This document shows, piece after piece, positions 1-64,000 of a stretch of DNA of 64,000 nt. The translations under genes were made by a program, and so were the position numbers. How positions within the stretch are numbered: the first letter of the stretch is position 1; every line of letters begins with the position of its first letter. Origin of the DNA: Diplonema papillatum (Eukaryota; Euglenozoa; Diplonemea; Diplonemida; Diplonemidae); the NCBI GenBank assembly GCA_030068145.1, contig JAPJBO010000232.1:186001-250000 (forward strand), read 5' to 3'. Below the pieces are notes generated by a model. It was not told the origin of the DNA. It did not search any database and saw only the letters and a list, made by a program, of their open reading frames with translations.

Positions 1-663
1 ACTGTACAATGGCTACGGCAGCACCCACCCAGAACAGGAACTTAACTCTGTTCTCAGAATGCGTGACTCGTAAATGCGTTTCGTTCGAAGAATTGGCTCA
101 AAAATTTGCAAGGCAAGACGCACACGAAGTACGATAGGTCACAAGGCTCCATGCGGAGACATTTTAGAGCGACGAGAGCCTTTCTGATGAAAGCTGCAGG
201 AGTTGACCCGATTGCGCCCGGGGTCTCTGTACAGAGGGCGACCGACAAAGGTGACCCATGAGGCAGCAGGCATTCGACGATCTCGTGGAGGCAACCACCG
301 ACGTCGTGGGTCACGGAAAAGCTGTCGTGCACAAGACGTTCGTCGCACAAATCCTTCTAGCACAGGCTGGTGGACGAAGAAGGCCAACTAACGGCAAAGG
401 TGTCGTACACCACGTACCGCCAGCTACGTGGTGCCCGGTTCGAACACCTGGCCGGACGTGTGCGACACCTGCAGAAGGGAACACGATTAACCATCGCCTT
501 CGTGAGGTTACCAGCAGCAAACTCACTTCTTTCGATCCGACAAGCCGATTTCTGCCAATAAAAGTTGCCAATACTGCCAGAAGAACCTGGGGTCAGCTTT
601 TTTAACAACCAGGGGCCTCGCCTCCTTGATGATTGATTTGCGTTGGACGACAGGTGACTCGAT
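1..663. other. No gene recognised
   Basis: Several short overlapping reading frames exist on both strands, the longest 115 codons, but none has a recognisable motif or a bias that separates it from its shadows. I see no repeat or RNA signature here. Confidence 0.5.
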
Positions 664-688
664 CCAACTTGGGGAACTGTTTTAGCTG

Positions 689-797
689 GTGTACAGTGGG
701 TTTCACACTGGATTTGCGGGTGTCACACTGGATTCCGCACTGGATTTTTGGGTGTCAGTGGATTTCACGCTGGATTTGCGGGTGTGGCACACTGGAT
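689..797 (+). repeat. Short imperfect tandem repeat
   Basis: Four or five diverged units built on CACACTGGATTTGCGGGTGT follow one another. They create spurious open frames that should not be annotated as protein. Confidence 0.75.
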
Positions 798-897
798 CTA
801 GCAGGTGTGCCCACGCCCGACACTTTGGCCGCACAGTTAACACCCCCACACGATGCTGGAGTGCACCGTGCGGGGCCTCGAAACCCACAGAAACAGA

Positions 898-1078
898 GTT
901 TTGCGCTCAGAAAAAGGTTCTCCGAGGGCATTTGGCCCCAAAACCGGCCCGAAAAAATGGTTTCTGGGGGGATATGGGTCCCATACCCCACATGCCCAGT
1001 ATCTTACTATGCCATAAAACATCTGCCCAAACCCCCCCCCCCCCCCCCCCCCTTTTGGCATCGTACCATATTATAAAC
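898..1078 (+). repeat. Dispersed repeat ending in poly-C
   Basis: The stretch ends with a run of about 22 C followed by TTTTGGCATCGTACCATAT. The same poly-C plus TTTTGGCATCG ending closes the right arm of the foldback element near 45.0 kb and, inverted, opens its left arm near 43.4 kb. Part of the body also resembles the sequence around 45.25-45.4 kb on the other strand. It is probably a partial copy of the same family. Confidence 0.6.
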
Positions 1079-1915
1079 ACCGCTGGCTGAAATGTGCACC
1101 AGTCACACATGCCACACAGAAGAAAAGTGAATCATAAACCCTGATCGCGAACCCGCGGCAGAATAAGCAAAAACGGGGAAAACGGACAGAGCTCCAACGT
1201 AACAAAATACCGCTGCGCGCATGAAGACGAGAGCGCGTGGAAAACAAGCCAGGATAAAAACAAGGCACCCTTTCTCCTCTCGCTTTCTGGGCATCACACT
1301 ATCCGCATTGCAATTTGCAGCTCCCCGCAGCCGCAGAAAGGGATGAAGAGCACGCAGAGCAAGAAGAGTCACTGGCGGGTCAGCATACTGTGTTTCACAA
1401 TACGGTCGCTTTTACCGCAGTTTCATTGTCGAGGCCATCCACTAAAAGGCTGGGGCGCTCTGGCACAAAGGACCTCGTTCAACATTGGGAGCAATATTGT
1501 GCAGGTGCCATGAAGACTGACAAGCACTGTCCCGGTTTACTGTTACTCCATAACGTCGTCCGTCGGAACTGATTCAACACTGATGAGGATGAGTTCAAGT
1601 TGGTCATTTCCAGGCTATTCTGATGCGCTGGATCCTTCAACACACAACCAACAAACTACGCAGGTTCCATTTCTCCTCCACCGCCTGCAGCCCGAAAAAG
1701 AAAACCAAGAACATTCGCAAAAGGAAAGACCGCGAGCCCAAGCCACCTCCTCACACGAGAGTCCAAAAAGCAGCATCCGAGCCGAGAAAGCAACAAAAAA
1801 AGGAAGAGGAGCAGAAGCAACCGCGCGGGCACATCGGCGGGACAAAGGAACAAAGGGGTCCCGCTCGCCTCTGTGTGGCTACGGCTCGCTGCAGTAGTGG
1901 AAGGAGAGGGTCCCG
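1079..1915. other. Upstream region of thiolase gene; no gene recognised
   Basis: No reading frame here carries a motif I know. The last 200 bases before the thiolase start are rich in A and G and lack stops in two frames, which probably reflects composition. I could not pick out a promoter element with confidence. Confidence 0.4.
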
Positions 1916-3133
1916 ATGCCATTCAACGCGTACGTCGTAGACTGCATCCGCACGGCGCATGGGAAGAAGAAGGGCGCGTTGAAGGACTGCCACCCGGCGG
2001 ACATGGGCGCGTTTGTGATCGACGAGCTGCTGAGGCGTACCGGAGTGCCCGGGAAGGCGGTCGACGACGTGATTCTCAACTGCTCCACGCAGATCGGCTG
2101 CCAGCACCTGCTGGGGAGGGTCACCGTCATGGCTTCGCAGCTCCTCCCCGAGGACGTGGCGGGCACGATGGTCGATCGGAAGCAGCAGGCCATCCACTTC
2201 GCAGCGCAGGCGGTCATGAGCGGCGATCAAGACGTCGTCATTGCGTGCGGAGTCGAGTCGATGAGCAAGGTGCCCGTAGGCAGCGCGATGGCGGGCATGA
2301 AGTACAGCACCCCGTTCCACAGCGAGGGCCTCCAGCGGAAGTACAACGCCGCCGGCGCGGGGCTGAAGGTGTGGAACCAGTTCGACAACGCGGAGCTCAT
2401 CGCCAAGACGTACGAGATCACGCGGACGGAGCTCGACGCCTTCGCGGCGCGCTCGCACCGGAAGGCGGCGGCCGCCCAGGCGTCGGGAACGACACGGCGG
2501 GAGATCGTCGCGATGCCCATCGCCCGGCCGGGGGCGGGTGGGCCCTCCGTGTTCGACCGCGACGAGTGCGTCCGCCCCGCCACGACTGAGTCCGCCCTGC
2601 ACGCACTCCTCCCGCTGCACCCCGGAGGCGTCGTCACTGCAGCGACGAGCTCGCAGGCGAGCGATGGAGCGTCGGCGTGCCTGATCGTGAACGAAGTCGC
2701 GCTGTACAAATACAACCTCAAGCCCCGAGCCCGGATCGTGTCGATGGCGGCCGTCGGATCGAACCCGCTGCTGGGGCTGGACGGGCCGATTGCTGCGAGT
2801 CGGAAAGCCTTGCACAAGGCGGGGCTTCGAGTCGCGGACATCGACGTTTTCGAAGTCAACGAGGCGTTCGCGTGCGTGCCGCTGGCCTTCGAGAAGTCGC
2901 TCGGCGTCGACCCGGAGAAGGTGAACATCTTCGGCGGGGCCTGCGCCATCGGACACCCCCTGGGATCTGCCGGCACCCGGCTGCTGACGACGCTGGTCAA
3001 TGCGCTGGAAACGACGAACGGCCGATACGGCTTGCAGGCTGTCCCGGACGAGGCCACCGGCAATGCCTTCGTGATCGAAAGGGTCACAGACGTGGACCCA
3101 GAGCCGGTTATGTCACGCCTCGCCAAGCTCTGA
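1916..3133 (+). CDS. Thiolase-like protein, peroxisomal tail, catalytic cysteines absent
   Basis: An uninterrupted 405-codon frame matches thiolases (acetyl-CoA C-acyltransferases) along its whole length and ordinary family size. Visible landmarks are VVDCIRTAHGKKKGAL at the N-terminus, ACGVESMS near residue 112, SSQASDGA near 248, FEVNEAFA near 317 and AIGHPLGSAGTR near 345. The protein ends in AKL, a type-1 peroxisomal targeting signal, so a role in peroxisomal beta-oxidation would be the usual reading. Two things are odd. The nucleophile segment normally reads R-x-C-G-S-x-Q-Q-A, but here it is DRKQQAIHF, four residues short and without the cysteine. The second catalytic cysteine, normally in a CEGGG-type motif near the C-terminus, is also absent: the segment reads LQAVPDEATGNAF. 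The GHP histidine remains. Either this is a non-catalytic thiolase-fold protein or a decaying copy. The start ATG was chosen because family similarity begins within a few residues of it. Confidence 0.85.
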   Translation: MPFNAYVVDCIRTAHGKKKGALKDCHPADMGAFVIDELLRRTGVPGKAVDDVILNCSTQIGCQHLLGRVTVMASQLLPEDVAGTMVDRKQQAIHFAAQAVMSGDQDVVIACGVESMSKVPVGSAMAGMKYSTPFHSEGLQRKYNAAGAGLKVWNQFDNAELIAKTYEITRTELDAFAARSHRKAAAAQASGTTRREIVAMPIARPGAGGPSVFDRDECVRPATTESALHALLPLHPGGVVTAATSSQASDGASACLIVNEVALYKYNLKPRARIVSMAAVGSNPLLGLDGPIAASRKALHKAGLRVADIDVFEVNEAFACVPLAFEKSLGVDPEKVNIFGGACAIGHPLGSAGTRLLTTLVNALETTNGRYGLQAVPDEATGNAFVIERVTDVDPEPVMSRLAKL

Positions 3134-3655
3134 TCGCGGACGATATCCGAAGGTTCAGAGCCGCACACGGTGGTGGATTTGTGTGGACGCAGAGTCCTCG
3201 TGCACCCCACCTTGTCCTCCACGTTCCCCGTGACCAGTCTCGAGATTGTCGTCGGTAACGCGAAGGACCAACCAATCAGAGTACCTGATTTCCTCTCTGC
3301 GTTGACTGCGGTAAACGCGTTGTTATTCAAGTGGTAGCGGCAAGGGACGTGCCTTCGTGATCGAAAGGGTCACAGACGTGGACCCAGAGCCGGTCATGTC
3401 ACGCCTCGCCAAGCTCTGATCGCGGATGATATCCGAAGGTTCAGAGCCGCACACGGTGGTGGATTCGTGTGGACGCAGAGTCCTTGTGCACCCCACCCTT
3501 GTCCTCCATGTTCCCCAACTGACCAGTCTCAAGATTGCCATCGACAACGCGACGGACCAACCAACCAGGTTTCCCGATTTCTTCTGAGCGGTGACTGCGG
3601 TTGGTATTCAAGTAGCGGCAATATACGTGCCTTCGTGATCAGCATTGCGAATACG
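3065..3655 (+). repeat. Tandem duplication of the thiolase 3' end
   Basis: The segment beginning GCCTTCGTGATCGAAAGG, which codes for the last 22 thiolase residues and runs through the 3' flank, is repeated after about 286 bases (from 3351), and its first dozen bases recur again at 3629. The second copy still reads to the same AKL-stop but has no upstream body. It is a 3'-end duplication and not a second gene. Confidence 0.9.
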
Positions 3656-5760
3656 TCTTTTTAGCCTGCACAATACATTGAAGGGCAACCCGCAAGGTTG
3701 TTGGTATCAAAAGTCAGCCGACGGAGTTTCACGTTCTTTTCGTGTTCCAGTTGTCAGCTACTGCCTGGAAGGCGTTACGCCCAGCCACGCTCGATGTTGA
3801 CAGAAAAAGCTATTCTCCCGTCCCCTACGTTTAAACCGCGAAGTTGCCCACTAACGTTTTCTTCCTCCCGCATTTTTCGCCTTGTTCGGGACACCTGCTG
3901 CACAAAGTCCGACGATTCATGGCGAAGGACGATCACCAAAACCACCGTCAAGTCAAGGCATCAAGACGACGCCAAAGTGGTACATGCACAGCATACACCG
4001 TTCGCCCTTCTTTCCGCCCCAGCCCGTAAAACAAACGAAACTCCGCTTCCCGTCCTCTCGTATGTCGTGTAACCGGAGACCCATCGATTCTGTATGCACT
4101 CGTGCTGCGTCCAGGGTCGCTCACACGCTTGCCCCGCGAACGTGCTTATCTTCCTCTCCTGTTTTGTTCTCTTTCTTCTAATTTCAACCAGTCAACACAA
4201 CACCCGGGGCCCCCGACACCTCTTGTATGGCATTGGAAGACCCATTGATTTTGTATGTGCTGGTGCTCAGTGCTGCGGGATGGGTCACTCGACGTACGCG
4301 TTTTGACGAAAGCAATGACTAGAGCTACTTACATGGCCGCGTTCGCGTCGCAAGTTCTAGCGGATGGGTTAATTGCAACTGCACCACGCTGTCAATCAGA
4401 TTTTGAGCTGACTGCGCAACTCCACCAGGTTGTCCACCTTTTCCTGATGATCAATCTCAGGTCTCGTGCTGGCGCGCGTTGAGTGCTCCCCCCCTCCGTA
4501 GCGCTGGGGCCAACTGAATTTCATGGTCGTTGCTTCCTTTCTGCTTTCCGAGGTGGGCCATGACCCTCCTCCCCGGGCAACAACACCCTTCTTCCCGCAC
4601 AGTCCAAGCCGTTTGGCAGGGTTACTCCCCAATCCAGAAAAGATTCTCCGTGGATACGACTTTTTGCCCACTGCGCGCACCTTCTCCCGGTGTAGTTCAC
4701 CGTCATCGTGCAGACTACCGCACTGTGTCTATTGATATAGTATCCAGATAGATTGTACCAAATGAGAAACGGCGCGGTTGTCCTCGCATTGCACTCTGGA
4801 CCAACGGAGTCGCGGCGCCTCCTGCCGATGCAGTCGGACCAGTGCGGCGCGAACTTGCACTGTCAAGTACAAACCCGTTCTCGGCATGTTTGCTTACTAC
4901 GTGCCGCCCTGTGATTGTGACTTAGCATCCGGACGCTGTGCCGACACTTGATAAAGTAGGAGATGCTGAACATGATCCATAGTACGAAAACGAGGAGCTC
5001 CCCGTCACCAAATTTAAACTGCCCCAGCGTTTCCGCAAAGAAGAGGGAGGGCCCATTCTTCTTGCCGTATGAGACGGTAGTCTTATACGGTGGGGGACGA
5101 GCTTCTTTGTGTTCCTCCTCTCCCACTCCATTCTGCCGCTTCCTTCCATAACCGACTGGTGTTCCTTTCTCCGTGTCCTTTCACTCGTAAGATCCGTTGC
5201 TCGCGCAGGTCTGTGTGCTTATCTGGTCACGGAATTGTCTGCCCTTTGTGCCGGCACTGCCTTCGTCGAATTGCGCCGTCTCCGTAGCACGGTTGCTAGC
5301 ACACTGCCTACAGTGCGCTATGCACGGGGCGGTCGTGTGACACACCACCTATCATCCAGCGGTGCATGCAATGCTGTGTAGACTGTGTGGACACGTTTTG
5401 AGGACAGTTTTTGCGTGCTGCCCATTGCGAGAAGCGTGCGCGTGCTCTTGGGTTCGCGCGCGGCCCACGTTGTCACGACGAAATGCAACACTGCCTTTGA
5501 CCGCTATGGCGACGCCCCCGTCGCCCGACACGTTCCTTGTCCGCACCATTCGTACGTGCATGCATGAGCGTGCGTACTCAGGCGGGGCCCACGCGTTTTC
5601 CCCATGACTCTTTAACTCGTTGCACTTTGAACCAAGCCAGGTTGGGAAAAGCCGCGACGCCACGCGGCGCCGAGTTACAGAAAAAGCTCGAATAGGGGAC
5701 GCTCGCCGCGTACGACTGCCATCGAGGGTAGGTGCCGCAGGGTGGTGTAGGCGAGACGAG
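3656..5760. other. Intergenic, no gene recognised; one short dispersed repeat
   Basis: At 3661-3702 lies a roughly 40-base sequence whose reverse complement recurs at 12626-12666 in an intron (core TTGTGCAGGCTAAAAAG). The remainder to the PEX2 start has only short frames without motifs. The thiolase-PEX2 interval of about 2.6 kb is otherwise unexplained. Confidence 0.45.
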
Positions 5761-7770
5761 ATGGATGGGTATCGAGTGGAGGATGTCGCCAGCTTCGGTG
5801 CGATGAAGGACGTTTCCGTGGACCTGGAGAAGGAGTCCCGCGCTCTGCCCTCGAAGGTGGGCACCACTGTCCTCCGAGTCGCGCAGCTGGACTCCGAGAG
5901 ACTGACGAGCCAAGTCTTGATGCAGCTCCGTGCTCGGTTCCGGCGCGCGTTCATGTACCTCGACTTTTCTGTCGGCTGGGAGCTGGAGCTCAACACCGTT
6001 TTGTCCCTGCTTATCTTTTGGTATGACCTCTCACCGTTTCTCCTGAACATCGTTCCGCAATTCAAAAACGCTGTCCTCCAGTGATGCAAGCACCACGCGC
6101 TCTTAAAGATACAAACTCTTCCCCTCCGGTGAAGCGAACACTAATAAAGAGGGCCAGGTCCTCATCTCGCACCAGTACCTGCACCTTTCTTTTCCTTTTT
6201 TTGCATTACTTTGTCATTCAACATCTTCTTCGAAGAAGACTTGATGCTAACATCAATCATGCAGTGTTCTGTCTACAGACTAAACTAAGATCTCCCGAGT
6301 TCATTCGGACCGGCCGCGATGCCACCCTCGAACTTTTCGTTGTGAGGGAAGTCATGGTGGTTGTTTGTCGTGCAAACGAGGTTTTCACGACACGCAATCT
6401 GTGACCAGAAGACGCTTTTCTGGGGCGAGAACCCCCACCCCCCGCCCATTGCCAGGCGCTTCACACACACCCTCTTATTGCAGGCACACAATTTGGGCGA
6501 ACAACCAAACGTACGGCGATCGCCTTCACAACGTGATCTTCCGATCAGACACGCGCGCAAGGGAGCTCGGAAAGTACAACGAAGTGCTCTTCTCGCCGTC
6601 CGTAGCCCCAAGTCGTCTCGAAAAGGTTTGGTTTAGTTGCCTCCTATGTCGGCAGGGAGAGCACCATCATCCGTGTGTCCGTGTTGCGGTCAGGGTGCTG
6701 TACTATTGGAAAGCTCATCGGGCCAGCATTCCGACGCAATACGAACTCCCGTTTCTAGTTTGGTATCTACGGTTGTTCCATCGGATAGTGCCGTGATGCT
6801 AGTACTGGATGCATTTCCAAGCCAGAGCCCGCTGTAGGAATGCGTGACGGCATTTATTCCGACAGCAAACGGGGCCGGCCAGAATCTTCCAGCAGTGTGC
6901 TGAGACTCTCTCACTAGTACACTAGTACATACAAAGGATGATCATTTATATTGAGCCGAAATGATGCCTACGGTAGGGTCACACAACGGTCTAAGCCCAG
7001 CACCGAACACTAGTCATCGCACCCTCTCAACTCGCAGGTGCTCCTGTGCATTGCCTCCGTGATCTTTCCGTACCTGTACAACAAAATGCTGAAAAAGAGC
7101 ATGGATGAAGGCTGGGGCGACCAACGACAGACGAACTGGAAACGCCAGGTGTGCACTACTCTATCGCTTCAGACCATACGTGATCCTTGACATTTGATGG
7201 AGGCACGGCAGTTTTGTTCCCTGGCTGGTTTTGAAGCGTTGCTCGCACAACTCTTACCCCTCCGCACAGCTTCACGATTCGTTGTACCAGCTCGAGACCA
7301 TGGTTAAGATGCTAGCGCTGGCCAACCTGCTCGTGTTTCTTAAAGACGGGGAGTTCCGATCCATTGTGGACCGAGTCTTGGGCCTGCGCCTGGTGAACCA
7401 CAAGAGCAAGATCAATAAGATGTCCAGCTTCGAGTTCATGGACCGGCAGCTGTTCTGGAAGACGACGTCCGACTTCTTGACGTTCGCCCTGCCCTTCGTC
7501 AACTTCATCCCGTGGATCAAGAGGATGTTCAAGTCATCGAGCCAGGGCCGCGTCGCCGGCATCGTCAATTCGACGACGTGCCCCATTTGCATGCAGAACC
7601 CCATCCAGCTCCCGGTGGTAACGTCGTGCGGGCACCACTTCTGCTACTACTGCATCCAGTCGCGGATCGTCCAAGGCAACAAGGCGTGCACCGTCTGCGG
7701 GCAGCACATCACCGACACCTCGCGTCCCGAGGGCCGCCGCCCGCTGGCTCACCCCAGCGACATGATGTGA
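5761..7770 (+). CDS. PEX2: Peroxin-2, RING-type peroxisome biogenesis E3 ligase
   Basis: Four exons read through in phase: 5761-6020, 6484-6625, 7038-7148 and 7270-7770, all with GT-AG borders, giving about 337 residues, normal for PEX2. Exon 1 carries LRVAQLDSERL, the conserved start of the Pex2/Pex10/Pex12 domain. Exon 2 gives YGDRLHNVIFRSD, exon 4 gives ANLLVFLKDGEF and FEFMDRQLFWK, all Pex2 hallmarks of the membrane-embedded region. The C-terminus has a RING finger starting CPICMQ and continuing CGHHFCYYCIQS and CTVCGQ. In the family this protein sits in the peroxisomal membrane with PEX10 and PEX12 and ubiquitinates the import receptor PEX5. The frame is open upstream to 5620, so the start could lie earlier; 5761 was chosen because it gives an ordinary N-terminus. 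Intron 1 holds a fragment resembling the Penelope-like element's end. Confidence 0.9.
6228..6294 (+). repeat. Fragment resembling the end of the Penelope-like element, in PEX2 intron 1
   Basis: A block of about 26 bases around GAAGAAGACTTGATGCTA, one mismatch apart, and a second short block AAACTAAGAT are shared with the terminal repeat near 52710-52773 and 58568-58631. The 25-30 bases between the blocks differ in sequence, but each version can form a small hairpin. This is either an old end fragment or an independently kept RNA element. Confidence 0.55.
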
Positions 7771-8148
7771 GGCTTTCCGCTCGCCCGGAAGAAAGTTGCT
7801 GGGGCACGCTAAAAAGGAAAGTAAAGCCCTTTTTTTTTGCCTAGAACTCGCCGGTGTCCCCCCGTGGTATCTGACGCAGCCGGCGGCACAATCCTTCACC
7901 GGCAAAAATGGCGTCGTGCTGTCTGCGCGCGGCATTACGCAAAAACTCCCGTTCACGACGTGATGGGGGTTTCGCTTTCGTTCGGTTGCTGTTGGCCCTG
8001 TGGCGCAATCTCGTTGCCCGGCTGCGTTTTCAGGTCGACGAGACCCACATTCACCACGTGCACAGAGCGTCCAGGAGAGGTCCACGAAGCAAACGTGTGA
8101 TTGCCGACAGTGGTGTGCCGGGGCCGAAGTGTTCAAAGCGTTCCAAGT
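7771..8148. other. Intergenic, nothing recognised
   Basis: Between the PEX2 stop and the LNS2 fragment on the other strand I see no motif-bearing frame. Confidence 0.5.
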
Positions 8149-8445
8149 CTACGCGAGAACGACGTCCTTCGCGTAGGCATACGCGTCTGCCTTTTTCACC
8201 CCAAAAAGGTCCAAGGCGGATTCCACGTCGTTTTTCGTCAGAGTCCCGTCGATGTCGAACAAAACAGCTTGCAACCCAGGCTCGATGACGGTCAGGTACC
8301 CGAACACCGTGGTCAGGTCACCGGCCACTACCATCGCTATGGTGTACTCACCGACGGGCTTCGTCACATCCACGAAAACCTTCCCGTCCCTGTTGGTTTT
8401 GTACGTGCCAAGGGATTCCCATTGGTTGTTCGGACCGTTGACCGG
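8149..8445 (-). pseudogene. LNS2/HAD-type domain fragment
   Basis: A 98-residue open stretch on the minus strand contains VFDIDGT-like sequence (AVLFDIDGTLTKND) preceded by GEYTIAMVVAGDLTTVFGYL. This resembles the LNS2 domain of lipins and of membrane-associated phosphatidylinositol transfer proteins, where DxDGT is the start of a HAD phosphatase core. Only about 40 residues follow the DxDGT before a stop, and a stop bounds the N-terminal side without a clear splice acceptor, so most of the domain is missing. I read it as a gene fragment; a terminal exon of a divergent gene is less likely. Confidence 0.55.
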
Positions 8446-8740
8446 TTATCACGTGTCAGCATCGAATCAACAAAGCGTCGCGACAGCCCCCCTCGCCTTA
8501 TCACAGGACCCACGCTTTACGCGTACCTTCTGTCTTTGCAGCTACTCGCAGCCTTGCGGGTCGCCCCTTCAATAGACTGTGCGAGGTCTACAAAGACGTC
8601 GGCAGTACGTATTGGTGGCTGATCAGCGTTCCCAGCCCGAGCGAGGGGAGACGTTGATCGACCCCCCCCCCCCCCCCCCCCCGGGTCGAGCTAATTTATT
8701 CCTGGGTGAGCTTTTTTTCAGGCTTTTTTTCCGACTAATT

Positions 8741-8920
8741 TGTTCCGGGAAGTGAAAATTTGTTCCGGGAAGTGAAAATTTGTTCCGGGAAGTGAAAATT
8801 TGTTCCGGGAAGTGAAAATTTATTCCGGGAAGTGAAAATTTATTCCGGGAAGTGAAAATTTGTTCCGGGAAGTGAAAATTTATTCCGGGAAGTGAAAATT
8901 TGTTCCGGAAACTGAAAATT
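8741..8920 (+). repeat. Minisatellite A, nine 20-bp units
   Basis: Nine exact-length units of TGTTCCGGGAAGTGAAAATT run without spacers, preceded by a C run and a GAGCTAATTTATTCC stretch. The same unit recurs in the opposite orientation at 10.53-10.93 kb. Confidence 0.95.
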
Positions 8921-8983
8921 TGGGGTTTGCCAAATTTTCCAGATTTTCACCATTTGTGTGTGATTTTTACAATTTTTGTGTAA

Positions 8984-9482
8984 GGTACGCATACCCGAAC
9001 CCCCCCCCGCATACCCGAACCCGCAAACCCGCATACCCAAACCCGCAAACCCGAACCCGCGTACCCTAACCCCGCAAACCCTAACCCGCAAACCCCGCAA
9101 ACCCGCATACCCAAACCCGCATACCCTAACCCGCAAACCCGCATACCCTAACCTCGCAAACCCGCATACCCTAACCTCGCAAACCCCGCAAACCCGCATA
9201 CCCAAACCCGCATACCCTAACCTCGCAAACCCGCATACCCTAACCTCGCAAACCCGCATACCCGAACCCGCAAACCCGCGTACCCAAACCCCGCAAACCC
9301 TAACCCGCAAACCCCGCAAACCCGCATACCCAAACCCGCATACCCTAACCCGCAAACCCGCATACCCTAACCTCGCAAACCCGCATACCCGAACCCGCAA
9401 CCCCGCGTACCCTAACCCCGCAAACCCCGCATACCCTAACCCGGAAACCCCGCAAACCCTAACCCGCAAACCCCGCTTACCC
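8984..9482 (+). repeat. Minisatellite B, degenerate telomere-like array
   Basis: About 500 bases are built from short blocks such as CCCGCATACCCTAAC, CCCGCAAACCCTAAC and CCTCGCAAA. CCCTAAC, the complement of the TTAGGG telomere word, appears well over ten times, but separated by CGCAAA or CGCATA words, so this is not a true telomere. Long open frames on both strands here are products of the repeat. Confidence 0.9.
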
Positions 9483-9491
9483 GCATGCGAT

Positions 9492-9645
9492 AACGTTTTT
9501 CAAATACACACAGCAGATCAAAGAAAGGGGGGAAAGGTGGAAAATGCAGATCAAACGGGAGTAGAATGTGCACACTCGCTTATCCGACTCTTGACTTACT
9601 ATGCCGTGTTCTGAAAGCTGTCGAGGGGCCCCTCCATAGGTTCTC
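9492..9645 (+). repeat. Dispersed module S1, copy 1
   Basis: A block of about 150 bases beginning AAATACACACAGCAGATC is nearly identical to 41955-42106. Both copies abut a minisatellite: here it follows array B, there it precedes the 9-bp array E. Confidence 0.9.
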
Positions 9646-9737
9646 GCATGATTCGTTCGCCTATGTAACACTATCCGTTTGTAGTACGCTTCGCAATTGT
9701 GTTCTTGCACTCTAGCCGAATGGCGGGTGGCGGATTT

Positions 9738-9960
9738 CCGCGCTCGGGCGCAAGACACAATTATGCTGCTTTTGCAGTGCAAGCCGAACCCGGTTCGCGA
9801 CTTCGGTTGCGGTAAAGTGTTACAAAGTCTTCGGCTTTCAGATCCGGATACGCGTATGCAACAGATAGTTAGAGGTCACTTGAAGGATACCCGTGTGCAG
9901 CGTTCGAAAGAGTTTGCGTATCTGGAGTCTTTTTTTTTTTTCGGGGGGGTGCCCTTTTGA
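9738..9960 (+). repeat. Dispersed module S2, copy 1
   Basis: A block of about 210 bases beginning TTCCGCGCTCGGGCGCAAG recurs almost unchanged at 40003-40220, inside minisatellite C. The two copies differ at a handful of positions and end in a T/G run. Confidence 0.92.
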
Positions 9961-10529
9961 CCCTATGTATTTTGATATTTTTTGAGAAGAGAATTTACGA
10001 CAGCCTCGAGGATATTCGTCATTTCCTGCGTTCGTCCAGTGTAATTGTCGTCCAAGTTACTGACCGTGGGAAGGGGTTCCACGTACATGCTGTTAAGTCT
10101 GTCTGAGTGCGCGATGCAGTTTACCGATAGCCACCGCGTGCCTTCTGTGCCAGGGGTCGGATACGTTTACTTGCTGACCGGTGCTAACGTTGTAGAAGGC
10201 CCACCTATCAGCCTGAGTTCAGCTCCACAAGGTTCGTTTCGTTAAGGCAACTCATGATCACTTCGGTGTGAGGGATTAGTCCTGTTAGAAACTACTTGTG
10301 GGCGCCTGCTCCGTTGCGTGGTCTTCTCTCCGTACAGTGTTCCACATCTGGAAGGTCCTTGCGTTCAGTTCGCGCTTCCTGTGGGCACAAAGACAGTCGA
10401 TGACTTCAGGAAGGAATCAGCCATTCTTGCGTGATGTAATGTGGAGTGCAGATTCCGTTTGTTGCCACCTTGGGTTGTCAGCCCAGTCCTCCCCAGTTCT
10501 GGGTTCGGTCCGGGTCCCGTGAAATTAGG
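9961..10529 (+). other. No gene recognised
   Basis: Two short frames (one of 66 codons from 10045, another open from about 9985 to 10107) have plausible composition but no motif I can name. They may be exon debris. Confidence 0.35.
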
Positions 10530-10935
10530 TGAAATTTGTTCCGAAACTGAAAATTTGTTCCGGGAAGTGAAAATTTGTTCCGGAACTGAAAATTTGTTCC
10601 GGGAAGCGAAAATTTGTTCCGGGACGTGAAAATTTGTTCCGGGGTGAGTTTTTTTTCTGGGATGCTCACTGATCGTGTCAGCCATTCTTAGCCCAGAAAT
10701 GAAAAAAAACTCACCCAGGAACAAATTAGTCAGAAAAAAAGCCCACCCCGGAACAAATTTTCAGTTCCCGGAACAAATTAGTCAGAAAAAAAGCCCACCC
10801 CGGAACAAATTTTCACTTCCCGGAACAAATTTTCACTTCCCGGAACAAATTTTCACCTCCCGGAACAAATTTTCACCTCCCGGAATAAAAAAGTCGGAAA
10901 AAAAGTCGGAAAAAAAGCAACCCCGGAAAAAATTA
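10530..10935. repeat. Inverted cluster of minisatellite A units
   Basis: Five forward units of the TTCCGGGAAGTGAAAATTTG type are followed, around a centre near 10670, by their reverse complements (CGGAACAAATTTTCACTTCC) with interspersed TTTTTTCCGACT-type blocks. The cluster is itself a large hairpin. Its outer edge (GGAAAAAATTAGCCCC then a C run) mirrors the outer edge of array A at 8.67 kb. Confidence 0.85.
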
Positions 10936-11925
10936 GCCCCAAACCCCCCCCCCCCCCCCCAACGCACCGCGGGGGCATCTCTGACGGTTTCGTGAATAAA
11001 AACCCGAGCTGGCTTTCCCAGCCCACTTCCTAGCCGCCCAGCGACATCACGTGTCTGCACACTTGACCAGTCGAGCCAGCGTTACTTCGACGGCTCCTCC
11101 GCACCACGAGTCCGTTCGTGTTTCCCCGTTCAATGCCCGTTTTTTCTCGAGAACGGTCCTGTGCGCTGTGGCGTCACCCCCCTGTACCTTGCCTCGCGCA
11201 GTCTGTCAGCTTTTGACGGCAGTGTAGTGGACTACCGTGGCTGTAACGGGTAACGGGGAATTAGGGTTCGATTTCGGAAAGGGAGCCGAGAGGGAGCCTG
11301 AGAAACGGCTACCACATCTAAGGATGGCAGCAGGTACGCAAATTGCCCAATAGCAACACTCCTGCGGCAGCGAAGAGAAATGGCCTGCACACGTACTTAG
11401 TACGTTAGAAGCAATGGATGATATCTAGACCTGTCAATGAACACAATTGGTGGACAAGTCTGGCTCCGGCACTGTGCTGCGGCCACGGTACCGAACGTGC
11501 CTGGCTTCGGCGTCATCCCAGTGCCCGTATTCTGCAAGGTGTTTCTGGGAGGAGTTAGTTGTCCTGCGTGCAGCTTTTTTTTCTGACGACGTGCGTATCA
11601 TACGCTCTCTCCTTCGCACACTTCGAACGTACCCAACCGTGTCCCCCAACGTGAGTTTTATCGGGCTCAGGCTGGGCTTGTCTGACAGTCGGTGTCGACG
11701 GTGATTGTGGGCGGGGCGAGGGAAAAAAGACCCCCAACGACACCCCCCGCCAGCATCGCCCAGACAGTACGTCCCGCCCTCGAATCTGCGTCAACCGAGT
11801 CCACTCACAGCAGAACTACCACCCAAAGGAAAAGTCGAAAGACACCCAGACGGCGCGCCAACACCCCTCGGTTGATTGCCGGACAGCGCAAAGCCACTAG
11901 GCATGAAGGTCCGGGGGCTGGGAAG
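10936..11925. other. Upstream region of the coiled-coil gene
   Basis: A run of C at about 10945 is followed by about 950 bases without a motif-bearing frame. The frame that becomes exon 1 is open from 11692, so the first exon might start earlier than annotated. No promoter element is obvious. Confidence 0.4.
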
Positions 11926-14900
11926 ATGCAAGGCGACTACTACAAGCACCCGTTCCGAATGGTCGAGCCGCCCCCGCCGCCTGCGCAGAGGTACTTCGCC
12001 CCGAAGCGAAGCGAAGACTGGGTGCAGCCCCGCCCGCCGAAGCGGAGGCATGTGGTGCCTCGGCCCGCCGGCTACCAGCACAGGGCATCCGACAGAGAGA
12101 GGAGGAGGGTCAAGCGCGCGGCGGCGACGGCCGAGCACGCGTACTACGCGGGCACGCCGCCAGCTGCGTCGGGCAGGAACTCGCCGGTGCTGGGCTGGGA
12201 CGCCTGCACCGCCTCCGCCTTCGGCGCGGGTGACAAGCTGAAGCCGCCGAATACAGTCCGGCCGCAGACGGCGCCGCTGTACCGCTTGCCTCGGGCGCAG
12301 TCCCCCTCCTCCGAGTGCCCCGACACGTGGACGCCCACCGGGTTCGACTTCATCGACACCGCGCTCACGCGGCTCCTCAAGCGCATCTCCACCAACCCGG
12401 ACCCCTACAATGCCACAGCCGAGGACCCCGATGCACCAGGCGCGTCGCTCTCGCTAAAGTGGAAATACATCGCGGACCTGCTCCAGCAGTACGGCGCCCG
12501 TGAAGACGCCGCAGTCAAGGCAGACGGGCTCCGTGCCTTCTTAGACCAGCAGGTGCGCGCAGACCCCTTTTTTTTGGCCGGCACGCACAAAACGAAGCGC
12601 CTGTCTTTTTTAGGGCCAACAATCTTGCGGGTTGCCCGTCAACGTATTGTGCAGGCTAAAAAGAAATAGGCAACGTGTTTGGTGGTTGATCAGAATCCTT
12701 TACCTGAAAATGACACAGGGCAAATCCAAGTGGGAAAACTATCAACCGGCACGCACAAACAAATCGAAGCGGCTGTCTTTTTCCTCCCGAGTGGCGAAAA
12801 CGTGCGCGTGGCTCCGTTCCACGGCTTCATTGATAGTTAGGATCGGAAGGAGAAGAGGGTGCTTCGAGTATCTGGAGACCAGGAAGGAGCGACACTTCAC
12901 TACACAACTGCTGCCATCTCTCTGGCTTCAGCACCTCGAGGCGTGAAAAGGTTCCGTGTCTCCTGTGTGAAGAGATGAATTACAGACCCCTCCCAGGAGC
13001 CCCAGGTTTCCCATTTCAGAGTCAAACGACGCTAAGGAATTAGCAACAACCAAAACAGGTAGCCGCGTCAGGGCAGGACGGCCTGTTCAACACATCGTCG
13101 GGGATTGCCTTCGGCCTGGACGACGCGTGCCCGACGGCCGCGGCGCAGTACGCCTACCGGCCCACCCAGGACCTGACGGGTGCGGCGTGGGTGGTGGTCG
13201 ACCAGCTGCTGCTGCTGACGAAGCGGCTGCAGCCGCAGCTCAGCGACCTCGTCATGCAGGCGCGGTACCTGCTGCTGCACGCTTGCTACGTCGTCCCGAA
13301 GTCGGAGCCGGACATCGTTCCCCTCGACAACGCGAGCGATTCCTTCGAGGTCGCCGAGCAAGTCGAGCGCTTCAACGCGAAGACTTACTTCCAAGCCACC
13401 CGCGAGCTCTCCCTCCGGCTTTCTAATGACGCGCACGCGTTCGAAGACGAAGAGGTCACGCGAGAGAAGCAGACGGCCTGCATTGGGCGGATCATCCTGC
13501 ACTGGCAGCGCGAGTTCCGCGGGCTTCTGTTCAAGGCCTGGCGCCGGCACGTCGCGCACCAGCGCGAGGTGAAGGCGCGCGACGCCGTCGAGGCGACCCT
13601 CCGGGCAGAAGTTGAACGCGCGAACGCACGCGCCAGGGAACGCGAACAAGAAGCAGCCGCCCTCAAAGAGGGGCTAAAAGCGTTGCAAGACGGGTCGGTC
13701 GCCGAGAAGAAGTTGAAGGCGGCGGTGCTTGAGAACAAGAGGCTCGAGCGTGAGCTTAAAGCTGCCACGGAGTCAGCCGTGGACGCGTCGGACAGGTTGA
13801 CCACGGTCGCGGCGTCGGCTTCCGCGTGCCTGCAGACGGTGCTCGACTCGCAAGCCGCCGTGCAACCGCCCGGCCTGCCGGAGTACCGGCTGCAGGCCGC
13901 GATCTCCGACGACTTCCTCGCAGGCGCCGCGTCGATGCCCCTCGACGAGCTGCTGGCGCAGCTCTTCACGACCGTCGCCGCCGCGCACGTCGCGGCGCAC
14001 CGCCCGCCGGAGACCCCGCCGACACCTCCGCTCCTGTTCGACGCCCGCCCGAAGAAGGCCGGCGCGCCGAGGCGGTCCCGTGGTGAGGCCGCGCCGAGGG
14101 AGAGCCGCGGGGCGTCTTTTTTCGCGGCCGCCGAGCCGCCGCCGCCGCCGCCGCCGCCGCCCGCCGCGGCCGGCATCGCCGCCGACGAGGTGCCGCTGCC
14201 GGTGCGCGCGTCGGTGTTCGACGCCGGCGGGAAGGAGCTGCTCAACGTGTACGCGGTCGTCCTGCACGCGATCGACCCCGAGCCGCGCGGCGGCGTCGCA
14301 GCGCTCAACGGCGTCCTGCGGGCGGACCCCTCCGAGAAGGCGGCCGCGGTCGTCGCCCATGCGCTCGCCCTCGGCATCGACGCGGGCGTCCTTCCCCAAG
14401 AGCTTGAGTTTCCGCACGCCAGGGTGCAGCACCTGGCCTTCAGCTGCCAAGTCGCTGCGCGGCTGTGCGATCCGAAGCACGCCAGGGGCCCTGCCGCGGC
14501 GGCTTTTTCCCCGCTCGGCGGCCCGGGCGGGCAGCCCCACGAGTCCTCGTCCGATGCGATCGGGGTGTTGTTCGAGCTGAAGGAGGAGCTGAGCAAGCTG
14601 GCCGACGTGCAGGCTCGTGCGTCGTCGTGGACGAGGCTCGCCCTGTCGCTGCTGGCCGGCAACGTGCGCGCCGCGGTGGAGAGGGTCGTCGGGCGGTCGC
14701 CCGCGCTGTTCTCCGTCGTCGAGTCGAGCGACTACGCCGACTTCTGCGACCCCCACGCCATCGGCTGCGGTGTGGACGCCACGGGCGACGCGAAGCAGCT
14801 GGCGCTGCTGGAAACAGTCTGCTCCCCCCCCACGCATCATCATTTTAATGCTGCCAGGGTCAGTTCGCGAAGGGCGGCATCGAAGGACATATATTCAACA

Positions 14901-17900
14901 CGACTGGAAAAGTTGACACGGCAACATGCAGCATGGCCAATCTTGGCAGGTTCCTGTGCTGCTCAGCGAAGATTGCTCTTTCAGGGGCTGATGCTTGGGT
15001 GTTCTTTATAGGGACTGTTGCCTGGAGGTTCTTTGCATGGGTGCGACTATAGGGGAAGGATCGCCTCCTTCCTGAGAAACAATGCAACCGGACATCCCTT
15101 CCGCTCTGGTGGCATAGCTAACTGATCGAAGAAGGCTTGATAAAAACAATCATGAGACGCGGGTCTGTCTCTAATCATTTACACTAAGGTTTCTCCCCTC
15201 CCCCAAAGCCTTGCGAATGTGTTCGTGGTGTCGGCCGCAGGAGTCTTTTTTGGCTAGCCAAAGAGAGTAAAAGAGTGTACGTACAGTAGTGAGTAGAGAA
15301 GAGAACGAGTGTAAAAGAACGGAGGTAGCACAGGCTACCATACCAACGGACCACCGCAAGTTTTCTTGTTTTTTTCTTGAACGGGAAAAACACGCAGTCT
15401 TTTATCCCCGAGTTTTTATTATCCTGCAATCGAACCAGGTTGTAATACCTAAGCACATACACACCTTCTCCGGTAGCTCCCGGCTCAGCCGACTCTCGCG
15501 GCCTCCTTAAAAGTAAAATAAGTAACCGACCTGATGCCGCCGAAGCAGAACGCAGCAGTCACGGCTGACGAGCTGATGCAGCTGGAAAAGCGGCTGGTGG
15601 ATCTAGGAGACAGACTAGCGGCTCGCGAAGCGGAGCTGGAGAAGAAGGAGGCCGAAGACAAGCGGAAAAGGGAGCAAGACGAGACAGGCCGGGTAGCCAA
15701 GAGACGCAGGCTACCTGAGGAGGGGGAGAACCGCTTGGTACCGACTGAGCTGATGCCGGGCCTGACGAAGCAGAGGGCCGAGGAAATCTTCCTCGCGTTT
15801 CAAGATGAAAACCCCTCGTTTTGGGACAGCCTGAACCCTGGCGTGAAGCAGGAAATCTCGGTGTTGGATGACGAGCGCGAGGTGCTTGCGGTGCTGGACG
15901 AGGCCACGATAGCGGCACAGGCTGCTGACGTCGACGGCGATGACGACGACTTTGTCTTCTTGGACGTAGAGACATGGAAAACGATGGCCCCAACACCAGA
16001 CAACCTGGCACGTTTCGAAGGGTCTGTCAGGAGGCTCTACCGGCTGAAGGGTAACCCGCAACTTCAGGACCGGCGCGATGATGTCACCGAGAAGATAAGG
16101 GACCTCGTGCGGCTACGCCGTGGTGAGACTGGGCCCCCAAAGGCAATGTGGCTTCTGAGACTGGGCCTTTTCCTGGACGAGTACGAGCAGCTGCATGCTG
16201 CGTACGAGACACGGGACCCGGGCGCGGCGGGCGTGATGCGCCAGATTCAGCAGGTGGATCGCCTGCCAGAACGGGTAAAGCAGGCAAGACGGCGCTTCTC
16301 GGCGCAATTCAAGTCGGCGTCGAGGCCGGCTCGGGCCCGGTTGGGGCGCGCTGGCCCCAGCCGCGAAAATTGCATAAACTTCCGGCATGGCAGATGCACG
16401 CGCCAGGACTGCCGGTTTCGGCACACGGCCACTCCGGGGGTCACACGCAGGTCCGCAAAAAACGGGTGACTCCCCTCCCAAGGAGGGGTCGACACGTGGG
16501 AGGCCCGGGTCGCGAGGTTCGAAGGTCGGGGGACGTCGAGGAAGACGACAGCGCAGCGAGCGTCCATCATGGCGTCGTTGACGCGGTTCGCATCGGTAGT
16601 GGGGCTGCAGGCGGAGTCGCCTTCGCTAAGGATCAGGGCTTTCGCGACGGCGATGCTGAACAAGAGTATGACCGGCAGCCAGCTAGCAGCATACACCGCA
16701 AGGACGTCGGGGAAAAGGGGCAGGCCGAGAACCGGAGAAATGCGGACCGTGTCGGTTCAGAAATACGTCGAGGTGCTCGGGTTGAGGCTTGGGGTGCCGT
16801 CGGCAGATCTTGCAGCCACGAAGAAAGCAATCCTCAAGACGAGGCTGGAGCGCAGGGAGATGCCGACACATGCCCCTCCGATCACGCTGGAGCAGCAGCG
16901 GAGTATTGTGAAAGACCTGGAGAAGGGCGGCCACGAGGACGTGGCGACGGCTGCTTGCCTAGCCTGGGCATGCGCGCTGCGGATGGCAGACCTGCGGGCT
17001 CTAGGTCCGACGGACGTGACCGTCGTGGAACCAGGACTGCTGCGCATCTCGTGGTGGACGACGAAGGAGGCCAGCCTTCGGATGAGGGAATCGGAGATGA
17101 CCTACCGGGTCCCCATGGGCGTATCGTTGAAGGTGAGGAGATGGGTGGCTCGAGGCCTCCGTTTCACCGAGGCGACGACGAGAAGGCTGGTACGCGAAGC
17201 GAAGAAAGTGTTCCCCGAGTGTGCGGAGCACAGCTGGAAACGGGGGGCGCTGCAGCACCTGGCCAAGAGCGGGGCGGGCTGGGAGGAGCTCCTGCTCATG
17301 GCCCGACATCAGTCAAGGGACACCCTCAAGCGCTACCTCTGGGGGTGCTTGACCCCGGACAGCCTAAGAACGGCTCGGGCGTCGCTGCTGCTCCACACTC
17401 CGCTGAGCGGCGGCCTGACGGCGTCCTCAAGGTGAAGGGTACTGCCAGAGCCAGCGTGTACTGCCCTGAGTATGCTTGGGACCTAAGGTATTCGCATCCC
17501 CTGAAGGACTGGGCGGACACCCGTCATCCCGAAGCGGCGGAACTCATGGACTGCCTACTGGCGTGGGCGGAAAAGCACACACAGGGTGACATGGGCGAAC
17601 AGAGCGAGGCGGAATATGACAGGGAGGTCATATTGGAGGACTGGTTGCTGCGCGAAGGTCTTGACGATCACGTCGAGGGGGTCAGGGCCCAGGAGCTCGC
17701 ACTGTCGGAGCTGGCCGCAAAAGCCTACACGAAAGTGCTGCCGAGTCCAGTTTTTCGCACATCCCGTGGCCCCATTGACACGCTGCCGGACACGAAGGCG
17801 GACTACGAGATGGTCGAGCGGGGTTTGTGGGCAGATGAGATCCGTGTCCTGAGGCAGATGACACAGGAACCTTTGCTCTTGTCGCACGAGAGGCACCAGG

Positions 17901-20879
17901 CCCCACTTAGCCTAGACATCACAGAGGCCGACCTCGAGGTGATGGTGAAGAGCGGCGTCGTCAGGAAGGTGGACAAGAGGCCGCGCATCACTTTGAAGGT
18001 ATTTAAGATACCGAAGAAGGACAAGGAAGTGACCCGCCTGCTAATTGACGGCAGACCGTTTGACAGCCGAACGTCTCAGCCCCTGTCCCCCATCACCCCA
18101 TCGCTTCGGGACGTCGAGCGCTTTGTCCTAGACCACACGTGGTTTGCGACCCTGGACATGTTGGGCTACTTTTATCAGCTTCCGGTGTCGGAGGTACTGG
18201 CAAGTTATCTCGGTTTTCGGGCACAGGGCGCGTACTATGTTTTTTGCATTGCCGTTCCGGGCATTGCTCGCGCACCGGCAATCGCCCAGCTGACGACCCT
18301 GGGCGTTCGTCGATTGGCGGGCGTCGCAGAGACCAGCTTGGCCATATATGATGACGTCGCGTATGGCGGGCAGACGAAGTCCAGCGTCCTCGGAAGCGAG
18401 CAGCGACTCAGGGGGGCTCTGGCCAAAACAAACATCAAAATCCGAGAGGACAAATGTCGGGGGCCTGCGCAGGCCGGCATTTTCGATGGTCTGGTGCTCG
18501 ACCTCGTGGAGAAGACAATCGGCCTGCCGCGGGAATGGGTCGATGCCTGCCGCGAAAACGGGGCGCAGCGCGTGATGTCCTTTCGGGCGCTGGCTCAGCG
18601 CATTGGGTGTCTGCGGTGGGCGCTGCACGTCATGCGATGTCCCCCTGCGGCATACCCCGGGCTCATGCGGGCGAATCGGTTGCTGAGTAGCAGGTGCGTC
18701 ACCCACCGCGACTGGGACACGGTTGTGAAGATCCCGCGGGAGCTGCTGGCGGAGCTGAAAAATGGCGAGCGCTGGATGGGAGACGCTTCTCCCCGAAAGG
18801 TCAGGCACCCAGCGCGGCGAGTACACGTCTGGACGGATGCGTCCGATCAAGGCGGAGGTGTGGTCGTCCTGGATCCGGGGCGAAGAACGATCCTCGCACG
18901 CGAGCGGTGGAGGTGGAAAGACAGATTGGCGAGCCTGGCTCCGCCAACGCCCATAAGGCGACGCGAGTTGGTGGCAGCGATTCTGGGGGTTCTTCTGGCT
19001 AGGAGCGTGACCACAGGATGGGTAGCGTTCGACGCTTTTCACGATAACAGCACAGCGGAGAGCCGTCACAGAAAGCTTGCGTCCCCCCATCCGGCGGAAA
19101 ACCGGCTCCTTGTGGAAATGCAGGAGCGCCTGCGAGGAGCGGACGTAGCAACTCACCTGGTCCCGGGAGGAAATATGGTTGCCGATCTCGATACTAGCCC
19201 TCCGCGTCTTTGAGGGCTCCCAGCAGAGGAGAGCGTTTTAGCGTAGCATACGGCATTTCCTCCGCGCTAGGAGGGCTCCAGTCTTTCTTCTCTCTCCTCT
19301 GATCCTCGCGGAGAGGACACCTCCACAAAAGAGGATAGTTGCGTGCGTTTTCTTTCGTCCCTCGGCGAAGAGGGCTCCGTAACAGAGAAGAACACTGCAT
19401 CTGGCTTCTGTCCTCCGAAGAGGGCTCCCCCGCAGAGGAGAGCGTACTGGGTCTCTCTGGTACTTCCACGAAGAGAGCATCATATACGTGAGGAGTGGGA
19501 GCGTGCATTACGCATTCCCTCACGGTTCTTCTGTTCGGCTTCTTACTTCCTACATGGCGGCGCGGAAAAATCCTTGCCTTGAACCTGCCCAGTGTCCTTC
19601 CGCATGGAGGCACACGGAAGAGCTCCCCCGCAAGGGTGCTTACCCCCGCGAGTAAAAGGGTGCTTCTTTCCAGGGCAGGTATTCTCATCCTGCAAGGTGG
19701 CCGGTGCTTCCTCACGGGCCCCGACGCACGCCTGCGTCCTCTCCATCCAACCTCTGTTTTTCTTTCTCTGTATCTCCAAGTTCTCCCCTCGTGCTGGCAC
19801 CGCGAAGCGAGGTCCGTCGCTGCTAGCGGGCCCAGAGAAGGGAAATAAAACTCATCCGTCAAAACAAGCACCAAGAACAACGATCTCCCAAAGCTCCCGA
19901 AAGAGACAGGTTCCACGCAGAAACACCGCTTCTCCCACAGGTGCTCGGCAACAGCTACCGGTTGATGCGCCGGTTGTTCTACGCGAACGCGGGGCCCGAC
20001 GTGCCGGCCGCGGCGCCCGCCGCGTGCCTGTGGCGGCTGCTGGAGGAGGCCGAGGTGCCGAAGGCGTTCTCGATGTCGAAGCACGAGTTCGACGCGCTCG
20101 TCGGCCGCGCCGTCGCGCGCAAGCCGGCTCCGGCGGGCCAGGGCCCCGCGCCCGCGGCCGGGCTCTCGCCGGCCGAATGGACGGCCGTCGTCGTGCACTG
20201 CGCCGCCGTGCTGTTCCGGGACTCCACCCCGATGATGATCCACGAAAAAGTGTCATGGCTCCTCGAGCGCCACCTCCTCTGCACACCCAGCGCCGCCGAC
20301 GCTTCGGAGTACCGCGAACTGATATACCATACTTCGGCGCAAGCAGTGCTGGCGGAGTATGCAGTCCCGTTGCGAGCGGTCTTCGACCAGTACACGGTGA
20401 ACCGTACGAGGATATCGGCGAACGCCTTCATGCAGATGTTGAACGATGCTGGGCTCTTCGCCACGCAGCTGGAGGCGGCTCAGAGGCAGTTTGACGGCCG
20501 GCTGCACAGCAGCGTGTGCCGGGACGTGTTTTCGGTGATTAAAGAGGCGTCCGGGAGCCACGCGCAGGGCGGCGTCAACTTCACGTGCTTCTTGGAGGTG
20601 CTCGCGGCCACCAGCGCGTACGACGCGCGCGCCCAGCCGTACCTGCCGCTCCACAGGGCGGTCCGCCGGTTCTTCGAGCGGCGGCTGCTGAAGGGGCTCA
20701 CCCCCGTCGTCCCCTCGCTGCAGGCGCTGCTGTCGACGAGCAGCGGCCGCGGCACCAGCGACGAGCGCAAGCCGCTCAAGTGCTACCGCTTGGCCGCGTT
20801 TTCTCCGCAGACTCCTCTGTCCACGAGGCAGCATCCGGCGGCCCCGAGTCCGTTCTTGCACCCGTCTCCTCCTCCTTAA
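11926..20879 (+). CDS. Large coiled-coil protein, three exons, unrecognised family
   Basis: Exons 11926-12552, 13059-14816 and 19941-20879 join in phase 0 at GT-AG borders to about 1107 residues. The N-terminal part is rich in proline and basic residues. Exon 2 has a helical, charged segment (about residues 365-470 of the joined protein: EVERANARAREREQEAAAL, ENKRLERELKAATESA) typical of a coiled coil, then a low-complexity A/P stretch with nine prolines and a second helical region. Exon 3 contains FDQYTVNRTRISANAFMQM, which resembles an EF-hand-like helix pair but lacks a clear calcium loop. I do not recognise the family; cytoskeletal or ciliary proteins often look like this, but that is only an impression. 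The donor of intron 2 (GTCTGC) is weak. Intron 2 holds the tyrosine-recombinase element. The 3' end has been duplicated downstream, so the true last exon is uncertain. Confidence 0.7.
12575..12790 (+). repeat. Short intron-borne repeats in intron 1
   Basis: Two copies (12575-12610 and 12749-12790) of a 35-40-base sequence with core GAAGCGCCTGTCTTTTT or close to it, preceded by GGCACGCACAAA. The same sequence lies inverted at 35833-35872, near the start of another gene's intron. Between them, 12626-12666 matches 3661-3702 inverted. Confidence 0.75.
15190..19500 (+). mobile_element. Tyrosine-recombinase (DIRS/VIPER-type) retroelement
   Basis: The element lies in intron 2 of the coiled-coil gene, same strand as the host. 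Parts in order: a gag-like frame (15534-16469) with a CCCH zinc finger near its end; a tyrosine recombinase frame (16569-17435); and a reverse transcriptase plus RNase H region (about 17.5-19.2 kb) in a third frame that overlaps the recombinase frame upstream. Overlapping frames are usual in this group. The order gag, recombinase, reverse transcriptase is that of VIPER/TATE elements; DIRS and Ngaro carry the recombinase last. The 3' flank (19.2-19.5 kb) has four or five repeats of GAAGAGGGCTCC. I found no long terminal repeats. The element looks whole, with no obvious breaks in its three frames, and is therefore probably young. The edges are approximate. Confidence 0.85.
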
Positions 20880-20881
20880 CC

Positions 20882-20967
20882 TGGAATATTGTTGCGATGG
20901 TGGGGAGTCACCGGCATGCCGATGAGTACCACACTGCCTGCCTTTCACTACGTGACACCGGATAGGT
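20882..20967 (+). repeat. Short interspersed repeat E, copy 1
   Basis: About 85 bases containing GGGGAGTCACCGGCATGCCG recur at 28369-28460, where they interrupt a copy of repeat D. This copy sits just after the stop of the coiled-coil gene, between that gene's 3' end and its duplicate. Confidence 0.8.
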
Positions 20968-21164
20968 CACTCTTGGCGCGCTTCCGTCGTGGTGCAACCC
21001 GCGTCGGCTGCAACTACTGCTGGTAGCTTGTGACAAGTTCGTAGTCAGATCCGGATTCGGAGTCCTCGTTCTCTCGCTCCGGCCTCTGCAGCGGCGAGCA
21101 CGGCAAGACGGGCCTAAAACGTAGCTTCTTGTGGCTCGAGAACTGGCCGTGCCGCAGCATGTAC

Positions 21165-21400
21165 ACACCTGCTCCACAGGGCCGTCCGTCGGTTCTTCGA
21201 GTGGCGGCTGAAGGGGCTTACCCCCGTCGCTGCAGGCGCTGCTGTCGACGAGCAGCGGCCGGCGCAAGCCGCTCAAGTGCTACCTCAAGTGCTACCTCAA
21301 GTGCGTGGCCGCGTTTTCTCGCAGACTCCTCTGTCCACGAGACAGCACGCGGCGACCCCGAGTCCGTTTTTGCGCCCATATCCTCCTGCTCCTCAACAAC
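21165..21400 (+). repeat. Duplicated 3' end of the coiled-coil gene
   Basis: The sequence from CTCCACAGGGC to the CCGAGTCCGTT region of 20650-20870 is repeated here about 525 bases downstream with several small length differences and a local triplication of TCAAGTGCTACC. It is a partial second copy of the gene's terminal coding segment. Confidence 0.85.
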
Positions 21401-21896
21401 CTCGTTGGCGAAACCAGCCTCCTCCGCTCTGGTCCAATCGGTCTTCGACTCGGTTGGCGACGTGGGATATGATTTCGCAGCTAAAAGCTTGTCGTCCGAC
21501 GGTGCTACCTCAGCAGCTCCCTGCCCTGTTTCCATGGCCCCCTGTAGACACGGCAAGCAACAGAAGCCGAAACGCGTGCGACGAGAAAGCGAGCCCAACT
21601 GTATGTTTAACACTCGGGCCAGTCGAGAAATGCACGCCGGCACAGAGTGCCCGCAGTGCCGAATGCTCTTTGAACGCCTGTTGTTGCGGCAGCACAGCTG
21701 CAAAAAGGCCGGCTGTGCGCGAATAGAGCCAAGCCACCTTCTTCGAACGCGGGGGGTGGGCACCCGCTTTCTCGAGCGAACGGCCACCCGTCGGCTACGC
21801 TTTCCAGCAGAAGTCGACGAGTCCATTACACAATTCGCGTTGCTCCCTTATCGCGCGTACGTTTACCTTTCCAGTCTCGTGCGAACTGGCTGCTAG
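21290..21896 (+). CDS. ORF with a C2HC-type zinc finger, unrecognised
   Basis: A frame open from 21129 and protein-like from about 21310 (DSSVHETARGDPES onward) ends at 21896. It encodes an acidic/serine-rich stretch, then TECPQCRMLFERLLLRQHSC, a CxxC...HxxxC finger pattern, then a further 60 residues ending YLSSLVRTGC. The homologous frame at 20810-20880 is also readable, so this may be the authentic C-terminal exon of the coiled-coil gene displaced by the duplication. I cannot settle the splice structure. No family is recognised. Confidence 0.4.
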
Positions 21897-22299
21897 CATC
21901 AAGCAACGCCCTCCGATACCGCCAATCCTGCTACCACTCGAGTCGGACACGCCCTTTCTCCTCTGCGGGACGTGTGCAGCCTTCGACTTACCTCCCGTCC
22001 AGTCCTCCTGAAAAGGCGTTCAGCGCATCAGTTCTGTCACCGACATCTGATTACGCTGATGAAGCAAGCGATTGTTTCGTCGGTCAGCCGTGTGACTCGC
22101 CCGAAACCCAATTAAAATGCTTCGAACAATATGAGCCGTGAACTGTGAAGCTACGGGCCCGCAGATTGCAGGCCGGCGCCGGTTGCGAGCCTTAAACACA
22201 GCCGGCTGCCAGTACAGAACCCCAAAACTTCCCCCCGTCCCCTTGAGAGACTTGAATTCAACCAAGCAGGAACGGGGGGGGAAAGGAAGAAGCACGACA
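21897..22299. other. Short intergenic leader of the exostosin gene
   Basis: No gene seen. The 40 bases before the start codon are purine-rich with a G run. Confidence 0.5.
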
Positions 22300-23880
22300 A
22301 TGCCGGCCATCGCGAGCCTAACCCTGCTCCTGTGCCCCGCGCTGCTCGTGTCCGCCGACGAGGACCTGTTCTCGCGGCTGTTCCAAGACGAGTGCCAGAA
22401 GCCGTCGGTCAGCCGCGCAGCCCTGCGAACGCGGCTGCGCCTCTACTGGTACGAACTCCCCGACGGCTACTGGGCCGGCGCGCTGCGGTACCGGAACGTG
22501 CGGCGCCGCAGGAGCGGGCAGCCGTGCGACGCGGGCTGCTCGATCTGCGACGACGGCAGACGGAGCGCCGGCTCCGGCGCGGCAGCGGAGGAGCGGCGCC
22601 AGGGGGCCGGGGTCGCGCTGCTGGCGAAGCTGTCGCTGCTGCCGACCGTTTCGGACCCGCGCGAGGCCGACTTCTTCGTCGTCCCCTCCGCGAACCACCT
22701 GGTCCACCCGCCGCGCGGCAACGCCACGACCGTCGCGCACCTTTTCGAGCACCACCTCCCGCACTACAACGCCGCCAGCGCCCCCCGGCACATCTTCATC
22801 GGCGGAGACGGGCGCGAGCTGCACCCCGCAATCCGGCGCCAACCCTTAGTCATCCACCTAGGGCCAGCCGCCCCGCGCCCCCGCACGGACCCCCACGGGG
22901 CCTGCCAACCGGGCCGGCCGTGGCACATCGTCGTCCCGCCGTTCTCGCCGACGGAGGCGACGCAGCCGGCGCGGTTCCGGCACAACCCTAGCAGAACGAC
23001 GGACCTGTGCTGGTATTCGGCGGCGGGTGGCCGCGCCGGCCGCGCGGCCGCGGCGGAGCTGGCGCGGGCCGCGGCCGGCAACGGGGGGCCGGCCGACTTC
23101 ATCGGAGGACGCCCGCCTTCCGCGCGTGCGCTAGCGCGGGGAAGGCTCCGCCAGGGCGAGGGGGAGCCTGTGCGTGTGGTGGAGGTGCGGTTGGCTGTCG
23201 AGGAGTACAGCAACCACGGAGCGGCCTTGCAAGGGGCGGCGGACGTGTCGCTAGATGAGCAGACGGCACTCAGGCATGCGATGCTTGCAGGAGCGGGCCG
23301 CGTGCTGCAAACTGGGACAAACGAGGCGAACGAGACCGCGAGCCTCGTCAAACAACGGGCGGCGCCGCAAAGGTCGCGTCTCCTCCCTTCGCCCGCCGAG
23401 ATGCGGCGGGGGTACAACCGGTCCAAGTACTGCCTGATTCTCGACGGCCGCGCCCAGTTTTTCGAAGCGGTGGGCCTCGGGTGCCTGCCGGTGGTGATCG
23501 CTTACCGACCGGACACCGCCGACGAGTCCTGGTGGCAGGATCGGGGAGAGCAGTCCGGGCCTTCTCCCACGTCCGACGGAGGGTTTTTGGCCCCGTTTGA
23601 GGATTCGTACCCGTTCCCCGAGTCCGTGGCGTACAAAGACTTCGTCGTGCGCGTCCCTTTCGAGCAGTTCGTGCGCGAAGGCGTCATCCCGGCCCTCGAG
23701 CGCGTGACCGAAGCGGAGCGACTGCGGCGAACGCAGGCGTTGCTGCGGCACCGGTCTCTGCTCACGTACGACTTCGCCGCCCGCGCGCCCGACGCGTTCG
23801 AGCTCCTCTTGCGCAAACTAACCGACCTCTTGCCCCGCATAGACTCCGGTGCCAGCGGGCTGATCCCATGCCCTCCCTAA
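22300..23880 (+). CDS. Exostosin-type glycosyltransferase (GT47-like)
   Basis: A single 526-codon exon. The N-terminus (MPAIASLTLLLCPALLVSAD) is a good signal peptide, so the protein enters the secretory pathway, probably the Golgi lumen. Exostosin-family landmarks are YWYELPDGYW near residue 50, EADFFVVPSANH near 125, and the C-terminal block SKYCLILDGRAQFFEAVGLG followed by CLPVVIAY near residue 375-400, then VPFEQFV near 450. This block is the nucleotide-sugar-binding part of GT47 enzymes, which build glucuronate-, xylose- or galactose-containing glycans; the substrate cannot be told here. The frame is open further upstream, but the signal peptide fixes the start at 22300. Composition is very GC-rich, unlike flanking DNA. 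Confidence 0.85.
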   Translation: MPAIASLTLLLCPALLVSADEDLFSRLFQDECQKPSVSRAALRTRLRLYWYELPDGYWAGALRYRNVRRRRSGQPCDAGCSICDDGRRSAGSGAAAEERRQGAGVALLAKLSLLPTVSDPREADFFVVPSANHLVHPPRGNATTVAHLFEHHLPHYNAASAPRHIFIGGDGRELHPAIRRQPLVIHLGPAAPRPRTDPHGACQPGRPWHIVVPPFSPTEATQPARFRHNPSRTTDLCWYSAAGGRAGRAAAAELARAAAGNGGPADFIGGRPPSARALARGRLRQGEGEPVRVVEVRLAVEEYSNHGAALQGAADVSLDEQTALRHAMLAGAGRVLQTGTNEANETASLVKQRAAPQRSRLLPSPAEMRRGYNRSKYCLILDGRAQFFEAVGLGCLPVVIAYRPDTADESWWQDRGEQSGPSPTSDGGFLAPFEDSYPFPESVAYKDFVVRVPFEQFVREGVIPALERVTEAERLRRTQALLRHRSLLTYDFAARAPDAFELLLRKLTDLLPRIDSGASGLIPCPP

Positions 23881-23914
23881 CATGAGTGGATGCCAACCCC
23901 TTTGCACGGCAAAA

Positions 23915-24010
23915 ATACTCGAGGCTGCCTTGTGCTTGTTTCGACGGAGGCTAGGGGGAGAGAACCCCATACAACTACAAAGTGGGTCTTGTCGAACGCT
24001 TACGCCCGCC
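23915..24010 (+). repeat. Repeat D, partial copy 1
   Basis: AATACTCGAGG...ACTACAAAGTGGGTC... and GAACGCTTACGCCCGCCACT are shared with copies at 28218, 45818 and (inverted) 63885. This copy keeps only the left 95 bases and begins 35 bases after the exostosin stop. Confidence 0.85.
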
Positions 24011-24567
24011 ACTACAACCAGGGTCAAACAAAGCAGGTGCATCAGACGGAGCCTCTCCGTTCGAGGTTGTTCGTACGACTGCGTCATGCGCATCTACGAA
24101 TCAATCAACATCACGGCCAGCGTGAGGTGGAGCGCCTGCGTTGCTCTTGTACCCCATTCAGATTCGTGCAACCTTTCATTTACACCGGGCTTGTTCAGGC
24201 TTTGCTTACGCAGGCCGCACTTATCTTGCTGCTTCGGTCATTACCTCACTTTCTGTCTCGAGAAAAGTCAGCCAACGCCTTAGACAAGGCACGGTCAATG
24301 CCTGAGTTTCACGGTCAAAGCGCACGCGGTCACCTGGCGTGGCGTCGATCGCTTCTTGCATACGTCAACCGAAGCTCCATTCCAGGCGTTCTTGTTGTGT
24401 GCCTGCAAAACCACAGCAGCACAGGACGGCATCGTGTACCTGGGTTGTTTTGATGGGTTCTTGGGAAAGGTCAACCCGGTAGCGATGACCACGAGAACAC
24501 ATACCGGTGGGGGAGAGGCCCTGGGACTGCTAGGCGTGACTACCCCTGTGCAGGGAGCCGCCCCGAA
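24011..24567. other. No gene recognised
   Basis: Overlapping frames of up to 187 codons cross the region, but their N-terminal part is repeat D and the rest has no motif. Confidence 0.4.
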
Positions 24568-24646
24568 TCTGGAATGTGAACTTCTGCCCAGTGCCCTGAA
24601 TGTCAACGCTGAGAGATCAGGTCAAGCGCGGGTAAACAGCGGGAGG

Positions 24647-24682
<36 letters not shown>

Positions 24683-24757
24683 TTCTAATTAAAGACGCGC
24701 ATGAATGGATCCATGGGATTCCTTCTGTCCTACCTACTATTTGGCGAAACCGAGCCT
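24568..24757 (+). pseudogene. 28S rRNA fragment
   Basis: The stretch includes CTTCTGCCCAGTGCCCTGAA, GCGCGGGTAAACAGCGGGAG, ACTATGACTCTCTTAAGGTA and GACGCGCATGAATGGAT, which follow the core large-subunit rRNA in the right order and spacing. Compared with the strongly conserved eukaryotic sequence it has many substitutions (for example AACAGCGGG for AACGGCGGG, CTTCTAATTAAAGACG for CATCTAATTAGTGACG), and similarity fades on both sides. It is a decayed or divergent fragment of about 190 bases and no working rRNA gene. Confidence 0.85.
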
Positions 24758-25408
24758 CGCCCACCTTGGCCCACCTGACGGTATGAGCCCACCTGACGGC
24801 GAAGGCCCAAAAACGAAGCAACAGCACCAACGCGGAAACGCAACCCGAAGGCAGCCAAACAGACCTCCCAGGGCAGGGGGAACCTGCGGCGGTGATGTAA
24901 CGAAGCTCCTCCGAGTGTCCGATGAAACCCCTTGTCAATACCACCCAACGACTGCGACGCACGTGCGAAATGTCGGACGCTAGCGTATGCGTGACTCAGC
25001 CGTGTTTTAAAGATGAGAGGCATCGGCTCACTCTGTCAAAGGACCATACCACCTGACGGCGAAGACCCGCACCCTTTGTATTCGAATAGAGCGCCCAGCG
25101 GCACCGCCCACGACACATAAGTCTGAGTCCAATGCCCTCCCAAATACACAAGGCCTGAATCGCACCCTGCCAAACCGCCGCCCCTGAAAGCGCAAGCTCT
25201 TGGAAATCTTCAAGCGCGTCAAACAAACCCGTGACAGACGGTGCTGAGGCAAGGATACCCCGGGAGAGTGCTTTGCCCCACTAGAACCCGTTCATGAACG
25301 GTCACACGAAGACCCCAAACCCCCGGAATTTCAAAAAGCGAACTTTAACTCTAAAAAAGGGTGTGTGTGCGTGGTGGGGGAACCGAATCCGTTTTATTTC
25401 ATCTCTAG
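24758..25408. other. No gene recognised; one short dispersed repeat
   Basis: The words CCACCTGACGG recur three times between 24770 and 25060. A block of about 30 bases at 25013-25045 (GAGAGGCATCGGCTCACTCT) also lies at the start of the last intron of the third chromodomain gene (47543-47575). Confidence 0.5.
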
Positions 25409-26452
25409 ATGCGCGTTCTCCTTGCGGCCGCGGTTGCCGCCTCGCTGTGCGGGGGCAGCCTAGCGTGGGTGGGAGAGACCGCGTGCCCGGTTTCCCAAAA
25501 CGACACGGGGAAGCTGTGCGAGTCCTCCGCCGCCAACGGCACGTGGAATGTGTACTGCGGCGGTGAGTGCGTCGACGACAGCGACGACGCGGTCTGCTGC
25601 TTCGACGTCAACGGAACGGCCAAAGAAGCCGCCGGTTGTTGTCTGGACGGCGACCAGTGCTGCGTGCAAGCACAGGGCTTCGGCGCCTACGCGTGGGCGG
25701 GTTGCTGCGGAGCGAACGAGACTTGCTGTGGAGGCGGGTGCGCGCCCGAGGGTAGCTCGTGCTGCGGAAGTGAGTCTGTCTGCCAGTCCAACCAGGTCTG
25801 TTGCGGGGGTGATACCTGCTGCCCCGCTGGCGACATGTGCACGAACGGGACGTGCGCCGTCCCCCCCGCTGCGAGCTGCATCGCCTTCGGCGTCGATCTG
25901 TCCCCATTCGGATCAGAGGCCAGAGGGTCCGACACAACGGCCACGATCACCTCATACCCCACGAGTGCCTACATCGTCTTCAACCCATGCGGGCCGTTGC
26001 AATTCACCCCTGGTTCCTCAGCCTGCGACGAAAATAGTCTCGCATGCTACGGCATTGGACCCATCTCACAGAAAGGCACGAGCACTGTAGCCCACGCACC
26101 CGGAACCTGGTACCGCGACGCCAGCGAAAACATCGCGCTTTATTCCACCGCAGAGCAACCCTCGGGCATCTTCCATTTTAACCTCACCTTCGTTTGCGAC
26201 GCCGCCACTTCGCTGACCGCCGGGCTTGATGGGCTTCAAGTCAACGTCACCTATATGACTTCCTCTCCGCTGATTTGCGGACCACGACCGCCTAACGACG
26301 GCAGTAAACAAGGTATCGCGATCGGGGTGTCTCTGGCTGTGGTGATTATCATCTTCGCTGCGGGGGTCATCATGTATCGGAGGAGGAAAATTCGCCCGTA
26401 TGCATTCAGGACGCGCATGGGAAGCTCGCCGGAGGATGATTTGATGAACTGA
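25409..26452 (+). CDS. Cysteine-rich type I membrane protein with MRH/Atg27-like domain
   Basis: A single 347-codon exon. Residues 1-19 form a signal peptide. Residues about 25-150 are a cysteine-rich, granulin-like array (CCGGDTCCPAGDMC, several CC pairs). Residues about 155-292 have spaced cysteines, FNPCGPLQF, ACYGIG and a closing VNVTYMTSSPLICG, the layout of mannose-6-phosphate-receptor homology and Atg27-type lumenal domains. A single membrane helix follows (IAIGVSLAVVIIIFAAGVIM), then a basic, roughly 25-residue cytosolic tail. In that family such proteins are sorting receptors cycling between Golgi, endosomes and the cell surface; that role is inferred. Several NxT/NxS sites fit a glycosylated ectodomain. 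Combining granulin-like and MRH-like parts in one receptor is uncommon in the animals and fungi I know. Confidence 0.7.
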   Translation: MRVLLAAAVAASLCGGSLAWVGETACPVSQNDTGKLCESSAANGTWNVYCGGECVDDSDDAVCCFDVNGTAKEAAGCCLDGDQCCVQAQGFGAYAWAGCCGANETCCGGGCAPEGSSCCGSESVCQSNQVCCGGDTCCPAGDMCTNGTCAVPPAASCIAFGVDLSPFGSEARGSDTTATITSYPTSAYIVFNPCGPLQFTPGSSACDENSLACYGIGPISQKGTSTVAHAPGTWYRDASENIALYSTAEQPSGIFHFNLTFVCDAATSLTAGLDGLQVNVTYMTSSPLICGPRPPNDGSKQGIAIGVSLAVVIIIFAAGVIMYRRRKIRPYAFRTRMGSSPEDDLMN

Positions 26453-27845
26453 GCATCAAAACAAGCGTTTTGTGCTGAAAACGTGCAAAAAAGTGGAATA
26501 GAATACCGTTATCGATGGAAACACTCAGAGGCCGACCTGCTGAGTTGGCGGATCGGATGGGACGCCCCATGCTTCTCCGCCACTTGCGCTTTTCTCCGAT
26601 TTTGCAGGTCACCGGCCGGCGGACTGGCGAAGGTGTATCCTAAGGGGGGCAAATCTAGCCGAGTCTAGAGGTTTGGTAAATTTGAAATCTCAAATTTGGG
26701 CTCTCTAGGGAGCTACCTCGCTTTTCTGGAGGGTACCCCTTATCCAGGATATTCCTCCGCCGTGTTCTTTTTGCTTTTCCGGGCATGGAGTGAAGATGTT
26801 TTGGATTTTCCGGCTCCGTGTGACGTGGCGCAGTCGTCGGTGCTTGGTCGGATCCCGCCCGGGCGGGTCAAATTCCCGCGCGCCCGCGCGACGTTTTATA
26901 GGAGGCCTTTGGTGGTGAGTTGGAAACTCAATCCGCGCTTCACGTCCCCCCGAAGCTCTGCGAAGTTCGGTGGGGACGGGTCCGAAGGGGCCCTCTCCCC
27001 CCGGGTACGGACCTCGAACTCGCACGTTACACGGTGTACTCCAGCACCGGTAGGGGGCTTCATGTTGTCGACAACGAACAAGCAAAAGAAGTACGTGCGC
27101 TCGGCAAAAGACCGGCGCGGGGCGAGACTGGAGGCAGCAGTTAAAGTTCGGGAAGCAGTAAAGTTCGGGCGATGCTAAGTTCTGGTGAAGCTCAGTTCGG
27201 ACGACAAGGGGAGTGAACTGTGCGTCAGAGGGTGTCTCGCACCTAAACGCGAATGTGGCCCGCACGTGAGCGGTCAAGTCCCAGATGCACCGATGTTACT
27301 GTGAACAAACCAGCGTGCCCAAAGCAGGCGTTCGCCGTGAATGATAAAGCATGGAATAACAAGGGATCGATTCTCTCGACTCTTTTTGTTGGTCTCTTAA
27401 CCCGAGAAGGAATAATCAAAACGAAGTTCTTAGCGGTTCTCTTTTGAGCCTTTCAAAAGCCGTAGCTTCTGCCGGCACTCTTTAAGCAGGCGGAAGTCGG
27501 TCTTCTCGAGGTCGAACAGCTTGCTGTCAAATTGTCGGGTGCGGGTACACCTCGGCACATCCAGTGTGCCGCACCTGCGAGTTGGTTAGCTCGCGAAGTA
27601 GACACTTGCCCTTCACCACCCCTCGGCGACCGTCGCCATGTGCTGAATGGCGGGTGGGGAATGCCAGGTCTGCGCAACTCGCGCATCTTCTTTCCATAGC
27701 GAAATAACGCACTCTGAGTTGTAGCCGACCGCAGGAAGTATTGTGGGTTGGTTCGTACGTTACGCGGCCACCGCAATCCAGAAAACGGAAAGAAGTCTGC
27801 CACCCGACAAACTCAATTCACCCCTTGTTTAGGACATCACCTACC
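26453..27845. other. No gene recognised
   Basis: Overlapping frames on both strands (up to 190 codons) have no motif. The stretch around 26.9-27.1 kb is GC-rich and could hide a short exon, but nothing supports one. Confidence 0.4.
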
Positions 27846-28145
27846 GCAGCATGCAAAGCTTGAGCCGAAGCTGGCGCATGACCGTCTCCACGGGCTCGTG
27901 TTCAGCGCAAGCGCCAAGCCTGAAGGTATCCCACGCCTTGCTGCTTCGTCATGTGTCTATGCCAAGCACGTGGCGCAGAGCAGATTGTACGGGGGTAGCG
28001 GACCTTTCGCGATGTGCCCCTCCGACGCACCGACTTGACCGCCCGCCGTAGCAAGGCAACCGGGAACTCCCCGGAGATAACGGTGGTAACGGTACTCGCG
28101 CCCTCTCGGAACTCCCGGAGACCAACCGTACTACTCGCGCGCTCT
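27846..28145 (+). repeat. Repeat C, copy 1
   Basis: Begins near AAGCTTGAGCC and ends in a CGCCCGCCGTAGCA...AACTCCCCGGAGA segment followed by a CT microsatellite. The opening is shared with 28684 and 49127, and the closing segment with 29341-29450. Confidence 0.7.
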
Positions 28146-28217
28146 CTCTCTCTCTCTCACTCTCTTTCTCTCAATATTTCCAGATACAAGAACGGAACCT
28201 TCGCTCCCTCTCAAAAG

Positions 28218-28525
28218 AAATACTCGAGGGGCTGCCATATGCGTACTTCGAAGGGGGGGAACAATACAACTACAAAGTGGGTCTTTTTTGTTGAACGCTT
28301 ACGCTCGCCACTGAACCCAGATTCACCTGAGTTTCGTGTGGGCTACAGCACATTTACCTCCTGTGACCTTGGAATATCGTTGCGATAGTGGGGAGTCACC
28401 GGCATGCCGATGAGCACCACATTATGCCTGCCTTTCGCTACGTGACACCGGATGGGGACCTTTGATCTCTTGCAGCTGGCAGCCTCCTCAAGTATTTCCT
28501 ACAAAGCAGGTGCTTATACAAAAAA
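28218..28525 (+). repeat. Repeat D, copy 2, interrupted by repeat E
   Basis: The fullest copy of repeat D, from AATACTCGAGGGG to TCCTACAAAGCAGGTGCTTA. Between the ACCTCCT and GCAGCTGGCAG landmarks that adjoin in the 45.8-kb copy lies about 95 bases of repeat E, showing that E inserted into D. Confidence 0.85.
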
Positions 28526-28683
28526 CAGTATGCATAAAAAGAAAGGAAGAAGATCGGAACCTCGGAACCTGTTCATTTTCTCCGGGCAGCAGTTGGGCCA
28601 GGTGAGCAGCGACACCACCTCTTGATCGAGCACAAGGGCGCTCGCGGGTTCGGCGGCACTGGGTTAGTCAACCGCTTCAGTGC

Positions 28684-29450
28684 AAAGCTTGAGCCAGGAG
28701 TTAGCACAGGGCCACAGAGACTAGCCGTCCCTACGAGTTTGCCTTCAGCACAAGCACCGAGGCCAAGTTAAGCCACGCCTATACCTGCTATGTTAGCGAA
28801 CTGGGTGGTGTCGAGCAGATCCGACAGATAGCTCGGAGTTGCGAATTGCGGCTTGCTTCTGACCAAATGCATGCTCCGGTTGGCTGCTACGCTCGGCGTT
28901 CAGTGTAGTCCTTTTTCTTCTACTTGCTCCACTTCTCGGTTCCTCCTTCATCAAGAGCATCACCGTCTTTCCCCGTCACTTAGAGAATCGAAATGCTGCC
29001 CGAACACTCATTTTGCCGACTCCATCGCAGCCGGGACACATAGTGTTAATATCGAAAAAGTCCGCACACCAAATTTTCAATAATCTTTCGAATGGGCCCG
29101 CGAGCTGTGAGCTCTGAAAGCTCCACCCTGTCCCTGGACTGGCGGGTGAAGCGGCCTCCCCAAACGAGCTACTGGGTGCGTAGCCATTGGGTATCATGTT
29201 ATGTCGACAACAATGGCACGTCAACGAAGCTTAGGTCAAAGCTGGAAGCAATGTTTACGTTGTCCGGCTCACCAGTTCCTCAACGAACGTCCTCTTCTGT
29301 CACTTTGCCTAGTTCTTTTGATCTTTTTCCTCCGGAGCGACTTACGCCCGCCGTAGCAGTGCGAAGAGAAGTGAGGAGACCGGAAACTCCCCGGAGAGAT
29401 GGTCCCTGCACTCTAACTCGTCTCTCTCTCCCTCTCTCTCTTTTTTTGTT
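28684..29450 (+). repeat. Repeat C, copy 2, split
   Basis: The opening AAGCTTGAGCC block is at 28684-28790 and the closing GCCCGCCGTAGCAGTGCG and AACTCCCCGGAGA block at 29347-29402, again followed by a CT microsatellite. The 550 bases between are absent from copy 1 and carry no gene I recognise. Confidence 0.6.
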
Positions 29451-30168
29451 GTTTTGTGCGCGCAGTGCACCTTGTGACTACTTCCGCCTTTTCAGAGCAA
29501 AGCGTGCGGGTTTCAATGGAGTCGTTTCCCAGTGCGGCAAAAAGCGTTAGATCTTCAGCGCGCCCTTCTTTGAAACAGCGCCCGGACGCTCGCACACCTC
29601 GGAATTAGCCATTTCATTGTGGATTCAGACTTTGACTGCTTCTCTTAAGTCAGGGCCGGACGGTTGTTGCACAGCCAGCAGCCAAAACCCCGCAACGTAC
29701 AAGGCTGTTTACGGCATAGTCAGCAGACTGCCGACCATCGGCGGTAGACCGCACTACTTTGTTGGAACGACCAAATGTGAATGCTCGAAAGTACGGCTGA
29801 GCGCTGCACTTTTCCTGCCATCTACGGACGACAAATTGACTAGAGGCTGCATTTGTGTCAAATTTTGGTGCTGTGACCATCACTGTCGGGCAATCGCTTA
29901 CCTGTACCTTGCACGTGAAGACCCAGGGAAATTGTAGCAGTGCAGTTACCGCTTGAGTGTCGGGTGCAGCTAAGCAACGGAAACACCAGCACTAACATCC
30001 CACGAACACCATCCCTATAGCTTAACTGCAACACGCTGTATTTTGGTAACCCCGCCTCGACCGTCAACCAGAGACTTTAACGCATCGGTTTCTTCCAACA
30101 CGTCACTTTTCCACAGAGTATTACCCTTTTACAAGTAACACGCACACACACACACCCACACGCGAAGT
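29451..30168. other. Upstream region of the first chromodomain gene
   Basis: No gene recognised. A CA microsatellite (CACACACACACA) lies 20-30 bases before the start codon at 30169. Confidence 0.5.
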
Positions 30169-31429
30169 ATGCACGCTTCGGTACCTGCGCAGCTGGAAGC
30201 ACACAAGAAAAGTGCCAGTGGCAGCCCAGTGGCGCAGGTGGAGGCCGTCACGTCGGGCGATGACGAGTTGATGTCATGTGAATCAGACGACTTCGCGTGG
30301 TTCGCCGAAGAAAAAAGAGACCTGCAACGGTACATGGACGCACTGGAACCCGAGCAATTGCAGGCGTCAGGCGCCGAGAGCGGCGCGAGGGAAGAGGAAC
30401 AGTGCATTGATGGCGAGCCGGTCGATCGGAGCGTCAACAGGCCGGAGCGCCTCCTCGGGAAGTCGAAGAGATATGGGATGAAGTACTGCTTGGTCAAGTG
30501 GATAAACTACGACAAACCGACGTGGGAGCCCGAAGAGGACCTCATCGAGGAAGGGCATGGATGGCTACTTGCGAAAAAGGTAGGGTCGCGTACACAGCAG
30601 GTTGTAAAGCGTGTCCCACGCTCCCCCGGCCGGATGTTCTATCCATTAGCGACCACGGCAGCGCCGGCTCCGCGCAGAATCCGTTCCGGGGGCGACCAAC
30701 TGGGGATGAGGTATGTCGTTTCTCTTCATTCTTTCTCAAGCCGCACGCTCGCTTTTGCTGCTTGCGACAAACGTTAGTGTCTTGTGGGGTCCGAACCATG
30801 GCTGGCACCATTAGGTGGACCAAGGAGACTGGCGCAGTCGTCAGCAGCGTGATGTTCCTGACCTAAGGCCCTAAAGCTATAGGTCTTGCGGATCCCTCCG
30901 CGTGTTTTTTTTTTTTAGCCACATGCAATGTGTGAGGAAACTGAACCGCTCAAGTAGGACCTTCTGATCATGATCATTTGCCAAATTTGCCACCTGAAAC
31001 CACGTCCAGGATTTGGGCTCAGGGTAGTGCGGTCAACGAAAACTCTAGTTTCCCTTTCTACTTTCTCCTACTCTCGCGGTGTACGGTTTTTCCACACCGG
31101 CGAGGTTTTGGGGGAAATACTTTTGGCTCGGTCCGGGGAACGGAGTCGAAGGGTACCCACGCCGAACTTAGCACCAAGGCTCCTCGGCTACGAGATGATG
31201 ACGATGATGATGGTGCTGCTGCTGCTGGTTTTGCGCCACTGGCCAACGTATATCGCAGCCAGCTGAATGCTTGTCTTGAGTCTTACCCGATGCAACAGTA
31301 CCATTGTGCAAAACACCCCACAGCTTCGACAAGCACAACCGTACCCTCAGCAAGAAGCAGCTCAAAGCGGCGCCGTGCAGCGCAAAACAAGCTTACAAAG
31401 CAGGCTTGCTTCTTCAGCACTCACAGTAG
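30169..31429 (+). CDS. Chromodomain protein, short paralogue 1
   Basis: Two exons, 30169-30710 and 31324-31429, joined in phase 2 (ATGAG|GT...CACAG|C), give about 215 residues. An N-terminal motif FAWFAEEKRDLQRYMDAL is shared with both longer paralogues. Residues about 95-140 form a chromodomain (PERLLGKSKRYGMKYCLVKW then PTWEPEEDLIEEGH), the fold that reads methylated histone tails. It then passes directly to RRIRSGGDQLGMR and a conserved basic tail, RTLSKKQLKAAPCSAKQAYK... ending LLLQHSQ. The ADP-ribosyltransferase-like part found between these in paralogues 2 and 3 is absent. The last exon was found by matching the three copies: same phase, 34 codons each. The protein is presumably nuclear. 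The intron holds a short repeat shared with 37.4 kb. Confidence 0.8.
30995..31075 (+). repeat. Repeat G, copy 1
   Basis: CACCTGAAACCACGTCCAGG and AACGAAAACTCTAGTTTCCC are shared with 37412-37545, where 50 extra bases lie between them. This copy is inside the paralogue 1 intron, the other upstream of paralogue 3. Confidence 0.8.
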
Positions 31430-32648
31430 TCCTTACATGCTGAAGGGGTCTTTCTGCTTCTATTGCTACTGTTCGTTCGCAGGCTGTCTTTCTGAAGCGA
31501 CCAGCTGACTGCCATTCCAAGAGGCGATGACTTACCTCACTTGCTTGCGTGCAGCGAAACGAGCCACCTAGACGGCCATTCGCAACCGAGCACACAATTT
31601 GTTTGTGGTCGGCTGTCTCCCCTTCCTCATTGAAGTGTGCGCTGCACCAGCAATTCCGCAACGCGCGAAGCCGTTGCTCACGCGACTCCTACTACCTCTC
31701 CCCATATGACACAATTCATATGCGCGCATACACAGGCTGCCCCAATACGCCCTTCCGGAGACATTTGAGGACTTTGCACGCCGTAACTTTGAGGCTGTCT
31801 AGCCCACCCCAGCCCGAGCCCAGCCTGCACAGGCCGCCCCCCTGGCCGCGCGTACCCCTGAAGCCCGTACCTCCTCCCTTCGTTCAACTCATCCTAACAA
31901 TGCGCTTCTGTGCGAATGCATCCACCTCCTTTATCCCTTATCTTCCCGTTCCTGAAACCCGCACACTCTTCTGGAGGGCCACCACCTCCTTCACACGAAC
32001 TGGCTACAGAGCCGGGTCTCCAAGCGCGGTTGTCATTATTGACCACGTGGCAGTGTACATGTCACGAAGAGACCTTTTCACTTGTGGCGACCGGAGCAGG
32101 AGCCGTACGGCACTTCGTGTGGTCGCACGTGAGCATTGCACCGCAATTCCCAGCAGCGAAAAACCCTGTTTGCAGCAGGGATGAAATCCTCAAGCGATAT
32201 CTTCAAATCCTCAAGTTGACACTCAGGATCTTGTTTACCTAGGTTTCTCTACCTCACGTTTGTGGCTAGGTCATCAGTCTGCTACCCGCCGATCTACAGC
32301 GGGCAGGAATCCACGTTGCGTGCAGCTCCCCCTGTCATGCAATGTTCCATAGTCTCTGACTGCAACGCATGGGGTGCCATCGGTTCAGAAAGGCTCCGCG
32401 AGACACAGGAGAGCCATGTCGGCCTGTGGGGCTGATCGGGGCTGAGCCTCGACATGGAATACGAAAAAGGCAATCGCGGGAAGTGTTTGGTAGTAGAGAT
32501 ACGACCGAGGACTGCCCCTTTGAAAGCTGAAGAATGAATGGAATGACCAATGCGTCAATCTAGGCTTCACACGATACCAATCTCTGGTATCGGGGAAATC
32601 TGACGAATCTCTGGTTCGTCAGATTTTGGGTTGAGTGAAGAAATAATA
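31430..32648. other. No gene recognised
   Basis: Frames of up to 211 codons exist but are proline/threonine-rich and motif-free. The interval separates paralogues 1 and 2. Confidence 0.4.
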
Positions 32649-32668
32649 AATCTGGTTGATCCTGCCAG
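32649..32668 (+). pseudogene. 18S rRNA 5'-end scrap
   Basis: ATCTGGTTGATCCTGCCAG matches the universal 5' end of eukaryotic small-subunit rRNA; the continuation (CCCCGGGGTCGG) does not. Only about 18 bases match, so chance or an oligonucleotide-scale insertion cannot be excluded. Confidence 0.5.
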
Positions 32669-32966
32669 CCCCGGGGTCGGCTCCCACACTGTGTTGGCTC
32701 CATCCTTGCCTTTCGATTCGTGCAGATGAAGGACGAGCCGCAGTAGCAGAGGCTACGAAAACCCTGCTCCCCACCCGCACGATACGCAGAGTCGCCGACG
32801 GTTGCGGCATCTGATAAAAGAAACAGTTTGGAAATGCCGGCAACGCGCGGTACTTGCTGGCCCAAGAGGCTTCACAAAGTCTTCAACATGTCCCTGTAAC
32901 ACCAACGATCCCTCAAAGGTTGCAGGAGACAAAAAGTCGGCCTGCGTTCTACTTAAAGGAAGCCCA

Positions 32967-35900
32967 ATGTCGGCGCCGGCAACCGCGTCCTCACCCGCCC
33001 TCGACGAAACTGACGACGCCGGATCGCTCGCGCAAATGGAAGACGAACTGCAGGCAGCAGAAGAAGAGGGGGGTATTGAAACCTGCGCATCCGCTGACTT
33101 CACGTGGTACGCCGACGCGGGAAAAGACGTGCAGAGGTACTTGGATTCGCTGGGGAAGGACCTTGCTTCGATCGAAAAGGAAGCGGAAGACGGCGAAAAC
33201 GAGCCAGCAACCACCACCGCAGAAGAAAGCGACGATTTTGCAGACTTGGGCCAGAACAGGTCGGCCTCGTACAATGGTTGGGAAGACGAAGATCTGGCGG
33301 AATGGATACCGGAGAAGCTGCTCAAGCGATCCAACCGCAAGGGGGTGGCGCACTACCTCGTGAAGTGGCAGAACCACGACACGGCTACATGGGAATCCAG
33401 CGAGGACCTGGATGAAGAAGGCCACTTCAACCTAATGGCCAATTTTGACGCAACGCTGGCCGCCCAGGTCCAACCGAAGAAGGTGTGGGCGCCGAGACCG
33501 AAGGTGGTAACACCCTTGCCGCCGCTGCCCATGGGGTTCGACCCGACCGCATTCTGGCCGGACTACGTAGCGCGCATCCGCGACGTCTTCTACGAACGGA
33601 TGAGCAGCCACGTTACAGAAATCCACAACGTGCTCACCAAACAGGCAGCCAAAGCGTTCATGAACCACTGGCGGGGCGACACCGAGTTCGTCCCGGCGAT
33701 GCTCTTCCACGGCACCCGGCTCGAAAGCATCAGCAGCATCATAAACCAAGGTTTTCGTGTTCTTTTGTTATTTGTTTTACATAAGCGGCAGCTTATTGGA
33801 AGGATTTGCTCAACGAAGCTGCCAGGCAAAGAACCGAAGAGAACAAAAAAATAACGCTAGAACCCGAGTGCTGAAACTACCGAACCACGTGTTGAACGGA
33901 CGTGAGGTCATGCGGGTCTACCCCTGCACGAAGGCACACGAACACAACAGGTCAAAGTCCTGAGTGAGAAAACAACATACGATGGTATAAGCGAAGAACA
34001 ACCCAGATTGTGTTTGTATTGTATTTGCCCCTCTTACCTCTCCCTTCCATTCGGAGTCAAAGTAGCTACGTTGAGTATTTTGTTTCTTTTCGCAAACGAA
34101 CGTGTCATGGTTAAGAAGACGACTGAACGCACAGACACGAAGATAGCTCAAAGCATTTGCAAAATAACACGAAAAGCCTCTAGGCAAAAACCCGTTTTCA
34201 CATTTCTTTTCGCAAACGAAGGTGTCATGGGGGGGCCTTCACGTGGCGACACTGTTGACCGCACCTTAATTGAGTCGCGGTCGTCGATCCTCCAACCGCC
34301 AGCATCATGTACTTGATGCGACGCGGAACAAGTGCTGACAGCACCGCCCGGCGAATAGAGGGCCACAAAAGTAGCAAATCGACCGGTCGGGGGGTGCTTA
34401 GCAGCCAATGGCCTGATGGCTGAGTGCACACCTAAGCAGGGCTGCATCCTCGTGTTGTAGCCGTGTTGTGTATAAGGCTTTGTGGGGGCTTGGTCAACCA
34501 CCTCATCACAATAGGCGCAAACCTTTTCGACAGTGATTGGACAGTCGAGATTGCCGGGGGCAAGTCTCCATGAAGAAGAGAAAAGTAAAGCAAGACCTGC
34601 CCCCTGCGCCTGCTGTCTCCGGCTGCTTCGGCAGACGACACATACTACTACCACTCGCAAACGAAAGGTGTCATGGGGGTCGCCTTCACGAGGCGACACT
34701 GTTGACCGCGCCTTAATTGAGCTGACCGCCAGCATCATGCACTTGATGCGACGCGGAACGAAGTGCTGACAGCACCGCCCGGCGAATAGAGGGCCAAGAG
34801 TGGCAACATGACTGGGTGCTTAGCAGCCAGTAGCCTGCGATGGCTGGGTGCACATCTACCCAACTGATCGGACGCCACCACCGAACGGTGAACGTGCAAA
34901 AGGGACAGACAGCGCCTGTTCCCAGCGGAAGCGCGGACGCGACGACGAGCAAGCAGGTGGGAGCGCCCGCAAGAAGCCGACGCCGCAGCAGCCGCCTCTG
35001 AACCAGGAGCGCACCCCAAAAGTGGACATCCCACAAACCCAACGGAAGCGGAGCCGGGAAGACGAGCAGGCGAAGGAGTTGAGATCTCGGCCGCGGAAAC
35101 AACCTGCGAGGGAGAAAAGGAAGTGCACCGAATCATCTGATTCCTCGTCATCAAACTGCACATCGGACGTGAACGCGCACCGGCGACAAACAGTACGCGG
35201 GGAAAGAAGCGACCGAAGCATGACACGACGCGTGCAAAGAGGTAGTCTATCGACACAGATTGTTGCTGCATACCAAGTTCAAGCTACTACTACTACTACT
35301 CGCAAACGAAATGTACCGGCCTCACGTAGCTACCATCTGGTACCCCTGGTGCGTTCAGGCTTTTCATGCAATCCGTAGAAACATTCAACCTCACCAGGGT
35401 TTTGTATTCCCAGGCAGGGACCCGGCGGAGTGGCGGTCGTGAACGGGAGCGCTCATGGAGTCGGCATCTACACGGCCACAACCCCTGAAGTCTCCTTGAA
35501 TTACGCCCACGGGAACTGCATGTTTGTCTGCGCTGGGCTGGTGGGGGGCAGCTATTGGACGACGACGAAGAACGTAGGCCAAGTGTGCGTCTTTTTTCAG
35601 CGCAACCGCGTTGTACCGTGCTTCCTCGTCAAGTTCGAGAGTTCCAATGGTACAGAACCCGAGCCGGAACTGAAGTACTTCCCCGAAGTCGACGCATCGA
35701 AATTCAAAGTGGGAGAAGAGACGCCGAGCAAACCCAAGTACGTGGCCCCGCCAAGGGTCATCGGCCCAAACATCCCGAGAACGCTGAGGTCCGGGGGCCA
35801 GGAGCCGGGAATGAGGTGTGTCTGTTATGTTTTTGGCTGGGAAAAAAGACAGGCGCTTCGTTTTGTTTGTGCGTGCCACAGAAACAAAAGTAGCTTGCAC

Positions 35901-36316
35901 CTAATCATGTGGTCAGCAGCTTTTTCAATAGTACAAGCCACGTGATTTGCCTCCCACGTCTTTGAGCCAGTCCTTCTGCGCGTAACTGCTGGAGACGCAC
36001 CAAGTCTACCGCGGGAGAACAAAACACCCAACATCTTGGATCCCCACTGTCTTGAGAAACGGTCTGCACTTTGTGCTTTTCCGCAGTAGGTGTTTTGCCC
36101 TTCCGCAGACTGCTGGGGCAAGGATGGAAATGAACCATCAGCATCCTGTGTCGTGACTCCGCACATCTGCTGGTTTGCTCGCACACCCATTGCCAACCCA
36201 CCGCCTACAGCTTCACAAAGAGTTGTCGCACCCTCACGAAGAAACAGCTCCGCGGCGCGCCGAGGGTGGCCAAAGAGGCGTACAAAGCCGGACTGCTGTT
36301 GCAATACAGCAAGTAG
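32967..36316 (+). CDS. Chromodomain-ADP-ribosyltransferase protein, paralogue 2
   Basis: Exons 32967-33750, 35398-35815 and 36211-36316 join in phases 1 and 2 to 435 residues. Order: acidic N-terminus with FTWYADAGKDVQRYLDSL; chromodomain at about 108-155 ([34 protein letters not shown]); then a PARP-like catalytic half, with LFHGT (His248), GVGIYTATT (Tyr286) and the strand-loop-strand [18 protein letters not shown]. In the PARP H-Y-E triad the glutamate precedes that strand; here Gln323 stands there, which argues for mono-ADP-ribosylation or a non-catalytic fold. The C-terminal tail [20 protein letters not shown] is shared by all three paralogues. A plausible role is ADP-ribosylation at marked chromatin, but that is inference. 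The start was chosen because paralogue 3 has the same MSA-start after an in-frame divergence. Intron 1 starts and ends with the same GGTTTT(C)GT sequence. Confidence 0.85.
33766..34085 (+). repeat. Repeat A, copy 1
   Basis: Begins TTACATAAGCGGCAGCTT and ends CATTCGGAGTCAAAGTAGCT with GTTGAGTATT. Shared with 36365-36668 and 63312-63545. This copy starts about 15 bases into intron 1 of paralogue 2. Confidence 0.9.
34195..34860 (+). repeat. Tandem repeat of about 460 bp, two copies
   Basis: The block from CGCAAACGAAGGTGTCATGG through GATGCGACGCGGAAC and AGCACCGCCCGGCGAATAGA occurs at about 34210-34430 and again at 34655-34855. Shorter echoes of CTCGCAAACGAAA lie at 34090 and 35300. All are inside intron 1 of paralogue 2. 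Confidence 0.85.
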
Positions 36317-36364
36317 CAGACTCCCGAAGCGGGCATTTCGCATGCTTCAATGCGGGTACGCGCG

Positions 36365-36668
36365 CTTCTTTTTTTACATAAGCGCCAGCTTGAAAGGAAA
36401 TGCTCGACGATGCTGCCCGACAAAGAACAGAAGGGATCCCAGTGCTGTAACTACCGAACCACGTGTTGAACGGACGTGAGGTCATGCGGGTCTACCCCCT
36501 ACACGACAAATCACACAAACACAACAGGTCAAAGTCCTGAGTGAAAAAACAACACACGGTGGTGTAAGCGAAGAACAAAATAGATTGTGTTTGTATTGTA
36601 TTTGCCACCTCTATATTTCCTCCCTTCCATTCGGAGTCGAAGCAGCTACGTCGAGTATTTCCGTTCGC
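36365..36668 (+). repeat. Repeat A, copy 2
   Basis: Starts TTTTACATAAGCGCCAGCTT, 50 bases after the stop of paralogue 2, and ends CAGCTACGTCGAGTATTTC. It is closer to the 63.3-kb copy than to copy 1 at its left end. Confidence 0.9.
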
Positions 36669-37866
36669 CGGCAGCTACTCGCTCTGGTAGCATCCGTGAG
36701 GCCAGTTCCTGCACTCCTGGACTCGAGTAGACCGGTTGGAGACACGGGATGTGAAGTTGGACTTCGTCGGAGCTACTGTGCGGTCCGGTACTTTCGATGT
36801 GCCCTGTATTGCTTGCATTTCTTAAGACAGAGCTCTGGCCCAGGGGCGGATAGCCGTCTTCCATCCAGAGCAAGCATCACGGAAAGCAGTCAGAAGCCGC
36901 GCCGCGTTCTACCTGTAATGCTTAAATAAGTGGGCGTGTCGTTGTAGGGGGTGTCTTTTGGCATCGGCGGCTTGCTGCTTACCCGAGACGCGCACTACTT
37001 CTTAAGGTACTGCGCGCATTATATTATTATAGCGCGCGGAAGAGCGAGCCAATAGCAGGTCTGTGATGCTCCTAAATGTCCTTGGCTGCACGCGCACTAC
37101 ACTGACGCATTACACGAGTTTGAGAGCCTTCCTCCGGCTACCTATCTTGCAGAGGATGGTAAAAAAATCTTTTGAACTTGCGTCGTGAATCCGACCAACT
37201 CGGAAGTATCTTCACCTTCTTCTGCAATACTGTGCCTGCCACTCCCCGTTGTCGGCTGTGTAAGGCCCTCAGGAAGGGTGCTGTCTTTTCGTTTCGGCCG
37301 TCTGACACGGTCGCCTGCCCCCCCCCTCTTCCGTTTGTTGTTTGACGTTTGGTCCGTGGCGTCCAACGGCTTCAACTTCATTACACGTCGGTCACCAAAC
37401 AAAAAGCAAAGCACCTGAAACCACGTCCAGGATTTGAGCTCAGGGTAGTGCGGCCAACAGTTTGTGGCTGATTGTCCGTTGTTTTGAAAAAAAGGGCGGT
37501 CAACGAAAACTCTAGTTTCCCTTTATACTTTCTCCGTTCTCGACATAAACGTCAGCTGAAGTCTCGGTTGGTGCTGGTTGTCATCTCTTGAGCTGGATGA
37601 GGAAAGTGAGCACATTCCTACACGAAGAAGCGGCTGTCCGACAACACAAGAAGAGGAAGGCAACGCCCGACCTTTCGCCCGGAGCCTACTTCGTAGAGAC
37701 CACTAGGTCTCAGAAGCCTGCGTGCAAGTTCAAAACACAAGACCATACTTGTACGGTCTCAGAAGCCTGCGTACAAGTTCAAAACACTCGACCATATTTG
37801 TACAAGTGCCAACCATCGGCAACCCTCCCAGGGTAGAGAACCTGCTTCGAAACAAAAGGAAACCTA
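36669..37866. other. Intergenic between paralogues 2 and 3; repeat G copy 2
   Basis: Repeat G lies at 37412-37545. Near 37725-37800 a block of about 45 bases containing TCTCAGAAGCCTGCG and TTCAAAACAC is duplicated in tandem just upstream of the paralogue 3 start. No other gene or motif was found. Confidence 0.55.
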
Positions 37867-40800
37867 ATGTCGGCCGCGGCAACGTCCTCATCCGCCCGCG
37901 ACGAAACTGACGATGCCGAATCGCTCGCGCAAATGGAAGACGAACTGCAGGCAGCAGAAGAAGAGGGGGGTATTGAAACCTGCGCATCCGCTGACTTCAC
38001 GTGGTACGCTGACGCGGAAAAAGACGTGCAGAGGTACTTGGCTGCGCTGGAGAAGGACCTTGCTTCGAAAGAGAAGGAGGCGGACGACGGCGAAAACGAG
38101 CCAGCGACGACCACTTCAGAGGAAAGCGGCGCCGACGACTTTGCAGACTTGGGCCAGAACAGGTCGACCTCGTACAATGGTTGGGAAGACGAAGATCTGG
38201 CGGAATGGATACCGGAGAAGCTGCTCAAGCGATCCAACCGCAAGGGGGTGACACACTACCTCGTGAAGTGGCTAAATCACGACACGCCTACATGGGAATC
38301 CTGTGAGGATCTGGATGAAGAAGGCTACTTCGTCCTAATGGCCAATTTCGACGCAGCGCGGTCTCAACACGCAAAGATGGGAGCGAGGCAAAAGAGGAAG
38401 CCATTGCGGAGGTCGCTGCCCGTGGGGTTCGACCCGACCTTATTCTGGCCGGACTATATGGCGCGAATCCGCAACGCCTTCTCCGATACGGGCAGATTCG
38501 TTACAGAAGTCTACAACGTGCTCACCAAACAGGCAGCCAAAGCGTTCATGTCCCACTGGCAGGGCGACACCGCGTTCATCCCGGCGATGCTCTTCCACGG
38601 CACCCGGCTCGAAAGCATCAGCAGCATCGCGGCACACGGTTTTTTTTTTTTTTTCAAAGTGTTTACAGGAGGGGGCTAATTACAATTGTGCACAATTGTA
38701 TTCCAAAGCACGCCAATCCCTGCCCCGGCAGAACTTGACAGTTGTTGAATCGAATTGTCTTGGAATACACATAGTTTTCAGGCAATATCTGAAAATACAG
38801 GCACAGGAAATAATACATACCTACCCCCCCCCCCCGTGTTTAAGATCGCGTTTTTCCGTGTTTAAGATCGCCCCCCAAAAAAACCGATCTTATACACGGG
38901 GGGGGACGATCTTAAACACGGGGGGGGACAAAAAACACCCCAAAAGTTTTTTTCCCGCTGCGCGGGGCCTTGGACCCCCCCCCCCCCCCCCCCCTTTGGT
39001 AATTCGCCACCCTGCCCGCCCTTGCCGGACTCCCAATGTCTGACACCGCATGGTCAGTTGTTTGAACAGCAGTTAACAGGTTCCCCGGTGCTGCGATGTC
39101 AACACTGCTCCGTCGAATGCACGAAGGATGGCCAGACGTTCCAAGGTCTGAGGGGACTCCGCGCGCATGAGAGACGTTGCCACCTCGCGGGTGTGAGATT
39201 CTGATCCGCGTCGTTTGAGCCTCATCGGGTTCTTGATTGCTGGCTGGTCTATGTTTCACTCCGCACCCGTTTACCCTGACTAACGGGAAAAACTCGAAGT
39301 GTCTGTACGAGTGAACGCACACTAACATGAGAGGATGAAGGCACGTATATGCCGCCTGGCCCTGTGCTAGGCGTAGTTTGAGGTTGTACTTATTTCCGAA
39401 CAACCTACCACGAGCTTATCCACCCACACCCCCATTTTTCCCCTTTCTTTTTATTTACTTTTTCCCGCCCGATGTCGCTGATGACTAACGGACCGTCGGA
39501 CCCGTCCCAACGGGGGTGCTTATGGAAGCTGCAATGAAGGCTTAGACCGGTACGGGCTACATGGCAACCCCTGCTCAACATGTAGAACGTGGGGGGCCCT
39601 TGATCACATTCATTACGGGTGTGGTCGTGGTGTCGGTCGCAATAGTCGCTTTGCTAGCCAAAGAGAGAGATAGAGAGAAAAAGAGCGCCAGAGAGAAAAG
39701 AAAAGATAATGTTATCTTCCGGAAAAGAAGGGTTACGCGAACCCCCGAAAAAATAATTACCCCCAAAAAAAATATACAGAAAAAAATAAAAACACAAACC
39801 GACGGTGACCCCTAAAACCTTTTTCAACCTTTCCAACACCCTTCAAGCTAAACCATTATACAACGACCCCCCCCCCCCCCCGGCCCGCTTCGTTTACTTT
39901 TGGAATCGGTTCGCTTCTTGGTTCGTTTCTAGTTTTTGAGAGTTCGTTTCTAGTTTTGGAAGATTCGAAACTAGTTTTGGAATCGGTTCGTTTCTGGGCT
40001 CTTCCGCGCTCGGGCGCAAGACACAATTATGCTGCTTTTGCAGTGCAAGGCAAACCCGGTTCGCGACTTCGGTTGCGGTAAAGTGTTACGAAGTCTTCGG
40101 CTTTCTGATCCGGATACGCGTATGCAACAGATAGTTAGAGGTCACTTGAAGGATACCCGTGTACAGCGTTCGAAAGAGTTTGCGTATCTGGCGTCTTTTT
40201 TTGGGGGGGAACTCTTTCGACCCTCTTCGCAGGTTCGTTTCTAGTCTTGGAAGGTTCGTTTCTAGTTTTGGAAGGTTCGTTTCTAGTTTTGGAAGGTTCG
40301 CTTCTAGTTTTGGAATCGGTTCGCTTCTGGTGGTCGGAGTCCGGTTTTTGGACACGATTGCCTTGGAACTTCGGTCCGATCTCGTTCTTAGTTTTGAAAG
40401 GTTCGTTTCTAGTTTTGGAAGGTTCGAAACTAGTTTTGGAAGGTTCGTTTCTAGTTTTGGAAAGGTTCGTTTCTGGTGGTCGCAGTCGATTTTTGACGCG
40501 ATTCCCTTGGAATTTCGGCCGATCTCGTTTTAGTTTTGGAAGAGGTTCGTTTCAAGTTTTGGAATCGGTTCGTTTCTTGGTTCGTTTCTAGTTTTGGAGA
40601 GTTCGTTTCTAGTTTTGGAAGGTTCGAAACTAGTTTTGGAATCGGTTCGTTTCTGGGCTCTTTTTAGGCTGATTTAGCTTGGGGAGTGCTTCGTTTACTT
40701 TTGGAAGGTTCGAAACTAGTTTTGGAAGGTTCGTTTCTAGTTTTGGGTGGCTCGTTTACTTTTGGAACCGGTTCGTTTACTTTTGGGATCGGTTCGTTTC

Positions 40801-43800
40801 TAGTTTTGGAAGTGCTTCGTTTACTTTTGGAAGGTTCGAAACTAGTTTTGGAATCGGTTCGTTTACTTTTGGAAGGTTCGAAACTAGTTTTGGAATCGCT
40901 TCGTTTACTTTTGGAAGGTTCGAAACTATTTTCGTTCACTTTTGGCTGGAGTTACCACAGTTTTCCACAATTTCCATACTTTTCAGATTTTGGCCATTTT
41001 TAGCAGATTTTGGCCATTTTTTGCCAATTTTTCCAGATTTTGGGCAATTTTTCCAAATTTTGGCCATTGTTGCCATGTTTTCAGATTTCGGCATTTTTGG
41101 CAGATTTTTCCAACTTTTGGTCATTATTGCTATGGTTTTCCAAATTTTCACACACACAGAGCTAGCCGATGTCTTGTCAAATGAGTGCGGCTGGATTCAT
41201 ATCGTTCGAATAAAACTGCGCAGTTCTTTCCATCTTACCTGAGTTTTTCCAATGAATGACTATCGACCTTTCCTTTCGAACTTCGAACCGAACCATATTT
41301 GCTTTGTGTGCGACATAACCCATGACCTGTCTCTAACTTGCGTCGTGATATAGTCGATTGTTGAAAGATGAATGCCTAGTGGAACTCAATCAGCTTGTAC
41401 TAATTGCATATTCCTTGTTTCGATCCGGTACGAAGCCTTTAAGCATGAAAACGAAATCTAGTCTCACCCCAAAAAGGAAACAAGATGTCCACTTCTTCAA
41501 TGGAGGCTTTGCTTCGGCTCGTGGAGTTGAAGCAGGCGGGTTACGCGAGTCTGAATTTCAGATCGTGAAATCGGACATAATGACAAATGCTGCGCGCAAC
41601 AACGCCGGGGCCTGCCAGCCGCACTCGGACCGCCCCCTGTCTTCGAAACGCCACCGCCCATGCCTGATCCGGTCGTTCCACCACCTCCACCTGCACCATC
41701 GCCAGTCACCCCCGCGCCTGTTGTCACACCACAACCCCACACACAAGGCCTGGGCGCATGCTGCAAGGCCGTTGCGAGCTGTTGAGTGACCCTGGGTCGG
41801 AGGAATATTTCGGATGGATGCTAGCTGGTTGTGTACTGGATCGAAACAAGCATTGTAGCTATTTTAGACTATTAACACTGCATTCTTAAAACTAAATAAA
41901 TTCTTTCTATCCTAGCGGCTATTCACATACACGATAACCGGATGACATAAAATTGTCCGCAAATACACACAGCAGATCAAAGAAAGGGGGGCAAAGGTGG
42001 AAAATGCAGATCAAACGGGAGTAGAATGTGCACACGCTTATCCGACTCTTGACTTACTATGCCGTGTTCTGAAAGCTGTCGAGGGGCCCCTCCATAGGTT
42101 CTCGCAGTCCAGGCGCAGGACCTAGAAGACCCACCCTTCCTGTTGATCTTGCAGCACCAACCGCCAGGGCTTGGTCTGGTCAGGCTCCAGCCTCCAGCCT
42201 GCCAAGCTTGTCGGACTGTCTGGTCTGTCCAGGCTGTCCGGGCTGTCTGGTCAGTCCGGGCTGGTCGGACTGACTGGTGGTCAGGCTGTCCAGGCTGTCT
42301 GGTTTGTCCAGGCTGGTCGGACTGTCTGGTCAGTCCGGCTGTCTGGTCAGTCCGGGCTAGTTGGACTGACCGGTCTGGTCAGGCTGTCCAGGCTGTCCAG
42401 GCTGTCCAGGCTGTCCAGGCTGTCCAGGCTGTCCAGGCTGTCCAGGCTGTCCGGGCTGTCCAGGCTGTCCAGGCTGTCCAGGCTGTCCAGGATGTCCAGG
42501 CTGACCAGGCTGTCTGGTCTGTCCAGGCAGGTCGGACTGACTGGTGGCCAGGTTCTGTGGTCAACAAATTTTGTTCCCTTATCCCAATGTGTTCAACAAA
42601 TTTTGTTCCCTTATATCCCAATGGGATTGCCTTGCCCAAGGCTATCCCATTGGGATATAAGGGAACAAAATTTCAAGTGTCGGGATATAAGGGAATTCCA
42701 CCAAAAAATTAACCACCCCCACAGGCATGTGGAGGAATACAGAGGACCCAGCTTTCCGTATAAACCCCTGAGGGTCAGTGGCTTATATATGGGTCTGGTG
42801 CTCGGACCAAGTCCGAGCAACGAAAAAAAAAAAAAAAAGACGTTAACCCAAACAACTTCCGCCGGTAGAGAAATCTTGCCTAAAGGAATCAACTGCCTTC
42901 GGGTAGGCTAGTCTGACACTAGTTGTCGTCGGGAAAAAAAAAAAGCACAGAATGCCCCGGCTGAGGGGCCCAGTAGTAGTGCTACAGTACAGCAGTCACA
43001 CTAGCAGTACACAGCACCGGTTACTGCACCTTTGGATAAGCAACGGACAGCCTCAATTTTGGAACCTGCGACTGGCCCAATAGCTTGAAAATTTTTCCGC
43101 GCCTGCGGCGCTGGTATTTCTGGCTGTTTCATGACATGTTGCCAAGAAAGCGAAGACCGTGGCTGTCCGCCGAGATTACCCCCTCAGGTGGCACCACTTT
43201 ATCTTTAGCCATACTTCAACATTCTTCGCATGGCTCTTTTGCTTCCCGAAGGACAGTCTCTGTGGTGGACAGTAGTGACAACCACAAAAGAGGTACACCC
43301 TGTCGGGTACATAAACGTGCAGTTGTGCCGCAACTGGGATTTTTAGTAACTCCGAGCAATTTATGGACAGTTACGTGGGAAGAGTTTTTATATGAGTCGA
43401 TGCCAAAAGGGGGGGGGGGGGTTTGGGCGGAAAAATCCCCGCATAGTTCACCAGGGTCTGACGGGTACTGAGGCCCCATACCCTTCCTAAAACATCATTC
43501 TGCGTTCAAATACGCCCTCAGAAGCCTCCGGAGAGCCTTCTATGATGTCCCAAATGCGATTTTGTGGGTTTTTAGGGGGTCCCCCCGTCTGCTGGCCGTA
43601 AACCGCCATAGAAGACACATATGCAACCTGATGCTGGGTCGCTCCTCGGAGCAAAATCTCGGCCTAAACACACGTTTTCGGCGTTCTCTATCATTCTCCA
43701 GGTGCATTCGACCCTCGGACTTCATAAATTATCTCGCTTACAGGTGTTCCGGGGTGTGCAAAAACAAGGCGAATGGACCCTACAGACCGTACCACGCCCT

Positions 43801-46800
43801 GCCTGTCTATACAGGCTTTGGGGTCGAATTGCGCCGCCTTGGCGCCATGTGCACCGTTTTGGTCTCGTTCGTGCTGCTTTGGGATCCACTAAGAACTCTG
43901 GTCTGATTTGCGGGACGCTTTGCTCGGTTTTGGTGCCCACTTTCACCGTTCAAAGTGCATCCAGTGGTGAAGACTTTGCGCCGAAGCTGGAGAGGAAGCG
44001 ACCCAGTAGGCGCCACTTCACCGTGAGCGGGTCTCGGAACAGGACTCAAACTGGCCCAGGTGATACTGCCGACCATGGCGGGTGTGTGCGCCACACAGTT
44101 TGTCTGACCAAGCTCACTGCACAGGAGCTTGCCACACATCCCTCGGGTCATGTGCCGCCTGTGCAAAGTCATCCAGCGAGAAGCACTTTGCAGCCATGGG
44201 TGAGAAAGGTGCCAGAAGGGAAGACATTGCCAGGAAAGCTCTGAAAGCCTGCCCTGAAAGCGGTGAAGCCTGCTTCAAAATCATGAAGTGAACGCGTCGT
44301 AGTCAACCGCTTCGACGACGATTGAGAACGGCTGATGATCGCCTGTTACTTAACGCTTGTCCTACTTCGTTCACCAAGCCTTGCAGAATCACCAGAGTAG
44401 CATAACATGATGCAGGTAGAAGCCTGAACAGGCCTTAGAACAGTGAAAGTGGGCGCCAAAACCGAGGAAAGCGTCCCGCAAATCAGACCAGAGTTCTTAA
44501 TGGACCCCAAAGCAGCACAACCGAAGCCCGAAACGGTGGATGTGGCGCCAAAGCCGGTGCAATTTGACCCCAAAGCCTGTATAGACAGGCAGGGCGTAGT
44601 TCGGTCTGTCCCCAATGCAGGGGGCCATTCTCCTTATCTTTGCACGTCCCGGAACACCTGTGAGTGAAAGAAACCACGAAGCCCGAGGGTCGAATGCGCC
44701 TGGAGAGTGCTAGAGAACGCCGAAAACGTGTGTTTGGGCTGGGATCTTGCACAGAGAAGCGACCCAGCTTCAGGTTGCATATGTTTCTACTATGGCGGTT
44801 TACGGCCAGCAGACGGGGGGACCCCCTAAAAACCCACAAAATCGCATTTGGGACATCATAGAAGGCTCTCCGGAGGCTTCTGAGGGCGTATTTGAACGCA
44901 GAATGATGTTTTAGGAAGGGTATGGGGCCTCAGTACCCGTCAGACCCTGGTGAACTATGCGGGGATTTTTCCGCCCAAACCCCCCCCCCCCCCCTTTTGG
45001 CATCGTACCATATATAAGGCCCTGCTGAGGGTTCACCAAAAAAAAAAAAAAACTCTTTCGGCCCAAATCGCCCTAAAAACGCACTTCAATTTGTTTTTGT
45101 TGACCGATTTTTTTCCAGGGGGTCATTTCACGTTAGAGAATCTGGCCACCCAGCTCCCGGCCCACAAAGGGCGATATTTCAAATGCGGGCCATCGGGAAA
45201 ACCGAGGCTGAAAACCAGGGGCCTGAAAACCAGGGGCCGGATCCCCTGGTTATGTGAACCACTGGGGGAGGGGTTTGGGCAGAAATATTCTGGCAAGTAC
45301 GATGGGGTGTGCGACCTCTGGCGAAACGGGGTTCTGTGCTCAGAAGAAGGGATAAGGGCCCCCCACTCAGCCTCAGAATACGGGTTCTGGAGGGTATAGC
45401 ATCACAATATCCCGCGGCGTTGACAATTTGTGTCACTACCCAAACCCAGTATTGGTCGAGAAATGTTTGAGTGGTCACTATTTCTGACTTCGTGGAGAAT
45501 GGATTTGGACGTTTTTGGGTCAGATCGTTGGCGACGTCAGCAACACAGAAGTTTCTATGAACGGGCGAGGTGCGGCCACAGCTGACTCTATTGTCAGCCT
45601 CAGCCGATGTTTCGACGAAACGCATTCCGTGTCACGTGGATTCTGTTGATCTGCGGGCCAGCAGCTCTAAAGGGACCCCGAAAGCTGCGAAGAGGGCCCC
45701 ATTCAGTCCCACGATTAGAAACCGTGTGCACAATTGTATTCCAAGGCAACTGCACCAAAAACAACTGTGTTCCAACACAATTCTATTCAGCTGGACGGAC
45801 TCTGAAACCGGTCAAAAATACTCGAGGGACTGCCTTGTGCATTTCGAAGGGGGCTAGAGGGGGAGAAAACAATACAGCTACAAAGTGGGTCTTTTTGTTG
45901 AACGCTTACGCCCGCCACTGAACCCAGATTTACCTGTGTTTCGTGCGGGCTACATCACATTTACCTCCTTTAATTTATCGCAACTGGCAGACTCCTCAAG
46001 CATTTCCTACAAAGCAGGTGCTTCAGGGGCTTATATATGAATAGCAAACTTGGGCCGTCTCCCAAGTTTACTGTTTACCCGAAAAAAACTTGGGCAGGCG
46101 GGAAAAAAAAAAAAAAAAAATGAGAATCTTCTGAACAGGCAGTTCTTTTTTTGGGTGTTGGCCAGGGTGAGTCAGGGCACCATGCCACCGAAGAAGCGGG
46201 CGAGATTCGATGGCACACTCGCTGGCTTTTTAGCTCCAAATGCAGAACCTGCTGGGCATGCTCGAGTGCGCCCAGGAAGGAGAAGTGTCAGCAGCTCAAG
46301 TCGAAAGCGCAACATCAGCCAATATTCGGGTTATCGCACCCACGACTGCCACTCTAGCCGATTCATGAAACAACAACTCGCTCCCAGAGGATTCGCATAC
46401 CAATCGACGCATGCAGGAACTATGTGCGGGAATTATGCAACATCGCAGAGAAGTCTAGATTACGTAGACCTCTGTCTCCGTGGTGTCTTGTATTGACCGG
46501 AGCAGGTGCTGGCACCAGGAAACTAGTTCGGGGCTAACGTTCTCAGTTGGAACACAAACAGACCCGATCTCCTTGCCGCAGCGCGTTCTGACTGCCAATT
46601 TGGCAGGGCGAGCATGACGCAGCAGTGTCCAACGTGAGAAGAGAAGCGTCCGAAACTTCTGCCAAAAGGCAACATTCCAACTGCCCAAGTTTCACCCACT
46701 GCACTCCCAACTTTCCCGCCAAGTCTCTCAGACCCATATAAGTCCCTGACCTCAGGTGCTTATACAAAAATAAATGACAATTGCATTCAAAGGACTCAAT

Positions 46801-48935
46801 TGTATTCCAAGACAATTTATTTAGCCCCCCCCTGTGTCACAGCCTAGGCTCGGAAATCAACACTTAGGCTTCCTCCTGCGTTCCAGAGGGTTACGGGAGC
46901 ACTGCAGAAGAGCTGGGGGGTTATAGGCTTCACGCTACAACTCTTTTCAACTCGACACAAAGCTCTCCAACAGACCAGTAATCGAGAAACGTGAATCAGA
47001 GTCAAAAAAAGCCGCCACATGGTCATCAGGCAAAGGCAGAACCCAAGAGTCAGCCTACAATACTGATCCGCCAAGTGCATCCCAGGTGCGTCTGAATTGA
47101 ATGCAATCCCTGCGACCACGAGTCTGAAGAAAGACCTAACATTACCAGGTTTTCGTATTCCCGGATCCGGTGGAGTGTCAGTCATCAACGGGAGCGCTCA
47201 CGGCGTCGGCATCTACACGGCTACAACCCCTTCCATCCCCTACGCATACGCCCGCGGGAACTACATGTTTGTCTGCGCTGGGCTGATCGGGAACCAGTAC
47301 TGGACGACGACGAAGAATGTGGGCCAAGTGTGCGTCTTTTTTGAAAGCAACCGCGTTGTACCGTGCTTCCTAGTCAAGTACGCAATTGGCTTCGACACAG
47401 AACCGACGTACTCTCCCTCCTTCGACGCGTCGATGTTCCGATCGGGTGTGATGATCAACTATCCGGAAATCGCTTTACAACGTGCCCCGCGGACGCTGAG
47501 ATCGGGGGGCCAGGAACCGGGAATGAGGTGTGGCATTTCTTTGGCGAGAGGCATCGGTTCACTCTGGCAAGGGGCAAAACCACTCCCCCTATGCCTGTTG
47601 CATTTCATACAAGGACATGGGCCATCTCGTTCCCTTCGAGTCGATGATTGCTCGTGTAGATGGGCGGCACCCAAGGCCTGGCCCGGGTGTCAATGGAGTG
47701 CTACTTTGGAAAGTGGCCCAGGGTCTTTTCAGGTTTGTCGTTGAGTCCGGCAAGTACGTCAGCAAACTCAGTGTCCGCGTCAGTTTTCGTCATGAGGGAA
47801 CGTGTCAGTTAGACTTGGCGGACACTTGTGGATGACGTGCCCTGAAGAAGAGGACGACGAAGTCAAACTAAGCCAGCGCCGTTACGTTGTAGCTGGCCGG
47901 TCCAACACCCAAAGTGAGGACAAATGCAGGCATCTGACATCCAACTAGCAGGCATCTGAGCAAGCAGGTATCCGAGTAAGCAGGAATTGTAGGCATCCGC
48001 TAGCATTTGACTATGCCGACATTTTACTTTGCTTGCAAACAACGAACGGTCCATGGTGATCAGCCCAGGGTGTTGGGGCCGTCGTCTTGTTGCTGCGGGC
48101 CCTCCTCTCCTTGTCCACCGCGCAGCCTAGGGCGGCGGCCTTGCGTCTTGGTGGGAAACATCGTGAGAAAAATGGAGTTCTGGGACATTCTGGCCACCCG
48201 CATAGTCATCCGTGGGCGTGGCTATGTGGGTGTGGGCCATGGATTTCTATGAGGGACTTTCGTTGAGCGCAGTCCCCTGGATTGCTTGTAAAGAGACGCC
48301 ATGTGCCATGTTGCTCGTTTCCTTCAACATTGCACGGCTGCTAAGCTCAAGCCTTGAGATAGCCGAAGCCAAAAAGTAGCCTGAGATCTGGTGAACCACC
48401 CATTGCACAAAGCGCCTCCTACCGCGCCTACCAAGCGCCTACCAACAGGATTTAGGGTTGATGAAAAGCGCCTACGAAGCGCCTACCATGAGCCTAGAAA
48501 GCGCCTACGAAGCGCCTACCATGAGCCTAAAAAGCGCCGACGAAGCGCCTACCATGAGCCTAAAAAGCGCCTACGAAACGCCTACCATGAGCCTAAAAAG
48601 CGCCTACGAAACGCCTACCATGAGCCTAAAAAGCGCCTACGAAACGCCTACCATGAGCCTAAAAAGCGCCTACGAAGCGCCTACCATGTGCCTAAAAAGC
48701 GCCGACGAAACGCCTACCAAATTCATGCGCCTACGATAGGCGTCCATCTATGACTTACGCTTCAGTCGTTGTCCACTTTAGGCCAAGAACTTTAGCACAC
48801 ACGCACATACCCACATCCACCCGTCACAGATTTGATAGAACGACCCGCACACTCACGAAAAAGCAACTCCGTGCCGCACCGCGGGCGGCCAAAGACGCGT
48901 ACAAGGCCGGGTTGCTGGTGCAATACAAGCCTTGA
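37867..48935 (+). CDS. Chromodomain-ADP-ribosyltransferase protein, paralogue 3
   Basis: Exons 37867-38638, 47149-47527 and 48830-48935 join in the same phases as paralogue 2, to 418 residues. The first exon is very close to paralogue 2 at DNA level, including chromodomain ([20 protein letters not shown]) and LFHGT (His244). Exon 2 gives GVGIYTATT (Tyr280) and [18 protein letters not shown], again with glutamine (Gln317) where PARPs have the third catalytic residue. Exon 3 carries the common basic tail, ending LLVQYKP. Intron 1 is 8.5 kb, five times that of paralogue 2, and is filled with repeats and mobile DNA; its donor (ACACG|GTTTTTT) is followed by a T run. Intron 2 (47528-48829) holds a 33-bp minisatellite. 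Whether the long transcript is still spliced is unknown; if not, the first exon would yield a protein with only half the transferase fold. Confidence 0.78.
38824..38990. repeat. Palindromic repeat P, copy 1
   Basis: CCCCGTGTTTAAGATCG appears forward twice, and CGATCTTATACACGGGG and CGATCTTAAACACGGGG follow inverted, then CCCGCTGCGCGGGG and a long C run. The same components recur at 49353-49510 and 58975-59182. Confidence 0.85.
39022..39204 (+). pseudogene. Zinc-finger ORF fragment
   Basis: A 60-codon frame ends with [20 protein letters not shown] then [11 protein letters not shown], a C2H2-like pattern with an enlarged loop. Nothing coding-like adjoins it. Such fingers occur at the N-terminus of some LINE proteins, but the fragment is too small to assign. 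Confidence 0.3.
39615..39670 (+). mobile_element. Relic resembling the 5' end of the tyrosine-recombinase retroelement
   Basis: About 53 bases containing TCGTGGTGTCGG and GCTAGCCAAAGAGAG match the start of the element at 15215-15270. Nothing of its coding region follows. It is a solo end fragment, with divergence suggesting it is older than the copy at 15 kb. Confidence 0.5.
39898..40945 (+). repeat. Minisatellite C, about 20-bp units, interrupted by module S2
   Basis: Units of GGTTCGTTTCTAGTTTTGGA and variants (GGTTCGAAACTAGTTTTGGA, TTCGTTTACTTTTGGAA) fill the region except for 40003-40220, which is module S2, and two related non-unit spacers containing CGATTCCCTTGGAA-type sequence near 40355 and 40495. 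Open frames across it are artefacts. Confidence 0.92.
40003..40220 (+). repeat. Dispersed module S2, copy 2
   Basis: Nearly identical to 9738-9960. It lies inside minisatellite C. Confidence 0.92.
40960..41155 (+). repeat. Minisatellite D, short diverged units
   Basis: About ten units close to CAGATTTTGGCCATTTT and AATTTTTCCA follow minisatellite C directly. Confidence 0.85.
41950..42106 (+). repeat. Dispersed module S1, copy 2
   Basis: Nearly identical to 9492-9645, ending at GGTTCTCGCA. It is followed within 60 bases by minisatellite E. Confidence 0.9.
42165..42545 (+). repeat. Minisatellite E, 9-bp units
   Basis: About 30 units close to GGCTGTCCA, more homogeneous in the right half. Because the unit is a multiple of three, all frames stay open and give artefactual 190-246-codon ORFs. 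Confidence 0.95.
42598..42673. repeat. Perfect 29-bp hairpin
   Basis: Arms 42598-42626 and 42645-42673 are exact reverse complements (outer part AAATTTTGTTCCCTTATATC) around an 18-base loop. A partial direct copy of the left arm lies just upstream at 42567-42590 and of the right arm at 42680-42695. Confidence 0.95.
43395..45015. mobile_element. Foldback element with arms of about 550 bp
   Basis: 43395-43950 and 44438-45015 are reverse complements of each other with scattered differences, separated by about 490 bases. The outer ends are TTTTGGCATCG next to a C or G run, and inside lie GCGATTTTGTGGGTTTTTAG and AACACACGTTTTCGGCG. Each arm has the same outward-to-inward frame (about 114-118 codons, [16 protein letters not shown]...). 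Its conservation could be coding, or just shared descent of the arms. The centre has no recognisable transposase. A non-autonomous foldback or long-TIR transposon is the best reading. Confidence 0.8.
45818..46030 (+). repeat. Repeat D, copy 3
   Basis: From AATACTCGAGGGACTGCC to CTACAAAGCAGGTGCTTCAG, without the repeat E insertion seen at 28.4 kb. Confidence 0.9.
46182..46496 (+). CDS. Hypothetical ORF
   Basis: A 104-codon frame starting [19 protein letters not shown], with a nuclear-localisation-like basic start, preceded closely by an A run. It is inside the intron insertion. No family is recognised and it may be the start of a lost element protein. Confidence 0.25.
   Translation: MPPKKRARFDGTLAGFLAPNAEPAGHARVRPGRRSVSSSSRKRNISQYSGYRTHDCHSSRFMKQQLAPRGFAYQSTHAGTMCGNYATSQRSLDYVDLCLRGVLY
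48455..48735 (+). repeat. Minisatellite F, 33-bp units in paralogue 3 intron 2
   Basis: Seven to eight units close to AAAAAGCGCCTACGAA and GCGCCTACCATGAGCCT. The unit length is a multiple of three, so a repetitive frame is open through it but lies wholly within the inferred intron. Confidence 0.95.
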
Positions 48936-49126
48936 CCAAAGGTTGACCTACCTCCGTCTAAGCAACCTCTATACGAACTTCGCATGCACACAGCAAGTAG
49001 ACGAATGCCGAAGCATCACGTAACTCAACAGGCTACATGAAGCAGTGTTGACACGATACACTACAACGATCCTCGTTCCTGCGTTTGGAACAAACCGCAG
49101 TGACCGCCTGGCCAACGTCATCACTC

Positions 49127-49235
49127 AAAACTTGAGCCAGGGCACCCGGCCACTCCGCTCTGCCTGAGACTGGCCGTCTACGAGTTTGTCAGCGCAAGCG
49201 CCAACCACAAGTTACGCCACGCCACGGTCTCTATT
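49127..49235 (+). repeat. Repeat C, partial copy 3
   Basis: AACTTGAGCCAGGGCAC, TACGAGTTTGTCAGCGCAAG and CACGCCACG match the opening of repeat C at 27.85 and 28.68 kb. Confidence 0.7.
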
Positions 49236-49352
49236 AGTCTCAGCATTGCAAACAAATTCCCTACAGTCACTGGTGTGGTCGGTATAGCCAGGGGGAACTA
49301 CGGGGGAACTACGGGGAACTGACCTTGGGGTGTCTTTTTTTTTTTTTTGTAC

Positions 49353-49510
49353 CTACCCCCCCCCCGTGTTTAAGATCGCGTTTTTCCGTGTTTAAGATCG
49401 CCCCCCAAAAATACCGATCTTATACACGGGGGGGGGGGGGTCCAAGGCCCCGCGCAGCGGAAAAAAAAATTTGGGGTGTTTTTTGTCCCCCCCGTGTTTA
49501 AGATCGTCCC
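49353..49510. repeat. Palindromic repeat P, copy 2
   Basis: Opens with CTACC, a C run and GTGTTTAAGATCG and contains the same GATCTTATACACGGGG inversion as copy 1. The CGCGCAGCGG block is in the opposite orientation relative to copy 1, followed by a further forward GTGTTTAAGATCG. Confidence 0.85.
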
Positions 49511-49528
49511 CCCCCCCCCCCCCCCCAT

Positions 49529-49600
49529 GATGCTAAGGCCCCTAAACTCGGCATCGTTGTCAGCCGGACGGCAACGAGGGTGGGTGGGTCCCCCCCCTAA
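49529..49600 (+). repeat. Repeat J, copy 1
   Basis: About 72 bases from GATGCTAAGGCCCCTAAACT to GGGTGGGTCCCCCCC are essentially identical to 61208-61280. Both follow a long C run, and both have GGGGGAACTACGGGG doublets nearby (49290-49320; 61314-61338). Confidence 0.92.
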
Positions 49601-49619
49601 ACACGTTCTTTCAGCGTTC

Positions 49620-52245
49620 TTACTAGTAAAATTACTAGTGAAAATGTCTTACTAGTGCCACTAGTCACTCTTACTAGTGCCACTAGTCACTCTTACTAGT
49701 GCCACTAGTCATTCTTACTAGTGGCACTCGTAAGAATGACTAGTGCACTAGTAAGAATGACTAGTGCACTAGTAAGAATGACTAGTGCACTTGTCATTTT
49801 TGCTAGTGTTTTACACAGTAAAGTCCATTTTTAGGCGGTGGATATGGTGTGGGTGTACGGCCCACGCTCGAATACTGTTCCGCGGGTTCGTCCTGCCGCT
49901 GTTGTGCACGCAGCAACATGAATGGTGAACACAACAGGTTGCCGAGAAGAACAAGTGAATGGGATAAGCATGGCCCGAAGTCTGGGGTGTGATGGGTGGG
50001 GAATTGCAAGAACACGTGTTTGGAATGGGTATGTGCTCAGGGTGTGATGGGTGGGGAGGGGGGAACAACGGAAGAAAGGGCCATGTGGCATAGAGTGCTG
50101 AATTCAGAGGAGGTAAGACTACCTTCCACCCGTGTGGGCATCGCGCATGTGGGCATCCCTTCTGCGTGCATCGGCGAACCTTGCATGCACAGGGGGCAGG
50201 TCTTCTTGTCAAGCTTCTCAGCATGAACGTACAGCAGGTGTTGTTCGATGGACATTGCGTTGTGCATTCGCAGGTGACTGTAGGGCGGTGGTGTGCGTCG
50301 TAGTGTGCGAAGAGGCCGTGGATTCGCGTGTAGCTCTTCTGGCTGATAATACACCCGTGCTCGCTGCTCTCGTTTTCAGGGTCGGTTGTGCTGCTGTCCG
50401 CATCGTCATCCTCCTCCTCATCGGAAGTCGGGTTGTTGTGCCACGGCTTCTCGTTGCAAATGCAAATCTTGAGAAGAACACCTTCACGAGCAGGACTGCT
50501 ACGAAACTTCTGTCCCCATCATTCAGTTCTCCGGCATACGTGGGCACCCAAACCAGCCCTTCGGAGGCGGGCCTCCAGGTTTTCTGCGGCTTGCTTCCAC
50601 ACCGTACTTCGTGCAGTGATGCACTTGCAAAGAAATATGGTGTCGTACTGGTACAGGTGTGGGAGGGGATTGCGACACGCGGGCGCGAGGTCAGGCGCAA
50701 ACCCTCGCGGCGCGCTTCGCTTCGTGTCCAGGCTCTTGAGGTGCTTTGTCTGCAGCTCGATTTCCTGGAAGTCTCGTTCCATTGTCTTCTGGGACGTGCA
50801 GGCGGACCACCTTTTGCGCTCACCGTTCATCTGCATCCTCTTCTACCCGACTAGCATCCGGAAGTGTCCGGATCACGAGCCATAGCATGCCCTTCACATC
50901 GTGCAAGGCTGGTGTGATGGCATGCGCTGGTTCCGTGATACGGGCGGCAATGTTGCAGTGGAAGCCCTGCGCATGCATTTCCTGGATGCTAAGCCGTTTG
51001 CATCTGTGCAGGTGTGCCAACCGCGTCTCAATGCAGGTTGCACAAAAGGCACTTCGGTGCCCGCCACCGCCCACGCCTCGAAAGAGCGACCACAATTCTG
51101 CGTGGTCACCACCAAACACAAATCGACTCAGAGGAATGATTGCATTGTTCTTGCGGAACGTACTTTCCTGAATAGCGCTCAGATGCGGCAGGCAGCTGAA
51201 GATCCACCATGAGTGGAAGGCAGGCTTCCGCTTATCGCACTCAGTAAGAAACCGCGTCGCCTTGAGGTCCCCGGACAGTCCAACAGCAAGACGCTGCCTC
51301 CCTGTTGCCCCACGGAAGGCGTTGCCTGGTTTGTACGCGTCCATTGTCACAACCACTGCGGGTGGGCAGCCACCCTGCTCCAGTGGAAACTTGGACAGCA
51401 GGAACGAAATTGCCTTCGGGGTATCCCCGACCAACTCGTCGGCCATCGCCTTGAACCCTGCTTCGCGTGCAGCAAGGGTGTTGTAAGACAGCCCCATGGT
51501 CCAGGCCAAGTTCGCTATTAATTAGCGAGCCCAGCTGGGCACACTGACGCATAGACATGCCGAATCGCATTCTGTTCTCTGCAATGATGCCACCGATAGC
51601 GCGCGCTGTCGGTGCATGGTATGCATCCATTGTTGTCTTCCCCCACACGTGACACCCGTGTGGGCATCGCGCATGTGGGCATCCCTTCTGCGTGCATCGG
51701 CGAACCTTGCATGCACCGACAGCGCGCTATCGGCGCCATCATTGCAGGGAACATAATGCGATTCGGCATGGCTATGCATCAGTGTGCCCAGCTGGCTTTC
51801 TACAGCAGTGAATGGCGAGCTTGGCCCGACCACGGGGCTGTCCTCCACAACATCTTTGCTGCACGGAGGGCTTCCGCTGCAACATTGCCTCACAACACAA
51901 AAGGTTCTTGGGAAACTCCTCTGCCAGGCGACTGGAAATGTTGTGCGGACTTACGGCAGGTGGCTTGGCAACCTAGTGTTCACCATTCATGTTTCTGCGT
52001 GCACAACATCGGCAGGACGAACCTGCGGAACAGTATTCGAGCGTGGGTCGGACACCCACGCCATATCCACCGCCTAAAAATGGACTTTACTGTGTAAAAC
52101 ACTAGCAAAAATGACTAGTGCACTAGTCATTCTTACTAGTGCACTAGTAAGATTGACTAGTGGCACTAGTCATATTACTAGTAAGATTTCTTACTAGTAA
52201 GTTCACTTTAAAATGACTAGTGATTGGCCTTACTAGTGCACCGTG
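49620..52245. mobile_element. DNA transposon with CTAGT-rich inverted ends, probable head-to-head dimer
   Basis: The ends are mirror images: 49620-49948 and 51966-52245 share CTAGT-rich terminal arrays (ACTAGTGCACTAGTAAGAAT) and about 150 bp of near-identical unique sequence (TAGTGTTTTACACAGTAAAG and on). A second inverted pair lies inside, 51470-51622 against 51718-51880. Reading outward from about 51.66 kb, the left half is a long gene on the minus strand and the right half an internally deleted version on the plus strand; both finish with the same tail, HRLKMDFTV, inside the terminal repeat. So the element looks like two copies fused at their 5' ends. Confidence 0.75.
50100..51720 (-). pseudogene. 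Putative transposase, unknown superfamily
   Basis: Protein-like sequence runs on the minus strand: RAIGGIIAENRMRFGMSMRQ, then a 229-codon frame (50820-51509) with VVVTMDAYKPGNAF, GGDHAELWSLFRG, CATC and ITPALHDVKGML, then QEIELQTKHLKSLDTKRS, an acidic stretch, and a cysteine/histidine-rich end (CECTTQCPSNNTCC, CACKVRRCTQKGCPHARCPH). The GGDH...CxxC...P-x-LH layout recalls transposase-like proteins of large eukaryotic DNA transposons, and the end recalls CXC-type zinc clusters, but I cannot name the superfamily. The reading frame changes near 51.5 and 50.83 kb and has one stop near 50.52 kb, so it is either interrupted by tiny introns or decayed. Confidence 0.5.
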
Positions 52246-52338
52246 TAGAGGGGGGGGGGGGGGGGGAGGGGGGGGGGGTCTGGTTTATCCGGCCATCCGG
52301 CCAAAGTGGCTGATCCTTAACAAGAGCGCTGCCCCACC

Positions 52339-52773
52339 CCCTTTTTTTTTTTTAAAGAAAAACGGACGAAGGGAGGAGGAAGTGAAGCCATAGCACATGG
52401 TTTCAAACCACGGAGTCCTGGACTCCTTTCCCACACTTCTTCAGCAAGGCAGACGCACAAAAGGACGGTGCCACGGCATGATTCGGCAGCCGCTGCTAAA
52501 CGAACATCGACGTGGGCGGCATAGAGAAAGAAGAACTACTCTACGGCACCAGAAAGTCCAAAAATACCATGGTAAAGAAATTTAAAGTTAAAATTAGAAG
52601 TAAAAGGAGAAAAAAGAAATTGGCGACAACGAAAGAAAGAACAGAAAAAACAGAAAACGAAAAAAAGAAAAAAAGAAGAAAAAAGACTCTGCATTCCGCG
52701 AAGAAGACTTGATGCTAGCATCAAACACTTAGAGGCAAGTAGCGCCTGAACACGAAACTAAGATTTTCCCCCC
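52339..52773 (+). repeat. Penelope-like element left terminal repeat
   Basis: Begins in a T run before AAAGAAAAACGGACGAAGGG, passes an A-rich stretch near 52600-52680 and a 16-bp palindrome TTGATGCTAGCATCAA, and ends GATTTTCCCCCC. Shares all but about two bases with the right copy. Confidence 0.95.
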
Positions 52774-53612
52774 TACGGAGTATGCCGGTCTTCTGAAGAC
52801 ACAGGTCTTACTCTGCTCTCCAATGGAGAAGACAACAGTTCCCCAAAAACAAGGGAATACCCAACAACCTACGAAGATAGGAAAACTCTGGCCGACTGCA
52901 GTAAAGCAGCACCGGCAGGAGAACGGCCCAATAAACAGCATCGAACTGACAACACCCCACCTCCGAATTCCCAAAACAAGGCGAGATTTGGAAAGGACCG
53001 CGTTGTCTACGCGGGAAAAGGTCAATTGCCAGTTATTCTCTTCCCTCCTTCATTTCCCAACAAAGAACAGTCTTCCGGGTGGCGAAACGGAAAACAAAGC
53101 ACTCAGCTGCCTACCCCCGTCCCGCCTACCGGATGCAAAATGTGACGTCCCAGCTTCTCTGCAGCACAGGGACTGATAGCCGGAAGCAAAACCCCGCATC
53201 CCTTTGTTGGCCGCGGCCGGTACCACTACAGTACTTTCGAGCGCCATACGGTACCGGCCCCGATGCAAAGTAAAAGTTTTATTTTACCCCCGCCCCGCAA
53301 CCCCGCGTCAGAGAGGAAGGCTGTCAACCTTCCTGCGCCCCACTTTTTCCCCCAGCTTAGAACAACCTTTGAGCGAGCCCCAAGCCAACTCCCCGTCAGT
53401 GGCTCTTGTCGGGGCAGCCATTCACAACTGACAGGAAGAAGACGAACGGACGAACTCCAGGGTCCTTTCTAAGCAAAAATACCCCAACTAAAAAGGGTAC
53501 AGAAAAGCACAGGTGCCATCCACACCAGTGCAGCAAGACCAGGGAAACCAGAACCCCGGGCAACGACGGAGACCCGAACTGATACCGACCTCATGGATGT
53601 TGTAACCACACG
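52774..53612 (+). other. Penelope-like element leader
   Basis: About 840 bases between the left repeat and the start codon. Frames here are short and motif-free; it presumably serves as 5' untranslated sequence. Confidence 0.6.
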
Positions 53613-56600
53613 ATGGCCCCTTGCCGTGTGGCCCTAAAAAACGCCGCAGGACCGCTTTTGGACCTGTCAGCCCGACACGTTGATAGACCCAAAATAAAAA
53701 ATCCCACACTCGTCTCTAAATCGCCATTGAAAGTGCCTAGGAAGCACAACCATTCGAGGCGGAGTGCTGCGTCGTCTACCACCACCGAGTCCGATAACAT
53801 GAAAGTTAACTACTTTGATGATGAACTCGACGGAACAGACGCTAAGGTAGTCGTCGGATATCCGATTCGGACAGATGACGAATGCCTTATTTTCCGACAG
53901 CGCCACTCCCAGGAAGGACCTGAACTTGTTGGTCGTTTCCCAGCGACACGGAGAGAGGGAAAGGAAGAGAAACGCTGCGACAAAGGTCACCCCAGACCCC
54001 AAGCGGCCCCCAAAACAAAGAAGCCCTGCGAGAAAGGTCTTTCCAGACCCCAAGCAGCCCCAGAACAGAGGAACCGTGGAACGACTAGCCACCCGGTTCA
54101 CAACGATCGACAAAAGGAGCGCGAACAAAAGAGGCCGCAAAAAGAAAAACCCAGAGCACAAGCACGAAAACGCCGCCAAGAAAAATCGGAAGAACGACCA
54201 CGTGACTCTGAGGCAAAAAAACAAAACGAAAAAAACCAAAAAAACCAAAAAAACAAAAAAAACAATAAAAGTGCACGCGCCAACAGAAAAGAACGGCGAA
54301 AACAAAAAACAAACCGGCCCAAATCTGACACTCGTTTCCTCGCCGCTTTTGTCCACACGCGCCGCCACCCTGACGACGACGACGACGATCACGGAAGCCG
54401 AAGAAAAAGCGCGATCGAAATCTTCTGGAAGCGATACGGCACAAAAGTGTCGAATGGGCGGAACAAATGCGGAACCGACCGAAGCGACGTCGCCGACAAC
54501 ACGACGGGAGTGATCTACGTACTTCTGAACGAAGGGGGCACCGTCCTCTACGTGGGTCAGACGTCGAAGACGGCCGAGGTGCGAAACAGCAAGCACTGGG
54601 AAAATCGGAACTCAAAGGGCAACCGTGTATCGCAACAATTACGAAAGCGAGGCCGGAAGCTCTACGCGTGTCCGATACAGAATGTTCCGGAACGGCTGTA
54701 CGCACAGCCCGCTGACTTCGCGCGCGTGGCTCTCCCAATCGAAGAGTTTTGGATCAAATGGCTAAACCCGCCATTGAACATGACGAATCGGCGACAGGGA
54801 GAGAGGGTCAACAACAAGGCTGCAAAGAAGAAGAGGAGGCAACGTCCACCGCAACGCCTCCGCAAACGACGCACCGACGGCAGCGTCTGGCACCGCATGG
54901 AAAACGACGAACTCCACATTGACACCTCCCCGGGCTTCTGTTCTGGGTTGAGGAAACAGTTGGACCACCTGTTGACACTCCCACAGGACCGACTGGGAAC
55001 CTACGACATGTCAACATGGCATCCCAATCGCGCCCTCCGCCTACGCACGTGGCTGAGAACCTTCGTTCAAGGAAAAGACGTCACAGACAAAGTACGAATC
55101 CTTGAACGACTCCTCAGTGCGCGCATCCGCAACAGAACCGAGAAACCGGCGGCCCCCCCACGACGGTATTTCAAGCTGACGCATCATCACCCGGCACAAG
55201 ACCGGACAGCAATTGCCGGCGTCCTGTCACGCGCACGGGTTCGCGAAACGTGCCCCAACCCGGCCGTCCTCAAAAACCTCATGGTGAGCAACCGCCTGAA
55301 GCCACCTTTGGTAACCCTCGTCAGCAACGTCACCGAAGTAAGTTACGAAGCGAATCAACCGACTAGCTCAGGTTCGGTTTGCCCATGCATGCAGCATATG
55401 ACACCACACCGCCCGGATCTTGGTGGACACGCTTTAGGACTTGCAACGGATCTGAAGACTGACGAAGCCCTCCTTTCACTTTTTCGAAAAGGACGAAAAT
55501 ACCGGGTCGCGAGTAGTCCGATGACTATGTACGACTCGATAAGACACGACGTCGAAGAATTCGTGAACTCGAATTTCCCGAAGGCGAGCGAGGACGAGAA
55601 GACCAGATTTTCAACAACTCTGGTCGAAGAGTTCGACGCCGTCCTTGGAACTCTCAACGCGCACACCGACGAACCTCAACTCCGAGACGCCTTACGCACC
55701 CTGAAGAAGCTCCAGGAGCACCTCGTGTTTCTCCCTGTAGATAAGACGTCCCATGACTTCGGGTTTATCTGCAAGGAAAAATACAAGGAGCTCTTACGGG
55801 ACGAATTACAACAGAGTTCAACGTACCAGGAAGTTGGCGAGTCGATTGATGACGTGCTCGAACGACACCGTGACTTCAACAAGTCACACAAGTTCGTACA
55901 CACCGACAACCTACCGTACCTTTACGGCATCCCGAAGCTCCACAAACCCGAACCACGGATGCGGTACATTGCCGGCGTGTCGGAGAAAGGAAACGTTGAG
56001 AAGAAAGACGAACAGAAGGACCGAGACGAAAAAGGCCGCGACAAGAAACGAATGAAGACACGTGCATCCACAACCCCTGCACACCAAGAAGCCTCCGGTT
56101 TGCTGAAGCTGGTGCTAGCAACGCTCCGAAGCAAGGACGAAGCGACGTTTTTGCAAACGGGGATACGTCGTTTCTTCGTCGTGGAGTCGGTCGATGACGT
56201 AGCAGTACACATAAAGACGAACTACGCTCGACTGCGCAAAAAAGCGCCACGAACCTTCGACTTCAAAGAGATGTACACGAAGATTCCGCAGAAGCAGATT
56301 GTTGACTATGTTATGTCTGCGGTTGCAGAGGCTTTCGAGTACATGAAGTCCGAAAAAGGAGCGAACGTAGAAGCCCAGCGCGCCAAACACCGCTTCGAAT
56401 TTGGGAAACCAGACGAATCGAACACGACCTCCTACAATGTCGAAGAGATTCGAGCACTGGTCAGCTTCATTGTTGGTAACACCTTCGTCACCAACGGTGG
56501 AACATGCTACCAGCAGGTATCCGGAATCCCCATGGGCGGCAATGCAAGCCCAGACCTCGCCAACTTATACTGCTACTGGTGCGAAAAGCAGTACATCGAC

Positions 56601-58133
56601 GGCCTGGTCGCGAAAGGATTGCAAGAAGAGGCCAGGAATCACGCCGACAGCGTCAGATTCATTGACGACTTCCTGACCTGGGGTGTTCGACCACCGCCGG
56701 AAGATATCTACGGCATGGAGTATGGTGAAACGTCGAAAGGTGTCGACGACGTAGTCTTTTTGGGGATGCGGATCCGGATGGAGAGGAATGACAAGACGGA
56801 CTTCATTCGGATGTCTGTCCTGGACAAGGGTGAGGAATTCCCCTGGAATCCGATAAAGTACACCCACGTCGAATCCACGGTACCACGAAACACCGGAACC
56901 TCGATCTTCAAAGGCGCACTGATCCGAGCAGCGCGCATCTGCAACAACATGCCAGATCTGAAGGTCGAGGTCATGAAGGTGTACTACAGACTTCGGAACC
57001 GAGGATTCTCTGGACGGGAACTCCGGCGCACGTTCGACACGTTCGTGGCACAAACGTACGGAAAGTACGAATTAGATGCGCGAGTGCTGTCACGGTTTTA
57101 CCACTTCGTCGGAAAGGCCTATGACGAAGGTCGCCCGACCAACGAGGAAAAATCGTACATCAGCATCCGCACGCCGCAACCGCCCGACGGCTCACCGAAA
57201 CATCCACCCGGGAGAACCTCGCCGCAGTCTACGTCGCCGCACAAATCCGAACCCACCAGCACTACGCACCCTGCGACGAAACCAACAAACCCACCTGGAC
57301 GCAACGGCATAACGAACATTCGCAACTCATGTTTCTTCGCCGCCAGCGTGCAGTTCCTGGCGCGAAGGACGTCCTTCCGACTACAACTCGCAAACCTAAC
57401 GCACCTGGACACCAACCAGCAGATGGTGCAGAGGCTGTTCACGGATTTCGACGCAGGCCAAAACATCCACGGTACAATGGCCACACTCCGGAGCCTCGTG
57501 TTCAACACGACGGCAGACGACTCCGCGCATCGGGACGTGCACGAACTGCTGACGTGGATACGCTCCTGCGTGACGGGCGACGACGACGACCAAGCTACGG
57601 TGACATACTCCCGTTTGACAACGTGCACAATATGCAAAGAGTCTTCACGAGCATCGCCGGCGTCAGAACCGTTCCTGATGCTTGAACTCAAAAACAGGGA
57701 GAAGCCCTACACCGAGTCAGTTGAGGATCTGATAAAGAAAGTGCAAAACAAGAGAGCAACCAAAGTGGACGACTTCCCCTGTAGCACCTGTAACAAAAAG
57801 ACCGTTGGATCCACGAAGGAAGATTACACATTTCCAAAGCAAATGGATGTACTACTGCAACGAGCACAGCTATCGAAAAAAACACGCGAAGAAATAAAAA
57901 TACCAGCCCGCACCCCGATCCGACAAACCATACTGATCGGTGAAGACTCCTACACGGTAAAAGGCTTCATTATCCACACCGGAAGAGCAACGGCAGGTCA
58001 TTACTATACCGTGTTAAAGGAAGACGATGAATGGGTATGCTACGACGACCAGCAAGTATCCGTACTCTCATGGGAGGAATGTGCCAGGAGATTCACAACC
58101 AATGGCTACGTCATCTCTCTCGAGAAAGCGTAA
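53613..58133 (+). CDS. GIY-YIG / reverse transcriptase / USP-protease polyprotein
   Basis: 1506 residues in one frame. Residues 1-290 are basic and low in complexity. A GIY-YIG nuclease follows: GVIYVLL at 299, YVGQT at 313, Arg324, His328 and the acidic IEEFWIKWLNPPLN at about 376. The Penelope-type reverse transcriptase has PYLYGIPKLHK at 768, DFKEMYTKIP at 883, QQVSGIPMGGNAS at 967 and RFIDDF at 1015 with the DD pair. A proline/threonine-rich linker (about 1185-1228) leads to a ubiquitin-specific protease domain: cysteine box NGITNIRNSCFFAASVQFLA with Cys1240, zinc-finger pairs CTIC (1338) and CSTC (1390), histidine box TAGHYYTVLK with His1463, and WVCYDDQQVS with Asp1478/1479. An N-terminal GIY-YIG is the permuted order of the Naiad/Chlamys clade. 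The terminal protease is the novelty. All catalytic positions I can check are present. Confidence 0.92.
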   Translation: MAPCRVALKNAAGPLLDLSARHVDRPKIKNPTLVSKSPLKVPRKHNHSRRSAASSTTTESDNMKVNYFDDELDGTDAKVVVGYPIRTDDECLIFRQRHSQEGPELVGRFPATRREGKEEKRCDKGHPRPQAAPKTKKPCEKGLSRPQAAPEQRNRGTTSHPVHNDRQKEREQKRPQKEKPRAQARKRRQEKSEERPRDSEAKKQNEKNQKNQKNKKNNKSARANRKERRKQKTNRPKSDTRFLAAFVHTRRHPDDDDDDHGSRRKSAIEIFWKRYGTKVSNGRNKCGTDRSDVADNTTGVIYVLLNEGGTVLYVGQTSKTAEVRNSKHWENRNSKGNRVSQQLRKRGRKLYACPIQNVPERLYAQPADFARVALPIEEFWIKWLNPPLNMTNRRQGERVNNKAAKKKRRQRPPQRLRKRRTDGSVWHRMENDELHIDTSPGFCSGLRKQLDHLLTLPQDRLGTYDMSTWHPNRALRLRTWLRTFVQGKDVTDKVRILERLLSARIRNRTEKPAAPPRRYFKLTHHHPAQDRTAIAGVLSRARVRETCPNPAVLKNLMVSNRLKPPLVTLVSNVTEVSYEANQPTSSGSVCPCMQHMTPHRPDLGGHALGLATDLKTDEALLSLFRKGRKYRVASSPMTMYDSIRHDVEEFVNSNFPKASEDEKTRFSTTLVEEFDAVLGTLNAHTDEPQLRDALRTLKKLQEHLVFLPVDKTSHDFGFICKEKYKELLRDELQQSSTYQEVGESIDDVLERHRDFNKSHKFVHTDNLPYLYGIPKLHKPEPRMRYIAGVSEKGNVEKKDEQKDRDEKGRDKKRMKTRASTTPAHQEASGLLKLVLATLRSKDEATFLQTGIRRFFVVESVDDVAVHIKTNYARLRKKAPRTFDFKEMYTKIPQKQIVDYVMSAVAEAFEYMKSEKGANVEAQRAKHRFEFGKPDESNTTSYNVEEIRALVSFIVGNTFVTNGGTCYQQVSGIPMGGNASPDLANLYCYWCEKQYIDGLVAKGLQEEARNHADSVRFIDDFLTWGVRPPPEDIYGMEYGETSKGVDDVVFLGMRIRMERNDKTDFIRMSVLDKGEEFPWNPIKYTHVESTVPRNTGTSIFKGALIRAARICNNMPDLKVEVMKVYYRLRNRGFSGRELRRTFDTFVAQTYGKYELDARVLSRFYHFVGKAYDEGRPTNEEKSYISIRTPQPPDGSPKHPPGRTSPQSTSPHKSEPTSTTHPATKPTNPPGRNGITNIRNSCFFAASVQFLARRTSFRLQLANLTHLDTNQQMVQRLFTDFDAGQNIHGTMATLRSLVFNTTADDSAHRDVHELLTWIRSCVTGDDDDQATVTYSRLTTCTICKESSRASPASEPFLMLELKNREKPYTESVEDLIKKVQNKRATKVDDFPCSTCNKKTVGSTKEDYTFPKQMDVLLQRAQLSKKTREEIKIPARTPIRQTILIGEDSYTVKGFIIHTGRATAGHYYTVLKEDDEWVCYDDQQVSVLSWEECARRFTTNGYVISLEKA

Positions 58134-58199
58134 ACACTTTCACCTGGTGGAAGTAGTGCCCCGTGGCGGTTGGTTACGAGCCACAACCCAATTTGTAAA

Positions 58200-58631
58200 C
58201 CCCCTTTTTTTAAAGAAAAACGGACGAAGGGAGGAGGAAGTGAAGCCATAGCACATGGTTTCAAACCACGGAGTCCTGGACTCCTTTCCCACACTTCTTC
58301 AGCAAGGCAGACGCACAAAAGGACGGTGCCACGGCATGATTCGGCAGCCGCTGCTAAACGAACATCGACGTGGGCGGCATAGAGAAAGAAGAACTACTCT
58401 ACGGCACCAGAAAGTCCAAAAATACCATGGTAAAGAAAATTAAAGTTAAAATTAGAAGTAAAAGGAGAAAAAAGAAATTGGCGACAACGAAAGAAAGAAC
58501 AGAAAAAACAGAAAACGAAAAAAAGAAAAAAAGAAGAAAAAAGACTCTGCATTCCGCGAAGAAGACTTGATGCTAGCATCAAACACTTAGAAGCAAGTAG
58601 CGCCTGAACACGAAACTAAGATTTTCCCCCC
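58200..58631 (+). repeat. Penelope-like element right terminal repeat
   Basis: Same sequence and orientation as the left repeat. The two differences I see are AAATTTAAAG against AAAATTAAAG and GAGGCAAG against GAAGCAAG. Confidence 0.95.
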
Positions 58632-58974
58632 AACCAATCCCCCCCATGGTAGCTGCGGCGGCAAGCTGAAGAGGCTACGAACTCATGATGGAGTACGCAG
58701 ACATGGTTTTGCGTTAGCATAGGGGTTTGACCCAAAAATGAGAAGCGAAGAGGACAGACATGTGCGTGCAGCAGTGATGAAAAGCTGACTCGCTTTGAAA
58801 GACGTAGCGAAGCGCGAAAAAGAAGAAGAGAAAAAGGCTGCTGATACTAGTAGGGCCTTTGAGACGTGGTTATACCCCAGCCTCCACTACAGAATGCAAA
58901 CGCGGAAGGGCTTCAAGTGCTTGCGTGAAATCTTTTGAACTGAATGACTTCTTCGTTCTCCCCTTCGGAGAAAA
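58632..58974. other. No gene recognised
   Basis: Flank of the Penelope-like element; no motif-bearing frame or repeat identified. Confidence 0.5.
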
Positions 58975-59182
58975 AGTACCCCCCAAAAAAAAATCCCGCT
59001 GCGCGGGGCCAAAATCCCCCCCCAACAGTAAAAACACCCCCAAAAAAAAAACTTTCCCGCTGCGCGGGACCCCACCCCCCTCCCCCCCCGTGTATAAGAT
59101 CGCCCTCATTTCTCAAAAAAACCGATCTTGTACACGGGGGGGGGGAGGGGGCGATCTTAAACACGGGGGGGGGTAGGTAGTG
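58975..59182. repeat. Palindromic repeat P, copy 3
   Basis: Contains two CCCGCTGCGCGGG blocks, then CCCCGTGTATAAGATCG and the inverted CGATCTTGTACACGGGG and CGATCTTAAACACGGGG, closing with GGGTAGGTAG, the mirror of the CTACC opening in copy 2. Confidence 0.85.
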
Positions 59183-59431
59183 GATTTTTTCAAACGCCAC
59201 GCACCGGCCAGTGTGGCTCCTGGGGCCTGGCGCGTTTGGCGTGGCGCGGCGCGCGCCAAGCCTGGTGCGTTTGGCGCGGCGCGGCGCGTTTGGCGCACCC
59301 TGTAACCCCAAGGAAATTTGGGCTCCCTCGTCACATGCACGGGGCAAAAAAGAGTGCCTCGGGGAATTGATCATTTCCCCGGCCATTTTTCAATGCACAA
59401 ACAGTGGTATCTGGTTTTGGCAAAAGTTGTG

Positions 59432-59735
59432 GTGATATTTTCCCGCTGGTACACGTAACAGATCTTTTTCAACGACGTTTTGCTCGCCCTCAGCTCCGAA
59501 GAGAACGGTTCAAAATAGACTCGGGGACCCATCCGTATGTGTGTGGTTCGTGACTCCTCATGAGAAGCAGAGCACCGAGCGGCAGGTTTACCACGGGAAG
59601 GACAGGAATCGTCCCCAGGTAGGTGACAATTTCCCGCTGGTCCACGTAGCAACTTTTTCCCGACGACTTTTTGCTCGATTTTTTCTCGGATGAAGAGAAC
59701 GGTGCCAAATAGACCCGGAAACGTAAGTGGATCCC
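59432..59735 (+). repeat. Diverged tandem duplication, about 185-bp period
   Basis: TTTCCCGCTGGTACACGTAA...GAAGAGAACGGTTCAAAATAG at 59440-59520 recurs as TTTCCCGCTGGTCCACGTAG...GAAGAGAACGGTGCCAAATAG at 59625-59712. Just upstream, 59200-59300 is rich in GCGTTTGGCGCGGCG words. Confidence 0.75.
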
Positions 59736-61200
59736 TGTGGCTCGTCGGCCTTGCATTGCCGCAGGGTACCATGGATTACCACGGCGAACACGTCCAAACC
59801 GGTCAAAAATGGCTGCTTGCAGGGATCGATCCCCTGGAAAAAGCTTGTTTTTCAGTGGCTCTGGAAGGACAGGGGGTGTGGGAAGGCACCAGAATAGGTT
59901 GACACCCTCTGCGAACAGGTTTTCTGGAAGATTTCGTCATCGATCTTCTCATCGAACAAAAGATTTGTCGGAACGCACGCCGGGATCGCCGAGAAAATGG
60001 ACGAATGATGATCCCAAAATGAAAAAGTTGTCAATTCCTGGTGAAAACACTAAGGGCGCGCCAATCGCGCCAAACGCTCCAGAAAACAGCGTTTTCTGAC
60101 TACCCCACAAGAAGGACTCGTTGTCTCTCTGTTCTGCCCCTGCCGCCATGGCCATCTTATCCTCGGCCAAGCACCAGTTTCTCCTCCTGCAACGCAACCT
60201 TGCTTCAGCATGTAATTAACCTTGCTCCTCGCTCGGGTTGCCGTCTTCGACCGCGACCGCCTCTGATAGTAATGCAAATCATCTGTGGCGATTTGCGGTG
60301 TCGCGGTTATCTCTTCGTACGTGATGTGTCATTCTTTCGCCTCTTTAGCTCGACTTAATCGCGCGCTCAGGCGCGCGTTTGGTGCCTCGCTTCTTCTTCG
60401 ATTGCTCGTCCAGGTTGCACCGGCGCTTTCACACGCCACACTTCACTTTCTGGTGCTCGTGGAACACCCGCTCACTCCACTTTTCGTGTTCCGTAGCGTT
60501 GAACACCCCCTCTCGCCGCACGCTCTGCCCTTCCACCTCCACACGTAGGGAAAAGATCCATCCCCCACGCCTCGTCGCTGAGTTCGTGCCGTCGTCAGCT
60601 GTGTCTCGAGCACTTCCATCGTCTCCGTACCACCACGGAAGATCGGCCTCATCTCGTACCCCGTGAGGCACGGCTCCCACCGTTCTCAGCGACCCTATCT
60701 TCCCCAGTTTCCTGTCTGGCAGAAGCGGTCCGTCGCCGTTTCGCTCCAGCGCATCCCCGACAGTTTTTAAAAGTTTTGCGAGTACCCTCGCACGCATGCT
60801 CAACGGTGTCCCGTCCGTAGTCGCTACGACACTGCCCGGAAGATCTAGTTTGGTGCACACTTCAAAGTCGACGGCGAGCTCTTGGCCGCTCTGCGCAAGT
60901 TGGGGCCGTAATACTGCACCTTTGTAGCTCTTCCGCCCCACCTTCGCCAGGGCCGACTGCAGAAAGTGGTCGCCACAAAGGAATTACCCCCCGAAATTCA
61001 CCGATTTTGGCCTGGACCAGGTGGCTTGTCTCCTGGGGTCTTTGATCTTGATACGCTCGAATTGCCCGAAGTTGTTCTTATTTTGTGACGAAAAAGTGCA
61101 AAGTAGCTTAGAAATGCTCTCCAGGACCCAAGGCTGCATTCCTGAAGCACTCAGCAAAAAAACAAGAAACGAAAAAAAAAAAAAGAGACCCCCCCCCCCC
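59736..61200. other. No gene recognised
   Basis: The longest frame is 170 codons on the minus strand (60429-60941); its composition is protein-like (DLPGSVVATTDGTPLSMRAR) but I know no family for it. A and C homopolymers close the stretch near 61.17-61.2 kb. Confidence 0.35.
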
Positions 61201-61207
61201 CAGTGCT

Positions 61208-61340
61208 GATGCTAAGGCCCCTAAACTCGGCATCGTTGTCAGCCGGACGGCAACGAGGGTGGGTGGGTCCCCCCCCCCCTAACACCCCCCCCCCCCCCCC
61301 CCCCCCCATGTTGAACTACGGGGGAACTACGGGGTACTGG
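61208..61340 (+). repeat. Repeat J, copy 2, with poly-C and GAACTACGGGG doublet
   Basis: 61208-61280 equals 49529-49600; a C run of about 27 and TGAACTACGGGGGAACTACG follow. The order of the parts differs from the 49-kb copy, where the doublet precedes repeat J. Confidence 0.9.
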
Positions 61341-63311
61341 CCCACCGACCACACCAACAGTTATTATTAAGTTCCCTAACGTCTCAGCGACGGACACCGA
61401 CAAGAGTAGTAGTAATTGTCAAACGGCCGAAGCAGCCGGAAACAGCAGGCTGCGGTATTCCTCGGGTTTCCGTACTTGCCTGTCTGCTTGTTAACCAAAG
61501 CAAGCCTCCAGACCGACACACATTTTCGGAAACACAAAGCCCGCTGCTCAAGCGGAGCCCCCGTCTCCCCGGATCCGCGAGCCGCGTGCGGTCTTGTGGT
61601 GACGGTTGCCACGATCCCAAAAAAGATTCTGCTACAGTAGGTGGATCCCACGCATTGTAGCTTCGTGTACGTCTTTTGCGCGAGGGGAGGTCTTGTGCGC
61701 GTCCGTCGCCGCCCTCCGTGCGGGGGTTTGCACGACACCACGCAAACATACATCTCCGCCTCCTGCTCGCCTGCCGTACTGCGACTTAGAGAGATGCTTA
61801 ACCCTGGGCACCGACGGATTATATCTGAGGTTTCTGCGACAGGTCGACATGCCCGCGGGCGACGACTTTTTGGCCTCCGAGAGCGGCAATGGAAAGGTGC
61901 GTGTCACGGATCGTTCCATTCCATATTTCTTGTGTCAACAATGCATTGTTGGTACTAGAAATTAGTAGTTGGCAGCGTACTACATGAAACTTACCAAAGC
62001 AGGTGAGTTCCGCTAGTGCGCACAAACAAATTTGGTGCCCCCGGCGGACAATCTGAGCCACCACGGAACAAACCGATCAAACCAGACGTATATGTCCGGC
62101 TCGTCGGAATAGGGTTGAAAAAGGTACTCGACAATATTAACGACTGTGGCGGTATCCCGCATTCGCCACTCAAGTGGCCACCTTTTCGAACGCACCCCAC
62201 GTCGTGTTCGCCTCACCGAATTTGGCAGCGGCAGGCTGCCGACAGGTGCGACTCGTGGTATTTCATTCAGTCAGATTCAACGGGCCTTCGTCCGTTCTCT
62301 TGTGCATCGCCTGAGAAGTACGTTCCCAACCCAACACCCTGCCCGCCAGCAGCTTCAGGCTGTCTAGCCCCAAATCAGCCCAGCACTGACCCCACTACTC
62401 TTTCCTCTTTGGTTGCGCAAAGCTCACATGTTGTGCTTCAGCCGTGCACCGAGCCTGTGTTTACTTCTTGCGAACCATTTCAACACCCCAACCAACCCCA
62501 GCGTTTCAGTTTACTTCAATCGTCTTCAGCCCGCATTTCAACCCCCCAAGCACTGACCCTTCCTCTCTTTGATTGTATAAAGAGAACTTGAGATTCTGTT
62601 TTACTACGAAAAAGGAAGCGAGAGTGCGGGAAGAATTGTGAATTTGTCAAACCAGGACAGATTAGACCACACGGCATTGAGGTCTCTAACGTGCCGCATA
62701 ACCAAGAGCGCGAACCAAAGTGATTCGCGGACCGCCCCTCCCCCGTTTATGAAGCGGCTTTGCGTTTTGTCTGTGACGCTTCAAACCAGCCCAAGCTTTT
62801 CAATCTCCATTAATTGTCTTTGGCCTCCCTCTTTCCACCTCTCAGAGGCTGTCTTGACTCTATTCCTCTATGAAGAAAGCAGCGAGCGCGGTTCGAAGGG
62901 TGAATAAACCAGGACAGTTCCCCTATGTTTGAGCGAGGCCAAGTCTGACTGCAACAGAGACCGAACTTGGCGTGTTATTTTTTTGCATGCAACCCGCTCT
63001 CTCTGATCTGCCACGCTGTTGTCTTTCATGGAACGGGGGTCTCGCCTTCCTGTATCGAACACTTTTAAATCATCGTTCGTTTGTTGGCGCACGAATGCGA
63101 TACTCGTCAGCCTCAGCGGATCGGGTTGAACCCTCCTTTAGGACCATAGAACCCGCCAACGGGCCATGTCCGTGCGGGTTTAGGTCTGGGCTCAGATTGT
63201 CGGAAGGCTGCCTCACGGCGGCCAACAAAACTACGACCCTTAGACGTCGCTCGAACTTCCGCTTGCTTCCCGATCTCAGTCCATCTTGCTTACTTCTCCT
63301 CATCCCACGTG
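61341..63311. other. No gene recognised
   Basis: Frames of up to 203 codons overlap on both strands without motifs. The stretch 62.3-62.6 kb repeats words such as CAGCACTGACCC and AGCACTGACCCTT at about 160-base spacing. Confidence 0.4.
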
Positions 63312-63545
63312 TGCTTATTTTACATAAGCGCCAGCTTGAAGAGAAATGCTCGACGATGCTGCCCGACAAAGAACAGAAGGGATCCTACACGACAAATCAC
63401 ACAAACACAACAGGCACAGTCCTGAGTGAGAAAACAACACACGGTGGTGTAAGAACAAATCAGATTGTGCTTGTATCGTATTTGCCCCTTGCCTCTACAT
63501 TTCCTCCCTTCCATTCGGAGTCGAAGCAGCTACGTCGAGTATTTC
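63312..63545 (+). repeat. Repeat A, copy 3
   Basis: From TTTTACATAAGCGCCAGCTT to GCTACGTCGAGTATTTCC, missing about 60 bases present in the 36.4-kb copy. Confidence 0.9.
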
Positions 63546-63884
63546 CGGTGGCGCCTGTGGGGGGAGCAAGGTGGTGTGAATGACACACGTCTGGTAAGTC
63601 TGCCGGTGAGTAGAGGCGACTTCAGTTTCTGGGGTGGTACCTTTGTCTTTCATCTGACTTTTCCGCGTCGAAAAAACGAACGAAAATCGAAGTCAAAACG
63701 TCACTGCACTCTTCACCAGAAGCGCGAAAAGAGTAAGGGGGGGAAACGAGCAATCGTCCAAAAGCAAGAACGGAGCGCCTCCTTTTCTGCGACGAGGCTG
63801 CAGCGAACCTGAAGGAAGTGGCAAAGCAAAGATGGGCAACATCGCCTCGCGATACCCCAAAGAGGTTTGCCGATTCTATTCCTT
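63546..63884. other. No gene recognised
   Basis: A lysine/arginine-rich 115-codon frame crosses it, without a known motif. Confidence 0.4.
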
Positions 63885-64000
63885 CTGTACAAGCACCTGC
63901 TTTGTAGGAAATACTTGAGGAGACTGCCAGTTGCGAAAACTCAAAGGAGGCAATGCTGTATCCCACACCAAACACAGGTAATTCTGGGTTAAGTGGCGGG
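63885..64000 (-). repeat. Repeat D, inverted copy 4, cut by window end
   Basis: The reverse complement reads CGCCACTTAACCCAGAATTA through GCAACTGGCAGTCTCCTCAA to CTACAAAGCAGGTGCTTGTA, the right half of repeat D, here lacking repeat E. Confidence 0.9.

Follow-up and report, generated by a model that had tools for sequence, protein, structure and literature searches.

A single open reading frame of the marine flagellate Diplonema papillatum, lying in the 64,000-nucleotide stretch of DNA analysed here (the window), joins a GIY-YIG endonuclease, a Penelope-type reverse transcriptase (RT) and a C-terminal ubiquitin-specific protease (USP) in one continuous frame (Table 1), and this architecture, first claimed in an earlier note, is borne out by Pfam, homologues, a tree and terminal repeats, with a structure model in accord. 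The best overall explanation, to which we assign a probability of about 0.55, is that the frame belongs to a recently moved, permuted Penelope-like element (PLE) from a clade whose members mostly keep proteases, with a USP that is very probably active and most likely acts in cis.

Table 1. Positions in the window of the element's parts and of the predicted catalytic residues.
Feature	Position	Strand	Evidence or remark
Left terminal direct repeat (pseudo-LTR), 430 bp	52347..52776	+	99.3% identical to 58205-58634
Untranslated stretch, left repeat to ORF	52777..53612	+	In-frame stop at 53580-53582
Single ORF, 1506 aa, EN-RT-USP	53613..58133	+	Open reading frame
N-terminal region, basic, low-complexity, residues 1-298	53613..54506	+	Alignable with family 2 over only 51 residues, 49% identical
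GIY-YIG endonuclease, residues 299-386	54507..54770	+	Pfam PF01541, E 9.2e-6, above cut-off; 90.9% identical in family 2
RT-related region, residues 560-1180 (CxC stretch, DKT motif, insert, RT core, thumb)	55290..57152	+	Homologues, motifs, tree
Pro-rich linker, residues 1181-1228	57153..57296	+	35.6% identical to P0008
USP (peptidase C19), residues 1229-1506	57297..58130	+	Pfam UCH; profile vs PDB; AlphaFold2
Catalytic Cys1240 (predicted)	57330..57332	+	Cys in 6/6 element USPs
Catalytic His1463 (predicted)	57999..58001	+	His in 6/6 element USPs
Catalytic Asp1478 (predicted)	58044..58046	+	Asp in 5/6 element USPs; Asn in P0014
Right terminal direct repeat (pseudo-LTR), 430 bp	58205..58634	+	99.3% identical to left

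The ORF starts with an ATG ten codons past the upstream in-frame stop. The ORF stands as the earlier note described it; direct repeats flank it, and the element is wider than the range given there. These repeats are PLE-like (pseudo-LTRs, pLTRs, in a partial tandem arrangement), and because they are 99.3% identical over 430 bp the element is taken to be young; a recently moved PLE of the permuted group (N-terminal GIY-YIG) in a diplonemid is the best explanation of these features. The match of the left repeat may start a few bases upstream, inside a C/T run that is of unequal length in the two copies. Hammerhead ribozymes are frequent, though not universal, in the pLTRs of PLEs; within 51800-59400 no hammerhead was detected up to an E value of 5, and the sole core-like pattern lies on the minus strand.

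The Pfam match places the GIY-YIG domain N-terminal of the RT, in agreement with the permuted order that had been proposed. The ORF is homologous to proteins with a PLE-type RT and GIY-YIG, and residues 870-1105 of the RT share 82.6% identity with a second D. papillatum family (family 2). Pfam RVT_1 aligns at residues 877-1021 with an E value of 0.043, under the cut-off, and NCBIfam gives only group II RT matches, weak and far under the cut-off; the RT is identified by its homologues, the motifs FDFKEMY and RFIDDF, and the tree. In a 28-row tree, the RT falls with N-terminal-GIY elements on a side of 22 rows (100/100), opposite six others. In P0033, one of those six, GIY-YIG matches at the C-terminus, with a score under the cut-off. 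Membership of the permuted Naiad/Chlamys group is thereby supported at the sequence level, in trees whose rows include no named Chlamys or Naiad references.

The C-terminal domain is almost certainly a USP; the earlier call is upheld by a profile search and agrees with a structure prediction. Pfam UCH covers residues 1232-1500 (E 2.9e-15; 57 bits against a cut-off of 23.9), five element USPs used as a profile against the PDB retrieve USP12 (4.1e-23) and USP46 (2.3e-22), the best PDB matches of the USP part include USP15 and USP12/46, and AlphaFold2 yields a confident model (pLDDT 80.6, pTM 0.79). The cysteine box, histidine box and final Asp noticed in the first reading of the sequence were all found, as were the two CxxC zinc pairs, Cys1338/1341 and Cys1390/1393, which are common but not universal in USPs; the oxyanion Asn is Asn1235, and the Cys-His-Asp/Asn triad is complete. 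Element USPs of 20-68% identity keep the catalytic residues and, of the zinc pairs, the second; the USP of P0018 is without the oxyanion Asn, and in the alignment used the first zinc pair has a single Cys in both P0027 and L002. The domain is very probably an active deubiquitinase. A search for standalone relatives of the USP, over 226 candidates of 0.55 to 1.75 times the length of the domain, gave nothing significant. A recent capture of the USP visible as odd codon usage was considered and rejected, the RT and USP parts being alike in this respect (a difference as large as that observed arose in 210 of 1000 permutations).

Pfam shows neither a ubiquitin-like nor a chromatin-reader domain in the ORF. 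The first of these results bears on whether the protease might mature the element's own protein like a viral polyprotein protease, with the Pro-rich linker or a ubiquitin-like fold as its cleavage site. Ordinary peptide sites are rarely cleaved by USPs, and no conserved cut site is evident in the linker, because it is only 35.6% identical between families; such fast evolution of the linker is at the same time a point in favor of maturation. We consider this role very unlikely, even though TYMV PRO performs both jobs, according to excerpts of two reports (PMC3744425; PMC5695851).

Family 2 also ends in a USP, and the two USP-bearing D. papillatum families were seen through cluster representatives, which stand for 18 and 7 members. 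Further D. papillatum copies and this second family in the database rule out a single-copy artefact or an assembly chimera. At least three further RT relatives besides family 2 end in a USP. Between families 1 and 2, the USP differs at 32% of residues. When the USP part was left to evolve neutrally to this level in 5000 simulations, the frame stayed open in 29 and seven key residues were kept in 216; both were reached in 1 of the 5000 runs at 68% identity and in 0 of 3000 at 35% identity. That the USP is a functionless passenger picked up from a host by accident is barely credible, since frame and key residues are kept in families at both identities and several protease types of like trade occupy one slot, although L1 and PLEs can carry host sequence (PMC6431247, excerpt). 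The earlier view that the domain is under selection or very young fits both ways: the near-identical repeats suggest youth, and the USP is conserved between the two diverged families.

In the homologue searches, 8000 and 7999 candidates were scored. There were at least 46 matches, of which 26 (6 + 20) were scanned with Pfam and the other 20 were covered by precomputed Pfam annotation, which names no protease. Within the element's RT clade, a C-terminal OTU is found in P0030 and, more weakly, in P0025 (E 0.0047 by itself, under the Pfam cut-off), and an Ulp1 in P0022. P0018 (USP) and P0025 (weak OTU) are ORFs from transcriptomes, and in each a single frame spans both RT and protease. No protease was seen in two members of the same clade, P0015, which stops after the RT, and P0023, a fragment, so a protease is not strictly needed in the clade. 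Five loci came from genome contigs: three (L001, L003, L004) are protease-free PLEs, L002 is a more distant PLE with a USP, and L005, with no ORF of 150 aa, was left aside; none of the five matched an Rfam family at the gathering score. Two scans of viral contigs turned up no relative.

Trees of 25, 28 and 22 rows were built, leaving out near-identical D. papillatum copies and other matches that were mostly short or weak. P0043 was dropped after the 25-row tree for its long branch, and the 22-row tree leaves out P0023, P0026, P0027, P0029, P0033 and P0050. Family 2 is represented by P0003, whose own gene model retains only the tail of the USP and which is labelled USP on the strength of P0008. 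An RT clade of ten rows (100/99) includes USP, OTU and Ulp1 types, and the same main clade returns in the trimmed 22-row tree; hosts are named or inferred for four of the ten rows, all of them Euglenozoa. The USP element of L002 stands apart from this clade (AU p 9e-34, for a group chosen once the domains had been seen). Three peptidase families thus occupy one slot behind the RT, and most clade members keep one. Parsimony requires four changes when protease type is scored and only three when presence or absence is scored; on the latter count there may have been a single early gain followed by swaps or loss.

This variety also bears on what the protease does. It could work in trans at the target, where histone H2A/H2B, PCNA or other factors involved in repair would lose their ubiquitin around the nick and target-primed synthesis or repair of the second strand could go ahead. 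The domain would be carried to DNA by the nuclease and RT, and the profile matches include, among many USPs, Ubp8 (under the name ubiquitin carboxyl-terminal hydrolase 8), which we take to be the SAGA H2B enzyme. A repair role for such transposon proteases is also proposed by the Ginger authors (PMC2836005, excerpt). On the other hand, the ORF lacks a chromatin reader detectable by Pfam, the best PDB matches indicate no single substrate, and the Ulp1 and OTU kin would require different substrates; we regard action at the target as unlikely.

The OTU parts of P0025 and P0030 find their best matches in chains labelled RNA-dependent RNA polymerase, presumably nairovirus-type OTUs. Like viral OTUs, the protease might counter host silencing or defence in general by deubiquitinating a restriction factor or an RNAi component. 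Fusion to an RT would be an odd route to distant targets, and we know of no such host factor, which makes this function distinctly unlikely. RNAi genes are nevertheless present in D. papillatum (PMC10161547, excerpt); the same report mentions gene replacement by transformation.

Our tentative preference, with a likelihood a little short of even, is for action in cis, whereby the protease would spare the RT from ubiquitin-directed destruction. The host would tag the long RT/endonuclease protein, the attached protease would strip the tags, and the ribonucleoprotein would thereby survive to nick and copy, to the benefit of transposition. Precedents exist in excerpts of two reports: TYMV PRO takes polyubiquitin off its own polymerase (PMC3744425), and L1 ORF2p is ubiquitinated by TRIM41, which lowers its level (PMC10716122). 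Against action in cis, the Ulp1 of P0022 suggests SUMO as the tag, not ubiquitin, and the sequences would fit such action without singling it out. Since some relatives bear different enzymes for stripping ubiquitin or SUMO at this position, the pattern suggests that the host tagging system matters for such mobile elements. It is conceivable, with nearly balanced odds, that permuted PLEs in general face ubiquitin/SUMO tagging as a barrier, answered at least four times by C-terminal fusion of any deconjugating protease that was available (USP twice, OTU, Ulp1), the protease being a regular working part of the clade's retrotransposition machine.

The element adds a PLE to a diplonemid genome and ties the control that hosts exert on RTs through ubiquitin (TRIM41, L1 ORF2p) to a countermeasure that the element itself may carry. 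With three protease families fused to the RT in the same position, this one retroelement clade amounts to a natural experiment in convergence, and C1240A offers a one-residue handle on protease function.

Naiad/Chlamys PLEs, reportedly described with a permuted GIY-YIG by Craig et al. in 2021, share the N-terminal GIY-YIG and the PLE-type RT with the present element, in which the C-terminal USP is extra. Among the full-text literature matches listed, from searches partly aimed elsewhere and with Craig et al. 2021 outside their coverage, no PLE with a deubiquitinase was found. Chlamys is reported in Ectocarpus, in a paper whose main text does not contain the word "ubiquitin" (PMC12477816, excerpt). 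Proteases of the ubiquitin/SUMO type recur in other transposon groups, for reasons that are unsettled. As in the element's clade, Ginger1 DNA transposons carry OTU or Ulp1 at the C-terminus within one group; they are, however, no retroelements, encode an integrase-like transposase and have no USP, according to an excerpt that also notes peptidase C19 in a transposase of T. vaginalis (PMC2836005). NeSL/Utopia non-LTR retrotransposons likewise combine an RT element with a cysteine protease, but theirs is N-terminal and Ulp1-like, the endonuclease is restriction-like and the hosts are nematodes (PMC4640811, excerpt). Helentrons have an OTU-like domain in a mobile element protein, that of a rolling-circle DNA transposon (PMC6431247, excerpt). 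TYMV PRO/DUB resembles the element's USP in being a deubiquitinase produced with a polymerase and acting on it, whereas it belongs to the OTU family and to an RNA virus and is also a processing protease (PMC3744425, excerpt).

The open reading frame (ORF) of the window's Penelope-like element (PLE) starts at an ATG ten codons downstream of an in-frame stop. The earlier note read it as a single frame with an N-terminal GIY-YIG nuclease, a reverse transcriptase (RT) and a C-terminal ubiquitin-specific protease (USP), and the Pfam search agrees, with GIY-YIG and UCH above the cut-off and RVT_1 below it. In a sequence search against solved structures, the best match of the C-terminus was USP15 (6.7e-8), and a profile of five element USPs reached USP12 at 4.1e-23. 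This profile matched 105 PDB sequences with E <= 0.001, and the best 60 of them carry USP or Ubl-hydrolase names. The AlphaFold2 model of the USP part built from five input sequences had a pLDDT of 80.6 and a pTM of 0.79; with two input sequences, the pLDDT was just 38.3.

Features of the element and of its surroundings in the window
Feature	Position	Strand	Details
Element ORF	53613-58133	+	1506 aa, unbroken
GIY-YIG	residues 299-386		Pfam E 9.2e-6, above cut-off
RVT_1	residues 877-1021		Pfam E 0.043, below cut-off
UCH	residues 1232-1500		Pfam E 2.9e-15, well above cut-off
Direct repeat	52347-52776 and 58205-58634		430 bp, 99.3% identity
Exit sites of gene models	57597-57623 (residues 1329-1337)		GT dinucleotides present in the DNA
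ACTAGT-rich region	49600-52240		palindromic short repeats and inverted repeats, recurring within a few kb
Chromodomain-PARP ORF	32802-33854	+	350 aa; chromodomain 1.8e-7 (Pfam); PARP catalytic domain matched in part, 9.3e-5, below cut-off
RVT_1-like ORF	16148-19213	+	1021 aa; weak match 3.2e-4, below cut-off
28S rRNA piece	24582-24709	+	
18S rRNA piece	11142-11379	+	
Thiolase ORF	1916-3133	+	Thiolase_N 5.3e-47
Exostosin-GT47-like ORF	22138-23880	+	1.6e-8

The ORF is flanked by a direct repeat whose start falls within a C/T run that differs in length between the two copies, and since these copies are almost identical, the element was probably inserted recently. A hammerhead motif, frequent in PLE repeats, was searched for in the window's element and not found. 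PLEs are described as forming tandems or partial tandems, an arrangement from which their pseudo-LTRs arise (PMC11167929). Elsewhere in the window, the unusual pairing of chromodomain and PARP may belong to a further mobile element or to a host gene that has been truncated, and the RVT_1-like ORF is perhaps another retroelement. The pieces that match rRNA agree with a report of about 3600 pieces of 28S scattered through D. papillatum (PMC10161547).

The best matches listed for the element's protein come from D. papillatum, which makes the host this species or one very close to it. The first match is 100% identical across 71% of the query (residues 290-1506) and belongs to a cluster of 18 member sequences. 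Further copies lie inside gene models fused with host exons, annotated as UNC93-like, dynein intermediate chain 2 and STIP1-like. Five models (P0004-P0007 and P0021) exit the element at one of three residues (1329, 1333 or 1337) and run into other sequence, annotated as host protein in three of the five; this is either mis-annotation or real exonisation. A second family is represented by P0008, which has seven members and is annotated as ubiquitin carboxyl-terminal hydrolase 26, and by P0003, which shows GIY-YIG and RT. Identity between the two families is 90.9% in GIY-YIG, 82.6% in the RT (870-1105), 35.6% in the linker and 67.6% in the USP.

Among six aligned element USPs (the window's, P0008, P0014, P0027, P0018 and the genome-contig locus L002), pairwise identity is 20-68%. 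The catalytic Cys and His and the second zinc pair are present in all six, the catalytic Asp (Asn in P0014) and the oxyanion Asn in five, and the complete first zinc pair in four. One rival explanation holds that the protease is a passenger. As a stand-in for a selection test, USP codons were substituted at random with all change on one branch and without insertions or deletions, a choice that favours the neutral side. At 68% identity (n=5000), 29 runs were stop-free, 216 kept seven key residues intact and 1 did both; at 35%, the level against P0014 (n=3000), 1 was stop-free and none kept the key residues. The USP is conserved and is probably catalytically active.

When a profile of the RT-USP region was used to search, with 7999 candidates scored, it matched at least 46 proteins, and 11 of those listed are from D. 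papillatum. After the RT, UCH is found in P0014 (Pfam 3.6e-15), P0027 (7.5e-16) and P0018 (2.5e-21), the last from a EukProt transcriptome labelled Rhum, which we read as Rhynchopus humris. P0022 carries Ulp1/C48 in this place (7.6e-8) and resembles human SENP proteases there (SENP5, 2.8e-9). OTU follows the RT in P0030 (3.5e-9), and P0025 shows a weak OTU match there (0.0047, below the cut-off); their two-row profile matched OTU2 at 1.6e-4 and, at 4.2e-7, chains labelled viral RNA-dependent RNA polymerase, which we take to be nairovirus-type OTUs. P0025, whose label EG_transcript_489 we read as Euglena gracilis, probably joins nuclease, RT and OTU in one ORF, since besides the OTU its N-terminus is GIY-YIG-like (22.5 bits with a five-PLE-nuclease profile, E 8.3e-8 against no more than 17 proteins); Pfam called no GIY-YIG there.

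In the main RT tree (28 rows), the window's two families, P0014, P0027, P0018, P0015, P0022, P0023, P0025 and P0030 form a clade at 100/99, and a 22-row tree of the RT core without gappy rows recovers the same main clade, there with eight rows, at 100/99. The USP rows group at 100/99, the OTU rows at 100/100, and P0022 with P0023 at 95/89, joined by P0015 at 100/99; USP and OTU rows unite at 84/63 only. Eight of the ten rows carry a protease (family 2 labelled via P0008, P0025 on weak evidence), the exceptions being P0023, a fragment, and P0015, which stops after the RT. Outside the clade, one of 18 rows has a protease, namely L002, and absence in three of the other 17 (P0034, P0035, P0050) is read from a precomputed Pfam column only. 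L002 (RT and USP, 1-2640, UCH 5.6e-27) is filed under a gammaproteobacterial MAG and is likely eukaryotic contamination. In the RT tree it stands apart from the diplonemid USP elements; its grouping with the other USP rows, a group named after the domains were seen, was rejected (AU p 9.1e-34). Parsimony, with P0023 not counted, requires three changes if presence is scored and four if type is scored, the latter being four gains if the ancestor had none.

What recurs across the clade is a trade and not a family, with three peptidase families in one slot. The known activity of all three is to take off ubiquitin or proteins like it. In eight clade rows the protease sits on the RT polypeptide. The simplest reading is that it would protect that polypeptide in cis from ubiquitin tagging, with a possible benefit to transposition. 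There are precedents: hosts tag RTs, as TRIM41 ubiquitinates L1 ORF2p and thereby limits L1 (PMC10716122), and a virus carries a counter, TYMV PRO, which strips polyubiquitin against degradation of its own 66K polymerase (PMC3744425). The protease might instead act where the DNA is nicked, on chromatin or on repair factors, and such action on repair has been proposed for the Ginger proteases (PMC2836005); other rivals are that the protease blocks host defence in trans or processes the element's own protein.

A USP, OTU or Ulp1 domain in PLEs was described in no title or abstract start among the literature matches listed, not all of them on point; these include neither Repbase nor the principal paper on permuted PLEs (Craig et al. 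2021). Such proteases are described in other elements: Ginger1 carries a C-terminal OTU or Ulp1 (PMC2836005), Utopia-1_TSP and NeSL an N-terminal Ulp1-like protease (PMC4640811), and Helentrons an OTU (PMC6431247).
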